From Paramacrobiotus metropolitanus (Eukaryota; Tardigrada; Eutardigrada; Parachela; Macrobiotidae): a stretch of DNA of 64,000 bases. The notes beneath the pieces were generated by a model that was given only the letters and a program-made list of their open reading frames with translations, was not told the DNA's origin and did no database searches. The position numbers were made by a program, and so were the translations under genes. Position 1 is the first letter of the stretch. Each line of letters starts with the position of its first letter. Positions 1 to 64,000 of this stretch are shown in pieces. The stretch is taken from NCBI RefSeq assembly GCF_019649055.1, contig NW_026570397.1, forward strand, positions 62,001 to 126,000. Reading direction: 5' to 3'.

Positions 1-3000
1 ACACTTTTTCGTACGTTTCCGTACCATTATTCCGAGCACCGGCAACAAAGTATTTCTGCAGCTATCATCCTGGAAATAAGTGGTCTATCTCAAGAAAACT
101 GCCTCCTGAAGCCTAAAGGTGAGTAAAAGGGATCAGGAAAAATTTCGAATATAATTATATCGATGAACCGCAGGCTCGGAGGCTCCTATGGTGTCACCCG
201 TCTGCCTACTGTACATACAAATCTGGTTTATATCGCGTTTATGGCAAAGAAAGAAAATAAATTTTGCGACTCTCTGCAGCCTGCACATACAGAGTACTTA
301 CACTAACTTTAATAATAATTATACGTATGCGGCGTTTTGCTTTTTTCCCCATTTAAACTCACTAATCATACAGCTTGATTTACAGCATTTACGTAGGGTG
401 CTCTTCTTCTTGCTGTAATTGCCAGATTTCGCAAAGACAGAATGACGCCGCACGTGGTGCCGGTTTGGCATGATGACGGCTCGAGATTCGAGGAAATTGC
501 ATAATTACTCTTAAAGAGCGCATTCTGCAGGAAAAACTGCATAATTGGATAGCATAATTTATGTCAATGCACGTGGAGGCTGTTGATATTTTTCTTCTAC
601 CTGTACTCATACCGCAAAGGTATTTTTCTGCAGCGCCACTGCACCAGTTGTGCCGATCGAGCAACAACTAACCGCCTTCCGCGGCTGTGAGACGACAGGT
701 CACGGCACTCGTAACTATCCACTCATTCGGCGATGCAATAAACAAATCACTGGTATGTACAATTACGAAAACATTCCGAGCAGCACACGAGTTGTATCTT
801 TTAATGATGCCTCTTAATTTGCCGTAATACTGCACATGTAATGCGTATCACAAAAGCGCCCGGTCATTACGGTGTGTTGTTATGGCGTTCATATCTCCAC
901 GAGAGCGTACAATTTACACGCCGCGAATTTACAGTGTGCAACAACCGGCGTTCGCTGTAGACTACAGTTTGCAATGTACGGAATGACAGAAGGTATAAAA
1001 TAAAAAAGTTCAAAAATGTGCAACTTGTTCTTATATTGCAAATCAAATTTAGTTATTATTTAGTAGAGATTACTAGAGACTACCCCGAAAAAACTTGAGC
1101 GCCACATAAGAAATATTTACTCTGACATAAATCCTTTAATTTTTAGGCTGCTAATTAAAATGGGTACCGACAATCAGTACCGTAAATTAAGTAATTATCG
1201 AACTATATAAATATTATTTTAAGAAAAAATCGTACTTCGTAGCAGTACATATTGATACCGGCTGACTAGTCACGTATAACACGTGCAGCACAGCGGGAAA
1301 GAATTTCCTGCATGAATAATGACTACAGTATATACACGACAGTGGCCATCGGGCCATGTGTAATCAGTCATAATAATATAAAAAAAGTGAAAGAATCGCA
1401 TAGAATATACAGTGCTCGATATTGGTGTTATGCGATGGGCCGTTGTGCGGCGACACTTTCACTTGGTGGTGCCAGTGATGCGGATTTGTGGCGCCGCCAC
1501 CAGCTCGGAATTCTTTTGACAAATTAAGCTCATCAGGCCACTAAACACTTTCATCGAGCCAAACACCGATGCGCCATTCGCCATGCGGAATGGCTTCTCA
1601 AGACCTCGCAACAGCGCGTCACGCGCACTTCATCAGAAATTAACAAACGCAAAACAGTAAACTACAGCAGAGCCGTATAAATAATGAAATGTAATGCGTT
1701 TATTAGCGTAATGTTAGTTATGTAAGCAATTAATAATATAATTAATTAAGAAAGTATTTTCATAAATAATCAAATAAAATAACTATTTATTATGATATTA
1801 GTTATAAAAAAATTTAAATCGATATAAGAAAACATTTATTTACTGTATGTACTGTATGTAAATAAGACACGAAAATGCACTTTACCTGTCGGTGTGTCGC
1901 TATGGCGCCCTGTGGTGGGTGCAGTCACATCCAAGCGATGTTTTGGTGGCAGAAGAGCAAGAGATTCCAGTTGAACGTCCGAGGGAAAAACAGCGATTGT
2001 TGTTCGGTTCAGGACATCTCCGGCGTCTCAAAGCAACAACAGCCGGCGTTGAATGCAGCAGAATAACATTATGAAAGCGGTTGTCAATTAAAATAATATC
2101 GAGATCCGGCAGTAGCGCTCAATTCGAAGCAGTAACGCCGCTTGCATAAGCATAACAGCTGTAAGAGACGGTGTCATGCAGGACGCTTGCGCAATGATTA
2201 CAGCGTTACAACGCCAGCCGATCCGGGCGAATTATTGCAGATGAAAGCGGCGGCGTGAGTCAGAGTGGACGCTCGGCACCGGTTGCACGTGCGCTGGAGG
2301 GACTCGCCGAAATGGACAGAAGCACGTGGAACGAGATGCTGGTGATGATGACGCGTATCTTCCACACTTGACTGGCCGTGTGGCGAGCGCTGTTCTTCGC
2401 GTTCTTGGCGTTCCGTTCTGTTCCGTTCTGGACGGGTGAGAAGCGGCGCACACAACAAGACAACTCGCTCAGTCAGTAGTCAGCAGTGCGCGCGCGCTAA
2501 CTGGGTCATCGAGATGGCTGCGAGCATTGTTCGTTGTGATTTTTGGACGATTAACCAAAATCAGCGAGAGCTGTTCGTACACATATACAGATACAGGTAC
2601 ACACTCTCTCTCCGATCTCCGCGCGAAGATTGTACTCTCATTCGCCGTTCTTGTCACTGTGACTATGTGCATTGTTTACCCGTGACGCTGCACTCTCTCC
2701 TTGGGTACGTACCTGTACGTGTGATGTCCGGGTTGTTCGAGATCGCGATCTCGATCTGTTGCCAGTTAAATTGTTATGCTTGCCGGTTGGCGATGGCTTT
2801 GCTGCCTGCTGCCCACTGACCACTGACCACTGGCTAGCCCGAATCCAGCACTCTGTTTTCTCTGCCTGCCAGTGGCCGAGTAGCCTAGTGCGACTACGAT
2901 TTCGAAGTAGAGGACTTCAGTCTTCAGGATTGTTCCCATTTAATTACTACGCACTGCCTGTCTGATTGTTATGTTGTCTGTTATACCGTATAACTGGCTA

Positions 3001-3334
3001 GTTTAGCTTTGATAATATAATTATTAAACCACAGTCTGCTGGGGTACCTGTACGAGTACGAGTATCGTGCAGTGATAATGTAAAGTACATTAATGCAGAA
3101 TTGGCAGGTCTCCTTAGTGCATCATTTCACTAACTAAGTGGGAAGCTGAATTTTAAAGTGTACAATACACAGCATGTTCCTTTCGTTTCGCACGCTGCCG
3201 GTAGCGTGCTGTGTCAGCATCAAAAGCTCGGCCAGTGCCGCACGCTCTGGTCTGGCGGCTTTGTGATTGCGCTCGATTTGACCGTTTCCGATATCTCACT
3301 TTGTCTTTCCGGCGTCCGCGAACACCGCGCACGA
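1..3334. other. intergenic, no gene recognised
   Basis: I see only short, overlapping open frames with no recognisable domain, no consistent splice pattern and no long hydrophobic or repeat-rich segment. A run of GTACGAGTACGAGTA simple sequence lies near 3,045. The stretch 2,200-2,900 is less AT-rich than its surroundings and could hold a promoter or 5' untranslated exon, but nothing specific supports that. Confidence 0.5.
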
Positions 3335-4025
3335 CTGAAGGGAAGTGACCTGACACATGGCACCAAGTTCGTGTACATACACAAAAAATTTACTTACTGT
3401 AATGACACAGGTTTAAGGAACACGAAAACAACCCGGTCTGATTTCCTAAGAATTTATTTGCATTTTTTTCTGACATTCTTTAGCTGGAGGATTTGTATAT
3501 CATAGAATCTATTAGATTCACCGTATATTGGTGGGAATAACTAATTCCCAGTCGGATACTGCGCGGCGCGCGCACAGTGCGTGTAGTATCCGACTGGGAA
3601 TCTTGGCTGTTGGGAAATTCCACAAAGTTTAAATGCATTTATTTGTACCGAAATTTTTGCGATTTTGCATACTTCATTTATTTTTGATATATAACTGTAA
3701 GCACACGTGAGTACGAGCACAGACTAAAAGTTGGTTTTTTTCAAACTGTAAAATGAATTTCACAAATTTTGAAATTGCGATTTTTGCATATACAAGTGTA
3801 ATCGCACCTGGGTACGAAGGCCGTTTCTACCAGACTAAATGTTATATTTTTTTTAATTTGTAAAATGAATTTCACAATTTTTGAAATTTATTTTAAAATA
3901 TGAAAACAAAAATTAAAACATTCTTTTTACTGTACAATATGGAAAAGGTGTTTGGATGTGTGCGAACGTAAAAATTTTCACGCATGTGCACCAAATTGGC
4001 ACATTGTACTGGGCAACAGGTACAG
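3335..4025. repeat. diverged copy of the foldback MITE family
   Basis: The left end (GGGAAGTGACCTG... then a CACATGGCACCAAGTTCGTG-like segment) and the right end (GTGCACCAAATTGGCAC... near 3,985-4,010) are degraded versions of the inverted termini of the element at 7,107-7,817. The interior shares an AATTCCACAAAGTTTAAATG-type segment and an AT-rich TGAATTTCACAA/TTTGAAATTTATTTTAAAAT segment with it. Boundaries are approximate and no target-site duplication was found. The hairpin cluster at 3,506-3,601 lies inside this copy. Confidence 0.55.
3505..3601. repeat. cluster of nested short hairpins
   Basis: Four adjacent inverted repeats: GAATCTATTAGATTC, CACC..GGTG around GTATATT, GGGAAT/ATTCCC around AACTA, and a perfect 17-bp arm pair (3,544-3,560 with 3,585-3,601; arm ATTCCCAGTCGGATACT) around a GC-rich loop. 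Function unknown. Confidence 0.7.
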
Positions 4026-4633
4026 TACATCATGAGCAAAATACAGGCACGCTAATTTCGCTAATTTTATTATCATCTCTTCACCAAAAACTTCCGCAGT
4101 AAGTTCAGAAACGATCAATAATTTAAGCATAAACTGAAAAAGGCGCCCTGATGATCTAATTAATTTTGTGCTCCTCGGCGCTGTCCCCGTACGTGATCGC
4201 TACCGCATTTCCTCGTTGCATGAATTGCTTTCCCTATATTCGCAAATCAAAAACAGTTTTTATGACAGTGTAGCCAAAAAAATTGGATATATGGGCGTTA
4301 AAACAGCAACACTGCTTGGGAATTCTGGGTGAAATCTGAAAAATATTCTACAAGATTTATACGGAAATACTCTTTTGAATAAAGAGACTTTATTCAAAAG
4401 TCTCTTTGTGCACCTTCAAATTTAGTGCAAAAGCGCAGGTTGATAAGAAAGACGGCTTTTATATGAATCAAGATTCAAACATTTTGTTGAAATTTAAAAT
4501 GTATTCAGAAATTTAAAATTCATTTTAAAATAAAAGGAAATGGTTTTACTGGTTTGCAAAGAAACTTTGTGTATGTATTGCATGTGCACGTCACCTCCTG
4601 GCGGCTCCTGCATATAATTATGTTTTTCTCTGT
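4026..4633. other. intergenic, AT-rich, one hairpin
   Basis: No coding signal. A perfect stem TTTTGAATAAAG / CTTTATTCAAAA with a 3-nt loop lies at about 4,372-4,398. A short AT-rich piece near 4,490-4,540 (AATTCATTTTAAAAT) resembles the interior of the foldback family. Confidence 0.5.
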
Positions 4634-5640
4634 TTGTGGTTACAAGCAAATCTTCCGGTTGCAAAAGGCGATCTCGGAATAAAAAACCTGGAGAACCTTG
4701 CATTCACGGCCTTCCTGTCCTCGTACTCCGTGAGTTCGCTAACTTTAGAGAGAGATCGTCGACTTCATCCCGGAGATGTACTGCGTCGATGCTCCTGCAG
4801 AGTGGCGAGACGTGACTCGATCAAACGACATTCCAGCCACTGGTGCGAGAAAACTCCAAAAGTATGGGACGAGCGCCGTACCAACAGTAAGGGACAATCA
4901 CGGAAAGTATCAATAGTACCGTACAACGGGTGCGAACGGCAATCTGGAATGACCTTTCCGGCCTAGCCCAGTTCCTCGGTGTCAGCACAAAAGGAAATAG
5001 AGCGTGGCTTGGAGCATATCCAGCCGCCCTTCTCGACAATCTCATCACCGATTCCGCGGTGAGGATCACAGTGGGTTTACGCCTTGGAGCACCGGTCATT
5101 GCCCCACACCGTTGTGTGGGCGGAGATTGGGCCGACGCCTCCGCTGCAAGAAAAGCCGTGGAAGAATCCCTGAATATAAATGTCTGAACGCTATTTTTGG
5201 AAGCGCAGTTTTGCATCTCTGGCTTTGAAAGGGAGCTGGAGGCACAAGGTTTCTGTCCAGCAGATAACAAGCGCCCAGATGTTGTTACCTTGACACCATG
5301 GGAGAGAGTGCAAATGTTGACATAATAGCCAAATCGCACATCGTAGCAACGTCCACACGAGCGGGAGCGGTGGCAGCGCAGGCCGAGCAAAGCAAGGTGG
5401 AAAAAATTACCGAGACATCTCCCAAGGCTACGTACCTGTTTGGCGCTTTGGGCTTCGGGACGGCAGGACCGCCGGGACCGAGAGCTACCCGTATGGTGAC
5501 AGTGGTTGCAGAGAAAGTTCAACAGGAAACCGGCGAACAGATGGGCACAGAAATTCTGCGCCAGCGGATCAGCATTGAAATCCAACGAGGCAATGCGGCA
5601 ATGCGGCATCTGTCCTGGGAACGGCACCGATAGGGGCAAA
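4634..5640 (+). pseudogene. decayed retroelement polyprotein, RT C-terminal region
   Basis: Pieces of one protein appear in order but in shifting frames. A segment near 4,650 reads LPVAKGDLGIKNLENLAFTA. A second near 5,000-5,110 reads AWLGAYPAALLDNLITDSAV, followed by a VGLRLG...PH.C block. A third near 5,250-5,300 reads NKRPDVVTLTPWERV, then a YRDISQGYVPVWRFG-like block, and the segment ends in QRISIEIQRGNAA near 5,590. This order (LPvr.GGLGi, GLRLG....H.C, RPDg.tl.PW, Q+lS.aiqrGNAa) is the conserved tail found after reverse transcriptase in many animal retroelement-derived predicted proteins. Frameshifts and stops break it, so it is a dead remnant. The long open frame on the opposite strand here is a shadow. 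Confidence 0.6.
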
Positions 5641-5789
5641 TTTAAATAAAATGTTCTCGGTGAGTAAACCCCATATTGGTCAGTTGATGGCGAGGAATAA
5701 AAGATATTTTCTTTGTCTGAGAAATTTACAATACAATTAAAATACTGCTCTATCCATCTGCGGTGGAAACGCTGGGTGTGCTTGGAGAA

Positions 5790-5945
5790 GCGCGAAAGAT
5801 ATGGTCAGCTTCGTTGGACCCCTGATTCGGGGAAAGACAGGAGAAAGTCGATCTACCGCCTTCTTGAAACAACGCATTAGTCTAGCGATAATGAAGGGAA
5901 ACGCTGCCGCAGTTTTAGGCACTTTTCCCGGCAGAAGTAAATTTG
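5790..5945 (+). pseudogene. second copy of the retroelement C-terminal tail
   Basis: A short open segment contains FLKQRISLAIMKGNAAAVLG, a near match to the last block of the remnant just upstream (QRISIEIQRGNAA) and closer to the family consensus. It is therefore a separate, partly duplicated copy rather than the same frame continued. No start, no other domains. Confidence 0.55.
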
Positions 5946-6529
5946 AGGAAGGGAATGATTTTGGTTGTTTTTGGAATGTGTAACCGTAGTATGTAATAAT
6001 TGTTGCTGAGCACGAAGGAAACCAATTATTAAACTTTACATTGCATTAAAATACTAATGTCCGATACGTCATATATTTTGATTTGAACTGGTCTGTAATC
6101 CCATGAAAACTAATCCACTAGACACAATAATGGTTAAGAATACGGCGTAGATTTGTCACGGGCAGCTGTAAGGGCGGGACGCCCCGCCCTCCTGAGTAGC
6201 TATTCGCTGTTTCTGGGGATTTCCACCCCGCACATTGCTGCGCTGTTTTGACGGACCTGCAGCACAGTTGCACTGGCTGCAGGATCCTTCCTCATTAGTC
6301 TGGTGTTGCTGCGCCACGGTGCGCATTAGATTCGGCAATAAAGCCTCATCCGGGTTCACCGCTGTTCGCTGTCGAGGATACGCGTGGCGCCCATACGGCC
6401 CCGCGTTATACAGCTCTGCCGGGATACTGGTCAGGAACCTCGTGAAACGATTTGCACTCCTATATATGTTGCTTTTACTTTGCAACGTACTCGTATATGC
6501 GACTTGACTGTCAGAATGTGAAGGAATTC
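5946..6529. other. intergenic, no gene recognised
   Basis: Overlapping short open frames on both strands (for example 6,156-6,536 minus) carry no recognisable motif. Nothing else supportable. Confidence 0.45.
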
Positions 6530-6970
6530 GGTCCATAATGCTTTTGGTACACCTGTCTCCTGTTGGATGTAAATCTTCCGGAATTTTATTATTTCGCCTA
6601 TACTTTCCCGATTTCCCAACCGGATGCTGCGCGCCCGAACTGTTTCCACGCCCACGTATAATACAATGGGTCAGTTTTGCATTTTGGCAACAGCCAAGTG
6701 TACTGTACGGTACGCATGGTGCATGGTGCTGTCGCTTACACAGGTTTGCGTTAGTTAAAACGACTCAGCTTTTAAGTGACTACGGATACAAGACACCAGA
6801 TGTGGTAGAGCACGCAAACTTTTCAAACAATGCAACATGTTTAATTTATTTGTCTGTAAAATGTCGTGAAACGTTGCACAATAATGTTGCGGGGAAAGAG
6901 CGCGAAGGAAAAAGTCATCATGCAGGAATTTTTTACCTATAAACCCATGTACTGGGCCACTTCTCGTTTA
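6530..6970. repeat. partial copy of the foldback MITE family
   Basis: The segment follows the right half of the element at 7,107-7,817: a GGAATTTTATTATTTCGCC stretch, an AACCGGATGCTGCGCGC...TTTCCACGCC block corresponding to AACCGGATGTTGCGCGC...TTTTCACGCC, and an end reading CCCATGTACTGGGCCACTTC versus CCATGTACCGGCCCACTTCC. Only one arm is evident, so this is a truncated or decayed copy. Confidence 0.5.
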
Positions 6971-7106
6971 GCTGTACTTGTGCATATAAATAAATATAAA
7001 GTATGTAAGTACTAAGTAGATATTTTTATGCTGTTGATTTTGCATGTACCCAACCGAAATACAGACTGAATGGCTTTGTCTGTAAAAGCGGCTGGGAGCA
7101 GCTTAA

Positions 7107-7817
7107 AGGGAAGTGGGCCGGTACATGGTACCAAATTCGTGTACATGCACGAAATCTTTCACTTTCGCGCACTCCCAAACACATTTTTGTTTTATTTTAT
7201 GACATTTTGTATAGACGGGCGTGAAAACCGTTTGTACGCGCAACATCCGGTTCGAGAGTTATGGGTGTTAGAAATTCCAAAAAGTTTAAATGCATTTCGG
7301 TGTACCAAGTCTCATTATGGACCGATCTCCTTCAAATTTCGCACATAAATGCATACGGTCATGAAGATCGTTTTTACACCGATCCAGACTTTCATGATTT
7401 TTTCAAATTTTAAAATGAATTTTAGAATCTTTGAAATTTATTTTAAAATTTGAAAAACATGCTAGAACAGTGGATCGTGTGACGACATCGTCCTTACAGG
7501 AGATCTCGATACTGCGACAATCGGTGTAAAAACGCTCGTCCTGGCCAGGTGCATTTACGTGCAAAATTTGAAAGAGATCGTTCCACAATGACACTTTTGT
7601 TACACCGGAATGTAAGTATTTAAGCTTTTTGGAATTTTCTAACCGCCATAACTTACGAACCGGATGTTGCGCGCACAAACGGTTTTCACGCCAGTGTATA
7701 CAAATTATCTGGCTACAGAATGGCCTAAAACGAGACAAAAATGTATTTGGGAGTGCGCGAAAGTGAACTTTTCGTGCATGCACACGAATTTGGTACCATG
7801 TACCGGCCCACTTCCCT
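7107..7817. mobile_element. foldback MITE with arms of about 340 bp, flanked by TTAA
   Basis: Nearly the whole element is an inverted repeat. The left arm starts AGGGAAGTGGGCCGGTACAT and the right arm ends with its reverse complement. Matching continues through TGGTACCAAATTCGTG, the ACTTTCGCGCACTCCCAAA block and the AACATCCGGTTCG block to the AT-rich centre near 7,440. Both ends abut TTAA (7,103-7,106 and 7,818-7,821), the target-site duplication of piggyBac-type transposons. TTAA is palindromic and could equally belong to the terminal repeats. There is no transposase frame, so the element is nonautonomous. Confidence 0.8.
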
Positions 7818-7821
7818 TTAA

Positions 7822-9484
7822 GTATATGCGCATCTCAGCGCATCCGCGTTTATATAATTTCGTGCATCTGATATAACCCAGTCGACAGTTTTTTCAGTGT
7901 TCTTTCTAAACTGCTGCAGTCTAGCTGCTCTGGGATGATGACTTTGATTAATTTAATAATACGAAATTAAAAACCCTGTTGCCAAATCTATTGTGGTACC
8001 TTATGGTACGATTCAGCGGTTGCTCGACGTCCTGTACAATACAATACTGAGTGCTGCGCGTAAATTAACTGTGCATCCCTTTACCTTGGACTGTTATGCA
8101 TAATAATTAATAGCATAACGCACGCGACGCGGGCACGTAATTTGTTATCATGATTGTCGTACCATTAATCCTTGTAAATACTGGGCATTACTTTTGAATG
8201 GACAAACGTACAGACATGGCAGTTAATGACCTCAGACCGACTCGGCGTTATATTATGTACAACAGAGCGGAATGCGAAGTCAAAGTGTCTAGAAGTGTAA
8301 CAGGAAACTTTTGGGCGATGATATAATATAAGTAAGTATAAAGGGAACCCTAACTTCATCCGGAAGAGTCTAGTCCGGACTCGGGAAAAACGCCTCCAGG
8401 GTCACTAGGCGCACGCACAGTACGCGCCGGACAGTACGATACATAGAACGCGCCAGGACTGAACGGAAGCAGCGAATTCAGGACAGCAGGAATAATATTC
8501 CCGTAGCCCCGAATGTTCTACTTCCGTATTAGGGCGCTATACCCAAAAGAGCTCCTGACTTGAATTAAGCGGCAACATGCCCGCTAAGAGCGGTGGCAGG
8601 ATCTAAGCCGGGAATAATCCGTGCAACCTGCCGCTAATGGGGTCATCATGATCATGATTTTGGGTCGAAATGAAAAATCCGTGTAAAGCGCGCGAGATCG
8701 TCTTCCGGGCAATAACCATAAACTAGTAATATTCCTAGTAATGCCGCTGACATACAAGCACAATATTCCGCCATCAAGCCTTCTCGCCGCAACACTGGCT
8801 AATGTTTATATTAATCAGCATTTCACAAGATAAACTCTCCTTATACTATTGGTTTGTACGCGAGACGGCATTGTTGTCGCGCGGCTTGGCCGGCCGGGAC
8901 GTCACGAATGTGCCACCGGCGGAAGAAACTAATATAGCGAAATCAAGCGAATTGTGATAACAACTCGCTAGCTCCGCCCAACGCCAGGTAATTGCAGTCA
9001 TCGTGGGTCAGAGTTGTTAGAAAACGTTGTTGAGAACAAAAGGTGTGAGTAGGTAACGTCGTGCTTGGAATGGGGTAGTTGTCCTCAAACTGCGAAACGG
9101 CGACTGCATGCACAGTGTCATAATCATGTTATAACGCGCGAAATCTCCCTTTCGGCCACGCTCCAAATACGCATACGCCGGCTGCAAACAAGGATGTACG
9201 GTAGCCGGCGAAACGACGGCGAAACGACTGTCAGCCGCTGCACGCTCGCTCGGCGACCGAGAAAGCTAAGCGCCGGCCGCTGTGGTCATCGCCGGCATAA
9301 ACAGATGCGCCGGCGATATTGATAGACCTTCACCGATTGCCGCAGATTGCCGCTGGCGCCGCAATATAACCAAAATCACACATTCTTACCCAAATCTACA
9401 AAGCTTCCGCATTAAGCGCATAAAATATCCATTGTACCTTTTTCAGCGAAACTAAACGATCGAGCGAGAGTTTGGCGGTGCTGG
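7822..9484. other. intergenic, no gene recognised
   Basis: No convincing coding frame or repeat. GC content rises towards 8,900-9,300, upstream of the gene starting at 9,630, which suits a promoter-proximal region. Confidence 0.45.
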
Positions 9485-9490
9485 TCAGTT
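9485..9490 (+). promoter_or_regulatory. candidate initiator (TCAGTT) of the gene at 9,630
   Basis: TCAGTT matches the arthropod-type initiator and lies 140 nt upstream of the ATG. I see no TATA box 25-35 nt before it, so it is weak evidence alone. Confidence 0.3.
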
Positions 9491-9629
9491 GCAAAGTTCA
9501 CTCGCTACTGCTCACTCGGGCCGGATTTGATCACAGCCATCGTTCTGAGCCGGCAGTGTTGCGCCAGTCTTAGCGCCTCTCGTTTGCGGATACATATCTG
9601 TACCGGTATATACCGTCCTATACTCAACC

Positions 9630-11340
9630 ATGGCCCAGTCCTGGAGGAGACTTATCTTCACAATCTTCCTGATGAACCTGCTGACCCGCAGCCTCGTCCT
9701 GGCCGAGATCAGCCAGAGGAGTTTCGCCGAGGAAGACGACGAGGCGGTGCTGGTGCGCAAGACCCGCCAGTCCAACAGCGCCGGATATAACTCCTTCGTC
9801 AACATCGCCGACCTCTTCCTCTCGGCGCTTAACGTCATACCCACCACCAACACAGCCGTTACGAATGCCAGTACCCTGACCATTTCTACGTCCTTCTGGA
9901 CAACCTTCTTCTACATCCTTCAGGTACGGTAAATTAACTTATACATACATATTATTTTCCGAGTAGGGCAACCACAAATTTCTAGTAGCCTGCTAAGATA
10001 TCGCCGCTAATGCAGTTGGGTAATAATTACATTAATATGTTAACGTGTCCAATACATTTATTTTTGTAGCTGTATCTTCTGAGTTCGGTTCCTAAATCTT
10101 TTAATTTAGCGTAATTTTATTTCATAAAATCGGTCCAGAAGTACAATTTTCTAAATTATCCAAAAAAATTGCTAACCGCCTGAGAAGATATCTATTTGCT
10201 TTAGTTGTTAGTATAATATTAAAAATATTAGAAATAATAGCCGGCTAAATGTACGGTGCGATGACGGTGCTGCTTTGCACTTGCAGTATCTGACGTTCTT
10301 CGTGTGGTTCGTGATGGTGCTGTTCTTCTACGTGGGCGGCGTCATCATCCTCTTCCTCTTCGCCATCGTCTCGCCAGCCAGCACCGACTACCTCTCCAAC
10401 GGCTTCTTCAACGGCGCCCTCTTCCGCTCCTTCGAAGACGAGAACATGCCGCTCTTCGATAAGGTCACCAGCGTCGGCTACGGCTTCCTCGACCGCACCA
10501 GCGAGCTGTACAAACTGGCCACGTCGCCGCAGTGCAGCCGGTACGCCATGTGCCACCTCTCCTCCACGCTCGGTGACCAGGAAGCCAATGGATTCATCTT
10601 CAAGGATCTCCTCAGGTTAGTCTATCCACTACTGAGCTTTTTCATGTACAGTATCCGGTAGATTCCCGTATATAATCTACTTCGGAAACCATATAAAACT
10701 TTGGTCTTAATAAACGAATAAAATAATTAAAAACTACCACAGTTATTACAGTAGATTTATAATTCTAAAAACGAGATTTTTTTTACGGTATGTCAGATAT
10801 TTGTTTGTACATAAATGCGATAGAAACCGACTTTCCGGTTTTTCTTAAAAAACTAGGTCAGTCTGGTATTAAATGCCAATCTCATTTTGCATATTAAAAA
10901 AATACGTCAAATAAAAATCGTCAATTAATTAAACATAATACCAACATATATTACAATGACGCAAAGCGAAATTAAAAATGTGCAGTGCTTAAACGTGCAG
11001 TTAAGGGACTTTTCAAGATTTTTTGTGGAGTTGTCTGTAATATTTATTATTTACTTAATACATGTTTTTGAAAGATTTGGCAATTTGACCGCTTTTGGGA
11101 AAGCAGTAATCACGATTTGGCGAAAAGCGGCAAAATTTGAGTAATTGACGATGTGTGTTGTGTGCCTTATGTAGGTCACTATCATCGGCCATGGACAACA
11201 AGATGTCCGGATTCGACGGCATGAGTCGCAGCGTCAACGTTGGCTTGCTGACCGGCGACTGCGAGGAACCAATGATGAGCTGCCCGGAACTGGCGCCGTA
11301 CTTCAAGAAGGTGGCCGAGACGTGGTCCAACTACCTATAA
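9630..11340 (+). CDS. uncharacterised membrane/secreted protein, 262 aa, three exons
   Basis: Exons 9,630-9,923, 10,287-10,615 and 11,175-11,340 join with phases 0 and 2 at donors CAG/GTACGG and CAG/GTTAGT and acceptors TTGCAG and ATGTAG; the stop is TAA. The N-terminus (RRLIFTIFLMNLLTRSLVLA) looks like a signal peptide. A polar stretch with a possible dibasic-type site (VRKTRQS) follows. Residues about 99-127 form a long aromatic/aliphatic transmembrane segment. The C-terminal half is polar and has four cysteines in two pairs (C181/C187, C237/C244) that may form disulphides if lumenal. I do not recognise the family. If the signal is cleaved the cysteine domain would face the cytoplasm; if it acts as an anchor, both ends could be on the same side. 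It lies on the same strand as the FAS-like gene, 2.2 kb upstream of it, with no sign of functional linkage. Confidence 0.85.
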
Positions 11341-13290
11341 AGCAGCGCGCTGCCACCGCGACGCCCAAGATGAAGACAGAAAACGCGAAAAGAGAAAAGA
11401 GTCAACCTATTTGTCACTGTCAACCAGCCAGCGAGTGCGGCGCGCACGCGTCAATCAGCGCCAGTTTCCGGTTACCATTTCCGCTAAGCTAATTATTGTT
11501 GTCTGTGTCGGCCGCATCTGCCTTCATTGGCAGGGGCGGCCCCCTTAACTGTATCCTCGTACGTGACTGAGCCGGCTTCAGTGTTGAATGTTCTAGATGA
11601 TGATCTTCCTCCCAGTTAATTAGCTGTTTGTTATGAATTAGTTTACTTGGTTTACTTGTCGCCTGCGCGTGTGTTGTCTTGTAGCGGTGTGTGGCTGCTG
11701 GTTCGGCTGCCGCTGCTCTGTATCTGTATAGTACGTCATGATACCCTGTTGTTTCGCTCCCGTTTCCAGCACAAGTATAATTATCATAGTCATGTAGATT
11801 TTATCCAAAAAATCACAAATCAGTCTTGCATCGATCTAATCCAGGGTCACTTATAACGCCTTGCATCATACCTAAATCATTATTCTGCTATCACCATATA
11901 TAACAAACGATGTAAGGTCACAGCGCTGATCGCTCTTTAGACTCACTTGCAGTTAAATGCCCGAGGTTCCGACGAGCTAGTCAGTGTTTAATTCAACATA
12001 TAAAAAAGTCAAAATTATTATACATTGCGTACTTCCGTAATTTCGCCGAGAAGTCAAGTTTTTTTCAAGTGAGGGAACTGAGAAGCGTGCTAGTAGAACC
12101 AAAACGCCTTGAGCGGCTGAAATGCACCGACTTCGTGATTGTTTGAGTTGTTCCGGCGCGCATGTGGATGCTGCCTGAACGCCGTGCCATTCTTCCACTG
12201 CTTACAATTAGCTATAACTGCCACTGGGTTAAATCTGTATATAAGATTTCCGCTGCTAGTTACAGGAAGTACTTGACCATCCAACTATACAGACGTCAGT
12301 TTTAGTAGTTCAAAAGAGGCGTGCCTGGAGAGAGATCCTCAGCGTACGCGTAATAAGTAACATAAGGCTGGAGGTCACTCGTAACCTAATTCCACCGCGC
12401 TATTACATTGCATTTCGCCAACGACCCGGCGCGCCTCTGGTCCACGTGATCCCGAATTCCCGCTCACCGACGCGCGGTGCCTGAGAAGCGAATTACGCCG
12501 AACAGAACGCGAATGCACGTACAGGACTAGAGTGCAGACGCCCCGTCGCCTTAAACTGGTCTGCGATACTGACTTCCGGTCATTTCTTGTGTAAGATCCG
12601 TATACAGTGCGTCGCGCACGAAACAACCGCTTGCCAAAACTCGCACCACTTCCGTAATACTGTAGCATTCATCGACTTCTTATATACATCTGAAATGGAT
12701 AGCAAACACTTCCAGAAAACAGTGACAACAGCAATTTTTGAAGCAGCCGTTGTGCTTATATATTGCAATGGTCAAGCGGAAGTAAGCAGCTTCGTACATA
12801 CAAAGCGGATCAACCAGGGATTTTTCACCAATAAATACGACAATTTCCTTGAGTGCTGTAAAAATATTTTTTTGTAATAATAATTTTCAAATGTGATTGG
12901 GAAATCCGCGTGTTTTTGGTTTTATATGGCCGTACCGATCGGTCCAGTCAGTGTGCATGTGCCGTCGTTAGGATGAAAAATCGCTTGTCCATCACTGCAG
13001 CTTGTGTTTGTGTGGTTTGTGCCATAATAACGCCGGCCAGCTCACGCCGCCCGCGGCCGCACCAGCCGCATTATCTGCCAAAAATGCAGTGCAATCAGGT
13101 CTGCGCGCAAAACCAGCGATAACCAGTAAAAAATGATAAACGGCACTTTACAGCGAAATGTCGCGATGGCCAGTAGCGTTGTCGAAAATATGGTGCAGAT
13201 TTGTTGGAGCACGCCGCGGCGGAATGCTACAGCGCGCGGCTGAGTCACGTCGCCTGCGAACATCCCGGCCTGGCACCGCGCCGCGGCCGC
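11341..13290. other. intergenic between the 262-aa gene and the FAS-like gene
   Basis: Contains the 3' UTR of the upstream gene (no clear AATAAA seen) and the FAS-like promoter region. Small open frames at 12,375-12,877 and 12,910-13,122 lack motifs or splice support. Confidence 0.45.
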
Positions 13291-13328
13291 TTAAAAAGCC
13301 TAAGCGTTGCCGCGCAGAACAATCAGTT
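13291..13328 (+). promoter_or_regulatory. core promoter of the FAS-like gene
   Basis: A TTAAAAAG TATA-like box at 13,291-13,298 is followed by a TCAGTT initiator at 13,323-13,328. The spacing from TATA to the initiator A is about 34 bp, as expected for an RNA polymerase II core promoter. It would give a 5' UTR of about 180 nt before the ATG at 13,508. Confidence 0.5.
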
Positions 13329-13507
13329 CGCATCGCACTGGGAGACGCTTGCTGTCGGTTTGAAAGCGCACTGAACGCCGAGTGATCCAGACAGACAGTT
13401 ATTAGTATCACCATAATCAGCGGGACTTCCTTATCTGCCGGTTAATTGTATTCGGATTTGCGTGAGACATTGTTTTTCTTATACGTTAATCTAAATACTC
13501 GATCACC

Positions 13508-16500
13508 ATGCACCGCCCAATCAATAATGCCGAAGTGGAGGATCCCGAGGATATCGTCATCTCTGGAATCGGCATCCGTTGCGCCATGTCCGACAACGTC
13601 GAGGAGTTTGCCGACAACCTCTTCAACAGCGTCAACATGGTCCACGAGAATCTCGAGCGCTGTGACGAAGGTACGACTGGCAGCATAGTTTGCTTTATTT
13701 GCTTTTTTTACTAGCAGCCTTTTTTGATTCTAATGAAGCCGGTGTGAAGAAGTGGGTCTGAGTTTATGTGTAAACCAACGGAAATTGATTTTGTAAAAAT
13801 ATTTCTGGCTTCTATGGTAGGCTCCCATAATAGCACGCCCAGTTATGCTGTTGCTGCTTGACGGCCGTTAGTAGTGCGGCTATTATCAGCAGAGTAGCCG
13901 TCGGCTAACGAAGCCATGTCAGCGGCAGTTTAATTAAGCGTCTTTAACGGTCTTGAGATTTTTGCGGCAGATTTCCTTATGAAAGCAGAGTAGCCGTCGG
14001 CTAATGACAGTGCACTTGTTTGTGTGACAGACCACTTTGGAGTGCCGAAGCAGCAGGGCTTCATCAAGGACATCCGCAAGTTCGACGCCACCTTCTTCGG
14101 CGTCCACCCCAAGCAGGCCGACGGGATGGACCCGCAGCTGCGCATCCTGCACGAAGTGGCCTACGAGTGCCTCGTCGATGCCGGTCAGTGCCAGCCGTAA
14201 TTGTACAGAAACGCACAGGAATAAATCAATAGCAACAGTAAACTTAATTAAAATAAAATATTAATAATACAAGATACAGTTTTGTTTTTTAAAATGTTTC
14301 CGGCTTCTATGGTTAGTTCCCATAACGGCACACCCAGCTTTACTGTTGCTGAATGCAGAACTTCAAGATATCCAACGATTCTAACGATTACGGTTGTTGT
14401 TTTTAATTTCTATCTGTAATTTGTTCATTTTAATTAGTATAAATCCGCGCATGCGTATTTGAATGGGTGCTGGCTACTGCCGAATAAAATTGATACTTTA
14501 AATGCAATGCCAGTCAATAAAAGTTACTGAATAAATTTAACAATTATGGTCGTGTACAGCCATCGACCCGGCGAGCCTGAAGAACAGCAACACCGGCGTC
14601 TTCATCGGCACCTCCAACTCGGACGCCCGCGAGGCCTGGACCGCGCCCGACGTCTCGGAGATCGACGGCTACTCCCTCATCGGCACCCACCGCGCCTTCT
14701 TGGCCAACCGCCTGTCTTTCACCTTCGACTTGCGAGGTAACTATTGTAGTACAAATAAAGCGAGTCGGCTGTTTCCCATTTGTTGTCTCTGTGCGTACGA
14801 GGTCAGAAGTCATATGGTGCTGATGCAATGCGTCGTTATTTCCACAGGACCCAGTTTCGGTGTGGATGCCGCCTGTGCCACCAGCGGCGTCGCTATCAAT
14901 CAGGTATGTATACGGCAGTAATGTCGAGCAGCAAGGAAAAGCGCTCCAAGGATAAATAGTGCAGTTCCTCGCAGTTATTGCATAACAGCTGGTCAACGAG
15001 CGCACGCAGGGCCCCGGGCGCCGACTGACTCACAGTTTTTGGAAATATTTCCGGTTTGCTGGTTCCGCCGGAAAAATATTGTTGTAATTGATCGTCGATC
15101 GCGTGCTGCTCGTGACCAGATCTATTTTTTGGAACAGAAACGCGATTAGCAGTTTAGCAGATGTTTACAAAAATAACATTGTGCCTATTTGTATACAGTA
15201 CATGTAATGTATATATATATATACATTTAATACTACTTGTATATATGTAAACACGTACAATTGTATATACTACCATATATACAAATGTACTATTTATATA
15301 CAATATTTGTATATATTTTTCGCGCTTTTGAACTTACTGTATAGACAAATGTGTATATTATGGATTTACGCATACTTCTATGTATTTCGTAGGGATACTT
15401 GCACATCCGCAACGGCGTTTGCGATGCGGCCATCGTGGGCGGCGTGAGTCTGGTGTACCAGCCCAAAGTCTCCTACCAGATCCTCAAGCTGGGCTTACTC
15501 TGCCGCGACGGCAAGTGCAAGGTGTTCGACGAGGCGGCCGACGGGTACGTGCGCGCCGAGGCCATCGCCTGCGCCATGCTGCAGAAGCGCAAGGACGCCA
15601 AGCGCGTGCTGGCCACGCTCATCCACAGCAAGATCAACAACGACGGCTTCAAGGAGCAAGGTACTGTACACAAGGCTTAGCAAAAGCTGATCGAGATTAA
15701 TGAGAAACCTAAGCAAAGTGAAAAGCAGCATTTCCGGCCCGATAGTGACCTTTGCCGTTTGTGCATACAGGCATCACCTTCCCGTCGACGGAGAGCCAGG
15801 GCCAGCTGGTGTGCGAGGTGTACGCCGAGGCCGGCATCGACCCCGAGGACGTGGAGTACGTGGAGGCCCACGGCACCGGCACCACCATCGGCGACCCGCA
15901 GGAGACCAACGGCATCGCCATGGGCTTCGTCAACGCCCGCACCAAGCCGCTCCTCATCGGCGCCGTCAAGTCCAACATGGGCCACTCTGAGCACGCTTCC
16001 GGTAAACATTTAACACGTTTTAGGTTCAAACTCATTCCCAAATTAATTAATTTAAATTAAATGACAAAGTAGTTTGTTTAATTTCCAGTTAGTTTCCAAA
16101 TTAGTCGCCTTACTGTTACATTTCGAATTTACTAATTTCCCACGTTAGTTTGTAAATTTATAAACTAATTTTTAAACAATTTCTAAAATGATTTTGAAGA
16201 TCTTAGATCCGAACGTTTCCACATTTATTTGCTGGTTTCCGTATTTCCGAATTAATTGTATTTCCTTAAATTGAATTTCGGCTTAATTTTAAATTTCCAA
16301 GTTGCCGGGTTAATTTGTAAAATTCCAAATGGTAAAATTATTTTTTTCGTTTGGTTTAAATTATCTTATAATTTTCGACATAGTTGTTAAATATTTCCAA
16401 ATCGGAAGAATGAGCACAACATATATTTTACAGGCGTGGTGTCGCTGGCCAAGATCATGATCGCCATGCAAGCCGGCGTGATCCCCCCGAACATGAACTA

Positions 16501-19500
16501 CAAGAACCCCAACCCGCTGATCCCCGCGCTCGTGGACGGCCGGCTAAAGGTCATCACCGAGCCGACCAAGTGGAACTGCACCATCGCCGGCCTGAACTGC
16601 TTCGGCTTCGGCGGCCAGAACAGCCACTTGGTGGTGCGCGGCAACCCGCGCACGCGCCACGACACCATCAGCGAGCCGCGCCTCTTCGTCTACATGGGCC
16701 GCACGGAGGAGGCCGCGCAGACCGCCATGCAGTACGCCCTCAAGCACCAGGACAACCCCTACGTCTCCTACCTGCTGATGCAGACGGCCTTCACCAAGCC
16801 GGCCGCCATGCCCTACCGCGGCTACTGCCTCCTCAACAGCCCCAAGGGCGACCCGGCCATCCACGTCGACCGCGTCACCACCGAGGTCAAGCCGGTGTGG
16901 TACGTCTTCAGCGGGCAGGGCACGCAGTGGGCCTCCATGGGCCGCGAGATGCTCAAACTGGACGCCTTCCGCAAGTCCATCGACAAGTGCGCCCACGCCC
17001 TCAAGCCGCACGGCCTGGACCTGATTAAGCTGCTGGCCCACTCCACCGACGCCGACTACGAGGACCCCACCGTCTCCTTCGTCGGCATCGCCGCCATCCA
17101 GGTGGCGCTGGTCGACCTCCTCACCGCCATGAAGATCGACGCCCAGGGCTTCGTCGGCCACAGCGCCGGCGAGATCGGCTGCGCCTACGCCGACGGCAGC
17201 TTCACCGCCGAGGAGGCCGTCCTGGCCGCCTACTTCCGTGGCCGCGCCGTCATCAACGCCAAACAGCAGGCCGGCGCCATGGCCGCCGTCGGGCTGCCGT
17301 GGGCCGAGGCGCAGAAGCGCTGCCGCGGCGACGTCGTCCCGGCCTGCAACAACGCCAAGGACAACGTCACCGTCTCCGGCCCCGCCGACCAGGTGGCCGC
17401 CCTCGTCAACGAGCTGAAGGCGCAGAACGTCTTCGCCAAGGAGGTCAACAGCTACGGCATTGCCTTCCACTCGCCGGCCATGAAGGCCGCCGCGCCCGAG
17501 TACCTGGCCAGTCTGAAGAAGCTCCTGCCCAGTCCCAAGATGCGCACCACGCGCTGGCTGAGCACGGCCGTGGAGGAGGCCCAGTGGGGCTCGGAGGTGG
17601 CGCGCTACGCCTCCGCCGAGTACTTCACCCACAACCTCACCAACACCGTCAAGTTCCACGAGGCCCTGAGCAAGGTCCCGTCCAACGCCATCGTCGTGGA
17701 GATCGCGCCGCACGGTCTCCTGCAGGCCCTCATCAAGGCCACCGTCGGCAGCCAGGCCACGCCCGTGGCGCTGATGAAGAAGGGCGCCGACGAGCTCTTC
17801 TTCCTGGAGTCCATCGGCAAACTCTACGTCGCCGGCCTGAACCCCCGCGTCACCGAGATCTTCCCCAAACCGACACTTCCGGCGCCCCGCGACACGCCCT
17901 TCATCGGCTCCGTCGTCCGCTGGGACCACTCCGCCAACTGGAGGATCCCCTACCCCACCGACTTCATCCACAAGGGCGGTAAGGGCGGCGCCCACCACAC
18001 CTACACCTACGACCTCAACGACCCGCTCAACGTCCGCCTCTTCGACAACAAGGTCGGTCGGCAGCCCGTCTTCAGCGTGGGCGCCTACCTGAACATGACG
18101 GCCAAGGCCTTCGCCGCCGAGACCGGCAACACCATCGAGAAGGCGCCCCGTGTCCACTTCAGCGACGTCGAGATCCGCAAGACCCTGCCGTTGACCCCCG
18201 GCGCCAAGATGGCCTTCGACGTCAGCGTCACCAAGTCCACCGGCTACTTCGAAATCAACCACAACGGTGAGACCATCGTCACCGGCACCGTGGGCGTGGC
18301 TGACGCCTTCAACACCCACTTGTCGGAGGACATCCCGGACCACACCGACGCGCGTCTGGACCGCCACACGACCTACAACGAACTGCGTCAACGCGGCTAC
18401 AACTACGGTCCGCAGTTCCAGCTGCTGAAGAACACCAACGAGCACGGCACGCGGGCCCATATCACCAGCCCGGCCGGCTACGACGGCGCCGTCGACGCCC
18501 TTATCCAGTTGCTGGTGCTCAGCCAGAACAGCCGCGACCTGGTGGTCCCCACCGAGATCGGCTCGGTGACCTTGGACATCTCCAAACTGTCCTCGGCGCT
18601 GCAGTCGGACGGCACCCTGCCGGCCACTGTCTACCCGGAGATGGGCATCGCCACCTGCCCCGGCGCCGAGATCGAAGGCGTCCTGCTGGCGCCGGTGACC
18701 GGGGACTTCCAGGCCACCCACCAGTACTCCGTCAAGGAGCACGGCTTCCTGGCCAACAGCGGCAGCGTGCACCGCACCGACGCCGAACACCGCTACGTCC
18801 AGGACTACCTCCGCGTGCTCACCGACTACCTGCACACCGAGAGCGACCGTCTGGTCCGCAGCGGCGCGTCCTCGACCATCTTCAAGGAGATCGCCGCCAG
18901 CCGCGGCTCCACCGGTAAGACCGTGTCCCCCGCCACCGATCCTTTCTCGCATGAGCCGCGCGCCACCCTCTACAACCTGCTCCGCCAAGTCTTCGAAGCC
19001 GTCAACCACCGCCACCCGGGAACGCCCGTCGATGACGTCATCCGCCGCACCGTGACCTCGCTGCGCCCCACCCTCAAGGATGACCTCTTGCTCAACACCC
19101 TCACCAAGCGAAGCGTCATGCAGCCGGTCTTGGACGTCGCTCTGGAGAACACCGACGACGACGTTGTCCAGATTCTGGAGCTCCTGCGTGGCGACCAGCC
19201 CTCCAAGAGCGCCGACATCGTCACCGACTTGACTTCGCCGCACGATGCGCCCGTGGAGTTCAAGAGCCTCGCCGTCAAAGCCGGTCAGCAGACGGAGATC
19301 CACCCGGGGTCGGCCACAATCCTCGTGGCGGACACATACTTCACCAACGGCCTGCAGGCCCTGCCCGGCGACCTCAAGACCATCTCCACCATCCTCAAGG
19401 ACGACGGCTACCTGCTGGCCGTGCAACCCTTCGACGGCCCCGTCAACGAGTTGGCCACCTTCATCGCCTCCGTCGAGGCCAAGAACGGACCCACCCGCTT

Positions 19501-22500
19501 CCCGACATACGAGCAGTTCCGACAGGCGCTGCAGGCCGAGGGTTTCGCCGTGGTCCTGGAAAAGGAGGACGGTGTCTTCAACCGCATGATCCTGGCGCGT
19601 AAGACGACCGCCGAACCCCCGACCAAACACCACTCCGTCTACCTCAACGAGCGCTCCACCCTGGACCAGCACGCCGACCACGTCTCGGAGGAGCTAACCC
19701 GACATTTCAAAGACCTGGACACCGACGCCTCCTCCGACAGCCGCGTGTGGCTGGTGGCGCCGCGCGGCCGCACCGACCTCGCCAGCGTCCTGACCCATCC
19801 CAAGATCCGGGAGCACCCGCACGCGTCCCGTCTGCGCTTCGTCGGGGACCGCAGCACCACCGGCAACGGCCTGCCCAAGTTCAGCACGGCCGCGCCCTTC
19901 GACCGCGTCCTGGCCGGGGATCTGCGCTATAACGTGCACGATGGCCGCAACTGGGGCACCACCCGCAACGTCCCCTTCACGTCGGACGTCCTGACCGACG
20001 CCACTACCGCCGTGGCGCATGACACCTTCGAATGGCACGAGGGGCCGGTGCAACACGCGGCCGCCAACAAGGAGACCATCGCCGTCACCTACGCCACCGT
20101 TAACAAGGACAAGAAGCTCGTTGCCTTCGCCGGTCAGACAGTGCCCCGAGGGGAACCCGTTGTCGGCACCGTCCCCGCCACCAAGGTGGCCACCCATGTC
20201 GCGGTGCACCCCGAGGACGTTGTTCCGCTGCCCAAGGGTCTCTCTGCCCGCGACGCCGCCACCGTCGTCTTCCCGTACAGCGTGGCTTACTATGCGCTCA
20301 GTCATCTGGCGCGTGTCAACAAAGGTCACTCCGTCCTCGTGCATTTTGATGAAGCGGCTCCCGCTCAATCCGAAGCCGTACTGCGCACCGCCGTCCTCCT
20401 GGGCGCCGACGTCTTCGCATCCGGAAGCGTCCCGGAACACGTGGCCCGTCTCCCACAACTGCAAGGACGTGTCTTGACTTCGCTGCATGACAAGAACGCC
20501 GCTGCCCGCATTCTGCAGGCCACCGGCGGACGCGGTGTCAGCGTCATCGTCAACACTGGCCGCTCGTCGCGTCTACAGGAGAGCGCTCGCGTCATCGCCC
20601 CCAACGGCACCTACCTGGAAACGTCGAAGGTCACCGCCGGTGACCGAAGCAAGGCCGCGGTCAACAAGAACATCACCGTCTACAAGAACGTCGCCGATGC
20701 CGTCACCCGTCTGGACGGACCGACCAAGCAGCCGGTCACCGCCTTCCTTGCCCAGGCCCTGTCCCGTGGCGACATTGCGCCGTTGCCGCTGCGCCTCGTC
20801 CGCTCGCTGAAGGACATCAACACCGTCACCGACGAAGCGGTGGTTCTGGACGTCCGCGGGGAGAACACGGCCCCCATCAAGGCCACCCCGAAAGCCCACT
20901 TCAGTGCCAACAAGACCTACGTGGTGGTGGGCGAGAGCGAGGAAGTCCTGGTGGGTCTGGCCTACTGGCTGACCACCCGCGGGGCCCGCCTCATCCAGCT
21001 CAGCAGCCAGGCCAACGTCGGCCCGGTGCTCAACCGCGAACGCCGCTTCTTCGAATCCCAGGGCGTGGAGATCAACGTTAACAACGGACAGACGGCCGAG
21101 GCCCTTCTGCAGACCGCTGCATCGCGCGCTCCCCTCGGTGGCGTCTTCGTGCTGGACCATGTCAACTTCAACCAGCGCCAGACACCGCCGTCCAAGATCA
21201 ATGTCACCGATCTGGACCGGGCCGTGCGCAACGTGGCTAAGGACTCCCTGGACTTCTTCGTCGTCCTGACCTCCGTGCTGCACCAGGGCGCCTCAACGGC
21301 CGAAAACGTTGTGGACAGCCGCAGCGCCGCCGGACTACCGGCGCAGATCGTGCAAGTCGGCAACGTGGTCTTCCACAAGAACGACCCGGACCACCCGGAC
21401 ACCACCGAGGAGGACCACAAGGCCATCTCGCTGCCGACCCTCTTCGACGCCCTCACCGACATCGTCCGCCGACCCGTCACCACCGCCGTCATCTCGCCGC
21501 CGCCGGCCGTCCACCGCCAGCGCACCGCCGCCTTCGACGAGGACGGCAGCGGACCGCAGGACAAGTCCTACCTGCCGCAGGCCGTGGCCAAGATCATGGG
21601 CATCAAGGATTTCGGCGCGCTGGACATGTTCCTGTCGCTGGGTGACTACGGCATCGACTCCCTCATGGCCATGGAACTGGGCAAGATCCTGGAGCGCGAC
21701 TTCAACCTGTCGCTGACGCTGCAGGAGATCCGCTCGTTGTGCGTGCGCGACATCTGCCTCATGTCCGGCGCCACCAACGCCGTGGAGGCCGCCAAGTTCT
21801 CCGAGAACAAGACCCTGTCGGAGGTGCCGACGCTCCTCGACACCGTCAAGAAGCACTACAACCTCAACGAGCTGGTGCCCAAGGAGACCGTGACGCTGCT
21901 GCGCCAGGTGAAGGAGCGCAATGACACCCTCTTCATCGTCCACCCCATGGAGGGCTCCGTGCTGCCCGTGCTGGAGGCCCTGGCCAACCATCTGCAGGTG
22001 ACGACATACGGCCTCAACTGCACGCAGACCAGCGACATGACCTCCATGCAGACGCTGGCTGCTTCTTATATCAAGGTAAGGGATCAAGCGCAAGAAATCA
22101 GTATACGCTGTGTGACTATATGTACGAAGTACACATATAATTAAGATATACGCGTATAAATATATATAGGCGGCATATATTTATTTTTACATATGCGTAT
22201 ATATCTTTGCTGTATGTATGTATGTAAACAGGATGTATATATTTTGAAGTATATTTATATACTGCTCATGATCATACACGACGTACATGTTTATTAGTCT
22301 ATATGATAATTATGTGTATAATCCAGTTAAAATAACTTTTATGTAATCGATTTATTCTTGTTCGGACAGGCTCTGAAGCAAGTACAGTCGCACGGCCCGT
22401 ACAACCTGGGCGGCTACTCCTTCGGCGCCGGCGTGGCCTTCGAGATGGCGCTGCAGCTGCAGAAAGAAGACCCCAAGAGCGTGCGCAACCTGGTGCTGCT

Positions 22501-23271
22501 GGACGGCTCGCACTCCTTCGTGGGCGCCTTCACCAAGACCATGAAGGGTGGCTACACCGTGGACCCCAATATGCCGCTGGACGAGATGAACAAGCGCAAG
22601 CAGACCGCCTTCGAGGTGGCCATCTTCGTGCTGTACGTCACGCAGCTGGTCAAGACCCAGCGCAAACAGGTACCGACATTTATACAGCGTCACGGATTTT
22701 AAAGGTCACTTCTATGTTATAGCGGTGTGACTCTTTGTGTTCGCGTAGTTGACGTAGATTAAAGGTCACACACTTTAGATAACGAAGATATATACCACTC
22801 ACCGGTGTTAGCCTAAAGGTCCCGCTGTGCTTGTTTAGTTGACGGAGAAGCTGCAGGCCGCCCGCAGCTTCGAGGAGCGCGTGGACGTGACCGCCCAGGA
22901 GCTCCAACGCTGCCCGCAGCTCAGCCACATCCCCCTGGAGACGCTGCGCACCGCCGCGGTGCAGTTCGCCGAGCGCCTGATGGTGGCCGACGTCTACAAA
23001 CCGACGGGCAAGTACAACGGGCCCCTGACGCTGGTCAAGTGCAGCGAGAAGATGATCCGCAACCTCGGCGAGTACTACGAACTGGACAAGGTAAGTTGGC
23101 GGCGTTGCGCTCAACCGACGTGTCCTTGACAGAGAGTGCGTGTTGCAGGTGGTGGAGCATCGCGACAAGATCCGCGCCGTCACCGTCAACGGCAACCACG
23201 AGGGCTTCGTGCTGGGCGAGAGCGCCAAACTCACCGCCAACTACATCAACGAGTCCGTGCTCTCTCATTAA
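13508..23271 (+). CDS. fatty-acid-synthase-like megasynthase, 2,454 aa, degenerate reductive domains
   Basis: Exons 13,508-13,670; 14,031-14,183; 14,560-14,736; 14,848-14,903; 15,393-15,660; 15,771-16,001; 16,434-22,075; 22,370-22,669; 22,839-23,090; 23,149-23,271. All junctions are GT-AG with matching phases; stop TAA. Domain order is that of animal cytosolic type I FAS. Ketosynthase: Cys174 in DAACATS, His306 in EAHGTGT, His344 in [10 protein letters not shown]. Malonyl/acetyl transferase: GQGTQW, Ser593 in GHSAGE, His695. Dehydratase region about 880-1110. Methyltransferase-like core about 1200-1420. Enoyl- and ketoreductase regions about 1540-2030. ACP: phosphopantetheine Ser2092 in DYGIDSLMA. 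Thioesterase: Ser2247 in GYSFGA, Asp2275, His2431. The DH His position is Asn888 (Asp1037 kept). The ER glycine-rich NADPH loop is absent ([12 protein letters not shown] at 1654-1665). The KR lacks its glycine loop ([12 protein letters not shown]), and its catalytic Tyr/Asn positions are Val/Ser near 1976-1980. Loading, condensation and release look functional; beta-carbon reduction probably is not. Seven of the ten coding exons are short, while 5.6 kb of one exon has no intron. Confidence 0.95.
13793..14355. repeat. duplicated segments in introns 1 and 2 of the FAS-like gene
   Basis: A segment of about 65 bp in intron 1 (13,793-13,858; contains GGCTTCTATGGTAGGCTCCC) recurs, diverged, in intron 2 (14,279-14,355; GGCTTCTATGGTTAGTTCCC). 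A shorter AGCAGAGTAGCCGTCGGCTA repeat occurs twice in intron 1 (about 13,888 and 13,984). The second copy ends about 20 nt before the exon 2 acceptor. Confidence 0.7.
15190..15325. repeat. TA-rich microsatellite in intron 4 of the FAS-like gene
   Basis: Runs of TATATA and GTATATAC-type units. A similar TATA-rich tract fills intron 7 (about 22,140-22,330). Confidence 0.7.
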
Positions 23272-23496
23272 TTTTACAGTCTGCATTTTGCTTTGTAGTT
23301 CGCATACTTCATTCTATATATACTACTCTGTTAATCCATATGTGCACAGTTCATTTTTAAAGCTCATTCATTGCTCAGTGTTACAGCTCTTCGCCAGTAG
23401 TTATGCTGCTTCAGAAGGGATCTATTAGTCCGTGTGCTCATTTTATACCGGGTATGCGGTTACGTTATCGGCTGTAGTACAGTAATTGCCCAAACA

Positions 23497-23502
23497 AATA
23501 AA
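23497..23502 (+). terminator. candidate poly(A) signal of the FAS-like gene
   Basis: AATAAA lies 226 nt after the stop codon and is the first canonical hexamer on this strand after it. Confidence 0.5.
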
Positions 23503-24055
23503 ATTAGCTCATCATTCATTCGGTTGCATTTGAATTTTCCCAGTTTGCGGTGCATATTGCGACTTGCGAGTACCGAGGCACAGGCGTTTTAAACAGGGCT
23601 CCTCTCAAAACCACCAGTTTAAAACTAATTAAAATTTTTATTTATGTTTATAGTTTTCTGCTTACACACGTACATGGGAGTGCTCATAAAATATTTTTCT
23701 GATTTGCAAAAACAAAATATTCTTCTGATCTGCAAGAAAAAGGTACGAGAAAAAGTACGAGTACGAGTACGTACACTTGAAAGAATCTAATAATTTTTTA
23801 TGAATCGTTAAATTAATTGTTATCGTTGAATTAATTAAAAAAAGTTTTCTCATGTGGAAATTCCGCATGAGTTGTCCAGAATGTTGGCCAGATTTGTTGT
23901 CCACAATGGAAATTTATATATTGTTCAAAGTACATACCTATCTGCATTGCGGAAAACATCATAGTCATAGTACGTAGTACAGATACATATAATTTATTAG
24001 TAGCATACATATCACAATACAGATACGTACATCGTCATTCTAGTTTCTTGGAACA
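23503..24055. other. intergenic gap between two convergent genes
   Basis: AT-rich with a GTACGAG simple repeat near 23,745-23,770. No coding signal. The FAS-like gene enters from the left and the EGF membrane gene from the right, so the 3' UTRs may nearly meet here. Confidence 0.45.
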
Positions 24056-24061
24056 TTTATT
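24056..24061 (-). terminator. candidate poly(A) signal of the minus-strand membrane-protein gene
   Basis: TTTATT on the plus strand reads AATAAA on the minus strand, about 550 nt past the TGA stop. Another AATAAA overlaps the last codons near 24,616 but is too close to the stop to be the main signal. Confidence 0.35.
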
Positions 24062-24609
24062 TAGCATCCTCAGCAACAAACAAAAAGGGCCACGTGACCC
24101 GCTCGTTCCCACTTTCAGTCAACCGACAGGCAGCTAGCGCGCTGGCTATCACCGACACCATTCTTCCTCTCCCTCCTTGTTTTTCAAGGTCAAAGCGCTT
24201 AACCATGAACGAAGTGTCAAAAGCGGCGTCGACAGAATCAAAATAATTAGGGTTGCCGGAAAGTGTTCGTTCTGGTTGTGAAGAGCAATTCAAAAATCTG
24301 AATGAATGAATGAATGTCACAAGGCAACAGGCGTTGGCTGTGTGGCGGTAATGACTTGCCGTCGGTTGTCGGTCAAGCTCGTTCTCCCAGCATTTGTTCG
24401 TGTCTAGCTAGCTGTGGCTACATTTAAACTGCCAACCGGAAGTCTAAACCCGAGCTGAACGCTTAAAATAATTTCTTTTCAAGTGCAAAGTGAAGCTTAA
24501 ACTCAACATTAATCAATCAACTTTAATTTCAACAAGCATGGAGCGTTGGCTAATCACGATATTAAAGATACGAAGCGGTCCAATATGGAGGCAATGCAAA
24601 TCAAATCAC

Positions 24610-27600
24610 TCAGCATTTATTCACAGATCGGCGCTTATCCGGCTTCGGCCACTCTGGGTACAGAGTGGTCACATCAAAAGCGTCGGCAGAGGGGCCGCCA
24701 TCCAGGCTGCTGCTGACCGAGGGCGGCGGCGCGTGCCGCTTGCGGTCCCGGACGTGGCCGGTCCGGATCAGCTGGTCACCGCTGCCGCACTGCAACGGCG
24801 ACACACAAATATTAGGGATTGAAATTATGCGCTTGTCGAATTAAGAAAATAAGAATTATTGCTATTTGTTGGAAGCTGGGTAGCGGTGTGGCCTACCGAT
24901 AAACGATCCTCCAGACTATCAGCGCTGCTTCTGGACACGAAGGACGGACTCAAGGTCAGCGTGCTGCCCCGTGTGCTTTTAGCTTGCTCGTCTGGCTGGT
25001 CCAGAAGACGCCGCGGGAAGTCCCAGTTCTGGCTTTGTGTCGACGTTCTCTGTCGATAAAACCAACAGAGTGAAAATTAGCGTTTAGGTTACGGTGTTCT
25101 CTGGGGATACCTTGGAGGCTTTTCTGTGTCGGCCGTGGACTTCCGGTAGCGGATGAATCTGCACCGGCTTCTGGCCCGCATAGTACGAAAGGTCAACCGA
25201 ACGGATCTTTCTCCTGACAACGAGCAGCGATGAAATCTTTTCAGTGAGGTATTGAGCTGTTTACTAAACACAGGAAACCGAACGCTTACTTTCGGCTGCA
25301 ATGGTAGCACAGGCAAGTGGTTCCCAGGATGACCAGCAGCACGAATACAGCAAGTCCCACAGCCAGTGCTGCAAGTAAAATTTGCTTATGAATCAAGTGC
25401 GATCTGCAGACTGGCGATGTACAGTATCACTTACCAAGCCAGTGAATCTGACAGCTCTCGCCTATGTACCAGTAATAACCGACACAAGCGCGCTGGTCCA
25501 GTTGCCGTACCACCCCTTCCACGGACCCCACGTCGGGATCCACCGGCGCACTGGCGTTGTGCCGACAGACCTTCCCCGAACCGACGCCCGCGGGGGAAGT
25601 GTCCACGAAACCCTCACGGCAGAAGCAGAGAAAGTTGCCGACAAGGTTGATGCATAGCGCGTCGGCTGAGCAGCCGCTCACCGCCGGGTCAGTGCACTCG
25701 TCGATATCTGCGCAGGACACCGGTATATCATTGCACGAAAAGGGCTACTGTTTAGAATGTCGTATTGTCGTACCTTCGCAGCCGGCACCGGGCGTCTTGG
25801 ACGGTTGGTAGCCTGGCGGGCAGCCACAGGAATACTCTTCACCGTTCCAATGGCATACTTCCGCTAAGGCCGGGCATGCACCGCTGACGTTGCCTCCGCA
25901 AACGGCCACTTTCCGTTCGAATGACCTTTATCCATTTATAAGATTCTGCTTATTAAATAAAGCACAGCAAGCGGTACATGATGGACATACTCGCTTGGAT
26001 GTTCGCTTTGAAAGAATGTGAGCAACAGCGCTTGTCCTTGGGAAATCGGCTGCCGATGACCGTTGGCGCTATCTAGTCCGGAATCGGCCGATCGTTTGGC
26101 TAGAGGTTTCTGTATGGTTACCGTTAGTTTGGAGAGCCCATCGGAGCCGGTCTGCGCCATGGCGCGCGGCATGTCATTTGCTGCGGGCTGCGCGGCGTTG
26201 GTGACGGGAGCGTAGTAGTAGGCGATGCGCGTGCGGTCGCCCGGGATGCGGCTGTTGCCGATCCAGGCGAAGAAGGCCTCGGGCCGGCTGGTGGAGGTCA
26301 GAGTCATGCCCGGCACGGCGCTGATGGGCGACACCGTCTTCAGGTCGCTGGCCGTGTAGAAGTGCCCGTTCTGCGCCACAAAGGTCACCGTCCCCATGCT
26401 CATCAAGCCCTCGGTGCCCTGCACGGAGTAGGCCGAGTACGAGAACGACTGCCCACTGGCGCCGGCATTCGCCGGGCCGGACGGCGAGGGGCCGCGCTGG
26501 ACGCTGCTGGGTTGGATGGGGAGTGCCGGTTGCGGGCTCTGCAAAGCGGGCTAAATTAGCAACAAGTCGGTATACTTCTAAAAGATGGGCAAGCACTTAC
26601 TTGACCGTTGTCACCTATTTGGTTGAAGTTAGCCTGTTGGGTGTTTTGAGTGGTGACCTGGACACCAAAGGCGTTGGCACTTTGCTGTCCATTGCCTGTT
26701 TGTCCATTGCCCATTTGTTGGCTGGTTGGCTGGTTCGGTATGCTGGCAAACTGTTGCTGCTGCTGTTGCTGTTGTTGCTGCGGCTGCTGAGGATTCATCC
26801 CTTGTTGCATGCCTTGCCCCGGGCTGTTCTGGAATTGCCCATTCCCCATTTGCTGGTTGGCGTTCTGCATGCCGTTAAACTGCTGCTGCTGTTGTGCCGG
26901 CTGGGGATTAAATAACTGCATACCTTGTCCCGGCGTGGTCTGGAATTGCCCGTTTCCTGTTGGTTGGTTGTCATTCTGCATGCCGCTAAACTGCTGTTGC
27001 TGTTGTTGTTGCTGTTGCTGCTGCTGTTGTTGTTGCTGCTGTTGCTGTTGTTGTTGCTGTTGTTGAAATTGTTGTTGCTGCTGTCCATTGCCAAACTGCT
27101 GCGACGGCTGACTGTTTGACCCCGCGTTGGGCATCTGAGGATTTGAACTGGCTACGAACTGACCGGATGTACCGGAGGACTGGAATGACTGGAAGTTTTG
27201 CGAACTGGACTGCTGGTTTTGTGAGCCGGTAATGGCTCCAAACTGGTTACTGTTGCCTTGACCCTGAAACTGCTGCCCGCCTTGAGACGGCTGGTTGATA
27301 TCCGCTTGACCATTCGGCGAGTAGAAGAAGTTGACGATGGTGCGCGTGCCGGTGACCGGGAGGCCTTGGTAGGCCGTCTGGAAGGGCTCCGTCCGCTTGA
27401 CGGACGTCAGCATGCCGGCGCCCACGATGGCGTTGCCGGGCTGAACGATGCGGAAGTCGAAGACGGCCGTTGGCTGCGCGTTGCTCCCGTCGGGATAGCC
27501 GAAGGACATGGCGCCGTACGTCAGGAACTTGTCGCCGCCCTGCGCGCCGTACGCGGAGATGGTGTACCCCTGCGGGAGGAGGTTGTTGTTGGCGATGTTG

Positions 27601-30600
27601 AAGGTGGGGTTCGACGCCGGCTGGACACCGGTGGGACTGATGGGGACGGCGTTGTTGACGCCGTTGGTGAAGCTGCTCAGGTCGATGGAGTTCGGGGACG
27701 GATTCTGGTTGATCACCGGGTTTGGCTGGTTGGGGAACGGTTGTACTGGCTGGGTGTTCAGCACCGCCGGTTGTCCGTTGGGCTGGACGTAGAACACGCT
27801 GTAGCGGGTGCGTTTGCCCATGACGCTCAGCCCATTGATAACGGTCGGGAAGGTCTCGTATATCGTGGTTGTGGATAGCGACAACTGCACGTTGTTATAG
27901 TTATTGTCGAAGAAGTTGCCCGGCTGGACATTCCCGATGGGGATGTAGTCGCCCTTCCCCGGGATGTAGGTGCCGGGATACTGCACGGCGGGAGTGACCA
28001 CCACTTTCAAGGAGTTGTCGGAGCCCTTGCTGACGCATTCGGCGCAGATGACCAGGCCGCCGTTGACGTTGTAGACGCTGCCCTGCGCGTAAAAGGTGCT
28101 GATGGGCGGGATGGACGTCCCGTAGGTCACCGCGCCGTAGGTGGCCGCGCCGTTGTTGTAGTTGACGAAGGAGGTCACCGTGACGGGGACGGCGTTGATG
28201 GAGGAGTAGTAGGTGGTCAGGCCGTACCAGTAGGTGCCCACAGCGGGGACGTTGTTCGGTCCCGGGAAGGGCTGGAAGGTGGTGGGGATGTTGGTGGGGG
28301 TCGGCTGGATCTGGTTGTAATTGGCGTTTCCGCTTCCCTGGTACTGGACTCCCGCGTTGCCGTTTCCGGAGTTGGTTACTTGAGAACCGCCGAAATTCAT
28401 ATTTTGGTTTTGGTTGATGGAGCCGCCCGCCGGAATTTGACCGGCGTTGCCCATGTTAAAGCTCTGATATTGCGCCGCATTCCCGGTGTTGACGTTTTGA
28501 GACGAGCCGGGATTCTGCGCGGCCTGTCCTCCGCCCATGGAGCCAGCGTTAATGTTTTGGGTCTGCCGGAAATCACCGGCGTTCGTATTGGAATTCCCTC
28601 CGCCGTTCTGCTGATACTGCACCCCAACAGCGCCGGCATTTCCGCCACCGGAAGTGACCTGATACTGCCCCGAGGCACTGCTGCCCTGCTGGAACTGACC
28701 CACGAACTGCGCTCCGCCCATGTTCGGGCTCTGGCCTTGTTGTTGTCCAACATACTGGCCGGGATAAGCGTTGCCACCGCCTCCGTTGAGAATGATACTC
28801 ATCTGCACCGGCGACTTGGTCACCGTGCCGAAGATGGGCGTCCCGTCGATGAACTTGGTGTAGTAGGAAATCGTCTCTATCACGCCGTTGTTCAGTCGAG
28901 TGGTCTCGATACCATTTTGTATATATTCGCCTTCAAATAAAGCTCAGTTAAACTTCTAATGATTGTTTTTTCACACTGGTTTTAGTGTTATACGGCGCCT
29001 TACCTTTACTGGGCACACCATACCGGTTCTGGCCGTAGGCCAGTGTGTTCCCGTTGTAGACCTGCGTCTGGGCAGCGGACGTCACTGCGCCATATGTCGC
29101 CGATCCATCGATGTATTTGGTGTAGGACGAAACGGTCACCGGGTATCCATAACTGCCGGTCGTCGTGAACACCGCTCCTGGCAGCGTGTATGTCCCCGTT
29201 GTGGGGACGCCGTAGGGATTCTGACCCGGCTGCATCAGCTGGCCGTTGTAGTAGGTCACGACCGGCAAAACCATCGGGGCCTGGGCGCCGGCGTTAGCGT
29301 TGCTACCGCCCTGGGCAGCCATGATGTTGCCGCTCTGCCCTCCGCGGTTGTCCAGCGTCCCGGCGGCTGCGCCCGCGTTCCCGCCGGCACTGTTCTGGTA
29401 CTGCACGCCACTGCCGGCCGCCGCACTGCCTCCAACGGCCGCCCCGCTGCCGGCGTTGGACGACTGGGCAAACGCTCCGCTGCCCTGTTGACCGTTGCTC
29501 TGGTCGGTGTACACTTGCGCTCCCATGTTCTGCCCGGGCGCCTGAAACATGGCCACGCGGGCCTGCATGTCCGGCACTGCGCCGCTGCCGTCCATACCAC
29601 CCATCCCCATGTTGCGCTTTTCCCGCGGATGCGCCGCCGATCGCGGAGGATCCTCCAGGGGAGCGGTGCCGCCTCCCGCGGCCGGCTTGTCTGGATTGGC
29701 GATGCGTCGCACCATTGAGTCCAGGTTGCCGAAGACGTTCTCACTGGGCACGCCCGGGAAGAAGCTCTCGGGGAACGACGGCATCACCACCGACTCGAAG
29801 GTGTAGGTGCCTTCACGGTCGCGCGGGATCACCGGTTCCGGCTCGTTTTGCGGCAGGAAGTAGGAAAGACCATTTCCCGCTGCAAATAAAATGTTCGCAT
29901 CTTGTTAAACCAAATAATTTATTTTCGCCGAATTAAGGCAAAATGTTGGTTTAGAGTTGGAGAGGAATTTTGATTTGCTGCCGCACAGAGCGGAAGCAGA
30001 CTTCAAACGGTGCAAACTGTACTGTGCCCGCAGGCTGGCCTTGTGTACGGAGAGTGTGAGTGTCCATCTGTCTAACAGTTTCGTAAGCCTCTCATCTCAA
30101 AAAATACTAAATTACTGTGTCTACTCGTATATATAGTTGCAGCAGCCGTCCTGGCTACACTGAATACACCTCCTAGCAAATTCCGGGCGTATTGATACTA
30201 CGGTAGTAAATTGGTTTCAAGCGTACTGATAGGTAAAAATAAATAACTCTCTTTTTTATTATATATATAATATTTTATTCTTTTTGTTCTAAATTGGTTT
30301 ATCAAGTTCAAGTGTAAATGGCTTTTAGCTTGTACAATTTGTCAATAAAAATACAATAACCCTCTTACTTAATCACAATTATCCAGCGTGTGTTGGGAAA
30401 TGGGAACTGCACTTTCCCATGTTATTTGGAAGGGATTTCTCTTAAGATGTTGTCTAAGTACGCTCTTTGTAAATTTACTAAATGTATTTCATATATGAAG
30501 ATAGAGCTTTGTTATAGAAAATCCATAATTTTTATTTCACACTAAATTTATTTTGTGAACCGAGAACATACAACACAAAATATGTGTTCCACTATTTCTA

Positions 30601-32046
30601 ATGACAAAATTTTACACATCCCATTTTTTAAATTTTGGGCTGTGATGGGAAGAAAGCGCATATGCATGTAGAAATGTGTTTTCCATGCTAAGAAACTGGC
30701 AAAAAATTTCACCGAAAAATGCCAAACAAAAACAGCCGAACGGATCGGACTGTTGATTGCTATTTGCTGCCATGCTCAAAAGAATTGTTATACTCGCACA
30801 TACAGTACATATAGTATAATGGCTGGGCGATGAAAGGTGAACGGTGAGAGTGACAACTTGTGTACGCGCAGACAAAGAGCGACAATTAATTAGTCCAATT
30901 TTCTTTAGACCTTTCCTGCAAGTTCGCTGCGATTCAGCCAAATCGACTGCAAGTGCCGACGTTAACTGCGGCGTCCATGGTTAACGTGGTCATTACGGAA
31001 CCGTGACAGTTGGCACACATGAGTTTGCATTCGCAGTTTGCACTGCAAAATCTGCCGGCACGAAACCCTGACGAATTCTGACTTTTATTTATTTGAGAAC
31101 TTGCGAATATTCTTGGATTGTACACTTGCATGTTATTGTAAATTTGTAATAAATTATTGTATTAATAAGACTGCATTAGTTTCACTGTACTATGTCATGA
31201 AGTTGTGATTAACTAATGAAGTGGGTAAACTACGCAATGCACAAATGAAAAAGCACTGAATGTTCGCCATATAGCTTCAGGACGGCGTAATTTACATCAC
31301 CTTCGTACTGAAAATTACACTTGTGCAAAAACAAGGATATCAAAACCAATTAATTACAGTGTGTAAGATATGTGCTCGTATCTTCGCGCGTAATGGAGGT
31401 TTTTGGCGCCAGCTGAAAAGTCACAATTTAATTACAGTCAGTAGAATTAAATTTTATTGACTCATTAAATTGTGTATAATAAACTTACAGTAGTTAAATT
31501 TTATTAGCTTGTAATTATAAGTGTAAACTGGAAATATAAATCTGCGGAAGCGTTTTGATCTGTACACTGCCTGTTGTCCAATAAAAGGCTCAATTCACTG
31601 AGTCATGCGAACGGCCATGTTACGATTTTGTCCGATGCAATGACATTTATTACAGTATGCTCCAGTTGCATAACATGCGTGTTTAACACAATTATTACGC
31701 GAATAAATCACTACAAAAATATCACATACGGGTGTGCATATAATTCTGAGAACTCTCCTACTTTTACTGGAGCAAGATTTATGTTACGAGTACCCTAATG
31801 GAAATCACCGGGGTTATCCGAGACTGCAGCGGGTGTATCAAGCAAATTAATGTGCATTGCCGCTGGTTTTATCGCGAACAGCGGCTCTCCAAAGTAATAT
31901 TACAAAGAATGTCGATTAGCAATTTAAGGGAAAAAAATTAAGAATGGCCTGTACTAGTACGCACCGGTTCCGTCCGGGTCAGCGACCACCAGGATCCGTA
32001 TCAAGAACAGGCAGACGAAAATACCTTCGCCTAGTAATTTTTCCAT
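24610..32046 (-). CDS. single-pass membrane protein, Q/N/G-rich ectodomain and two EGF-like domains, 1,591 aa
   Basis: Ten exons, in transcript order: 32,046-31,965; 29,879-29,004; 28,930-26,601; 26,538-25,991; 25,925-25,774; 25,707-25,435; 25,368-25,290; 25,213-25,111; 25,049-24,897; 24,789-24,610. Every junction is GT-AG with consistent phase; the weakest is the acceptor at 25,926 (ATAAAG). Exon 1 encodes a signal peptide (FVCLFLIRILVVADP). Residues about 28-1270 are low-complexity (G/A/N/Q-rich, 25-Gln run) and interspersed with loosely repeated modules containing TYGAV and ending like GTRTIVNFFYSPNGQ. Two six-cysteine EGF-like domains follow: the first at about 1285-1329, the second a calcium-binding type starting DIDEC and containing CINLVGNFLC. 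A transmembrane helix (ALAVGLAVFVLLVILG) lies near 1421-1440, followed by a basic/serine-rich tail of about 145 aa (CSRKRKIRSVDLSYYAG...). The type I topology suggests an adhesion, matrix-anchoring or receptor role; I recognise no named family. Intron 1 is about 2.1 kb. Confidence 0.88.
26991..27065 (-). repeat. 25-residue polyglutamine tract
   Basis: On the minus strand this is an uninterrupted run of mixed CAG and CAA codons inside exon 3 of the EGF membrane gene, followed by further QQQQQ and Q/N-rich segments. The codon mixing stabilises it relative to a pure CAG repeat. Confidence 0.9.
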
Positions 32047-33224
32047 TATATTAAAATTTATCTTCCTTGCACATGTAATCCCGCAGCGGATTTCGCTAAC
32101 TGGAAATGGAATTGGATAACTGGAATGGCTCACTCTGAGTACAATTTAATTCCGCGATGAAGAAATGCAGACGCTGGCGAGGGCAATCAGTGAGGGCGAT
32201 GTCGGTGTCCCTCACTGGTGTCAGAGTACTTTAGCGGTAAACACGCGGCATTCTGACAAGGCACATATCACGGCTCTGAATGTAATGCTCCGTTCTTAGC
32301 TAGTCCAACGCAGGTAGCTGTACTCCGCGGCCCAACATAATAAATAAATTAATAATCACTTGCCGTAATGAAACCCAGAGGCTGTTTATTGTGGTAACGA
32401 GAAAGCTTGAATTATCGGTGCGCCGTACAGGCACAGGTATGATGTACACCGTATACCTATACCGGCGGCCGATTCACAGACAAGCAAGAAACGCAGTCGG
32501 ATGTCCGTTCCGCTGCTTTCTGCACAAGATACTCGTGTTTTACTGCGCCGTTAATAACGAACAGCACGCCGGAGCGCCGGAGGGATCAATAAATCCAAAT
32601 GAGTCGCACGTATGTACGTGCATCTGTGATAATCATCGCTAAATTGCACCCGTCCATCTATAACGTCGAAGATTATGACGGTCAACGTAAGCGATTTTGC
32701 ATTCACGATATCATATCAAAAGGTAACCGTACTAGTACTTGATTTAGCTATCAGAACAACTGCAAAAAATAAGACACCGAAAACATTTGCGATGCAACTT
32801 AAACAATTATCAGATACTTAAAGTCTTAAACAAGTATCTGATAATACGATTGGCGAATTTTGGATACTTTGTTAATTGAGGACATTTATCGGCAGCTGGC
32901 CAAGCTGTTCACAACTCTGACTTTCGTTTTCGTTCGTCAGTTTTATTCTTAGTCGTTGGAAGGCCTGCGATCCGGCCGCACAGTCATCTGGTTTTTCTCG
33001 AATCTCGTAACTGTAGTCATAATTATCATACATATAACATACCCGCATTCGTGACCTCACATCCTTCTCAAGCTTTACAATCTTTTGCCCTATCGAAGCC
33101 CTGAACAAGCAACCCGTGTTGAGGTAGCATCGATTTACAGATAGTAGTCACGTTAATGTGACGTTATAGCCGCCGTCCCACGACTCCTGCGGTCGCTTGG
33201 GTACCTTTTTCAGCGTAACTGAAG
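32047..33224. other. intergenic upstream of the minus-strand gene
   Basis: Expected to hold the promoter of the minus-strand gene; I could not pick out a TATA box or initiator with confidence. A perfect 14-bp inverted repeat (ATTATCAGATACTT at 32,806-32,819 with 32,832-32,845) is present. No coding frame is supportable. Confidence 0.4.
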
Positions 33225-34520
33225 ACACCCGACCCCTTCTGTCCATACATGTGCTTTTGACGATGCACCTTCCCGGTCAAAGGCCGCCTGTCGGCAGGCA
33301 CGATACAGATGCCACCTGTGTGGCTGGACCAAGGGATTCTTGAAAGAAAACATCCTCGGGAAATTACTGCAGCTGCAGCTGAATGGGCCGTTGTGTTTGG
33401 TAGCGAACTGTCCCGAATTGAGCTCCAGCATCCTTTGGGACCATTAAGACGGTCCCAAAGGCAGACTGACGGGACGACGGAGTGGTGGTGAATGTGAACT
33501 TTCTGGTGGTCAGCCAGCCAGTGCGTAACACAGCCACGAAGGAAGCGACGCCCGTGGGCAGTATGCTCGAGCGGTTGTTGTGCACCGCCAACGGGGCGGC
33601 GATCAGCTTCGAGGAGGATTTGGCCCGGCCGATTTTACAACAAACGGTGATTAACAATAGGTTTCGGTGTGAGATAAAGCCAATGTACTGAAGGGCGGGC
33701 AGTGCGTGCCCTGCAGTCCCGGCACGCATTCCAGGTAGGCGAGCGACACTACCGGTTTTCAGCGCCTTTTTAACAGAAGTAAACGATACTGGTAATACTA
33801 ATTTTCTTAAAGAAAATTGATTTGAAGCTGATATGGGTTACTAACTTACCGGCACTTAAATAAATGTATTTTTCAATATGGATTTGGCATAATTTATTTA
33901 AATGAAATTTGTGTAAAACATTTCAGTTGCTCGAAATTCAGTTGAGTATTTTTTAATTTGTTTACGTAACTCGTAGGGTAACGACTGCGTCCAGTGTCCA
34001 TTGGGACACTTCCAGGACGAATGGGCAGAGCCGCTGCAGAGTGTACCCTCGCTCGACCACCTACGCTACTGGCGCCACCGCCCCAGGCGATTGCAAACCC
34101 CTGGGAGCACCAGAAATGTTTTTCAACCTATCCGCCGCCCGTTGTGCTCCTTGCGCCTGTCAGCGGTGTTGCCCTGGAATGACCACGGCCACCAGCACGG
34201 CAGTGTCCGCCACGGAGTGTGTCGCCAACTACCCCTCCGGGCCAGGAGTTGGCAACGGAAGGGTGTGGGGAGTGTCCGCGGGTCTCCTACCGGGAACGGG
34301 GACAACGCCCGGTGTGTAGCGTGTCCAGCCGATGGTGGGTCCCATCAAGTGCAGTGTGCCCTTTTGCGGGTCGGGATCGTTCCTGGATGTGGCCCGGGGG
34401 CGGGTGCTTGGTTTGTCCGTTTGGGTTCTATCAGCCATTGCCGGAACAGATCCGCCGTCTGCAGTGTCCGGAGGATACTACCATGCTGCGCTTCGGCGCC
34501 GCCACCATCGACCGGTAAGC
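33225..34520 (+). pseudogene. broken GCC2/GCC3 (ephrin-receptor-like) repeat gene
   Basis: Cysteine-rich pieces in the style of GCC2/GCC3 domains occur in order but in all three frames: GGQCVPCSPGTHS (33,697-33,735, then a possible donor GTAGGC), NDCVQCPLGHFQDEWAEPLQ (33,981-34,040), STTYATGATAPGDC (about 34,055), ARCAPC...CCPGMTTATSTAV (about 34,135-34,215), then GGGCLVCPFGFYQPLPEQ (34,394-34,447). Upstream, 33,482-33,691 is open and reads into MVVNVNFLVVSQPV. Families with such repeats include SCUBE and SVEP1-type extracellular proteins. The frame changes several times within single domains, and the splice phases across 33,735/33,980 do not fit the first repeat, so this copy cannot encode a normal protein. 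The neighbouring large genes have no frameshifts, so sequencing error is an unlikely cause. Confidence 0.6.
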
Positions 34521-34724
34521 ACACGAGGAATCTTTCTTGATGTTATGACTGTTATCGAACGCTAGGCGATGATCATACAGAATATTCGATTCCGCGCTGC
34601 TGTACTGAGCTGGGATCTGTGCGATCCAAGTAATAAACAAATTTCTGGATCCTTACTTATGTTCATTAGGTACTGGTTTTTCACTGTCCATTTTAATTTT
34701 TACAGTTAATGACTGACCAAACAT

Positions 34725-34973
34725 TTGTCACTTGAAGATTACGGCAAAGATCTCAAAAGTGTTATTGAATCAAACGGGATCTCAGTCAGATTTGTGTCTA
34801 TTTATTCTGCTAAAAAAGGCCGCAAGAACAGCTTGTTTGCGCGTGTTGGTTCATTTGCTCATGAGTCAGACAAAATGTTTGCTCCTGAAAACTGGCCTCC
34901 TAACATCGGCGTGCGTGAGTGGTTGTTTGCCCCCAAGGAGGGCCAGCAGTGTCAGTCTGTTTTTACTGTTTAA
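34725..34973 (+). pseudogene. possible mobile-element ORF1 fragment
   Basis: An 82-codon open frame without an ATG reads VRFVSIYSAKKGRKNSLFAR, then a block containing SDKMFAPENWPPNIGVREWL. The closing WP..i.VRew pattern resembles nucleic-acid-binding ORF1/gag segments of animal retroelements. It is short and the assignment is tentative. Confidence 0.3.
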
Positions 34974-35340
34974 ATTTTGAATCATTTTAAGTAGTCTTAC
35001 CTGCGCAAGCTAATTGTTACCTGAATTGGCCATTGCCGAATTAATGACTTCCTGTTGTATTTGTTGCTGAATTCATTTTTATTGAAAGTGAGTTTCGTTT
35101 GCAGCTTAGTAACCGGTGTAACGGTGTAACGGCCCTGCCAATGCAATGGCGAAAGTTTCGTTGCGCCGATACATCATCAAGTGACGGGCGGGGAGACCGT
35201 AGCGGAGCGGCAGCAGGAGCTCGATTATGATGGCTGTTGTTATTATAGTAATGTTGAGAACATGTGAAAAAGAAGACTTGGACCTTCTGTTTTTCAAAAC
35301 GCTTCTTAATGTGTTGCATAGGTGTTTGTTGACGAACAAG

Positions 35341-35460
35341 TGCGCCAACGGCCTGCCGACGTGACATCCCAACGCGCACTGCTTCCGCAACGGCGACGGC
35401 TTCAAGTGACTCTGCAAAGCGGGATTCCGCGGCGACAGCATGGAGAACTGCGATGTGGAA
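35341..35460 (+). pseudogene. EGF-like domain with two in-frame TGA codons at cysteine positions
   Basis: The frame starting at 35,341 reads CANGLPT, stop, HPNAHCFRNGDGFK, stop, LCKAGFRGDSMENCDVE. The spacing is that of one EGF-like domain, and both stops (TGA at 35,362-35,364 and 35,407-35,409) sit exactly where the conserved third and fifth half-cystines belong. It lies downstream of the GCC2/GCC3 remnant on the same strand and may be part of the same dead gene. Confidence 0.6.
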
Positions 35461-35768
35461 GTCAAACAAACGTTAGCAAAGAATTTTTAGGAAAGTAATT
35501 AATGATACGATTAATTCTGTGATTTAAATAAAAAAAACTTAGATTAAATTGTTTTCGTGGGTTAAAACGATTCTTAAGAAGACAGTTTGCCTGGTAAAAC
35601 TCAATGGAAAGGTTAGCGTTACAGTATTTGATTGCAGTTATAGAGCAGGGCGCGGGGATGACGGACGGGCATCTGGCAGGCATCGTCCAGTCAAAGAGCA
35701 CGGAAACGGCGGGAACGTTGACGCCGGTGAAGCAGCGCGAACGCAGTTACTCCGAGAACCTCCAGCGG

Positions 35769-37212
35769 GGCCAATGTCAAAAGGAGGAAGGAAATTTTAG
35801 AGGAAGGAAATTTTGTGTGGTCAAAAGGAGGAAGGAAAATTTTAGAGGAAGGAAATTTTCCGGGGTCAAAAGGAGCAAGGAAATTTTTCGGGTCAAAAGA
35901 GGAAGGAAAGTTTCACAAAATTTCAATGGTATAATAAATTTTTTTGACGAATGAAATTTTTATAACCGGTAGCGTTTCGAAACATGTGGAACCGCTTTCC
36001 ACGAAAAAGAACAAGAAATTCAAATCAAAACACGAAACAACAAAAAATTATGAAAAAACAGACGCAAAAAAAGCAAGAGCATTTGCTTTTGCTTAAAGAG
36101 CGCTTTTGCTTAAGACAATTGCTTGTCCTCCGAATTGTGAAAACCAAAATACTGTATGTAAATACCACAGAAACATTTTTGCTTATGCCGTTCGTGCGTC
36201 TTCATCGCCGCTATCATCGTAAGTTTCGTAACCTTCCATGTTGCTGCTAGATGACTGTGCCGTTTTGTAGAAAAATAAAAAGGAAATGTGTATAATTCTA
36301 TGCATAGCCATAAACTGCCCATAATGCGCTCCCTTCCGCACCCACTTAGGCTACAGGCACCCCTTTTCTTGACGATCTAACATGGCCTGATCTAGCAATG
36401 TTAGATCGTCAAAAAAATCTTTGTAAACTAAAAATCTTTGTAAACTAAAAACCTTTGTCAGTCCTCTGGGGAAAAAACTAAAAACAGGTGCCTATATTCC
36501 GCGGAAAAAATGCGGTGAGAATTAAATAATACAAAAGGGTAAAACCGGACGCAAAAGGCAAAAGGGGCACCTATAAGAAATGCGGGTAAAAGGGGTGCTG
36601 ATCGTCTCACCCAGTTAAAAATCTTAATAAAACAATTAGTTTTTCATTTTAAGTGTTTCTAAGAATTGCACAACGATATCCTTTACGAAGCAAAATGTTT
36701 CTTGAGAAATGATGCTTTGCGCCAATTGCACCCATGTGCGTCGCCGCTTTTGCTCGTCCACCGGCTAGACTGCAGCCGTCAGCTGCGTCGGTCTGAACAT
36801 GGGAAAGCTTGGTTATTTTGAAGAGTGTCAAAGGAATCAGACAAGATCACACTTCGGTGGCATTGTAAAGGGCTTTTGTCCAAAAATTTGCCTGTCCCTT
36901 ACTCAGGCTTCAAGCGCATTGCCCGAATTACGGTAAAGTGCATTATTACATATTTCTCAGTGTTCGTATTAATCGTATCAAATACAGAAGTTGTAAGAAA
37001 TTTTAATGTAACAAAAACAGATCTTTTTGTATTAATTTTTGTTTTAAACAGATAATTTTTTCCCACAAAAATTTCTTTCCTCTTTTTGACCAGAAAAATC
37101 TCCTTCCTCCTTTTGACCCCCCAAAATTTCCTTCCTAAAAATTTTCCTTCCTCCTTTTGACCACACAAAATTTCCTTCCTCTAAAATTTCCTTCCTCCTT
37201 TTGACATTGGCC
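35769..37212. mobile_element. nonautonomous DNA transposon, 1,444 bp, 8-bp target-site duplication
   Basis: Terminal inverted repeats of about 150 bp begin GGCCAATGTCAAAAGGAGGA at 35,769 and end with the reverse complement at 37,212. Each is made of tandem variants of a GGTCAAAAGGAGGAAGGAAA unit. The element is flanked by a perfect TCCAGCGG duplication (35,761-35,768 and 37,213-37,220). The 1.1-kb AT-rich interior has no transposase-like frame and holds a 15-bp inverted repeat (TTGACGATCTAACAT, 36,369-36,383 with 36,398-36,412). An 8-bp duplication fits hAT, Merlin or P-type elements; the terminal bases do not decide which. Confidence 0.85.
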
Positions 37213-37220
37213 TCCAGCGG

Positions 37221-38449
37221 CACACCACGACGCGCTGAATGCACGGAATGCGGCCCATGCCGCAGTCGGCTAGGGGCAGTGAGAACCTACGACATCCTGA
37301 GTACACCGCCCGAAAGTTAGCGTCCTGAGTCCTCTCGTTCTTAAGGAAGACTTCTTTTGTATTTGTTGCAAGAGTTCTGCTTCGGCAATTTAGGCTTGTA
37401 GACTTATTACCCAGCTATTATGTTAATATCTGTGTAATACGTGATATGACTGTTGATTATCCCATCGCTGCAGTTGTGATTGTCAGGAAACCAGAAAGTG
37501 CAAAGCAAGAAACTATCCTGTGTTTCATGTGTTTTCATTACTCGAATTCGTCTATTGTACTCTGTAGTCTGTACAAAACACAAAAACCCAAAACGCTTCA
37601 AACCATAACATTAAAGTAAATCGGTTGAAACTCATCGCGCAAACAAACCGTTTGGAGGCTAAAACGTGCACTAATCGTTTGACTGTAAAACTACATACAT
37701 AAACCAAGCTGATACAAAAATATGGACGCGAAGTGTATACGAAGTTAACACTGTTTTACCAATCGTAGTGCGATGGCTGATACGACGGTTTGTAACTTGT
37801 ACTACACTCCAAAAACTAGCCGTACTCCATGGAGTCCAAGTTCCTCGCGACACTTCCATGGCAGCACCACCTCCCGAAGGCATGATATCACTGATCCTAC
37901 ATGCTGCTTCCCAAATGTGCACTAAACTCACTCCTTCCCGCCAAGTTTGTGACGTCCTGAAGTGGGCTCACAAAACAAACGGATTGCTGTCAGCAAGACA
38001 ACCCAGGCACACTGCTACCGCAGTTGCCATGATAGACCAGACATGACAAAGAGCTCACAGAGGACAGAGCATTCTCGCGACATCAGTGCCACTGCACTAA
38101 GTCACAGTGATACAAGTTCAATTCTATTCTGAGCAATCAAAATCTAAGTTTGAAACACTCCCAATACGCATGTCGAATGTCAATTCGATGTCGTTGTCTC
38201 TGCCGCCAGTGCAACCGCTGTAGCGACAGCTACAGTGCGTTTTCGCAACAGCTCGCGCCTGGCTGAAGCGTAAACGGTAAGAACCAGCAACTCGAGTTCT
38301 GTGAAATCTTGTAAACAACGAACTCTCATCGATCCTTTCTCCTCAGAACGAATTGTTGATTGTTCTTTGATCCCCAATCCCAATTTTCTGATTTTGTTTC
38401 TTTTTCTGCGACATGTGCACTGTGGTCTCCTATCCCTGATTACCGAGCG
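37221..38449. other. intergenic, no gene recognised
   Basis: Overlapping open frames on both strands at 37,671-38,046 have no recognisable motif and no splice context. Nothing further is supportable. Confidence 0.4.
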
Positions 38450-38860
38450 ATGGACCGTGACGCTAGTATGAGCACTACAAGCAGCATCGCGGGCTCCTCC
38501 ACCACCAACGACATCATCCACCGTGCCACGGCGAGTGCGACGACCGCGCCAGTCACACGCACCGTCATTTGGCAGCGACCTGGCCCCGGTGTCGGCAGCA
38601 CCGATCGCCGTCGGGCCGAAATGAGGCAGAGTATGTACGAGGACCTGGCAGCCTACGGCAGTGTGGAGGGCGGACTGGATCCCCGTCAGTTGGCCAGCGA
38701 GCTGGAGACGTTGTGCTATTTAGAAGCCAGACGTCTGAATTTGATCTTCGTCCACCGTCTTCACCTTGTTCATCAGATCAGGGAAAACAGTGGCAGTCGG
38801 AAGCTGGCTTTAGATCTTCTCCTGGGCAACATGAGTTGCCAACAGTTTGCTACGTACGAG
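38450..38860 (+). CDS. probable first coding exon of an unknown gene (137 codons)
   Basis: The ATG at 38,450 starts MDRDASMSTTSSIAGSSTTN. The frame stays open through a Ser/Thr/Ala-rich, probably disordered N-terminus and a more ordered, helix-like half (LDPRQLASELETLCYLEARR, then VHRLHLVHQIRENS) up to a good donor (ACGAG/GTAAGC) in phase 0. Codon use here is GC-richer than the flanks, as in the two large genes. No downstream exon could be identified: an acceptor at 38,950 opens a 40-codon frame into low-complexity sequence but does not look coding. The gene may be truncated or have a distant second exon. I do not recognise the product. Confidence 0.45.
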
Positions 38861-40009
38861 GTAAGCTAGCTCATGGTATAAAAAACAGTAAATTCATCCT
38901 TCGTAAACATTTCGCGCTAACAAGGGTTTCTCTCTAATGTGGTCCAGTGCAGTCGTTGTATGCATACCAAACAAGGTTGAAATTACAGTACACTTTCACG
39001 ATTTCTCGTTTCACCTTCATTTCACTTTCGTTTTACAAAATCACGCGGACGAAATGTGAAATTGAAAGGAAGTGAAATGTGAAACTGCATGAAATGGTGA
39101 AATTGGAAATCGCTTGAAACGCATCGACAGTGGAAGAAACTAGCGCAGCTCACAATATTTCTGACATATCCCGCTTATTCAGAATACCTGTGTAACCGTT
39201 TAATCACATCATTTATTTATCCCGTTGCATGTTTTGGTATAACCGTTTCTGATGCAAATCCCTACATTAGGTTATTTAGGCAGCAGACTGCCAACTGCGC
39301 GTAGTCATTAATGTCGTAAAAACGTTTTTAGCAAAAACCGTTTTTCGTCCGCTTCTGGGGCACAGAATTCTGACAATGAGCATTTCAATAGATAGCCCAA
39401 ACGCACTAGCGCATTCAGATTCAATGTGACACAGAAATTATCCGTGCTTTAATAGGTAAGAGAACTCGGTCTGCCAAACTGGGATCTCGTGATGCGGATA
39501 AGCAAAATAAACATTTTAAAGCTAATTACATTGACAATTAAGGCTAACTGCAGAATAACGGAAGTTCTGACCTGACCAGGACAGTGTCAAAGGGCGCGCC
39601 ATATTACTCCTACATTTGTTGTCAAGTGCAGTCTACCGAGTACCCGGACTACTGGCGCAACATTCAACTGCCTGAAAAGCTGGCGCATCGATTCTTCGAC
39701 TGAAAAGCGCGAGCCACCGTCCTACCTTGCTCAACTTTGGACCGGAGTATCTAAACAGTATCTCGCTTGCAGTCAACCAGCTGTCTCCCAGACGTTCGCG
39801 AAGCACTGCGCTTGGCATTTTTTTGTTAAATGATTACTGGTCAGACTACAGAGTGGACCAGTTTATTTTTTCTTGCCGGAAAGTAAACACCGTGCAAAGG
39901 GCTAGCATGTTTTGTTTCGCGTGCGGTATGAGAAGTGTAAAGGGAAGAAATTAGTCGACGGTTAGTGCCACTCCTGTGATTATCAGCATTGCCGCGACGC
40001 ACGGCAGCG
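38861..40009. other. intron or intergenic
   Basis: AT-rich; includes a GAAATGTGAAA/TTTCACTTTC-type imperfect inverted repeat at about 39,000-39,110. No coding exon recognised. Confidence 0.4.
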
Positions 40010-40898
40010 ATGTCCAGCTCCAACCTGATCAGCGCGGCGGAGTTCGACCGGACCGGTTCGACCGGAGTAGTCCCCTTTCCTGCTGCAGGCTGTCCAAGAA
40101 GCGGACATCGGCAGTCGCGCGGAACTGGCGCTCTTCCCGGCCAACATCTACCACGAGAGCGAGGGCCTGCAGTACGTCGCCGAGATCGGCGGGTGCGCCG
40201 GCAAGGGCTACGAGGGCGGCGACTGCTACTACGGCCGCGGCTACATTCAGCAGACGCACATCTACAATTACCGCGACGCCTCGCAGGCCATCTTCGGCGA
40301 CAGGACGGAACGGAAACGGTTGCGCCCGCGGGCGGTAGTGCTAGCGGACAGAATCCGGGCGGCAATACCAGTCGCCAGAGTCCGACCGGCGGGGAGACGA
40401 CGTATGTAGTAAAACCTGAGGATTCTCTGTGGGAAATCGGGCCGAAATTCGGGACGACGTTCCAGCAGATCGCCAGCCACCATAACATCCCTGCAGCATA
40501 CACACCACCACCCGACGCTGATCCATCCCGGGATGAAGTTTGCAATCTGGGGCAGTCCGACCGCCACCAGAAGTGTGCCGCCTACATGGAGCGGACACCC
40601 TAACGCCGGCGGTCGGGAGAAGATCCAGGTGGTGCAGCCGGGAGATACCCTGTACGCCATCGGGCAGAACTACGGGGTCGATTTCCTGAAGATCGCCGCC
40701 GACAACCAGATCGCCGATCCCAGTGTCATGTTCCCGGTGATGAAACTTCGCATCGGCGACGGTCCGGCGGCACAGGGAATCACGCCAGTCGGCGGTGGAA
40801 ACGATGGGCGCCTCCCGGTGCTGGCCCGCGCTCAAGCTCTGACTCTGACCGCTCAAACTCTGACTCTGACTACTCAAAGTCTGGCTCTGACTGAATAA
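40010..40898 (+). pseudogene. GH19 chitinase-like plus two LysM domains, frameshifted
   Basis: The ATG at 40,010 gives MSSSNLISAAEFDR. The GH19 core then appears in another frame after an acceptor-like CTGCAG (40,088), with NIYHESEGLQYVAEIGG (the HES Glu fits the family's general acid), CYYGRGYIQQ and NYRDASQAIFGD. A G/S/T-rich linker and a first LysM domain (TTYVVKPEDSLWEIGPKF) follow in a third phase. That LysM switches frame again at an ACACCACCACC tract near 40,500, so its end (LIHPGMKFAIWG) and a second LysM (IQVVQPGDTLYAIGQNYG) read in the original frame to a stop at 40,898. GH19 enzymes cleave chitin, and LysM domains bind N-acetylglucosamine polymers. Only about 35 bp separates the first segment from the core, too short for an intron, which suggests a deletion. 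The gene is broken as it stands. Confidence 0.65.
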
Positions 40899-41062
40899 CC
40901 TAAGAATAACTTAAGAAACCTAAGAAACCTAAGAAACCTATTAAGAAACCTAAGAAACCTTCAGAGTCAGAGTCAGACTTTGAGCGGTCAGAGTCCGACT
41001 TTGAGTAGTCAGAGTCAGAGTTTGAGTGGTCAGAATCAGAGTCAGAGTCAGAGTTGGAGTCT
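40838..41062. repeat. imperfect palindrome of CTGACTCTGA repeats with AAGAAACCT tandem core
   Basis: The left arm (40,838-40,890) is made of GCTCAAACTCTGACTCTGAC units and encodes the LT/QT-rich end of the LysM pseudogene. The right arm (40,962-41,062) holds the reverse complement (CAGAGTCAGAGTTTGAG units). The centre is a tandem run of CCTAAGAAA. Confidence 0.75.
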
Positions 41063-41344
41063 AGGCCTCAGGTAAACGGGAACGCGTATTACGTGAAATG
41101 TCGTCATATTCGCCTTTTTGATTTTGTGATCCATGATTTTCTGCGTTTCCGACGCGTTGCAGTTTCGGTAAGTTGCCGAGCTATAACAGGTGATGGCAAC
41201 TTTGGCAAGCAATGCTATGGGGGTGGATCACTGGTTATGGCTGTATTTTGCCTGTCTAAGCTCGGACTGCGAAGACGTTTTGAGTTGTGCCCTCTAGTGA
41301 TTCTCATCAAATTGGACCATGGCTGGTTTTTGATGGTTAAGAAA

Positions 41345-41545
41345 AGTCTAAGGCTATTTAGCCCCAGTACTGCCTAATGGGGGCGGAGCAGCTGGTTGGC
41401 TATTTTGCCCCAGTCTGGGGTTGGATAACCTATTGGCTATTTTACCCCAGTTCTCCGTATGAGCAGCCAGACGGCTATTCAGCCCCGGTCTGGGGGTGGA
41501 TTTCCTTTCAGGCCTTCGGCTATTTTGCCCCATACCAGTCCGGCT
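41345..41545. repeat. degenerate repeat array, TTGGCTATTTTGCCCCAG units
   Basis: Five spaced copies of GGCTATTTWGCCCCAG/GGCTATTCAGCCCCGG, each followed by a GGGG/TGG-rich stretch. Related units occur at 42,490-42,700 and inverted at 44,940-44,995. Confidence 0.65.
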
Positions 41546-42489
41546 GATTGGTTGCCAAAAACAAGATGCCTTAAAGTGTGTTGGCTAGAGGAAAAAGTGT
41601 TCACACAAAGAACTCATTCTAGGTAACGCAATCTTTAATTGCAAAATTTAAGTTTTTGCTGAAAGCTCATAGACGAGGTGAAACTCTAGAAATTTCCGCA
41701 AAGTCACCATATTTTGCGAGTTTTTGGGGAAATCGTCTATATCCGCCATCTTCGCCGTATTGCTGACGATCTGGAATAAATTCGCTACATTGCTGCAAGG
41801 GTGTTGTCCAGATGGTGTTCTGTTCCTGTCTTTTGCTGTCGGAGAGGCCCTGAATGCTTGCATCGACATATCGTCCGTCGGAAGTTTCCACTGTGATGGA
41901 TCCTGGAAAAGTGACGGCAGGGGTTGCTTTTGGTTCCTCTACCTGGACTCCATGGGAGCTGCATCATTGTCATTACTTATTGTTCGCTTAAAGAGAATGC
42001 TTCAGCGGTGCTGTATTTGCTAAGGAATGGTAATAGTTAGGTTGCGTTTTGCGCGGCCTTAAGATTAACGGCATAATTAACAATATTAGCGCTCACCACT
42101 GAAGAATTTCGAGATTTTCAACGGACAAGAATCTGTGACTAAAAAACTGCGATAAGGATAACCGTTGTGACTGGCTTATTTTTCAGTGATGCACGATTCG
42201 TGCCGTCTGTGCACACACCCACAATCTCGACAATATCGCGAATCAAAATATCTTCTCTTGAGTAGATATTTCAGCCAAATCTCGATAATCCACGATAATC
42301 TCGTACAACTCAACACAAGCACAACATCAGCTGCCACAATTATCGGTACGTCTCACGATAAGCTGCAACATGAAAATGCATGAATCATGAATAACGTGAA
42401 GCTATTGGAAATTTTTTTCATGTGTCAGAGATTATGGTTTTGGTTGTAATGTCGCAGATCTACAGCCGTGTTTGATGGTGAGCGCTACT
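41546..42489. other. intergenic, no gene recognised
   Basis: Open frames on both strands near 41,650-42,020 lack any motif. Nothing else supportable. Confidence 0.4.
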
Positions 42490-42700
42490 AATAAAGCCTT
42501 TTAGGCTATGGCTATTTTGCCGCAGTATCACAATAGGGGTCTAAATTGCCCTCAGACTATTTTGGAGCACACTGCGCCGGAATAGCCAGTTGGCTATTTT
42601 GCCGCACTATGGTGGGCGAAATAACTTATTGGCTATTTTACCGCACACTGCGTTAAAACAGCTCGTTAGCCATTTTGCCGCACTACGGACGGGAAATGGA
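42490..42700. repeat. repeat array, TTGGCTATTTTGCCGCA units
   Basis: At least four copies of a GGCTATTTTGCCGCA-like unit spaced about 50-70 bp apart, each followed by an ACTGCG or CTATGG box. It is the GCCGCA variant of the array at 41,345-41,545. Confidence 0.65.
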
Positions 42701-42793
42701 TAATTATAATAAGAGACACTCGGTAATAAGGGGCATCTCTGCCAACACATTCCCTTAAACTGCCGCACTAGTTATTGGTTTCCTCGGCATCAG

Positions 42794-42830
42794 ATTGCCC
42801 GCACTGACAACCAGTGCGGGCAATTTTTTT
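42794..42830. repeat. GC-rich hairpin followed by a T tract
   Basis: A perfect 13-bp stem (ATTGCCCGCACTG / CAGTGCGGGCAAT, loop ACAAC) is followed directly by seven T. It looks like a bacterial intrinsic terminator, but in this eukaryotic repeat context it more likely marks the end of a mobile element. Confidence 0.6.
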
Positions 42831-42986
42831 GTCAGCCATAACGAACTAACACCAGACTGATATTAGTCATTCATTGCGACATTTGCGTAATGCGCGTCTG
42901 TAACCGTCTAAATGACCGGCGGTCGTTTTGGACGGTTACACACGTTTGTAGCCAGCTGACACTTTAGTTAGACCGCACTTAAACGG

Positions 42987-44800
42987 ATGGAACACCCTAC
43001 GGACACGCATGGACAGCAACCTAAAGAAGGGCGAGCATCACAAACGCGCCCGCTCGGTAAACCGGGCGTCCCGGTGGACACCGCGGACCAAGCCGAGCCG
43101 GTGAACCCACAATCTGGAGAAACGAATAGCGGAAACCGTAGTGGGTGGATCGTAACCCGGCACGGCTCCCAGATCACCCGGCCCGGATGGAGCGGACCAG
43201 CTTACATCAACGGTCACTCGGCAGAGTTCAACCGAGAGCTCAGTCGATCGATTGACGGGCGAGTCGACCATACCGTCGCCGGGCGACACTGTTCGAGCCG
43301 GATTTGTATCACTGTCTCTAGTAGACGGCAGCCCGAAATCGACACCAAAGGCGGTCAAAATTCGCCCCGAACGAGCGGGTATTTCAGACGCCGGTAGGAC
43401 AGCAGTTCCAGAAACTTAGCGGGCCGCCGGACCAGGTTCATGGCACGACAGACAGACAATCGGCGCATCTGTGAGTCCAGCTATCGGCTCATCAGCCGCC
43501 CGGTACAAGACCGACCGCATGAAGGCAAGCTGGGCGGAAAAGGATGCGACAATTAACACCCTGAAAACGGAGAATGCGGACATGGCAGAAGTTACCAACC
43601 GACTCCAAAAACGGGCGGACACTTTCGTGAACGAGGGGGTCTGCCTTAGGCAGGAGTGCAGCAAAAGAACCGAAGCGTTAGAGACGCTACAGCGACAGCT
43701 TCGGACGGAAACGAAAGAAGGGACGCGTACCAAGAAAAGCTCGAAAAATCTATGGTCGAGTCGACCGTGTTCATCGCACTGACCGTCAAAGAGGCAGCGC
43801 TCCGACTTAGCCGGGTTGCTGTCCATGCTGCAATAAGCCCGTGTGCATTACGGCCTGCTGATACATCCGGCCGATCAGCTGTCCAGATTTCATCCTTCAG
43901 TATTGCATCATGCCGGACAGCTGTCCCGGCGAGAATCGCCGGGGCGCGAAGCGCCCTGGTCGACGGGATGACCAGGCCGATGCCGACTGAGACCAACGAC
44001 ACGACCGGAAAGAGAAACTGAGAGGCCGGGCCGATGTCGATCGGATTTGACACTACGTTAGCAAATCGAATAATCAAATCGGCAACTGGAATATCCGGGG
44101 TGGTTGCTTTGGGGATCCTGGCGGAAACCATCAGAGAATGCCCCCAATGCGCTAGCTGCTGCCGTCTTCGACTCAGCATCCGCCGCCAACGGTGCAGCCA
44201 GGATCCATGGGTGCTCCTCTTTATAAGCAACAGCAGCTTGGGAAATTAGGCGCTCGTGTATACAGGACGACGGCGATAGCGGCTGTGCCGTTCCCGGCTG
44301 TGCCGTTGCCGGCTGTGCCATTCCCGGTATCCTTTCCAAAACGTGATGACCGAGCTGACGTAAATTGATAGGTAAATCTATCCGACGGTTTTATGTGCAG
44401 AACGGCCAACTGGATGTAGCCGTCATGAATAAACCGGAATGAAGCCTTTTCCGGCTTCGCAATCGAGTGCTACAAGAACCATTCGACCTTCGAGCGTGAA
44501 GAAAGCAAGCCCGTCAATGAATGACTGGATGATTTGGCTACCGATTTGCGAAATGCAAGCAGGCTGACGCTACACCGCAGATGAGCAACCAAATCTACCG
44601 CTGGGGCAAGAAACGCCGGAGCAGTGCTTCGAAGTGATGATGAACATAAAATCACGTGGCGGTATCCCAGAACAGCTGGCGGAACACCACGAAAACAAGC
44701 AGCATGAAAATGCCCATCTGGAGCGATTTGCACCGGGCCTGATGGTTGTAGCGCTGTATTTTATGGTTTCACCCGAGCAAAACTCGTAGGTTGACATGTA
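42987..44800. other. unassigned region with decayed coding-like frames
   Basis: It lies between inverted GGCTATTTTGCCGCA-type repeats (42,490-42,700 and 44,940-44,995) and may be the interior of one unknown element. Plus-strand frames at 42,987-43,397 (contains TRHGSQITRPGWSGP) and 43,471-43,782 (coiled-coil-like, MKASWAEKDATINTLKTENA) are open. A minus-strand frame at 43,646-44,230 has a hydrophobic stretch. The GC content is higher than in the flanks. None matches a family I can name, and the plus-strand coiled-coil frame seems to shift near 43,720. An imperfect stem around CAGCAGGTTC/GAACCTGCTAG lies at about 44,795-44,834. Confidence 0.3.
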
Positions 44801-44939
44801 GCCAGCAGGTTCATAAGAACCTGCTAGTTACATGCAATCTGACCAAAACAAACAATCCCCCTGTTTTACAGAACTTCCGTCACTTTACCTTACAGAGCTC
44901 ATTAAAAGTGCGCGGCGAGACGGGCTGCAATAACGGTGT

Positions 44940-44995
44940 GGCAAAATAGCCAACTCGCTACTTAGCCGCAAACACTGCGGCAGAATAACCACTTC
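44940..44995. repeat. inverted copy of the TTGGCTATTTTGCCGCA repeat
   Basis: TGTGGCAAAATAGCCAAC followed by a TTAGCCGCAAACACTGCGGC stretch. It is in opposite orientation to the array at 42,490-42,700. Confidence 0.55.
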
Positions 44996-45264
44996 GATAA
45001 GTTTAATCTTTAGTAATCTGTGTTTGATGACGGTTTTAGAGCAGGATTTATACGCACGGTAAAAATGACCACTACCCCTTCCCCTTAATCTCCCCTTAGG
45101 CAGTTACCGACACATCAAAAGATTCAAATTTTAGTATTCCTGAATCCGCATTAAAAAGTTACACCATAAACATGCAAAGAGAAAAACCTAACGATGCACA
45201 TAAGTATTTTCGACCGGAGCGTAGCGAAGGTCCTCTATATTCAAAACAAACGCATTCGTTGATT

Positions 45265-45750
45265 TCTGTCCGTTACGAAAACTCGTTACGGAAGTTCGTT
45301 ACGAAAGTTTGTTACGGAAGTAACACTATGACGTCATACAGCTGACCGCTATGACGTCACCGCTGCCCTGGCGTATGACGTCATTGTGTTTCCCGCGAAC
45401 AGGGTGCATACACAGCGGTACTGCAACTTTAGGTTTCGTTACTTTACAGAAAATCGTTACGAAATAGCGCTATCAGCGCATTTACACTACAATGCCACTG
45501 CTCACTGCGGTGTTTTTGCGGGCTTATTAAAGTCAAACAAAGTCAATCAGCTGATCACTGCGACGTCATCGACGCAGTTATCGCGCTGCGCTTTTTGGCT
45601 GGTGCGACGCATTATGTATATATGATACGCAACGGTACTGCAACTTTAAACCCTGTCCGTACGGAAGTTTATTGCAAAATAATGCTACGTCATCGCATTT
45701 AACCGCTACGATGCTTTTGCTGCCTGCCGTGTTGTTGCGGGGCCTTTGCA
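45265..45750. repeat. CGTTACG tandem run, TGACGTCA palindromes and a tandem duplication
   Basis: CGTTACGRAAGTT-like units repeat at 45,270-45,323. Three perfect TGACGTCA palindromes (CRE-like) follow at 45,329, 45,352 and 45,376. A block of about 110 bp beginning CGGTACTGCAACTTTA near 45,415 recurs, diverged, near 45,635. Confidence 0.65.
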
Positions 45751-45888
45751 GTGCTGGAGTTTTTTTCTGTCCGCTTGTTAAGTTGTACCAACTGGCGTTA
45801 TAGCCTAAGCATTAGTCTCCCCCTCCGCCGTCGCTTCGTGAAAACAGAGAAACCCGCGGTTTTACTAAAGAGAATTGACCCGATAAAT

Positions 45889-46553
45889 TGTGCCAAACTC
45901 GGGTAAAAGAACAAAAACATTAACTTTCGCTCACTTCAAAACACCTGTTTGCGCTGTTTTATGACAATGTGTAGCGAAATAAGTTGTATAAGTACATTGG
46001 CATAAAAACCAGTTGTGCGCGCAACATTCTGCCTTTTGGTGAGTTATGGCTGAGATAATATTCCAAAATGTTAAACGGAAGCAGGTGTAATAAGAATCTT
46101 ATTTTACAGCGATCTCTCACATTTTGCACAAAAATGCATAAAAACATGAAGATTGTTTTGACACTGAGCCGGAATTTTGGCTTTTTTTCGATTTTAAAAC
46201 GTATTTCAAAATTTCGGTTTCAAACTCGAAAAACTTCATGGAAGTTTGGTTTCGTACTAAAACGATCTTTAGACTTATGTGCGATCTTGGGCAAAAAAAG
46301 GAGATCGGTCTATAATGAGGCTTTTGGTTCACCTTCTTGCTTCAGAAATCTTCAAAATTTTATTTTAGTCATAACTCCCCAACCGAATGCTTTGCGCACA
46401 AACGGTTTCCACGTCGTAGTAAACAGATCATTTGGCTACCGAAGACAATAAAACGATACAAATAAGCTTTTAGGAGTGCAGGAGAGCAAAAGTTTTCGTT
46501 CATGCACCCGTATTTGGTGAAACGTACCAGGTCATTTCCGTTATTAAAACGTA
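45889..46553. repeat. diverged copy of the foldback MITE family
   Basis: The left arm has GTGCGCGCAACATTCTGCC and the right arm GAATGCTTTGCGCACAAACG. These match the AACATCCGGTTCG/GCGCGCACAAACGG blocks of the 7,107-7,817 element, with the same outer ACTTTCGCTC and ATTTGGTGAAACGTACCAGG segments. The AT-rich centre also corresponds. No duplication at the ends was identified. Confidence 0.6.
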
Positions 46554-47000
46554 ATTATACACTGAAATTCATACACTGAAGATACACTTCAGTGTATAAT
46601 GAAATTCATTCATTATACCCTGAAGTTCTACCGCAAACTTAGATTTTGAGCCTTTTTGAACGTTTCTTCCAAACGTTATTTCTTAAGTACATTCAGCTAC
46701 CAGCAAATTTGGAAGTTCGCACTAAAAGAAAAATAATTTCTTTACGTACGCCCACGATATTCTGTACTTGTGCGAACTGTGCCGTCACTGCAGCGGACAT
46801 TTTCTTAAGTCACGCTCCGGTCTGTCAATGCACGCAAAAGTGCATTTTTCTAGTTAAATTGTTTTGGCAACTGCCCGCGTGTGATGGAGCAGAGCTTGTA
46901 AAGCCCGATATATGTCAGTTAGGTATCACCGTGAACAAATTTTTAACAAATTTTACAACAAATTAAATAATCATGCTCAATAAACACCTTTAGAGCTGTC

Positions 47001-47324
47001 CAGGGACTTTTTTAGAGCACAGCCCCCAGTGCCCGGGGGTTTTTAAATAAACCGTAATTTTTCTGATTGCAGATTCAGAATCAGCGCTATCGATTTAGTT
47101 AGAACAAGTCAAGAAACCACAAAAAAGAGCGTTCCCCCAAGAGCGCCATTGCGACCGCTCGGGGAGGCAGTCGCATGTGGGGCGCTAGACCCCTCAGGGG
47201 CGACACTTCCGATTTCAAGGGGGGATAGTTTTTTTAGATTAAAAAAATTCGCTGATTCCGAATCTGAAGTCGGTTTATTCAAAAACCCCCGGGCACTGGG
47301 GGCTGTGCTCTAAAAGAGACCCTG
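47001..47324. mobile_element. hAT-type MITE, 324 bp
   Basis: Terminal inverted repeats of about 60 bp start CAGGGACTTTTTTAGAGCAC on the left; the right end read on the minus strand is CAGGGTCTCTTTTAGAGCAC. Both run on through a GCCCCCAGTGCCCGGGGGTT block. The flanks carry a perfect 8-bp duplication GAGCTGTC (46,993-47,000 and 47,325-47,332). CAGGG termini with 8-bp duplications are diagnostic of hAT elements. There is no coding capacity. Confidence 0.9.
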
Positions 47325-47332
47325 GAGCTGTC

Positions 47333-48048
47333 TGACTGCAGCAGCATATAGCAAAGCCACTGCACTACGGCTGATACCGAGGATGAAATTTCTGATAAGA
47401 TGTGGACCGTATGAGAAAAGTACCTGTGTGACCGGCAAAAATATCCCCCCATTCCCCCCGGACATTGGTCCTCCCTGCCACCATCGTCAAAACAAAAATT
47501 CTTCGGCGAGAGTGGTGACATGGGGGACCTACCACAGAAAGCTGATTTTTGGGTCAATCCTTGACCTTTGAAAAACCGCCACCAGCTATACCATAGCGTT
47601 ACCAATGAAAAACAACTGTGATAAACGGTGACCCAATGGACATTATTGCTACAGTAAAAGCTATCTATAAAATGCACGCACGGTTCTACCGGTTTTGTAT
47701 GCTATGACGGGGTGTGTTTTATAAAGAACAACTGCCCACAGGGGCAATGTTGTATTTAGGGGGCAGAGGCAGTCGTGTTAATGGGGGGCGGGGTTGCCAT
47801 AATCTTTTCATTGCTATGACAGTTAACATGACATTAAAGCACAATAAATACAATGCAAATAAAATTTCTGGACGAAATTAACTTGTTACCAACTGCTTTT
47901 TTTGAAAAAATGATCGAAAGCAATCGTTGTTTACTAATTTTAACTCCTTCAAACGTTAACGTTGGTCGTTATTATCTGACTGCATCAAAGTATATCCGGC
48001 TTACGGTATGTACCGACAGTACCGTAACTGCGAGGAGCCGGAGCTGAA
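47333..48048. other. intergenic, no gene recognised
   Basis: Short open frames only. Runs of C (CCCCCCATTCCCCCC near 47,445) and G (near 47,785) are the only notable composition. Confidence 0.4.
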
Positions 48049-48430
48049 TGTTATGACGTGTACTGGCGTCCCTTAGTACACATCGGTACTACTTTACTAC
48101 TTCTACCCTTACAACTAAGGCCTAGGCTTTACTACAACTTCTACGCGAGTCATGACCGCGACTCCGAGTATCGACTTCTCAGAAATCCCCAGCAGAGAAC
48201 TTTGACCGCGACTTGCCATTTCGACGTGACCGCGCTTCGATGACGTAGTTCAACCTATTGTTCTAGTGTATTAGTCGACCCCATGTTCTCATTAGTCCAC
48301 GTGTAGTGATGCAGCGGTGTGATTAGTCCACGTGTCCTCAGATGTCTCTTATTGGCTAGAGTTTAGATCCCTATTGTTCTCAGACCCGTACCTGCGCGTA
48401 CGAAGAGCCAGCACTTGCGGTGCCCAGGGC

Positions 48431-48438
48431 TATATAAG
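48431..48438 (+). promoter_or_regulatory. TATA box of a putative retroelement LTR promoter
   Basis: TATATAAG in GGGCTATATAAGGCGCTC lies about 2.1 kb upstream of the gag ATG. It sits in a non-coding stretch (about 48,050-49,200) that has the look of an LTR or leader: short direct repeats (ATTAGTCCACGTGT twice near 48,290-48,335) and no frames. I could not identify a second LTR copy in the window, so LTR boundaries are not defined. Confidence 0.4.
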
Positions 48439-48853
48439 GCGCTCGTCGCCCACACAAATGTCAAGAGTTGTAATCCCAACAAAAGTAGAGTCTTGTTACT
48501 CGATCTGATTAACTTCAGGCTTTTGCTCTGGTCTTCTCTTTCCAAGTGAGGCTGTTCAAACTGACCTCTGGGTGACCTTTCACCTATTGTCAGGGGTCAT
48601 TCCTCTATCTCGTCGACGTGCATTATCATCTTCGGATAATCTCGTGACGTAACAGGTTACCCATTTGATCCCACTTGATTTGCCGTGACCTTTCGGTCTC
48701 ATCATCATCTTCATGCCCTGTAGCGCCAGGTTGATGGATATCTCTTATCGCTTCTGCTAACATCTAGCGTCGGACAGGTAACGTATACTTCTCCGTCGTG
48801 TGTATTTCTCGTGTTTGCAGGACCCGGACTCTTCTTCTTTTTTCCTTTCCTCT

Positions 48854-49167
48854 TCATACCAGATCAACGTAATCTTCTACCATCTTCCGTAACAGTTTGA
48901 GACAGAGTCGCTCTATCCGACTGGACGTAGTCGGACAAGTGGATACAGCACCCACTTCACTGTGTTAGGTCTTTCATTCACGTCATGGCTCTCTTTTTGT
49001 GTTTTTTTTTTCATTCACGTCATGGCGCCATGACGTGAATGAAAGACCTAACACAGTGAAGTGGGTACTGTATCCACTTGTCCGACCACGTCCGGTCGGA
49101 TAGAGCGACTCTGTCTCAAACTGTTACGGAAGATGGTAGAAGATTACGTTGATCTGGTATGAAGAGG
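48854..49167. repeat. near-perfect inverted repeat with arms of about 135 bp
   Basis: The left arm (48,854-48,988; starts CTTCATACCAGATCAACGTA) is the reverse complement of 49,028-49,167 with few mismatches. The spacer of about 40 bp contains a T-rich run and another TTCACGTCATGGC, which forms the palindrome TTCACGTCATGG/CCATGACGTGAA. Confidence 0.85.
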
Positions 49168-49604
49168 GAAAGGAAAAGATCGAACGAAAATTGGTCCAGG
49201 TCAGAGTAAGGGTATTGTAATCCCACAAAACTGACCGAGGGCCTCTTCCCTAGCCCAAGCCCCCGGGCATCTGTCTCTCATCTTTCTCTCTTCGGGTGAA
49301 ATAATCCCACTTTCTTTTCTGATCATTTGATCTGGTGTGCCCTTAAGGTACTAGTGTCCTTGAGGCACAGGGTGGCTATAGGGGACCGTACAGCATAGGC
49401 CTCCCTTGAAGCGAAAGCTGTACTAATAATTCTAAAACTTAACTGATTATCATTTGATTATTCTGTGTGGTATTCGTGGGCCGACAAGCCGCCAGTGTGT
49501 GTGAATTTGCAGCATCATTTTAACAGTGAAATTTGGTTAAAGTAACCGTACAGTAGCCGAAAAACCACAAAGGTTGGCTACGATAAATCAACGATTGGAT
49601 TTGG

Positions 49605-50515
49605 ACAACTGAAACCTTAAAGGTCAGTTGTGATCTCGTGAAACGAACGGCAATATCAGCAAGGAAACGCTGAGTGGAATTTGTAAGTAAAACGTGCGAA
49701 AATTCGCAGAGATTTAGCCGTTCTTTAAATCGAAACCTTGCAAAACATTGAACTTTCGTATCTGAGTTAGTGGAATAGCCACTACTCCACGATTTTGAAA
49801 ATTCTCGAGTTAGTGGAAAAGCCACTACTCTACGATTCTGAAAATTCTCGAGTTAGTGGAAAAGCCACTACTCTACGATTTTGAAAATTCTCGAATTTCG
49901 GTAAAATCAACAGAGCGGATATAACCGTCTCGTGTTGTGTTAACGCGGTATCACTGATAGGCGGAATTCAGCCACAGTGTGTAACTAGCGGTAAAATACA
50001 GTAAACAGCTGAAACCTGAAAGGTCAGCTGTGGTAAATTGAAACGTAACGAAAGCAAGTTGTACATGCATACTTAAGTGTATGCTGTAACAACGAAATAC
50101 GAAACCAGCGTTAAGCAGTGCTTTTCGTCTGGTGGGTTCAAACGAAACGGTTCTGTCAGTTGTCCTGTCAGCCCTTGGGTAATACAAACTGGGTGATTCG
50201 TCATCCAGTGGGAACGGTGCAATTGCTCCTACTTAATCCACTTAGTGGTACGGTATGTAGCAGTAGCACTGAAATACGAAGTGAAGCTTCTGAAACCTTA
50301 AAGGTCAGTAGCATAAACGAAATAATACAAGTAGCTTTTGCACGCGAAGGTGCGTGTGAAGCGGTAATACGAAGCAGATCGTTGCGGTGTACTTAATCCA
50401 CTTAGTGGTACGGTATCGCTGTAATCGGTCGGTGGGTAATACAAACTGGTTGTGTAATCAACCAGTTGGAACAGAGCAACTTTTGCTTACCAAAACCCGT
50501 TTAAACGGTACGGTA
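49605..50515. repeat. structured leader of the gypsy-type element
   Basis: This stretch holds many short self-complementary elements: three CTGAAACCTTAAAGGTCAG-type hairpins (49,605-49,629; 50,006-50,030; 50,287-50,311), three 43-44-bp tandem units at 49,763-49,893 each with an AGTGGAAAAGCCACT stem, a GCATACTTAAGTGTATGC palindrome (50,067-50,084), and a 25-bp direct repeat around CCACTTAGTGG (50,231-50,255 and 50,391-50,415). Confidence 0.75.
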
Positions 50516-50542
50516 CAGCCGCGGTTGCCTGAAACGAACAAA

Positions 50543-52912
50543 ATGTCGGTCGCAGACCCTGATACGAAAAAATCTCGGGCCAATCAGCAGTTTGATTCAC
50601 ACCTGGAGGAAGTAAAAGTCAGAATGGCATTAAGGCAGAGTAAGTCTCAGAACACAGCGGTTATGTCAGATAGGCATTTTAATAGTGTCACGGTAACTAG
50701 CGGTAGTTCCGGGGTAAATAAGGCTCCTCTGGTAGACCTGTCAAACGGTTCTTCCATTGGCGCACAAATTATGAATCCTTCCTCTCAGCGTATGCAGTCA
50801 GTAACTGGTTGGTCAGTGCCGGTGGTAAATCCATATAATGTGGTAAACCCGAATAATTCGGTAACTCCACAAGTGGTAATTCCACCAGTGGGAAACTCAG
50901 ATGGGCAGCTTGTAATCTCCCAAGTGAATAATTTTGGTGAAAAAGTAAATTGGTCGACAGTAACAAACGCCCGGAGTGGTGGTGTAAATGTCGGTCAGAA
51001 TATATGGCAGTCGGATGATTCAAGTTCAGGCGGTAACATTTCGTGTTCAGGATGGAATAATACGTTGTCGTCGCAATTATCAGCGGTAAGCAGTGCATTA
51101 AGTCAGAATAAAATCAGTAGTTCAGAAAGGAGCGATGTTTATACATCCGTCAATGGCACTAAACCCATTGACAAGGATGATGATTTGAATTTCGATGATT
51201 TGATATGGGGCAGACCCCAGTCGTCAGAGGAAAGTATTTTCGAGGTCAATGAAACTAATTTCGATAGTTACTCTTGGTTGAATAAGGAAGCACCGCAAAG
51301 CGGTGCTGGCGCAAGTTCAAAACCCTCTATGCGGTACGAATCGAGGCAGGTAATTTATGGTAGTCACTCCTTATTGGATGTTGATTTACCGAGAAATGAC
51401 ACAGATAAATGGTCGTCTGATTTATCACAAATTATTCAGGAAAAGGGCGCCAGCCCATTACCGACAGAATTCCCACAAGAAGTGTTTAAAGTGGTACAGA
51501 AATTGCAAACTTTGCAGTCCGAACAAGACGTGAGATCTGCAGTCACAGAAAATGCCGGTACTCTAATACGCTGTACAAGGCACTTTCCTATCCTACGACA
51601 GCAACAAACTGACTCCCAAAACGAAATAAGAAGGTTAAACGAAACATTAAGCCGTGAAAAGTATGAAAACAGCATACTGCACGGGGAATTGAACGTCGTA
51701 AAACAGAAATTTTCGGGATTGGTAGCAGATTTCAAATTAATGGATGAAAAGCTGAAAGCTGTATCAGAGAAATGTGAACTAACAGAACAAATTAATAAGA
51801 AATTAGAGCTTGATAAAAGTAACTTTTCAGAAATAATGGAAAGTTATTTGGAAATTGATTCTGAATTGAAATTCGTAACAGAACAGATGCAACAGTTAAA
51901 AGCGGAAAATGAAAAGCTGATGCAAGTGCACCAAGCAACTTTGCTTGCAGCATTCAAAGAAAATGAGCGAAATGCACGAGAAATTGAACAGTTAAATAGA
52001 AATGTAAGTAGGGCAGAGCAGGCCAGAGTATTCTTGAAGGAAAAGTTAAGTGAGGCCATTAAAGAAAATGAAAGATTGCATGAGGAATGTGTTCGGAAAG
52101 ACGGGTTTTCAAAAGAGATTCAGGACAAAGTGCAAGCAATGCACGAATACATGGGAAAGTCACAGTATATTTTCGAAGAGCTAAGTAATCGGCTTAATTA
52201 CAGCACGGTTACTGGCCAAGTGTCGTGTTTCAGTAAGGAGAAATCCTTCGAAGCAGAAAAACCTGTGAGCACGGCTAACATAATGTGTAGTCGGCCGCCG
52301 ATATCTGAAAACACCAGGCAGTCAGATGTTACGATTAATAACTGCAGTTCGCCAGGAGGCTTCAAGGCCATGAACGTAAGTAATACGTCGCAGTCAAACT
52401 CTGTAAGAACTCCATTTAATGGAAGTACCGGCGCATATCAAGTTTGCGGGGGTGAATTTTCTCCGGACGGTGGTGGTAAAGTTTGCGGGGGTGAAACTCT
52501 CCCGGTTGGCCAGTTGGGATCACCCGTTGAAAGGGAGAATGTACCTAAGCAGTACGGAGAACAACCGAATCGGTCAGTACCGGGTATTGAGACCCAGGTC
52601 AAGGAAGTAAGATTTCAAGTGAAAAATAATGAAGCAATCGAGCGGATAAATCAGCAAAGGACACAGGTCGGTCATAACGCAGCACAGCACAATAATGCAG
52701 TCGAAGACGGAAATCGTCCGAATCAGGTAAGAAGGTCACGTGATGACCATGTTTTACAGCAGGTAAATGGAACTGCAGATACTGGTGAATTTTCGGAAAT
52801 AATGAAACTGATACAGAGTGTAAATAAAAATTGTTCTGATCGTAATGAAATAATGAAATTCTGGTTCAGTACGGAAATGGCTTTTACAAGTCGAACAGTG
52901 TCGTACTTGTAA
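50543..52912 (+). CDS. gag-like ORF of the gypsy-type element, 789 aa, long coiled coil
   Basis: The ATG at 50,543 is the best start; the frame is open upstream to 50,387 but without context. The N-terminal third is Ser/Asn/Val-rich and probably disordered. Residues about 350-550 form a strong heptad-rich coiled coil (for example LKAENEKLMQVHQATLLAAF, EQLNRNVSRAEQARVFLKEK). The C-terminal part is polar and ends at the beginning of a retrotransposon-gag domain (SEIMKLIQSVNKNCSDRNEI...), where the frame stops at 52,912. The next ORF carries the rest of that domain, so a frame change is needed. Gag proteins coat the element's RNA. A coiled coil this long ahead of the gag core is unusual. Confidence 0.75.
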   Translation: MSVADPDTKKSRANQQFDSHLEEVKVRMALRQSKSQNTAVMSDRHFNSVTVTSGSSGVNKAPLVDLSNGSSIGAQIMNPSSQRMQSVTGWSVPVVNPYNVVNPNNSVTPQVVIPPVGNSDGQLVISQVNNFGEKVNWSTVTNARSGGVNVGQNIWQSDDSSSGGNISCSGWNNTLSSQLSAVSSALSQNKISSSERSDVYTSVNGTKPIDKDDDLNFDDLIWGRPQSSEESIFEVNETNFDSYSWLNKEAPQSGAGASSKPSMRYESRQVIYGSHSLLDVDLPRNDTDKWSSDLSQIIQEKGASPLPTEFPQEVFKVVQKLQTLQSEQDVRSAVTENAGTLIRCTRHFPILRQQQTDSQNEIRRLNETLSREKYENSILHGELNVVKQKFSGLVADFKLMDEKLKAVSEKCELTEQINKKLELDKSNFSEIMESYLEIDSELKFVTEQMQQLKAENEKLMQVHQATLLAAFKENERNAREIEQLNRNVSRAEQARVFLKEKLSEAIKENERLHEECVRKDGFSKEIQDKVQAMHEYMGKSQYIFEELSNRLNYSTVTGQVSCFSKEKSFEAEKPVSTANIMCSRPPISENTRQSDVTINNCSSPGGFKAMNVSNTSQSNSVRTPFNGSTGAYQVCGGEFSPDGGGKVCGGETLPVGQLGSPVERENVPKQYGEQPNRSVPGIETQVKEVRFQVKNNEAIERINQQRTQVGHNAAQHNNAVEDGNRPNQVRRSRDDHVLQQVNGTADTGEFSEIMKLIQSVNKNCSDRNEIMKFWFSTEMAFTSRTVSYL

Positions 52913-52928
52913 TGGCTGGAATGATAAT

Positions 52929-53393
52929 ATGACATGTCGCCAAGTATTAGCCGCTCTGGAAGGCAATGCAGTTGTGTGGTTCCAAAATTTGATAAGAGAT
53001 AAACCAAATGAATCTTGGGAAAATTTTTATAAGAAAGAAATTTTGGAACATTTTAATGACTCGTTCACGTCGCAAGAAATAAGGCGAGAAATGTCAGCTC
53101 GAAAATTCAGTGAAAATGACACAGTGGACAGTTACGTGGACAGTTTTATACTGTGGTTTGAAGAATTGAAATTATCACAGGAGGAGAGAGTCAGTATTTT
53201 GTTAGAGGGATTGAACCCGAACAAGCTTGACTGGTATGAAAAATTGTTTCTGAGGAAAATTGTTAATCAGCATGAGTTAATTCAAGTAATGCGTGACTTT
53301 GAGAAAGTGGAAATTAATTTGGGTCAGAGTTTTACCGTGTTCGATAATGGGCAGTTTTTAGCGATGAAAGTGGCGGTCATCACGCAGATTTAG
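52929..53393 (+). CDS. gag core domain, second ORF of the gypsy-type element
   Basis: The 154 codons contain the retrotransposon-gag signature: QVLAALEGNAVVWFQNLI, then ESWENFYKKEILEHF, a REMSARKF...TVDSYVDSFILWF block and a LLEGLNPNKLDW block. In frame, sense codons extend upstream of the ATG (C-N-G-W-N-D-N-M), so the domain begins in this frame before 52,929 and overlaps the end of the first ORF. The stop at 53,393 overlaps the protease frame, which is already open near 53,346 in the -1 phase after a GTTTTTAG run. The second junction could be a -1 gag-pol frameshift; the first falls inside a domain and looks like damage. Confidence 0.7.
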   Translation: MTCRQVLAALEGNAVVWFQNLIRDKPNESWENFYKKEILEHFNDSFTSQEIRREMSARKFSENDTVDSYVDSFILWFEELKLSQEERVSILLEGLNPNKLDWYEKLFLRKIVNQHELIQVMRDFEKVEINLGQSFTVFDNGQFLAMKVAVITQI

Positions 53394-53554
53394 AAAATGA
53401 TGTTCAGGCCAATCTAGGCAGCAGTCCTCAGGGAATTATTACTTATGAGGATCAGTCAGGAAATGATAATAATTTCGAAAATTGCGATAATGAGCAACAG
53501 GGTGAAGAAAATGATGATTATCAGGCAGATCCGAGCGCCGTTGAACCGACAGTT

Positions 53555-54604
53555 GTGGGTAATAATTACCAGGAAAATTTTCAACCGGTAATTAATGTAA
53601 ATAATTCCGATAACGAGCAACAGAATGATGGTTGGTCGTTCGAAAACCAAAACGGGTTGGCAGATCAAGAGTTTACGGAAAGAAATAATGTTCAGAATAA
53701 TATGATCGAATCGAGTTATAATACTAATTCGTTGAGGAAAGGTAAAAAGCGAAATAACGTCGCAGTAAATGTGGACTTATCTCAAGTCCAAGTTTCTAAT
53801 CTGGATATGCATAAGCCGACGATTGATGCACAAACATGGATGTGTGTGCTCAATGTTAATCACTGGCAGACCAAGGTCATGGTTGATACTGGGGCAAGTA
53901 TTTCGATAATTCCGCTCAAGTTAGCTCAAAAGATGGGTTTAGCAGTAATGCGGTGCGATGACCATATGGAAGAAATGATGGTAGATTCTGCATATGATAA
54001 TTTATGTAAAGTGGAGCCCTTATCTGCGTTAATTGCGATTCATGAATTCGGTACGATTTTTGAACACACGTGTACAGTGAGTTCCAAAGTTGATCGTGAT
54101 CATATCATTTTGGGAATGGATTTCCTTTTTGGGAAACCATTTGCCCTTGATTTTAACACTATGTCTTTGCGTCTTTGTTGCCGAGACGAGGAGCGTCATG
54201 CGTATACAAAGCGTACTAGGTATAGGTTTGATGAGATGATTAAATTTCATCACTTTAATCCCGCAGCAGCGCCATACATTTTGGAAACTCCAGCAATCCC
54301 GGCGTTATTACGTACAAGGCCTTTGGGGCTTGCACCTTATGCTGAAAATGCTGAATTTGTAACGTATGAAACAGCACATAACATTTTCGCCGACGCACCA
54401 AAAGAGTGGAGTCAGGCTGGATTGAATGATGCTAACGTAAGATGGCCGAGAGAGCCAGAATCGTTCGATTTTGATGAAGAAATTCAGAATAATAACCCGC
54501 CCATAGATTCGTATGCGATTAATGCTAATTCTGCAAAAATTCGCAAACCTATTGGAAAAACGAAAGTAAATTTGCTAATAATTTTAAACAGTCTGAAAAC
54601 GTGA
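53555..54604 (+). CDS. retropepsin-type aspartic protease ORF of the gypsy-type element
   Basis: The frame is open from about 53,346, through an acidic D/E/N-rich linker, to 54,604; the position given is the first near-start. The protease core is clear: KVMVDTGASISIIPLKLAQK has the catalytic D-T-G, and HIILGMDFLFGKPF is the usual ILG.DfL motif about 75 residues later. The rest (to 349 aa) is a proline-containing tail without a recognised domain. The polyprotein then has stops in all frames for about 260 bp before the next ORF, so this copy is either multi-ORF or slightly decayed. Confidence 0.75.
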   Translation: MGNNYQENFQPVINVNNSDNEQQNDGWSFENQNGLADQEFTERNNVQNNMIESSYNTNSLRKGKKRNNVAVNVDLSQVQVSNLDMHKPTIDAQTWMCVLNVNHWQTKVMVDTGASISIIPLKLAQKMGLAVMRCDDHMEEMMVDSAYDNLCKVEPLSALIAIHEFGTIFEHTCTVSSKVDRDHIILGMDFLFGKPFALDFNTMSLRLCCRDEERHAYTKRTRYRFDEMIKFHHFNPAAAPYILETPAIPALLRTRPLGLAPYAENAEFVTYETAHNIFADAPKEWSQAGLNDANVRWPREPESFDFDEEIQNNNPPIDSYAINANSAKIRKPIGKTKVNLLIILNSLKT

Positions 54605-54867
54605 ATCAGGGATGGACGCAAGCAAGTTTGCGGGGGTATAAGAATCAGTCTCGGTCGGATAATATTATTAGTCCTCAGTTTTCCGGAAGCAGTGGTCAAG
54701 TTTGCGGGGGTATAGCTGGTAGTTCAGCAGGAGCCCGGTAATTCAGTGACGAAACGTACAGGCAATAACGTGCGAAATTCTCAGTCTAATCAGAATACGA
54801 GTACAAAACAGCCAGTTGAGAGGAAAGTTCAAGAATTAACTGTTGGTGGTAAAACGTTGAATATATT

Positions 54868-57800
54868 TTGTCAGTAAACCAGCGTGGCAGCGGTAGCGGA
54901 AATTTTCGGAATAATATTGAAGCACAATGTAGAGGTATGCCTCAACGTGTTAAGAGAGATACTAATTTTAAAAATTGGATGACTCCGCGGGTAGATCCAA
55001 AATTTAAGGATTATATTCCCTCGTTTGATGAATTTCTTGATATTAAATTCTGGCGTGAACAGCAGAAAATTCAAAAGGATTCGAAGAGTTGGTATCATAT
55101 GTTTACCCACCCAGAAAAAGCGGATACTAAATTCATAAGAGAAGAAATTAATGATTTTACGGTACGTGATGGTGTGTTATATCGTAAAAATGACGCTAGA
55201 GCCTCTAACCCGAGACTTTTTGTCCCATTTAACTGGAGAGTGAAACTAATTCAGAGCGTACATTTTGCTATTAAGCACGATAATGTATTGCAAGGTACGA
55301 CGACTTATCGCTACTTGGTTGAAAACTTTTATTGGTTTGATATGTTGCTACAAATTGATCAAGTAGAACGAGAGTGTGAATTATGTAATCAGATGCGTCA
55401 AGGTGCAGCGTTGTCTCAGAATACCGGTAGCAATTATGGTACGCAGAGTGTTGCGGATCCGAAGTTTTCTAATAGATTCGCGCTATTAGAAGACAACACA
55501 GCCGAGTTCGTAAATGGGCAGTTTGTACCGGCTAATGATAGTCAGGACGTTTATATGGGTAAAGCGCCGATCTCAGCGGCAGATCATCGCGCTTTGGTAC
55601 AGTTAGATGCGAGCAAGTTAGCTAAAGCTAGGAAATTACCGGCAGGAGTAGCTAAGGTTGATTCGTCAAAATTTGCGAATAATAAGCAGAGAAGCGGTAA
55701 TGTGCGTAAAGAAAAATTCGCGAATAACGTAGCTGGTCAGCAAACGCAAACAGGTATGGGTACTGAAAAACAGAACGGAAATTCTGATAATGAACCGCAG
55801 AATGAGATTCCGACATTAGAGGAAACACGGCGAAACCGGCCGAAGCCGATTGCAGAATTTAATAGGATTGAATTGGTGCCACAGCATGAAGTCAGTATTC
55901 AGCCTCGGACGAAAGGAATAATTCGGGCGAAAATGAATAAGTCGGATGAGGAAATTGCAGATTGGGTAAGTAAAGGCTTAGCTGAACATGATTTCGAATA
56001 TGAAGGTAGACGAGTCGGTCAACTTTTATTGTTTGACGGTGTTATCGACGTAAGTGAAAAAGGCTTCTGCCGTATACCTGTTATGAATATGTCGGATGAA
56101 CGTATAGAATTTGATCAAAATTTTAACCTGGGAAATTTATCGCTCGTTGAAGAAGTTTATAATGTTGACTTGAAAGAATTTAAGGAAAATTATCATGATG
56201 CGGTATGTAGTGTAGCTACCACTTGTGAGTGTATGGCTATGAATATTCATAAAATGCCCGATGCTAATATAATTGACGAGGAAACAGAAGAAACCTTCAG
56301 TAAAATTAAATTTGGACATTTAGCGAATGAGGAAGATAAAGCAGATTTTAAGCGGTCAGTGTATAAGGCTAAAGGTGTGTTACCGACTAAGGATAGGCCA
56401 GTTGGCTGTTGTACTATTTATGAGCATCCGGTAAATACGGGAGATAGTCCGCCTGTGAAGTCTCCGCCGTATCGCACATCATTGGAAGACCGTAAGTGGT
56501 TAAGATCTAAAACTGAAGAGATGATTAAGGACGGAATAATCGAACCTACGAATTCTCCGTGGGGGAGTCCGATTTGTATTGTAAAAAAGAAGGATGGGTC
56601 ACGTAGGTTGACGGTTGATTTTCGTAAATTAAATACTAAATTATTGGGAAGTAGCTATCCGTTACCGAGAGTCGATGATATTTTGAACGCACTTCGAGGT
56701 GCTACAGTTTTTAGTAAAATTGATTTAAAAAGCGGTTTTTGGCAAATTAAGCTTAAGGATGAAGATAAGCAAAAAGCAACTATGGTAGGGGAAGACTTTC
56801 AGTATCAGTATGCAGTACTACCTTTCGGGATGAAAGATGCTCCAGCGGCTTTCCAGCGCGCCATGGACTTGTCACTTGTTGGTATCAAATGGAAGAATGC
56901 GTCAGTTTTTATCGACGATATTATTTGTTATAGTAAGAATAAAGCGCAGCATAAGAAAGATATTGAAGAATTACTGTTACGATTAGAAGATTGCGGCTGG
57001 ACTATTAATCCAGAGAAGTGTGAATTTTTTGTTGATAAAATTAGTTTTCTTGGTCATGTTGTTGACAAGGATGGAATTTCGTGTGATCCAGAGAAAACGG
57101 AAGCGGTACAGAAGTTCGGTCCGTTCAAGGACAGGAAAGATATGCGGTTTTTGGGTATGGTCGGTTACTACCGACAGTTTATTGACCACTTTCAGGAAAA
57201 GGCAGAACCGTTACAGCGGTTGATTCCTAAGAAAGCGCAATTTAAATGGGGTCAGGAACAGGACGGAGCAGTAAAAGCCCTAAAGAAAGCGTTAATGGAA
57301 GCCCCGATACTAGCTCGGTTTGATCTGGAAGCTAAGACGAAAATTCATGTAGATGCGAGTAGAATAGCAGTCGGTGCAGTATTGCAGCAAGAAATTAATG
57401 GTGAGTGGAAACCGGTAGCATTTTTAAGTAAGGTAATATCTGGTTCGCAGAAGAAAAATTATTTTCCGACAGAACTTGAAGCTTTTGGTTTGGTTTCGGC
57501 TTTTAAGAAATGGAAACACTATATTGGTGATAAGTACGTTGAAGTCCATACGGACCATCAAGCGTTAACATTTTTGCATAATTTAAAAGATATGGGTAGT
57601 CGTATCGGCCGATGGGCACTATATCTTCAGCAGTTTAATATTAAGCCAGAGTATGTAAAAGGCAAAGATAACGTTATAGCAGATGCATTATCGCGTAATC
57701 CGGGCGATCAGCCGGAACCGGCATCTAATGAGTCGGATGTAGAAGTTGATTATAGGGAAGGTGAACCGTTTAATAGTGATGAGAATTTGCAAAGGCAGTG

Positions 57801-59481
57801 CGAGAAAGTGAGGTTACGCGAAGCTAAAATTGAATCTAGTAGATTGCAGTGTATGACTATGGAAGTTAGAGCGTTTACTCCCAATGACCAGAATGGTCCG
57901 GCAGGAATTAAGCAGTATATGTTCGTACCACAGGATAAGGCACAGTTTTGGGCGAATGAGCAGTCTAAGGATCCTGCTATTCAGAGATGGCGTTTAGCAG
58001 CTAAAAAGGAAGCTGATGGTATTAAATTAGCACCGTTCGAAATTAAGCAGTTGAAAAAACTAGTTTTAAGACAGGGAGTACTGTATTACCGATATGTCAT
58101 GGAAGGTAAAGAATATTTTATGTTTTATGTACCTTTTCAGTGGCGATTGAAATTTCTTCAAGAAAATCACGATAAAGTACATAGTGCACATTTAGGTGTC
58201 ACTCCGACATTTTTGAGAATGTATAGGCATTTTTATTGGCCTGGTATGAGAATTGATATTGAGAAGTACTGTAAGTCATGTGTGCAGTGTCAGGCGATTA
58301 ATCCGCAGAACACAGCAACACCCGGTTATATGATGACGAACCCGATCGTAGAACCGCGTTCGGCATGGGCAATTGATATTGCACCAGCGCTCCCTACCAG
58401 TATAGACGAAAATAAGAATATTATTATTGCAGTAGATTATGGATCAAAATATGTAGTAATGGAAGCAGTGAAAACTATTGATGCTTTTACGTTAGCGCAA
58501 TTTTTATATAAAAGAATTTGTATGGTTTTCGGTATGCCGGTCAGTATTACGAGTGACCGTGGTTCAAACTTTATGTCTGAAGTATTTAAGGAATTAATGG
58601 CACTTACCGATACTACGCATGTTCCGACTACAGCCGGACATCAGCAAGGCAACGGCCTTGTGGAGAAACGTGTTGGTGAAGCTAAGAAAGCTATCGCTAA
58701 GTATATTAATGATAAGCAAACAGATTGGGATTCATTTTTACCCGGTTTGTGTGCAGCTTTTAATAGCAAGGTAGTAAATCGTACTGGATTTTCACCCTTC
58801 GAAATAATGTACGGTACTAAGATGCGTCTTCCTATTCATAATTTTATCCCGGAGGTTGATCTCGAAAAGTATCCTATTCCAGCACATGTGTATGTGCAGA
58901 AGCTACAGCAGACTTTAGCGGAGTGTTTGGATCTTGTCCATACTAATGAATTGCAGCATAAATTCAGGGATAAAATCAGGTATGATGAAAATAAAATTGC
59001 TGTTGAATATAAAGTAGGTGATCAGGTAATGATGCATAAGATTGGTCAAACTAAGGGGAAGAATAATTCTTTATTACCAAAATGGACGGCAGGATACACC
59101 ATTGAAAAGAAAGTGGATGATGCGCATTATATTGTGACCTCGAATACGCGTGGTAATGTAAAACGTGACAGAGCGCATGTGTCGAGATTGAAGCCCTTTA
59201 CTTTTCGCGAATTTGCGTCAGAAAATGAGCCCGAGGACAAGGTTGCTAAACCGTTAAAATGTAAAGAAGGTATGGAAGTACAAAGTGAGAGAGTTCTGTT
59301 ACCAGAACCGACGTTCCCTGAACTTAAGGAAAATGACTTAACACCCGAACAAATTCAGATGCTAGCTCCTAGTCCAGTCGTAATTAATCGTACTAAGAGC
59401 GGTAGAATTATTAAGCCTGTTGAAAAATTTGGTATGCAACCGAAAGCGGCAAAACCGGCTAAAGCGAAGAAGAAAACGTAA
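54868..59481 (+). CDS. pol ORF, gypsy-type element: extra HHCC module, RT, RNase H, integrase
   Basis: 1,537 codons; no ATG at the very start, so the true N-terminus may come from a frameshift or an internal ATG. Residues about 85-178 form an HHCC zinc-finger-like module (FVPFNWRVKLIQSVH...ENFYWFDM...CELC). The reverse transcriptase lies at about 510-720, with RRLTVDFRKLN, VFSKIDLKSGFWQIK and the catalytic box FIDDI near 681. RNase H lies at about 815-905 (KIHVDASRIAVGAVL, TELEAFG, VHTDHQAL). The standard integrase zinc module is at about 1090-1145 (YVPFQWRLKFLQENH...RHFYWPGM...CVQC). The integrase core has D in AIDIAP, D in TSDRGSN and E in NGLVEKR with exactly 35 residues between the last two. 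The C-terminus is lysine-rich (AKPAKAKKKT), with no chromodomain seen. Domain order RT-RH-IN makes this Ty3/gypsy-type. The ORF itself is free of stops, so the insertion is fairly young. Confidence 0.9.
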   Translation: MSVNQRGSGSGNFRNNIEAQCRGMPQRVKRDTNFKNWMTPRVDPKFKDYIPSFDEFLDIKFWREQQKIQKDSKSWYHMFTHPEKADTKFIREEINDFTVRDGVLYRKNDARASNPRLFVPFNWRVKLIQSVHFAIKHDNVLQGTTTYRYLVENFYWFDMLLQIDQVERECELCNQMRQGAALSQNTGSNYGTQSVADPKFSNRFALLEDNTAEFVNGQFVPANDSQDVYMGKAPISAADHRALVQLDASKLAKARKLPAGVAKVDSSKFANNKQRSGNVRKEKFANNVAGQQTQTGMGTEKQNGNSDNEPQNEIPTLEETRRNRPKPIAEFNRIELVPQHEVSIQPRTKGIIRAKMNKSDEEIADWVSKGLAEHDFEYEGRRVGQLLLFDGVIDVSEKGFCRIPVMNMSDERIEFDQNFNLGNLSLVEEVYNVDLKEFKENYHDAVCSVATTCECMAMNIHKMPDANIIDEETEETFSKIKFGHLANEEDKADFKRSVYKAKGVLPTKDRPVGCCTIYEHPVNTGDSPPVKSPPYRTSLEDRKWLRSKTEEMIKDGIIEPTNSPWGSPICIVKKKDGSRRLTVDFRKLNTKLLGSSYPLPRVDDILNALRGATVFSKIDLKSGFWQIKLKDEDKQKATMVGEDFQYQYAVLPFGMKDAPAAFQRAMDLSLVGIKWKNASVFIDDIICYSKNKAQHKKDIEELLLRLEDCGWTINPEKCEFFVDKISFLGHVVDKDGISCDPEKTEAVQKFGPFKDRKDMRFLGMVGYYRQFIDHFQEKAEPLQRLIPKKAQFKWGQEQDGAVKALKKALMEAPILARFDLEAKTKIHVDASRIAVGAVLQQEINGEWKPVAFLSKVISGSQKKNYFPTELEAFGLVSAFKKWKHYIGDKYVEVHTDHQALTFLHNLKDMGSRIGRWALYLQQFNIKPEYVKGKDNVIADALSRNPGDQPEPASNESDVEVDYREGEPFNSDENLQRQCEKVRLREAKIESSRLQCMTMEVRAFTPNDQNGPAGIKQYMFVPQDKAQFWANEQSKDPAIQRWRLAAKKEADGIKLAPFEIKQLKKLVLRQGVLYYRYVMEGKEYFMFYVPFQWRLKFLQENHDKVHSAHLGVTPTFLRMYRHFYWPGMRIDIEKYCKSCVQCQAINPQNTATPGYMMTNPIVEPRSAWAIDIAPALPTSIDENKNIIIAVDYGSKYVVMEAVKTIDAFTLAQFLYKRICMVFGMPVSITSDRGSNFMSEVFKELMALTDTTHVPTTAGHQQGNGLVEKRVGEAKKAIAKYINDKQTDWDSFLPGLCAAFNSKVVNRTGFSPFEIMYGTKMRLPIHNFIPEVDLEKYPIPAHVYVQKLQQTLAECLDLVHTNELQHKFRDKIRYDENKIAVEYKVGDQVMMHKIGQTKGKNNSLLPKWTAGYTIEKKVDDAHYIVTSNTRGNVKRDRAHVSRLKPFTFREFASENEPEDKVAKPLKCKEGMEVQSERVLLPEPTFPELKENDLTPEQIQMLAPSPVVINRTKSGRIIKPVEKFGMQPKAAKPAKAKKKT

Positions 59482-62400
59482 AGTTTTTAAGAAATATACT
59501 TCAGTAGGTTATTACGAAAAATCGCTTGTTGAAACCTATTGACTCGAATATTAAATTCTGTGTTGGAAATTACGATGAAAGAATAATTGGTTAAGTCGGA
59601 AATTAACATAATTATTATGGTGAAAGCAGGCTTCAGTAATGATCAAGGGATGAAAATTTTTAAATTATTATGATAATACGCTGAATTGTAGTGTAGTGGC
59701 TCGGAGCGATAAGTTTGTCTTATCTATGTTTACTTGCTCATGATATTAAGCATAATAAAAGGTTAGCAGGATTTAACGTAAATTTTTGCAGAAGCGCAGT
59801 AGTAGTGTGGCAAACTTAAGCGCACTTTGAGACTGAAATTATATTTGCAAGTTATACAGTATACGTGTTTCAAGTTAATGAAACTTCATGAAACCGAATT
59901 AAAATCTTCTGAGAATTTCCTGGAGAATATGAGCATATTTTTGAGAAGTACAAAATGCGAATAATCTTATGAACTCAGTGGACTTATGTAGTATGAAATT
60001 TGAAATTTTGGTTAGTACGATGAATTGTAGTACAGTGGCTACAGCAGTAGAAAATCCGTCCATACGGTATATGCTGTTATGAGTTGTTAGAAAACGTGGA
60101 AACGTAAACCGGCATTTTGGCGACAGTAAATTTCTGTTAATTAACGTGAAATTAAGCTGATATCAAATTGGCTGTAAAATTTAAGTGATGGAAGAGTGTT
60201 TGGGATTGGTGTAATGATGAATGTTGGGTTTTTGAATTTTGAAAAAGCTCAGTTTCTGTCATGAAGCAATGGTAAATCCTATGTGATAATTCTGTGAGGC
60301 GGTGTTGTGAGTCGTAGTAAAGGATTGGTCATTATATGAAGTAATTATTATCACAGTAAAATCTGTAGATTTTGAGCTTGCGAAGTACATTGAATAATTT
60401 GAATTACTTAAACGGCATTTGTGAGAAACTCACTAATATGGATAATTTTAGAAGAGATTAACTTTCCCAGACAATGGTACGTCAGTATCTCATCGTGTGA
60501 CTGTCAGTACCAGTTATGACGAAGCGAGAATTTTCAAATATAACATAGCAGGAGTTTTAGTTCACGTCATGCGCCCAAACGATGGATCTGTTATATAAGT
60601 CGTCGGATTAAAAAGGTATCGATATAGTTTACCGAAACGTAATATTTTTAATGAATTATGCAGTGATCAAATTTAAGGATAATGTTTTGAATATGAACGA
60701 GCGGTAAGCAATGCGTATTAAGTATAGTACTTGGCTAAGAGAATTGTTGATATATATCGAACTACAACGGTGAGCGGAAAATATCTACTATGAATTCGCG
60801 AAATATCTCCAAGCTAGAGAAATGCAGTAATTTTCAGCGAATAGAGGATAAGTTATGATTATGAAGACAAAATGCTTACAGCGCAACTTGACGCAAAACT
60901 CGTATAAGTGGAAGTTTTGGTAATGTGATGTAATTGAAATATGCGGAATCGATTAATGATTTACGGTTATAACCTCTGAAGAAATGGAAATATGTTGGCT
61001 AATACGTAATGACCTTTCGAGTTACGGAAATCTCAGAATCAATAATATAGGCATTATTCTGTTGTATGAACCCGGGAAGTGGACAAATAGTCCCACCCAC
61101 CCTTAAAACCCGTTTAATTGAAATAGAATACCCAGCAGTATAATTTTTAATAATTTTCGAAGAAGAATTATCGTTGAGCAGAATGAAATATAATTTCCCG
61201 AGCTTTTGATCGATAAATTATTGAGGTTTTATCTTTTACCGGATCAATGAACACTTAGGTTTGGTAAATGAAATGTGAATATACAGTATGTTTCAGTTTT
61301 AAGAATTGAGAGAGAAAATCCAACCGATATTGGGCAGTAACGGTGTTGGTGACTCCTGGTGTCACCTTTCCACACCATTCACTAGCCGCAATTTCAGCCG
61401 TTTACATTGTGTGATAATTTATGTTACGGAGAGATTTATATCAATTTTTGATAAATGACGAGCAGATTCTCTGAAATATTTAGCCTATGTAAATTGTATT
61501 GTTTTGTTGAGAGGAGAAGTCAGAGTTTCGAGAATAAGACAAACTCAGCCGGTATACAATAAAAGGTTCTCAAATAGTTATATCACGGCATGGCACTCCA
61601 CCATGGTTCTTATTATTAATTATTCGGAATTTTTTATGAATCTTTTTGCTGAGAAATGAAAACTTGGTTTCGACACGGTGAATTAGTGACTAAGCGGTGT
61701 AGCGGATATGTACATAATTATGACGGTAATTGGTAGTTGTACCGATGTACCTCCACGGTACATATTGAAATAATTATAACATGGTGCTTTTTGATTGTAA
61801 TGAAGTTTTCCTATGCACAGTACGTGTTTATTTCACGTCATGGCATACCACCATGGTTTGCAACCGTTTGTTAAAATAACCGTCATAACTGAATACTGTA
61901 AGTGGAAAATGTTAACATTTTTGTATTTTTGCACAGAGTGAAAATTACGATTGAACTGTTTATTCGGAATGGTATACGGGTTAAAAGCCATGAATATTGG
62001 GTAATTCGAAATTTAACGGATAAATACGCGTACTGGATTTCAGTACTCAGTAAAAATTTAATTCTTAACAATTTTCACGAGAATGTATACGATTTGAAAA
62101 AGTTAAAATTGCGGTAGCATTTTCAATTGTGAGCAGTGTCAGAAAAACCTTATTATGAGAAAATTCGTAGTGGCGCAGTGAGTGTGACATTTAGGATACT
62201 TTTGCAATATGCACGGGGTGAATCGGTATCAAGTTCTGAAATAAATTTTTGTAATGCATTATTTTTCCTCTTTTGCCAAGTGTGCAGTAGTAAGGATACA
62301 AAATAGGAAAGTGTAAATTTTACTTATAATTAAGTATAATTACGGAATTCGGTATTTAGTTGCAGAAATTGTAATTTCAGATAATAGTATGGTGAGAATC

Positions 62401-64000
62401 CTAGTGTAGTGGCTTTTCAAAACAGAGCAGTACAGCTATAGATTTTGTATAATTTGATATTTCACGTCATTAGTTCACGTCATGGCAAACCATGATGCTT
62501 CCAACGGCAAGTATAAGTGACTTTTAATTACGCTTATTGAATCCAAAAACTCGTAATAGGTAATTATCTAGAAATTTAACGGTAAATGCTAGTTAAGCAC
62601 AATGGTGCTAAACGACCGAAATTGAACTATAAAGACTGCATTAAGTGAACAATTATGTAAATTTTAACTTGCTAAAAATTGAACTGATAATGTTGTGAAA
62701 CTAGTGCTAGCTCATGAACCTGAAATATTCAATTTAAGTGGTTATAAGCTGGAAATTGTTCGTAAATGATTTTGCCTTGGTTGTTTACTGTTTTGTATGA
62801 AGCGGATTAGGTCTCTTGTAGCAGCTGATTACTTTCCATTGAAGAATGTGCGGTATCGTGATTCTAGTTGGGGTTACTGGTCACTGTGAATTATGATTTT
62901 ATCTTTTGTTGTGTATGTGGGTGGATACTCTTTTGTGTACAGAATTTTTCCAGTTTTAGCGTGCTTGCATCCGGAAATATGTATAGCGGCACAAAGGATG
63001 TTGTGTCCTCTGATTTTAAGAAGTTCTAAGCAGTGAAAAATCCCAGCAATGCCAGAACTATGCAGATCTAGATCTGGCGGTATGATGCTTCTGATGATTG
63101 GAATTTAGTACGGAATAAGCCAGGAAAATGGACGTATAGTATTGAGCTAAGTGCGAGTTATGAGAAACGTAACAATTCAGGATTATCCGGTATAACCAGT
63201 AAAACTGTAAGAATGTCGAATGATTGTAGTGTAGTGGCGTGCGCATGGTTCGTACAATCAAGTTAAGCGTAGTTTAGCCTACCTCCTTTACGCTAACGTC
63301 AGAAAAATAATGTTTGTTAATTTTTGCGAAATTAGGACAATTACTATAACTAATTACTACTAAGTCGTATAGTTTATGAATGCAGCGGTAATAATTCCGA
63401 TTTTAAGAAATTTTAAATTCTATGTGCAGAATACAGTAAAATGCTTTTCAATAATTGGGTGTAGATACCTAAATCCGAGTGAAACTAAATGCATAATCAG
63501 TAGAAGTGTTAACGATGATTACTTTTTAATGCAGTTTTATATGTTCCCACCCGCCCTAACCCGTTTCAGGAATTATTATGAACGAACGTAAAACACAGAT
63601 GTTTTGAGCATACTATGTTGAATTCTTGTTGAATTTCGTGGGTATTGTTTGTTTGAGTAATGTTGTACAGTGTATTGCCATATGATATATGCAGTTATTT
63701 GTAACTACAGTATTTGTCAGACTTCGTAGTATAAGGTCTTTTAGTCCGCCTACCAATTCCGCAGTAAGATGTAAATATAATCGACTTAACGAATAAGCTT
63801 TAACACTATGTTTCGAAGTAGCAATATTTTTGTTAATTACGGTCAATTACACCAACAGCAGATTTAGTATTTTTAAGTGGTACAGTATTTGTCAAAACAT
63901 TTACTATTGCATAAAGTCTGGGTATTGTTAAATCTTGTTTGTAGCAGTTAACCTTTTAATCCTTTAATTTTCACTAGTTGATCGTAGTACGGTGGCTTCA
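59482..64000. other. long non-coding 3' region, probably of the gypsy-type element
   Basis: About 4.5 kb of AT-rich sequence with no open frame over 77 codons, no envelope-like frame and no recognisable LTR. It is not random. A TGTAGTGTAGTGGCT-like motif recurs at about 59,690, 60,020, 62,395, 63,222 and 63,980, and a CACGTCATGGC motif recurs between 60,550 and 62,490. The 3' LTR, if present, must lie beyond 64,000, unless this whole stretch belongs to an unusually long LTR. Confidence 0.5.
60550..62500. repeat. dispersed TTCACGTCATGGC motif copies
   Basis: Copies at about 60,553 (TTCACGTCATGCGCC), 61,582 (ATCACGGCATGGCAC), 61,832 (TTCACGTCATGGCAT) and two within 62,462-62,485. Two are followed by CCACCATGG. 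The same 13-mer occurs twice in the inverted repeat at 48,854-49,167. Confidence 0.65.

Follow-up and report, generated by a model that had tools for sequence, protein, structure and literature searches.

The window, a 64,000 bp stretch of DNA from the tardigrade Paramacrobiotus metropolitanus, carries a gene for a fatty acid synthase (FASN) of animal architecture whose condensing, loading, carrier and release sites are intact and whose ER and KR cofactor loops, KR Tyr and DH His are gone. Judging from its sequence, this tardigrade FASN orthologue is probably a natural non-reducing synthase that makes short poly-beta-ketides.

Gene structure and catalytic sites

The synthase gene has ten exons on the + strand between positions 13508 and 23271 of the window and encodes 2,454 residues; the predicted protein is, letter for letter, the NCBI entry "fatty acid synthase-like [Paramacrobiotus metropolitanus]" (P0001). 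Exons 1-6 (13508-13670, 14031-14183, 14560-14736, 14848-14903, 15393-15660 and 15771-16001) encode most of the KS (PF00109, PF02801), including the codon for its active-site Cys174 (14874-14876) within the motif VDAACATSG. Exon 7 (16434-22075; 5,642 bases) encodes the KS end, the MAT, the eroded DH to KR, the ACP and the TE start, and exons 8-10 (22370-22669, 22839-23090 and 23149-23271) the rest of the TE. An earlier note on this DNA had placed the synthase at 16434-22075; these coordinates delimit exactly one exon of the ten. The clean 2,454-codon frame claimed there is borne out by the spliced sequence, which is open throughout with no internal stop, with GT-AG junctions in exons 1-6 and a continuous frame. 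Its strong third-position bias is also real: GC3 is 0.91 for the synthase and 0.48-0.63 in 13 of 13 comparison ORFs (220 codons or longer) on other contigs. This comparison list left out loci L001-L007 and L017-L037, and some of its ORFs may not be genes.

Full-length alignment to canonical FASNs and predicted folds give the one-chain order KS-MAT-DH-psiMT-ER-psiKR-KR-ACP-TE. All the sites that had been called intact are present at the positions given for them: Cys174, His306 and His344 in the KS; Ser593 (17162-17164) and His695 in the MAT (residues 505-819, 16898-17842; PF00698, E=5.7e-78); the phosphopantetheine Ser2092 in the ACP (residues 2055-2130, 21548-21775; PF00550); and Ser2247, Asp2275 and His2431 in the TE (residues 2150-2454, 21833-23271; PF00975, E=4.8e-21). 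In the DH (residues 860-1115, 17963-18730), alignment to canonical FASNs places Asn888 (18047-18049) where the catalytic His is expected, and Asp1037 (18494-18496) is retained. In the ER (residues 1541-1830, 20006-20875), [10 protein letters not shown] stands in place of the NADPH loop at residues 1656-1665 (20351-20380). In the KR (residues 1840-2050, 20903-21535), GESEEVLVG replaces the glycine loop at residues 1849-1857 (20930-20956), the catalytic Tyr and Lys are missing, and PF08659 (KR) is absent from the 13 families that match the protein at E<=1. The KR Tyr-x3-Asn had been described as Val-x3-Ser; the Tyr is indeed gone, but the replacing letters depend on the alignment, and the Tyr column is Leu1965 in ours. 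Between the DH and ER lies a weakly conserved pseudo-methyltransferase/pseudo-KR region (residues 1116-1540, 18731-20005) that PF21149 matches only at E=0.059, under the cut-off.

A scan of the ER-KR for intact residues elsewhere found residues 1541-2055 free of any GxGxxG/A motif and residues 1861-2055 free of Tyr, so the missing residues have not been displaced to other places in these domains. Of the sites that a fully reducing FAS carries (DH His and Asp, ER and KR NADPH loops, KR Tyr and Lys), the DH Asp alone remains; by its sequence the protein would instead fit a non-reducing enzyme, with intact KS, AT and ACP and no working KR, DH or ER. In the orthologue from Ramazzottius the DH His survives, which together with the retained Asp indicates that decay of the DH is partial or came later. 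Predicted models of the DH and ER fold like animal FASN, but canonical FASN rows in their alignment draw them towards the canonical fold, they carry no information on activity, and the fold matches listed for the ER-KR stem mostly from the ER.

Conservation and descent

Three tardigrade orthologues were found (Paramacrobiotus metropolitanus, Ramazzottius and Hypsibius). All three keep the catalytic residues of the KS, MAT, ACP and TE and lack the ER and KR loops. Identity between tardigrades is 85-92% in the KS, 60-69% in the MAT, 86-93% in the ACP and 61-68% in the TE, and only 36-39% in the DH, 26-31% in the ER, 19-26% in the KR and 25-33% in the pseudo-methyltransferase/pseudo-KR region. 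Among six canonical FASNs from several phyla (15 pairs) the mean values are KS 67, MAT 61, DH 47, ER 69, KR 63, ACP 52 and TE 35%; thus, the ER and KR are as conserved as the KS and MAT in canonical FASNs and far below them in tardigrades. The same holds for columns whose invariance reaches 98% or more across 117 canonical FASNs: tardigrades keep 83% of them in the KS, 84% in the MAT, 81% in the ACP and 100% in the TE (nine columns), and 43%, 27% and 24% in the DH, ER and KR, respectively. The claim that the protein cannot reduce the beta-carbon by itself is therefore supported by the sequence, the two other orthologues and this pattern of conservation. The KS has also changed. At twenty of its positions that never vary in canonical FASNs, the three tardigrades all depart from the canonical residue, at 18 of these with the same substitute; three of the twenty adjoin the active Cys, where the changes include Thr172 to Ala and Ser175 to Ala. 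Among the 342 proteins compared, the resulting motif DAACATS is confined to the three tardigrades (the pattern matched no motif in 32). These two substitutions could mean that condensation is altered or lost.

Trees were built on the first 900 residues (KS-MAT), with no named animal FAS-like PKS (AFPK) among their rows. The tardigrade clade has support of 100/100. It joins the arthropods at 100/99 in the tree without nematodes, where the arthropods do not form one clade against the tardigrades, and at a moderate 88/94 in the tree with nematodes, which come next at 93/93, likewise moderate. The tardigrade stem is long in the two trees (1.43 and 0.99, compared with 0.11-0.23 for the tips), and in the tree with nematodes the tardigrade protein is not drawn towards the 13 divergent arthropod FAS-like rows. 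The synthase groups with FASNs at its species-tree position, the one expected of FASN itself, which supports its reading, at the level of sequence, as a converted FASN orthologue. These trees, whose rows include neither bacteria nor fungi, give no support to the acquisition of a PKS from either, and every top database match is an animal-type FASN. No further tardigrade name stands among the best 120 of 7,877 matches to a profile of the three orthologues (7,982 scored) or the best 120 of 3,906 matches in a KS-MAT search with shorter pieces (7,991 scored); many rows in both lists are nameless, and a canonical tardigrade FASN could rank below those listed.

In a six-frame search of one 170 Mb assembly, no other intact KS or MAT of FAS type came up; what matched were mitochondrial enzymes, thiolases and fragments in decay. 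PF00109 matched seven places: three in the synthase gene, two in a C2 gene, whose 189-residue piece is a mitochondrial ketoacyl synthase (E=1.4e-63 to 2c9h), and two thiolases. PF00698 matched two: besides the synthase gene, C4 holds part of a mitochondrial malonyl transacylase (E=1.3e-25 to 8csp); this profile missed decayed MAT pieces seen by the protein search, so its sensitivity is limited. Searching with P0001 hit 21 places, and no further intact FAS gene was among them; of the 25 candidates from the first look, 19 were scored. The places on C179, C125 and C84 were rejected as decayed MAT and DH pieces and those on C76 and C63 as NRPS genes. PF21149 (pseudo-KR) gave no match in the genome, and its control gave none either, so this negative carries no information.

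Proposed function and alternative explanations

The earlier note had left three fates open: a non-reducing synthase, a partner of trans-acting reductases, or a scaffold. We favour the first on the sequence features above. In this scheme the MAT would load malonyl and a starter onto the ACP and the KS would condense repeatedly, and the beta-keto groups would stay unreduced because the KR, DH and ER no longer work. The short poly-beta-ketide would then leave by spontaneous pyrone formation or via the TE, the likeliest product being triacetic acid lactone or a similar tri- or tetraketide. Since pyrones can be released without a TE, its conservation points to a different mode of release. The eroded DH-ER-KR block may persist as a folded spacer that keeps the ACP and TE in register with the KS-MAT. 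We infer the enzyme activity, the identity of the product, the spacer role and the absence of cytosolic de novo fatty-acid synthesis. There are precedents in one report (PMC12856111): mammalian FAS without NADPH makes triacetic acid lactone, as does an engineered KS-MAT-ACP "nrFAS", and KR variants shift the output to pyrones. Single KR-site mutants of mouse FAS in the same report retained some reductive activity, and by analogy residual activity of the eroded tardigrade domains is possible.

Could the losses be artefacts? Loss of otherwise invariant motifs is unusual and would fit a pseudogene, a frameshift or a gene-model error, but we reject these as exceedingly improbable: the eroded block lies in one uninterrupted exon and has no stop in 1,191 codons, where base composition predicts 13-25; GC3 stays high even in the ER (0.79) and KR (0.89); and two further species have the same losses. 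The note's view that this is not a pseudogene agrees with the open frame across the eroded domains and with the conservation of the KS, MAT, ACP and TE in three tardigrades. With tblastn, five of five canonical FASNs kept to one frame along exon 7 and gave no significant match there in another, two as a single match and three as two matches with a gap at the pseudo-methyltransferase part. It is also quite unlikely that the gene is a specialised paralogue, itself compatible with a non-reducing mechanism, beside a normal FASN missed through an assembly gap or divergence. Several FAS-like genes are frequent in arthropods and molluscs, according to PMC10764717, and PMC11191345 gives a BUSCO completeness of 72.9% for the species' published genome, perhaps not the assembly searched here. 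However, that same text gives similar values for Ramazzottius and Hypsibius, which its authors attribute to real loss or poor BUSCO fit, the PF00109 and PF00698 matches outside this gene are to mitochondrial enzymes and thiolases, and the tree position is that of FASN itself.

Two other readings accept the gene as it stands and change what it does. Fatty acids might still be made if separate trans-acting reductases and a dehydratase processed the ACP-bound chain, much as LovC is a trans-acting enoyl reductase serving LovB. The intact KS, MAT, ACP and TE would allow this, animals need membrane lipids, and the high conservation of the ACP is expected if it must meet outside partners; we nevertheless think it unlikely, since two reductases and one dehydratase would have to be replaced and the KS active-site region is changed too. 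The protein may alternatively have ceased to be a synthase and serve as a malonyl-CoA decarboxylase, acyl carrier, thioesterase or scaffold, uses that require no reduction and agree with the replaced residues beside the KS Cys. This is rather unlikely, in that none of the three species has changed Cys174, His306, His344 or the sites for loading, carrier and release, which a mere scaffold would not need.

Known systems and meaning

The non-reducing synthase proposed here resembles animal type I FASN (2vz8 and 8vf7, which we take to be the pig and human enzymes) in domain order, predicted DH and ER folds and tree position, and animal FASN is its best sequence match over the KS-MAT (827-834 bits). 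It differs in lacking the DH His, the ER and KR cofactor loops and the KR Tyr, and in its altered KS active-site motif. The AFPKs (EcPKS1/EcPKS2 and mollusc mo-clades 2 and 4) are likewise FAS-derived synthases with altered reduction, but EcPKS1/2 match the tardigrade protein less well (720-725 bits), and unlike them the converted tardigrade gene appears to sit in the FASN line itself. In PMC10764717, the KS of AFPKs form a clade between FAS and PKS and separate from that of FASN, AFPKs are identified in molluscs and arthropods only, the KR of mo-clade 2 is predicted inactive, InterPro predicts KS-AT-TE only for mo-clade 4, and a tardigrade FAS was included in the HMM training set ("tardigrad" occurring once in the main text). 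The nrFAS and NADPH-starved FAS share the working elongation domains; they are engineered or starved, whereas the tardigrade enzyme evolved and still has its decayed domains and TE in place. Fungal non-reducing PKSs such as PksA have an N-terminal SAT domain, and the tardigrade KS begins at residue 14 (PF00109) with no SAT, so that its architecture is that of animal FAS. We found no description of this gene among the papers listed in searches of openly licensed literature on tardigrade fatty acid synthase, polyketide synthase, de novo fatty acids or FASN domain loss; in the available parts of tardigrade papers searched by term, "fatty acid" was absent or occurred only within the abbreviation of fatty-acid-binding protein.

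Should this synthase have no second copy, cytosolic fatty-acid synthesis would be absent from these animals. We tentatively suggest that the sole cytosolic FASN of eutardigrades may have turned polyketide-type, so that they would be without cytosolic de novo synthesis of long-chain fatty acids, would depend on dietary fat and mitochondrial synthesis, and would produce a tardigrade-specific polyketide (a pyrone or aromatic) whose role might lie in the cuticle, pigment, defence or stress tolerance. In animals, changes from FAS to polyketide synthesis are known through extra gene copies (the AFPKs). In tardigrades it seems to be the FASN orthologue itself that has been stripped of reduction, with strong constraint kept on its parts for condensing, loading, carrier and release functions. 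If true, this would be a natural experiment in the rewriting of FAS programming, a pointer towards an unknown tardigrade metabolite, and a directly testable claim about tardigrade nutrition.

Gene model and catalytic sites

The synthase gene occupies positions 13508-23271 of the window on the + strand, in ten exons with GT-AG junctions (13508-13670, 14031-14183, 14560-14736, 14848-14903, 15393-15660, 15771-16001, 16434-22075, 22370-22669, 22839-23090 and 23149-23271, all +); the interval 16434..22075 in which the earlier note had placed it is exactly exon 7. The spliced frame has 2,454 residues, no internal stops and a GC3 of 0.91, which bears out the clean 2,454-codon frame with strong third-position bias described at first reading, and every letter of its product matches the NCBI 'fatty acid synthase-like' protein of this eutardigrade. 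GC3 in 13 ORFs taken from other contigs is 0.48-0.63; the higher value here is a hint of strong translational selection on the gene, so the protein may be abundant. The window itself corresponds to C177:62001-126000 in an assembly of 169.8 Mb and 533 contigs. It also carries long Q/N/G-rich repetitive ORFs without a Pfam match (26556-29904, - strand, GC3 ~0.74), perhaps for a secreted structural (cuticle) protein, and an AT-rich retrotransposon-like block of long ORFs (50387-59481, + strand) with aspartyl protease, reverse transcriptase, RNase H and integrase domains, whose first ORF has no Pfam match.

The Pfam families above cut-off in the synthase are those of the condensing KS (PF00109, PF02801, PF16197), loading MAT (PF00698), carrier ACP (PF00550) and release TE (PF00975) domains. 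The DH match is marginal (PF14765, 24.9 bits, cut-off 23.7), ADH_zinc_N (21.1 versus a cut-off of 31.8) and the pseudo-KR family (14.1 versus 27.4) fall below threshold, and the KR family is absent from the 13 Pfam families with E ≤ 1. Alignment with seven canonical FASNs upheld the claim that KS, MAT, ACP and TE are catalytically intact and the reductive domains degenerate: the catalytic residues of the former four are present, while the DH HxxxGxxxxP motif is lost (His to Asn888, Gly to Arg, Pro to Ser). ER likewise lacks its GSGGVGQ loop, LNFRD and the Lys; KR lacks the GGLGGFG loop as well as its Lys and its Tyr. The GxGxxG/A motif was found in the ER-KR region of none of the three tardigrades (Paramacrobiotus metropolitanus, Ramazzottius varieornatus and Hypsibius exemplaris). 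Residues 1861-2055 of the P. metropolitanus protein contain no Tyr, and the stray Tyr residues in the corresponding KR region of Ramazzottius (three) and Hypsibius (one) are not in a catalytic setting. Because the DH Asp is retained in all three species and the DH His in Ramazzottius, the reductases seem to have been lost earlier than DH, or to have eroded further.

Distribution of constraint

Where in this chain does constraint lie? Identities among the tardigrades are 85-92% in KS, 86-93% in ACP, 60-69% in MAT, 61-68% in TE, 36-39% in DH, 26-31% in ER and 19-26% in KR, versus canonical FASN means of 67, 52, 61, 35, 47, 69 and 63%, respectively (15 pairwise comparisons of six FASNs from several phyla, the seventh aligned FASN being omitted). 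Divergence times are unequal between the two sets, and it is therefore the domain order that counts: ER and KR rank at the top in canonical FASNs and at the bottom among tardigrades. Of the columns that have the same residue in 98% or more of 117 canonical FASNs, tardigrades retain 83% of 127 in KS, 84% of 66 in MAT, 81% of 14 in ACP and 100% of 9 in TE, and 43% of 33 in DH, 27% of 112 in ER and 24% of 65 in KR. The eroded block has no stops in 1,191 codons, versus 13-25 expected from composition, and GC3 stays high in its domains (ER 0.79, KR 0.89). From the domain conservation pattern, the lack of stops and the high GC3 we infer that selection is maintaining production of the whole chain, not its reductive sites.

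All three tardigrades depart from canonical FASNs at 20 otherwise fixed KS columns, and at 18 of these they share one residue. Around the active Cys174, Ala has replaced Thr172 and Ser175, and Thr has replaced Ser176; further replacements in all three are Ile for Phe213 and Leu for Met218 (residues 174 and 213 align with 161 and 200 of chain 5my0). The tardigrade MAT has Gln in place of Met511. The replaced residues may shape the acyl pocket. The DAACATS motif occurs in 3 of 342 proteins (the pattern yielded no motif in 32).

Copy number in the genome

PF00109 was found at seven places in the animal's own genome: three exons of the synthase gene, two of a gene on contig C2, and two weak ones. 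A 189-residue stretch of the C2 gene matches mitochondrial ketoacyl synthase, and both weak places are thiolases (PF00108, 4.6e-73 and 1.2e-28). PF00698 occurs at two places, the synthase gene and a piece of mitochondrial malonyl transacylase. The synthase protein matched 21 places: nine in its own gene, one in the C2 gene, two NRPS thioesterases and nine decayed fragments on contigs C179, C125 and C84. A canonical FASN (~40-45% identity over KS-MAT) should be detectable if present in this six-frame search of one assembly, in which the protein search scored 19 of 25 first-look candidates; the published genome of the species is reported at BUSCO 72.9%, similar to other tardigrades (PMC11191345).

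The decayed pieces are scattered (loci L038-L044), and in several copies MAT residues ~514-661 directly adjoin DH residues ~1022-1075, with stops, as if a single deletion derivative had multiplied; L041 has later synthase pieces too. Two NRPS-type genes (L045, C76:33001-43000, and L046, C63:375001-385000), with condensation, adenylation, carrier and thioesterase domains, lie on contigs of 680 kb and 875 kb; a 2023 survey that included two tardigrades is reported to have detected no NRPS in either (PMC10531068).

Relatives and descent

Among the best 120 of 825 protein matches the close relatives are only proteins of R. varieornatus (RvY_04096, 57% identity over 62% of the query) and H. exemplaris ('Fatty acid synthase', 65% over 45%); the remaining 117 are canonical FASNs at 32-45% identity. 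Neither a profile search nor a KS-MAT search for shorter pieces gave a further named tardigrade among the 120 matches listed for each. By simple patterns applied to 222 proteins no shorter than 2,100 residues, the ER and KR loops are both absent only in the three tardigrades; single patterns are absent in 12 (ER), 7 (KR) and 13 (DH), and such single misses may be variants.

Two trees, of 38 and 36 rows, were built from the N-terminal 900 residues (the first tree without nematodes, and both without named animal FAS-like PKS (AFPK), fungal or bacterial rows), and the tardigrades form a clade with 100/100 support in both. The first joins them to arthropods with 100/99 support; the node from which tardigrades, chelicerates and the remaining arthropods diverge is an open fork, arthropods not being one clade. 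The second gives nematodes, then tardigrades, then arthropods (93/93, 88/94 and 81/76). KS-MAT matches mammalian FASNs at 827-834 bits versus 720-725 bits for the AFPKs EcPKS1/2. AFPKs are described as FAS-derived polyketide synthases in molluscs and arthropods, some mollusc clades being predicted to lack a working KR or showing only KS-AT-TE (PMC10764717).

Our literature search found no paper in which a tardigrade FAS is described as having lost its reductive domains; reported peroxisome gene losses (PMC5531438) are other unusual traits in tardigrade lipid metabolism. The tardigrade synthase is probably like the AFPKs in mode of action, but it is a FASN by descent. The tardigrade stem has 1.43 or 0.99 changes per column versus 0.11-0.23 at the tips, and such a burst followed by slow change is the pattern of a functional switch.
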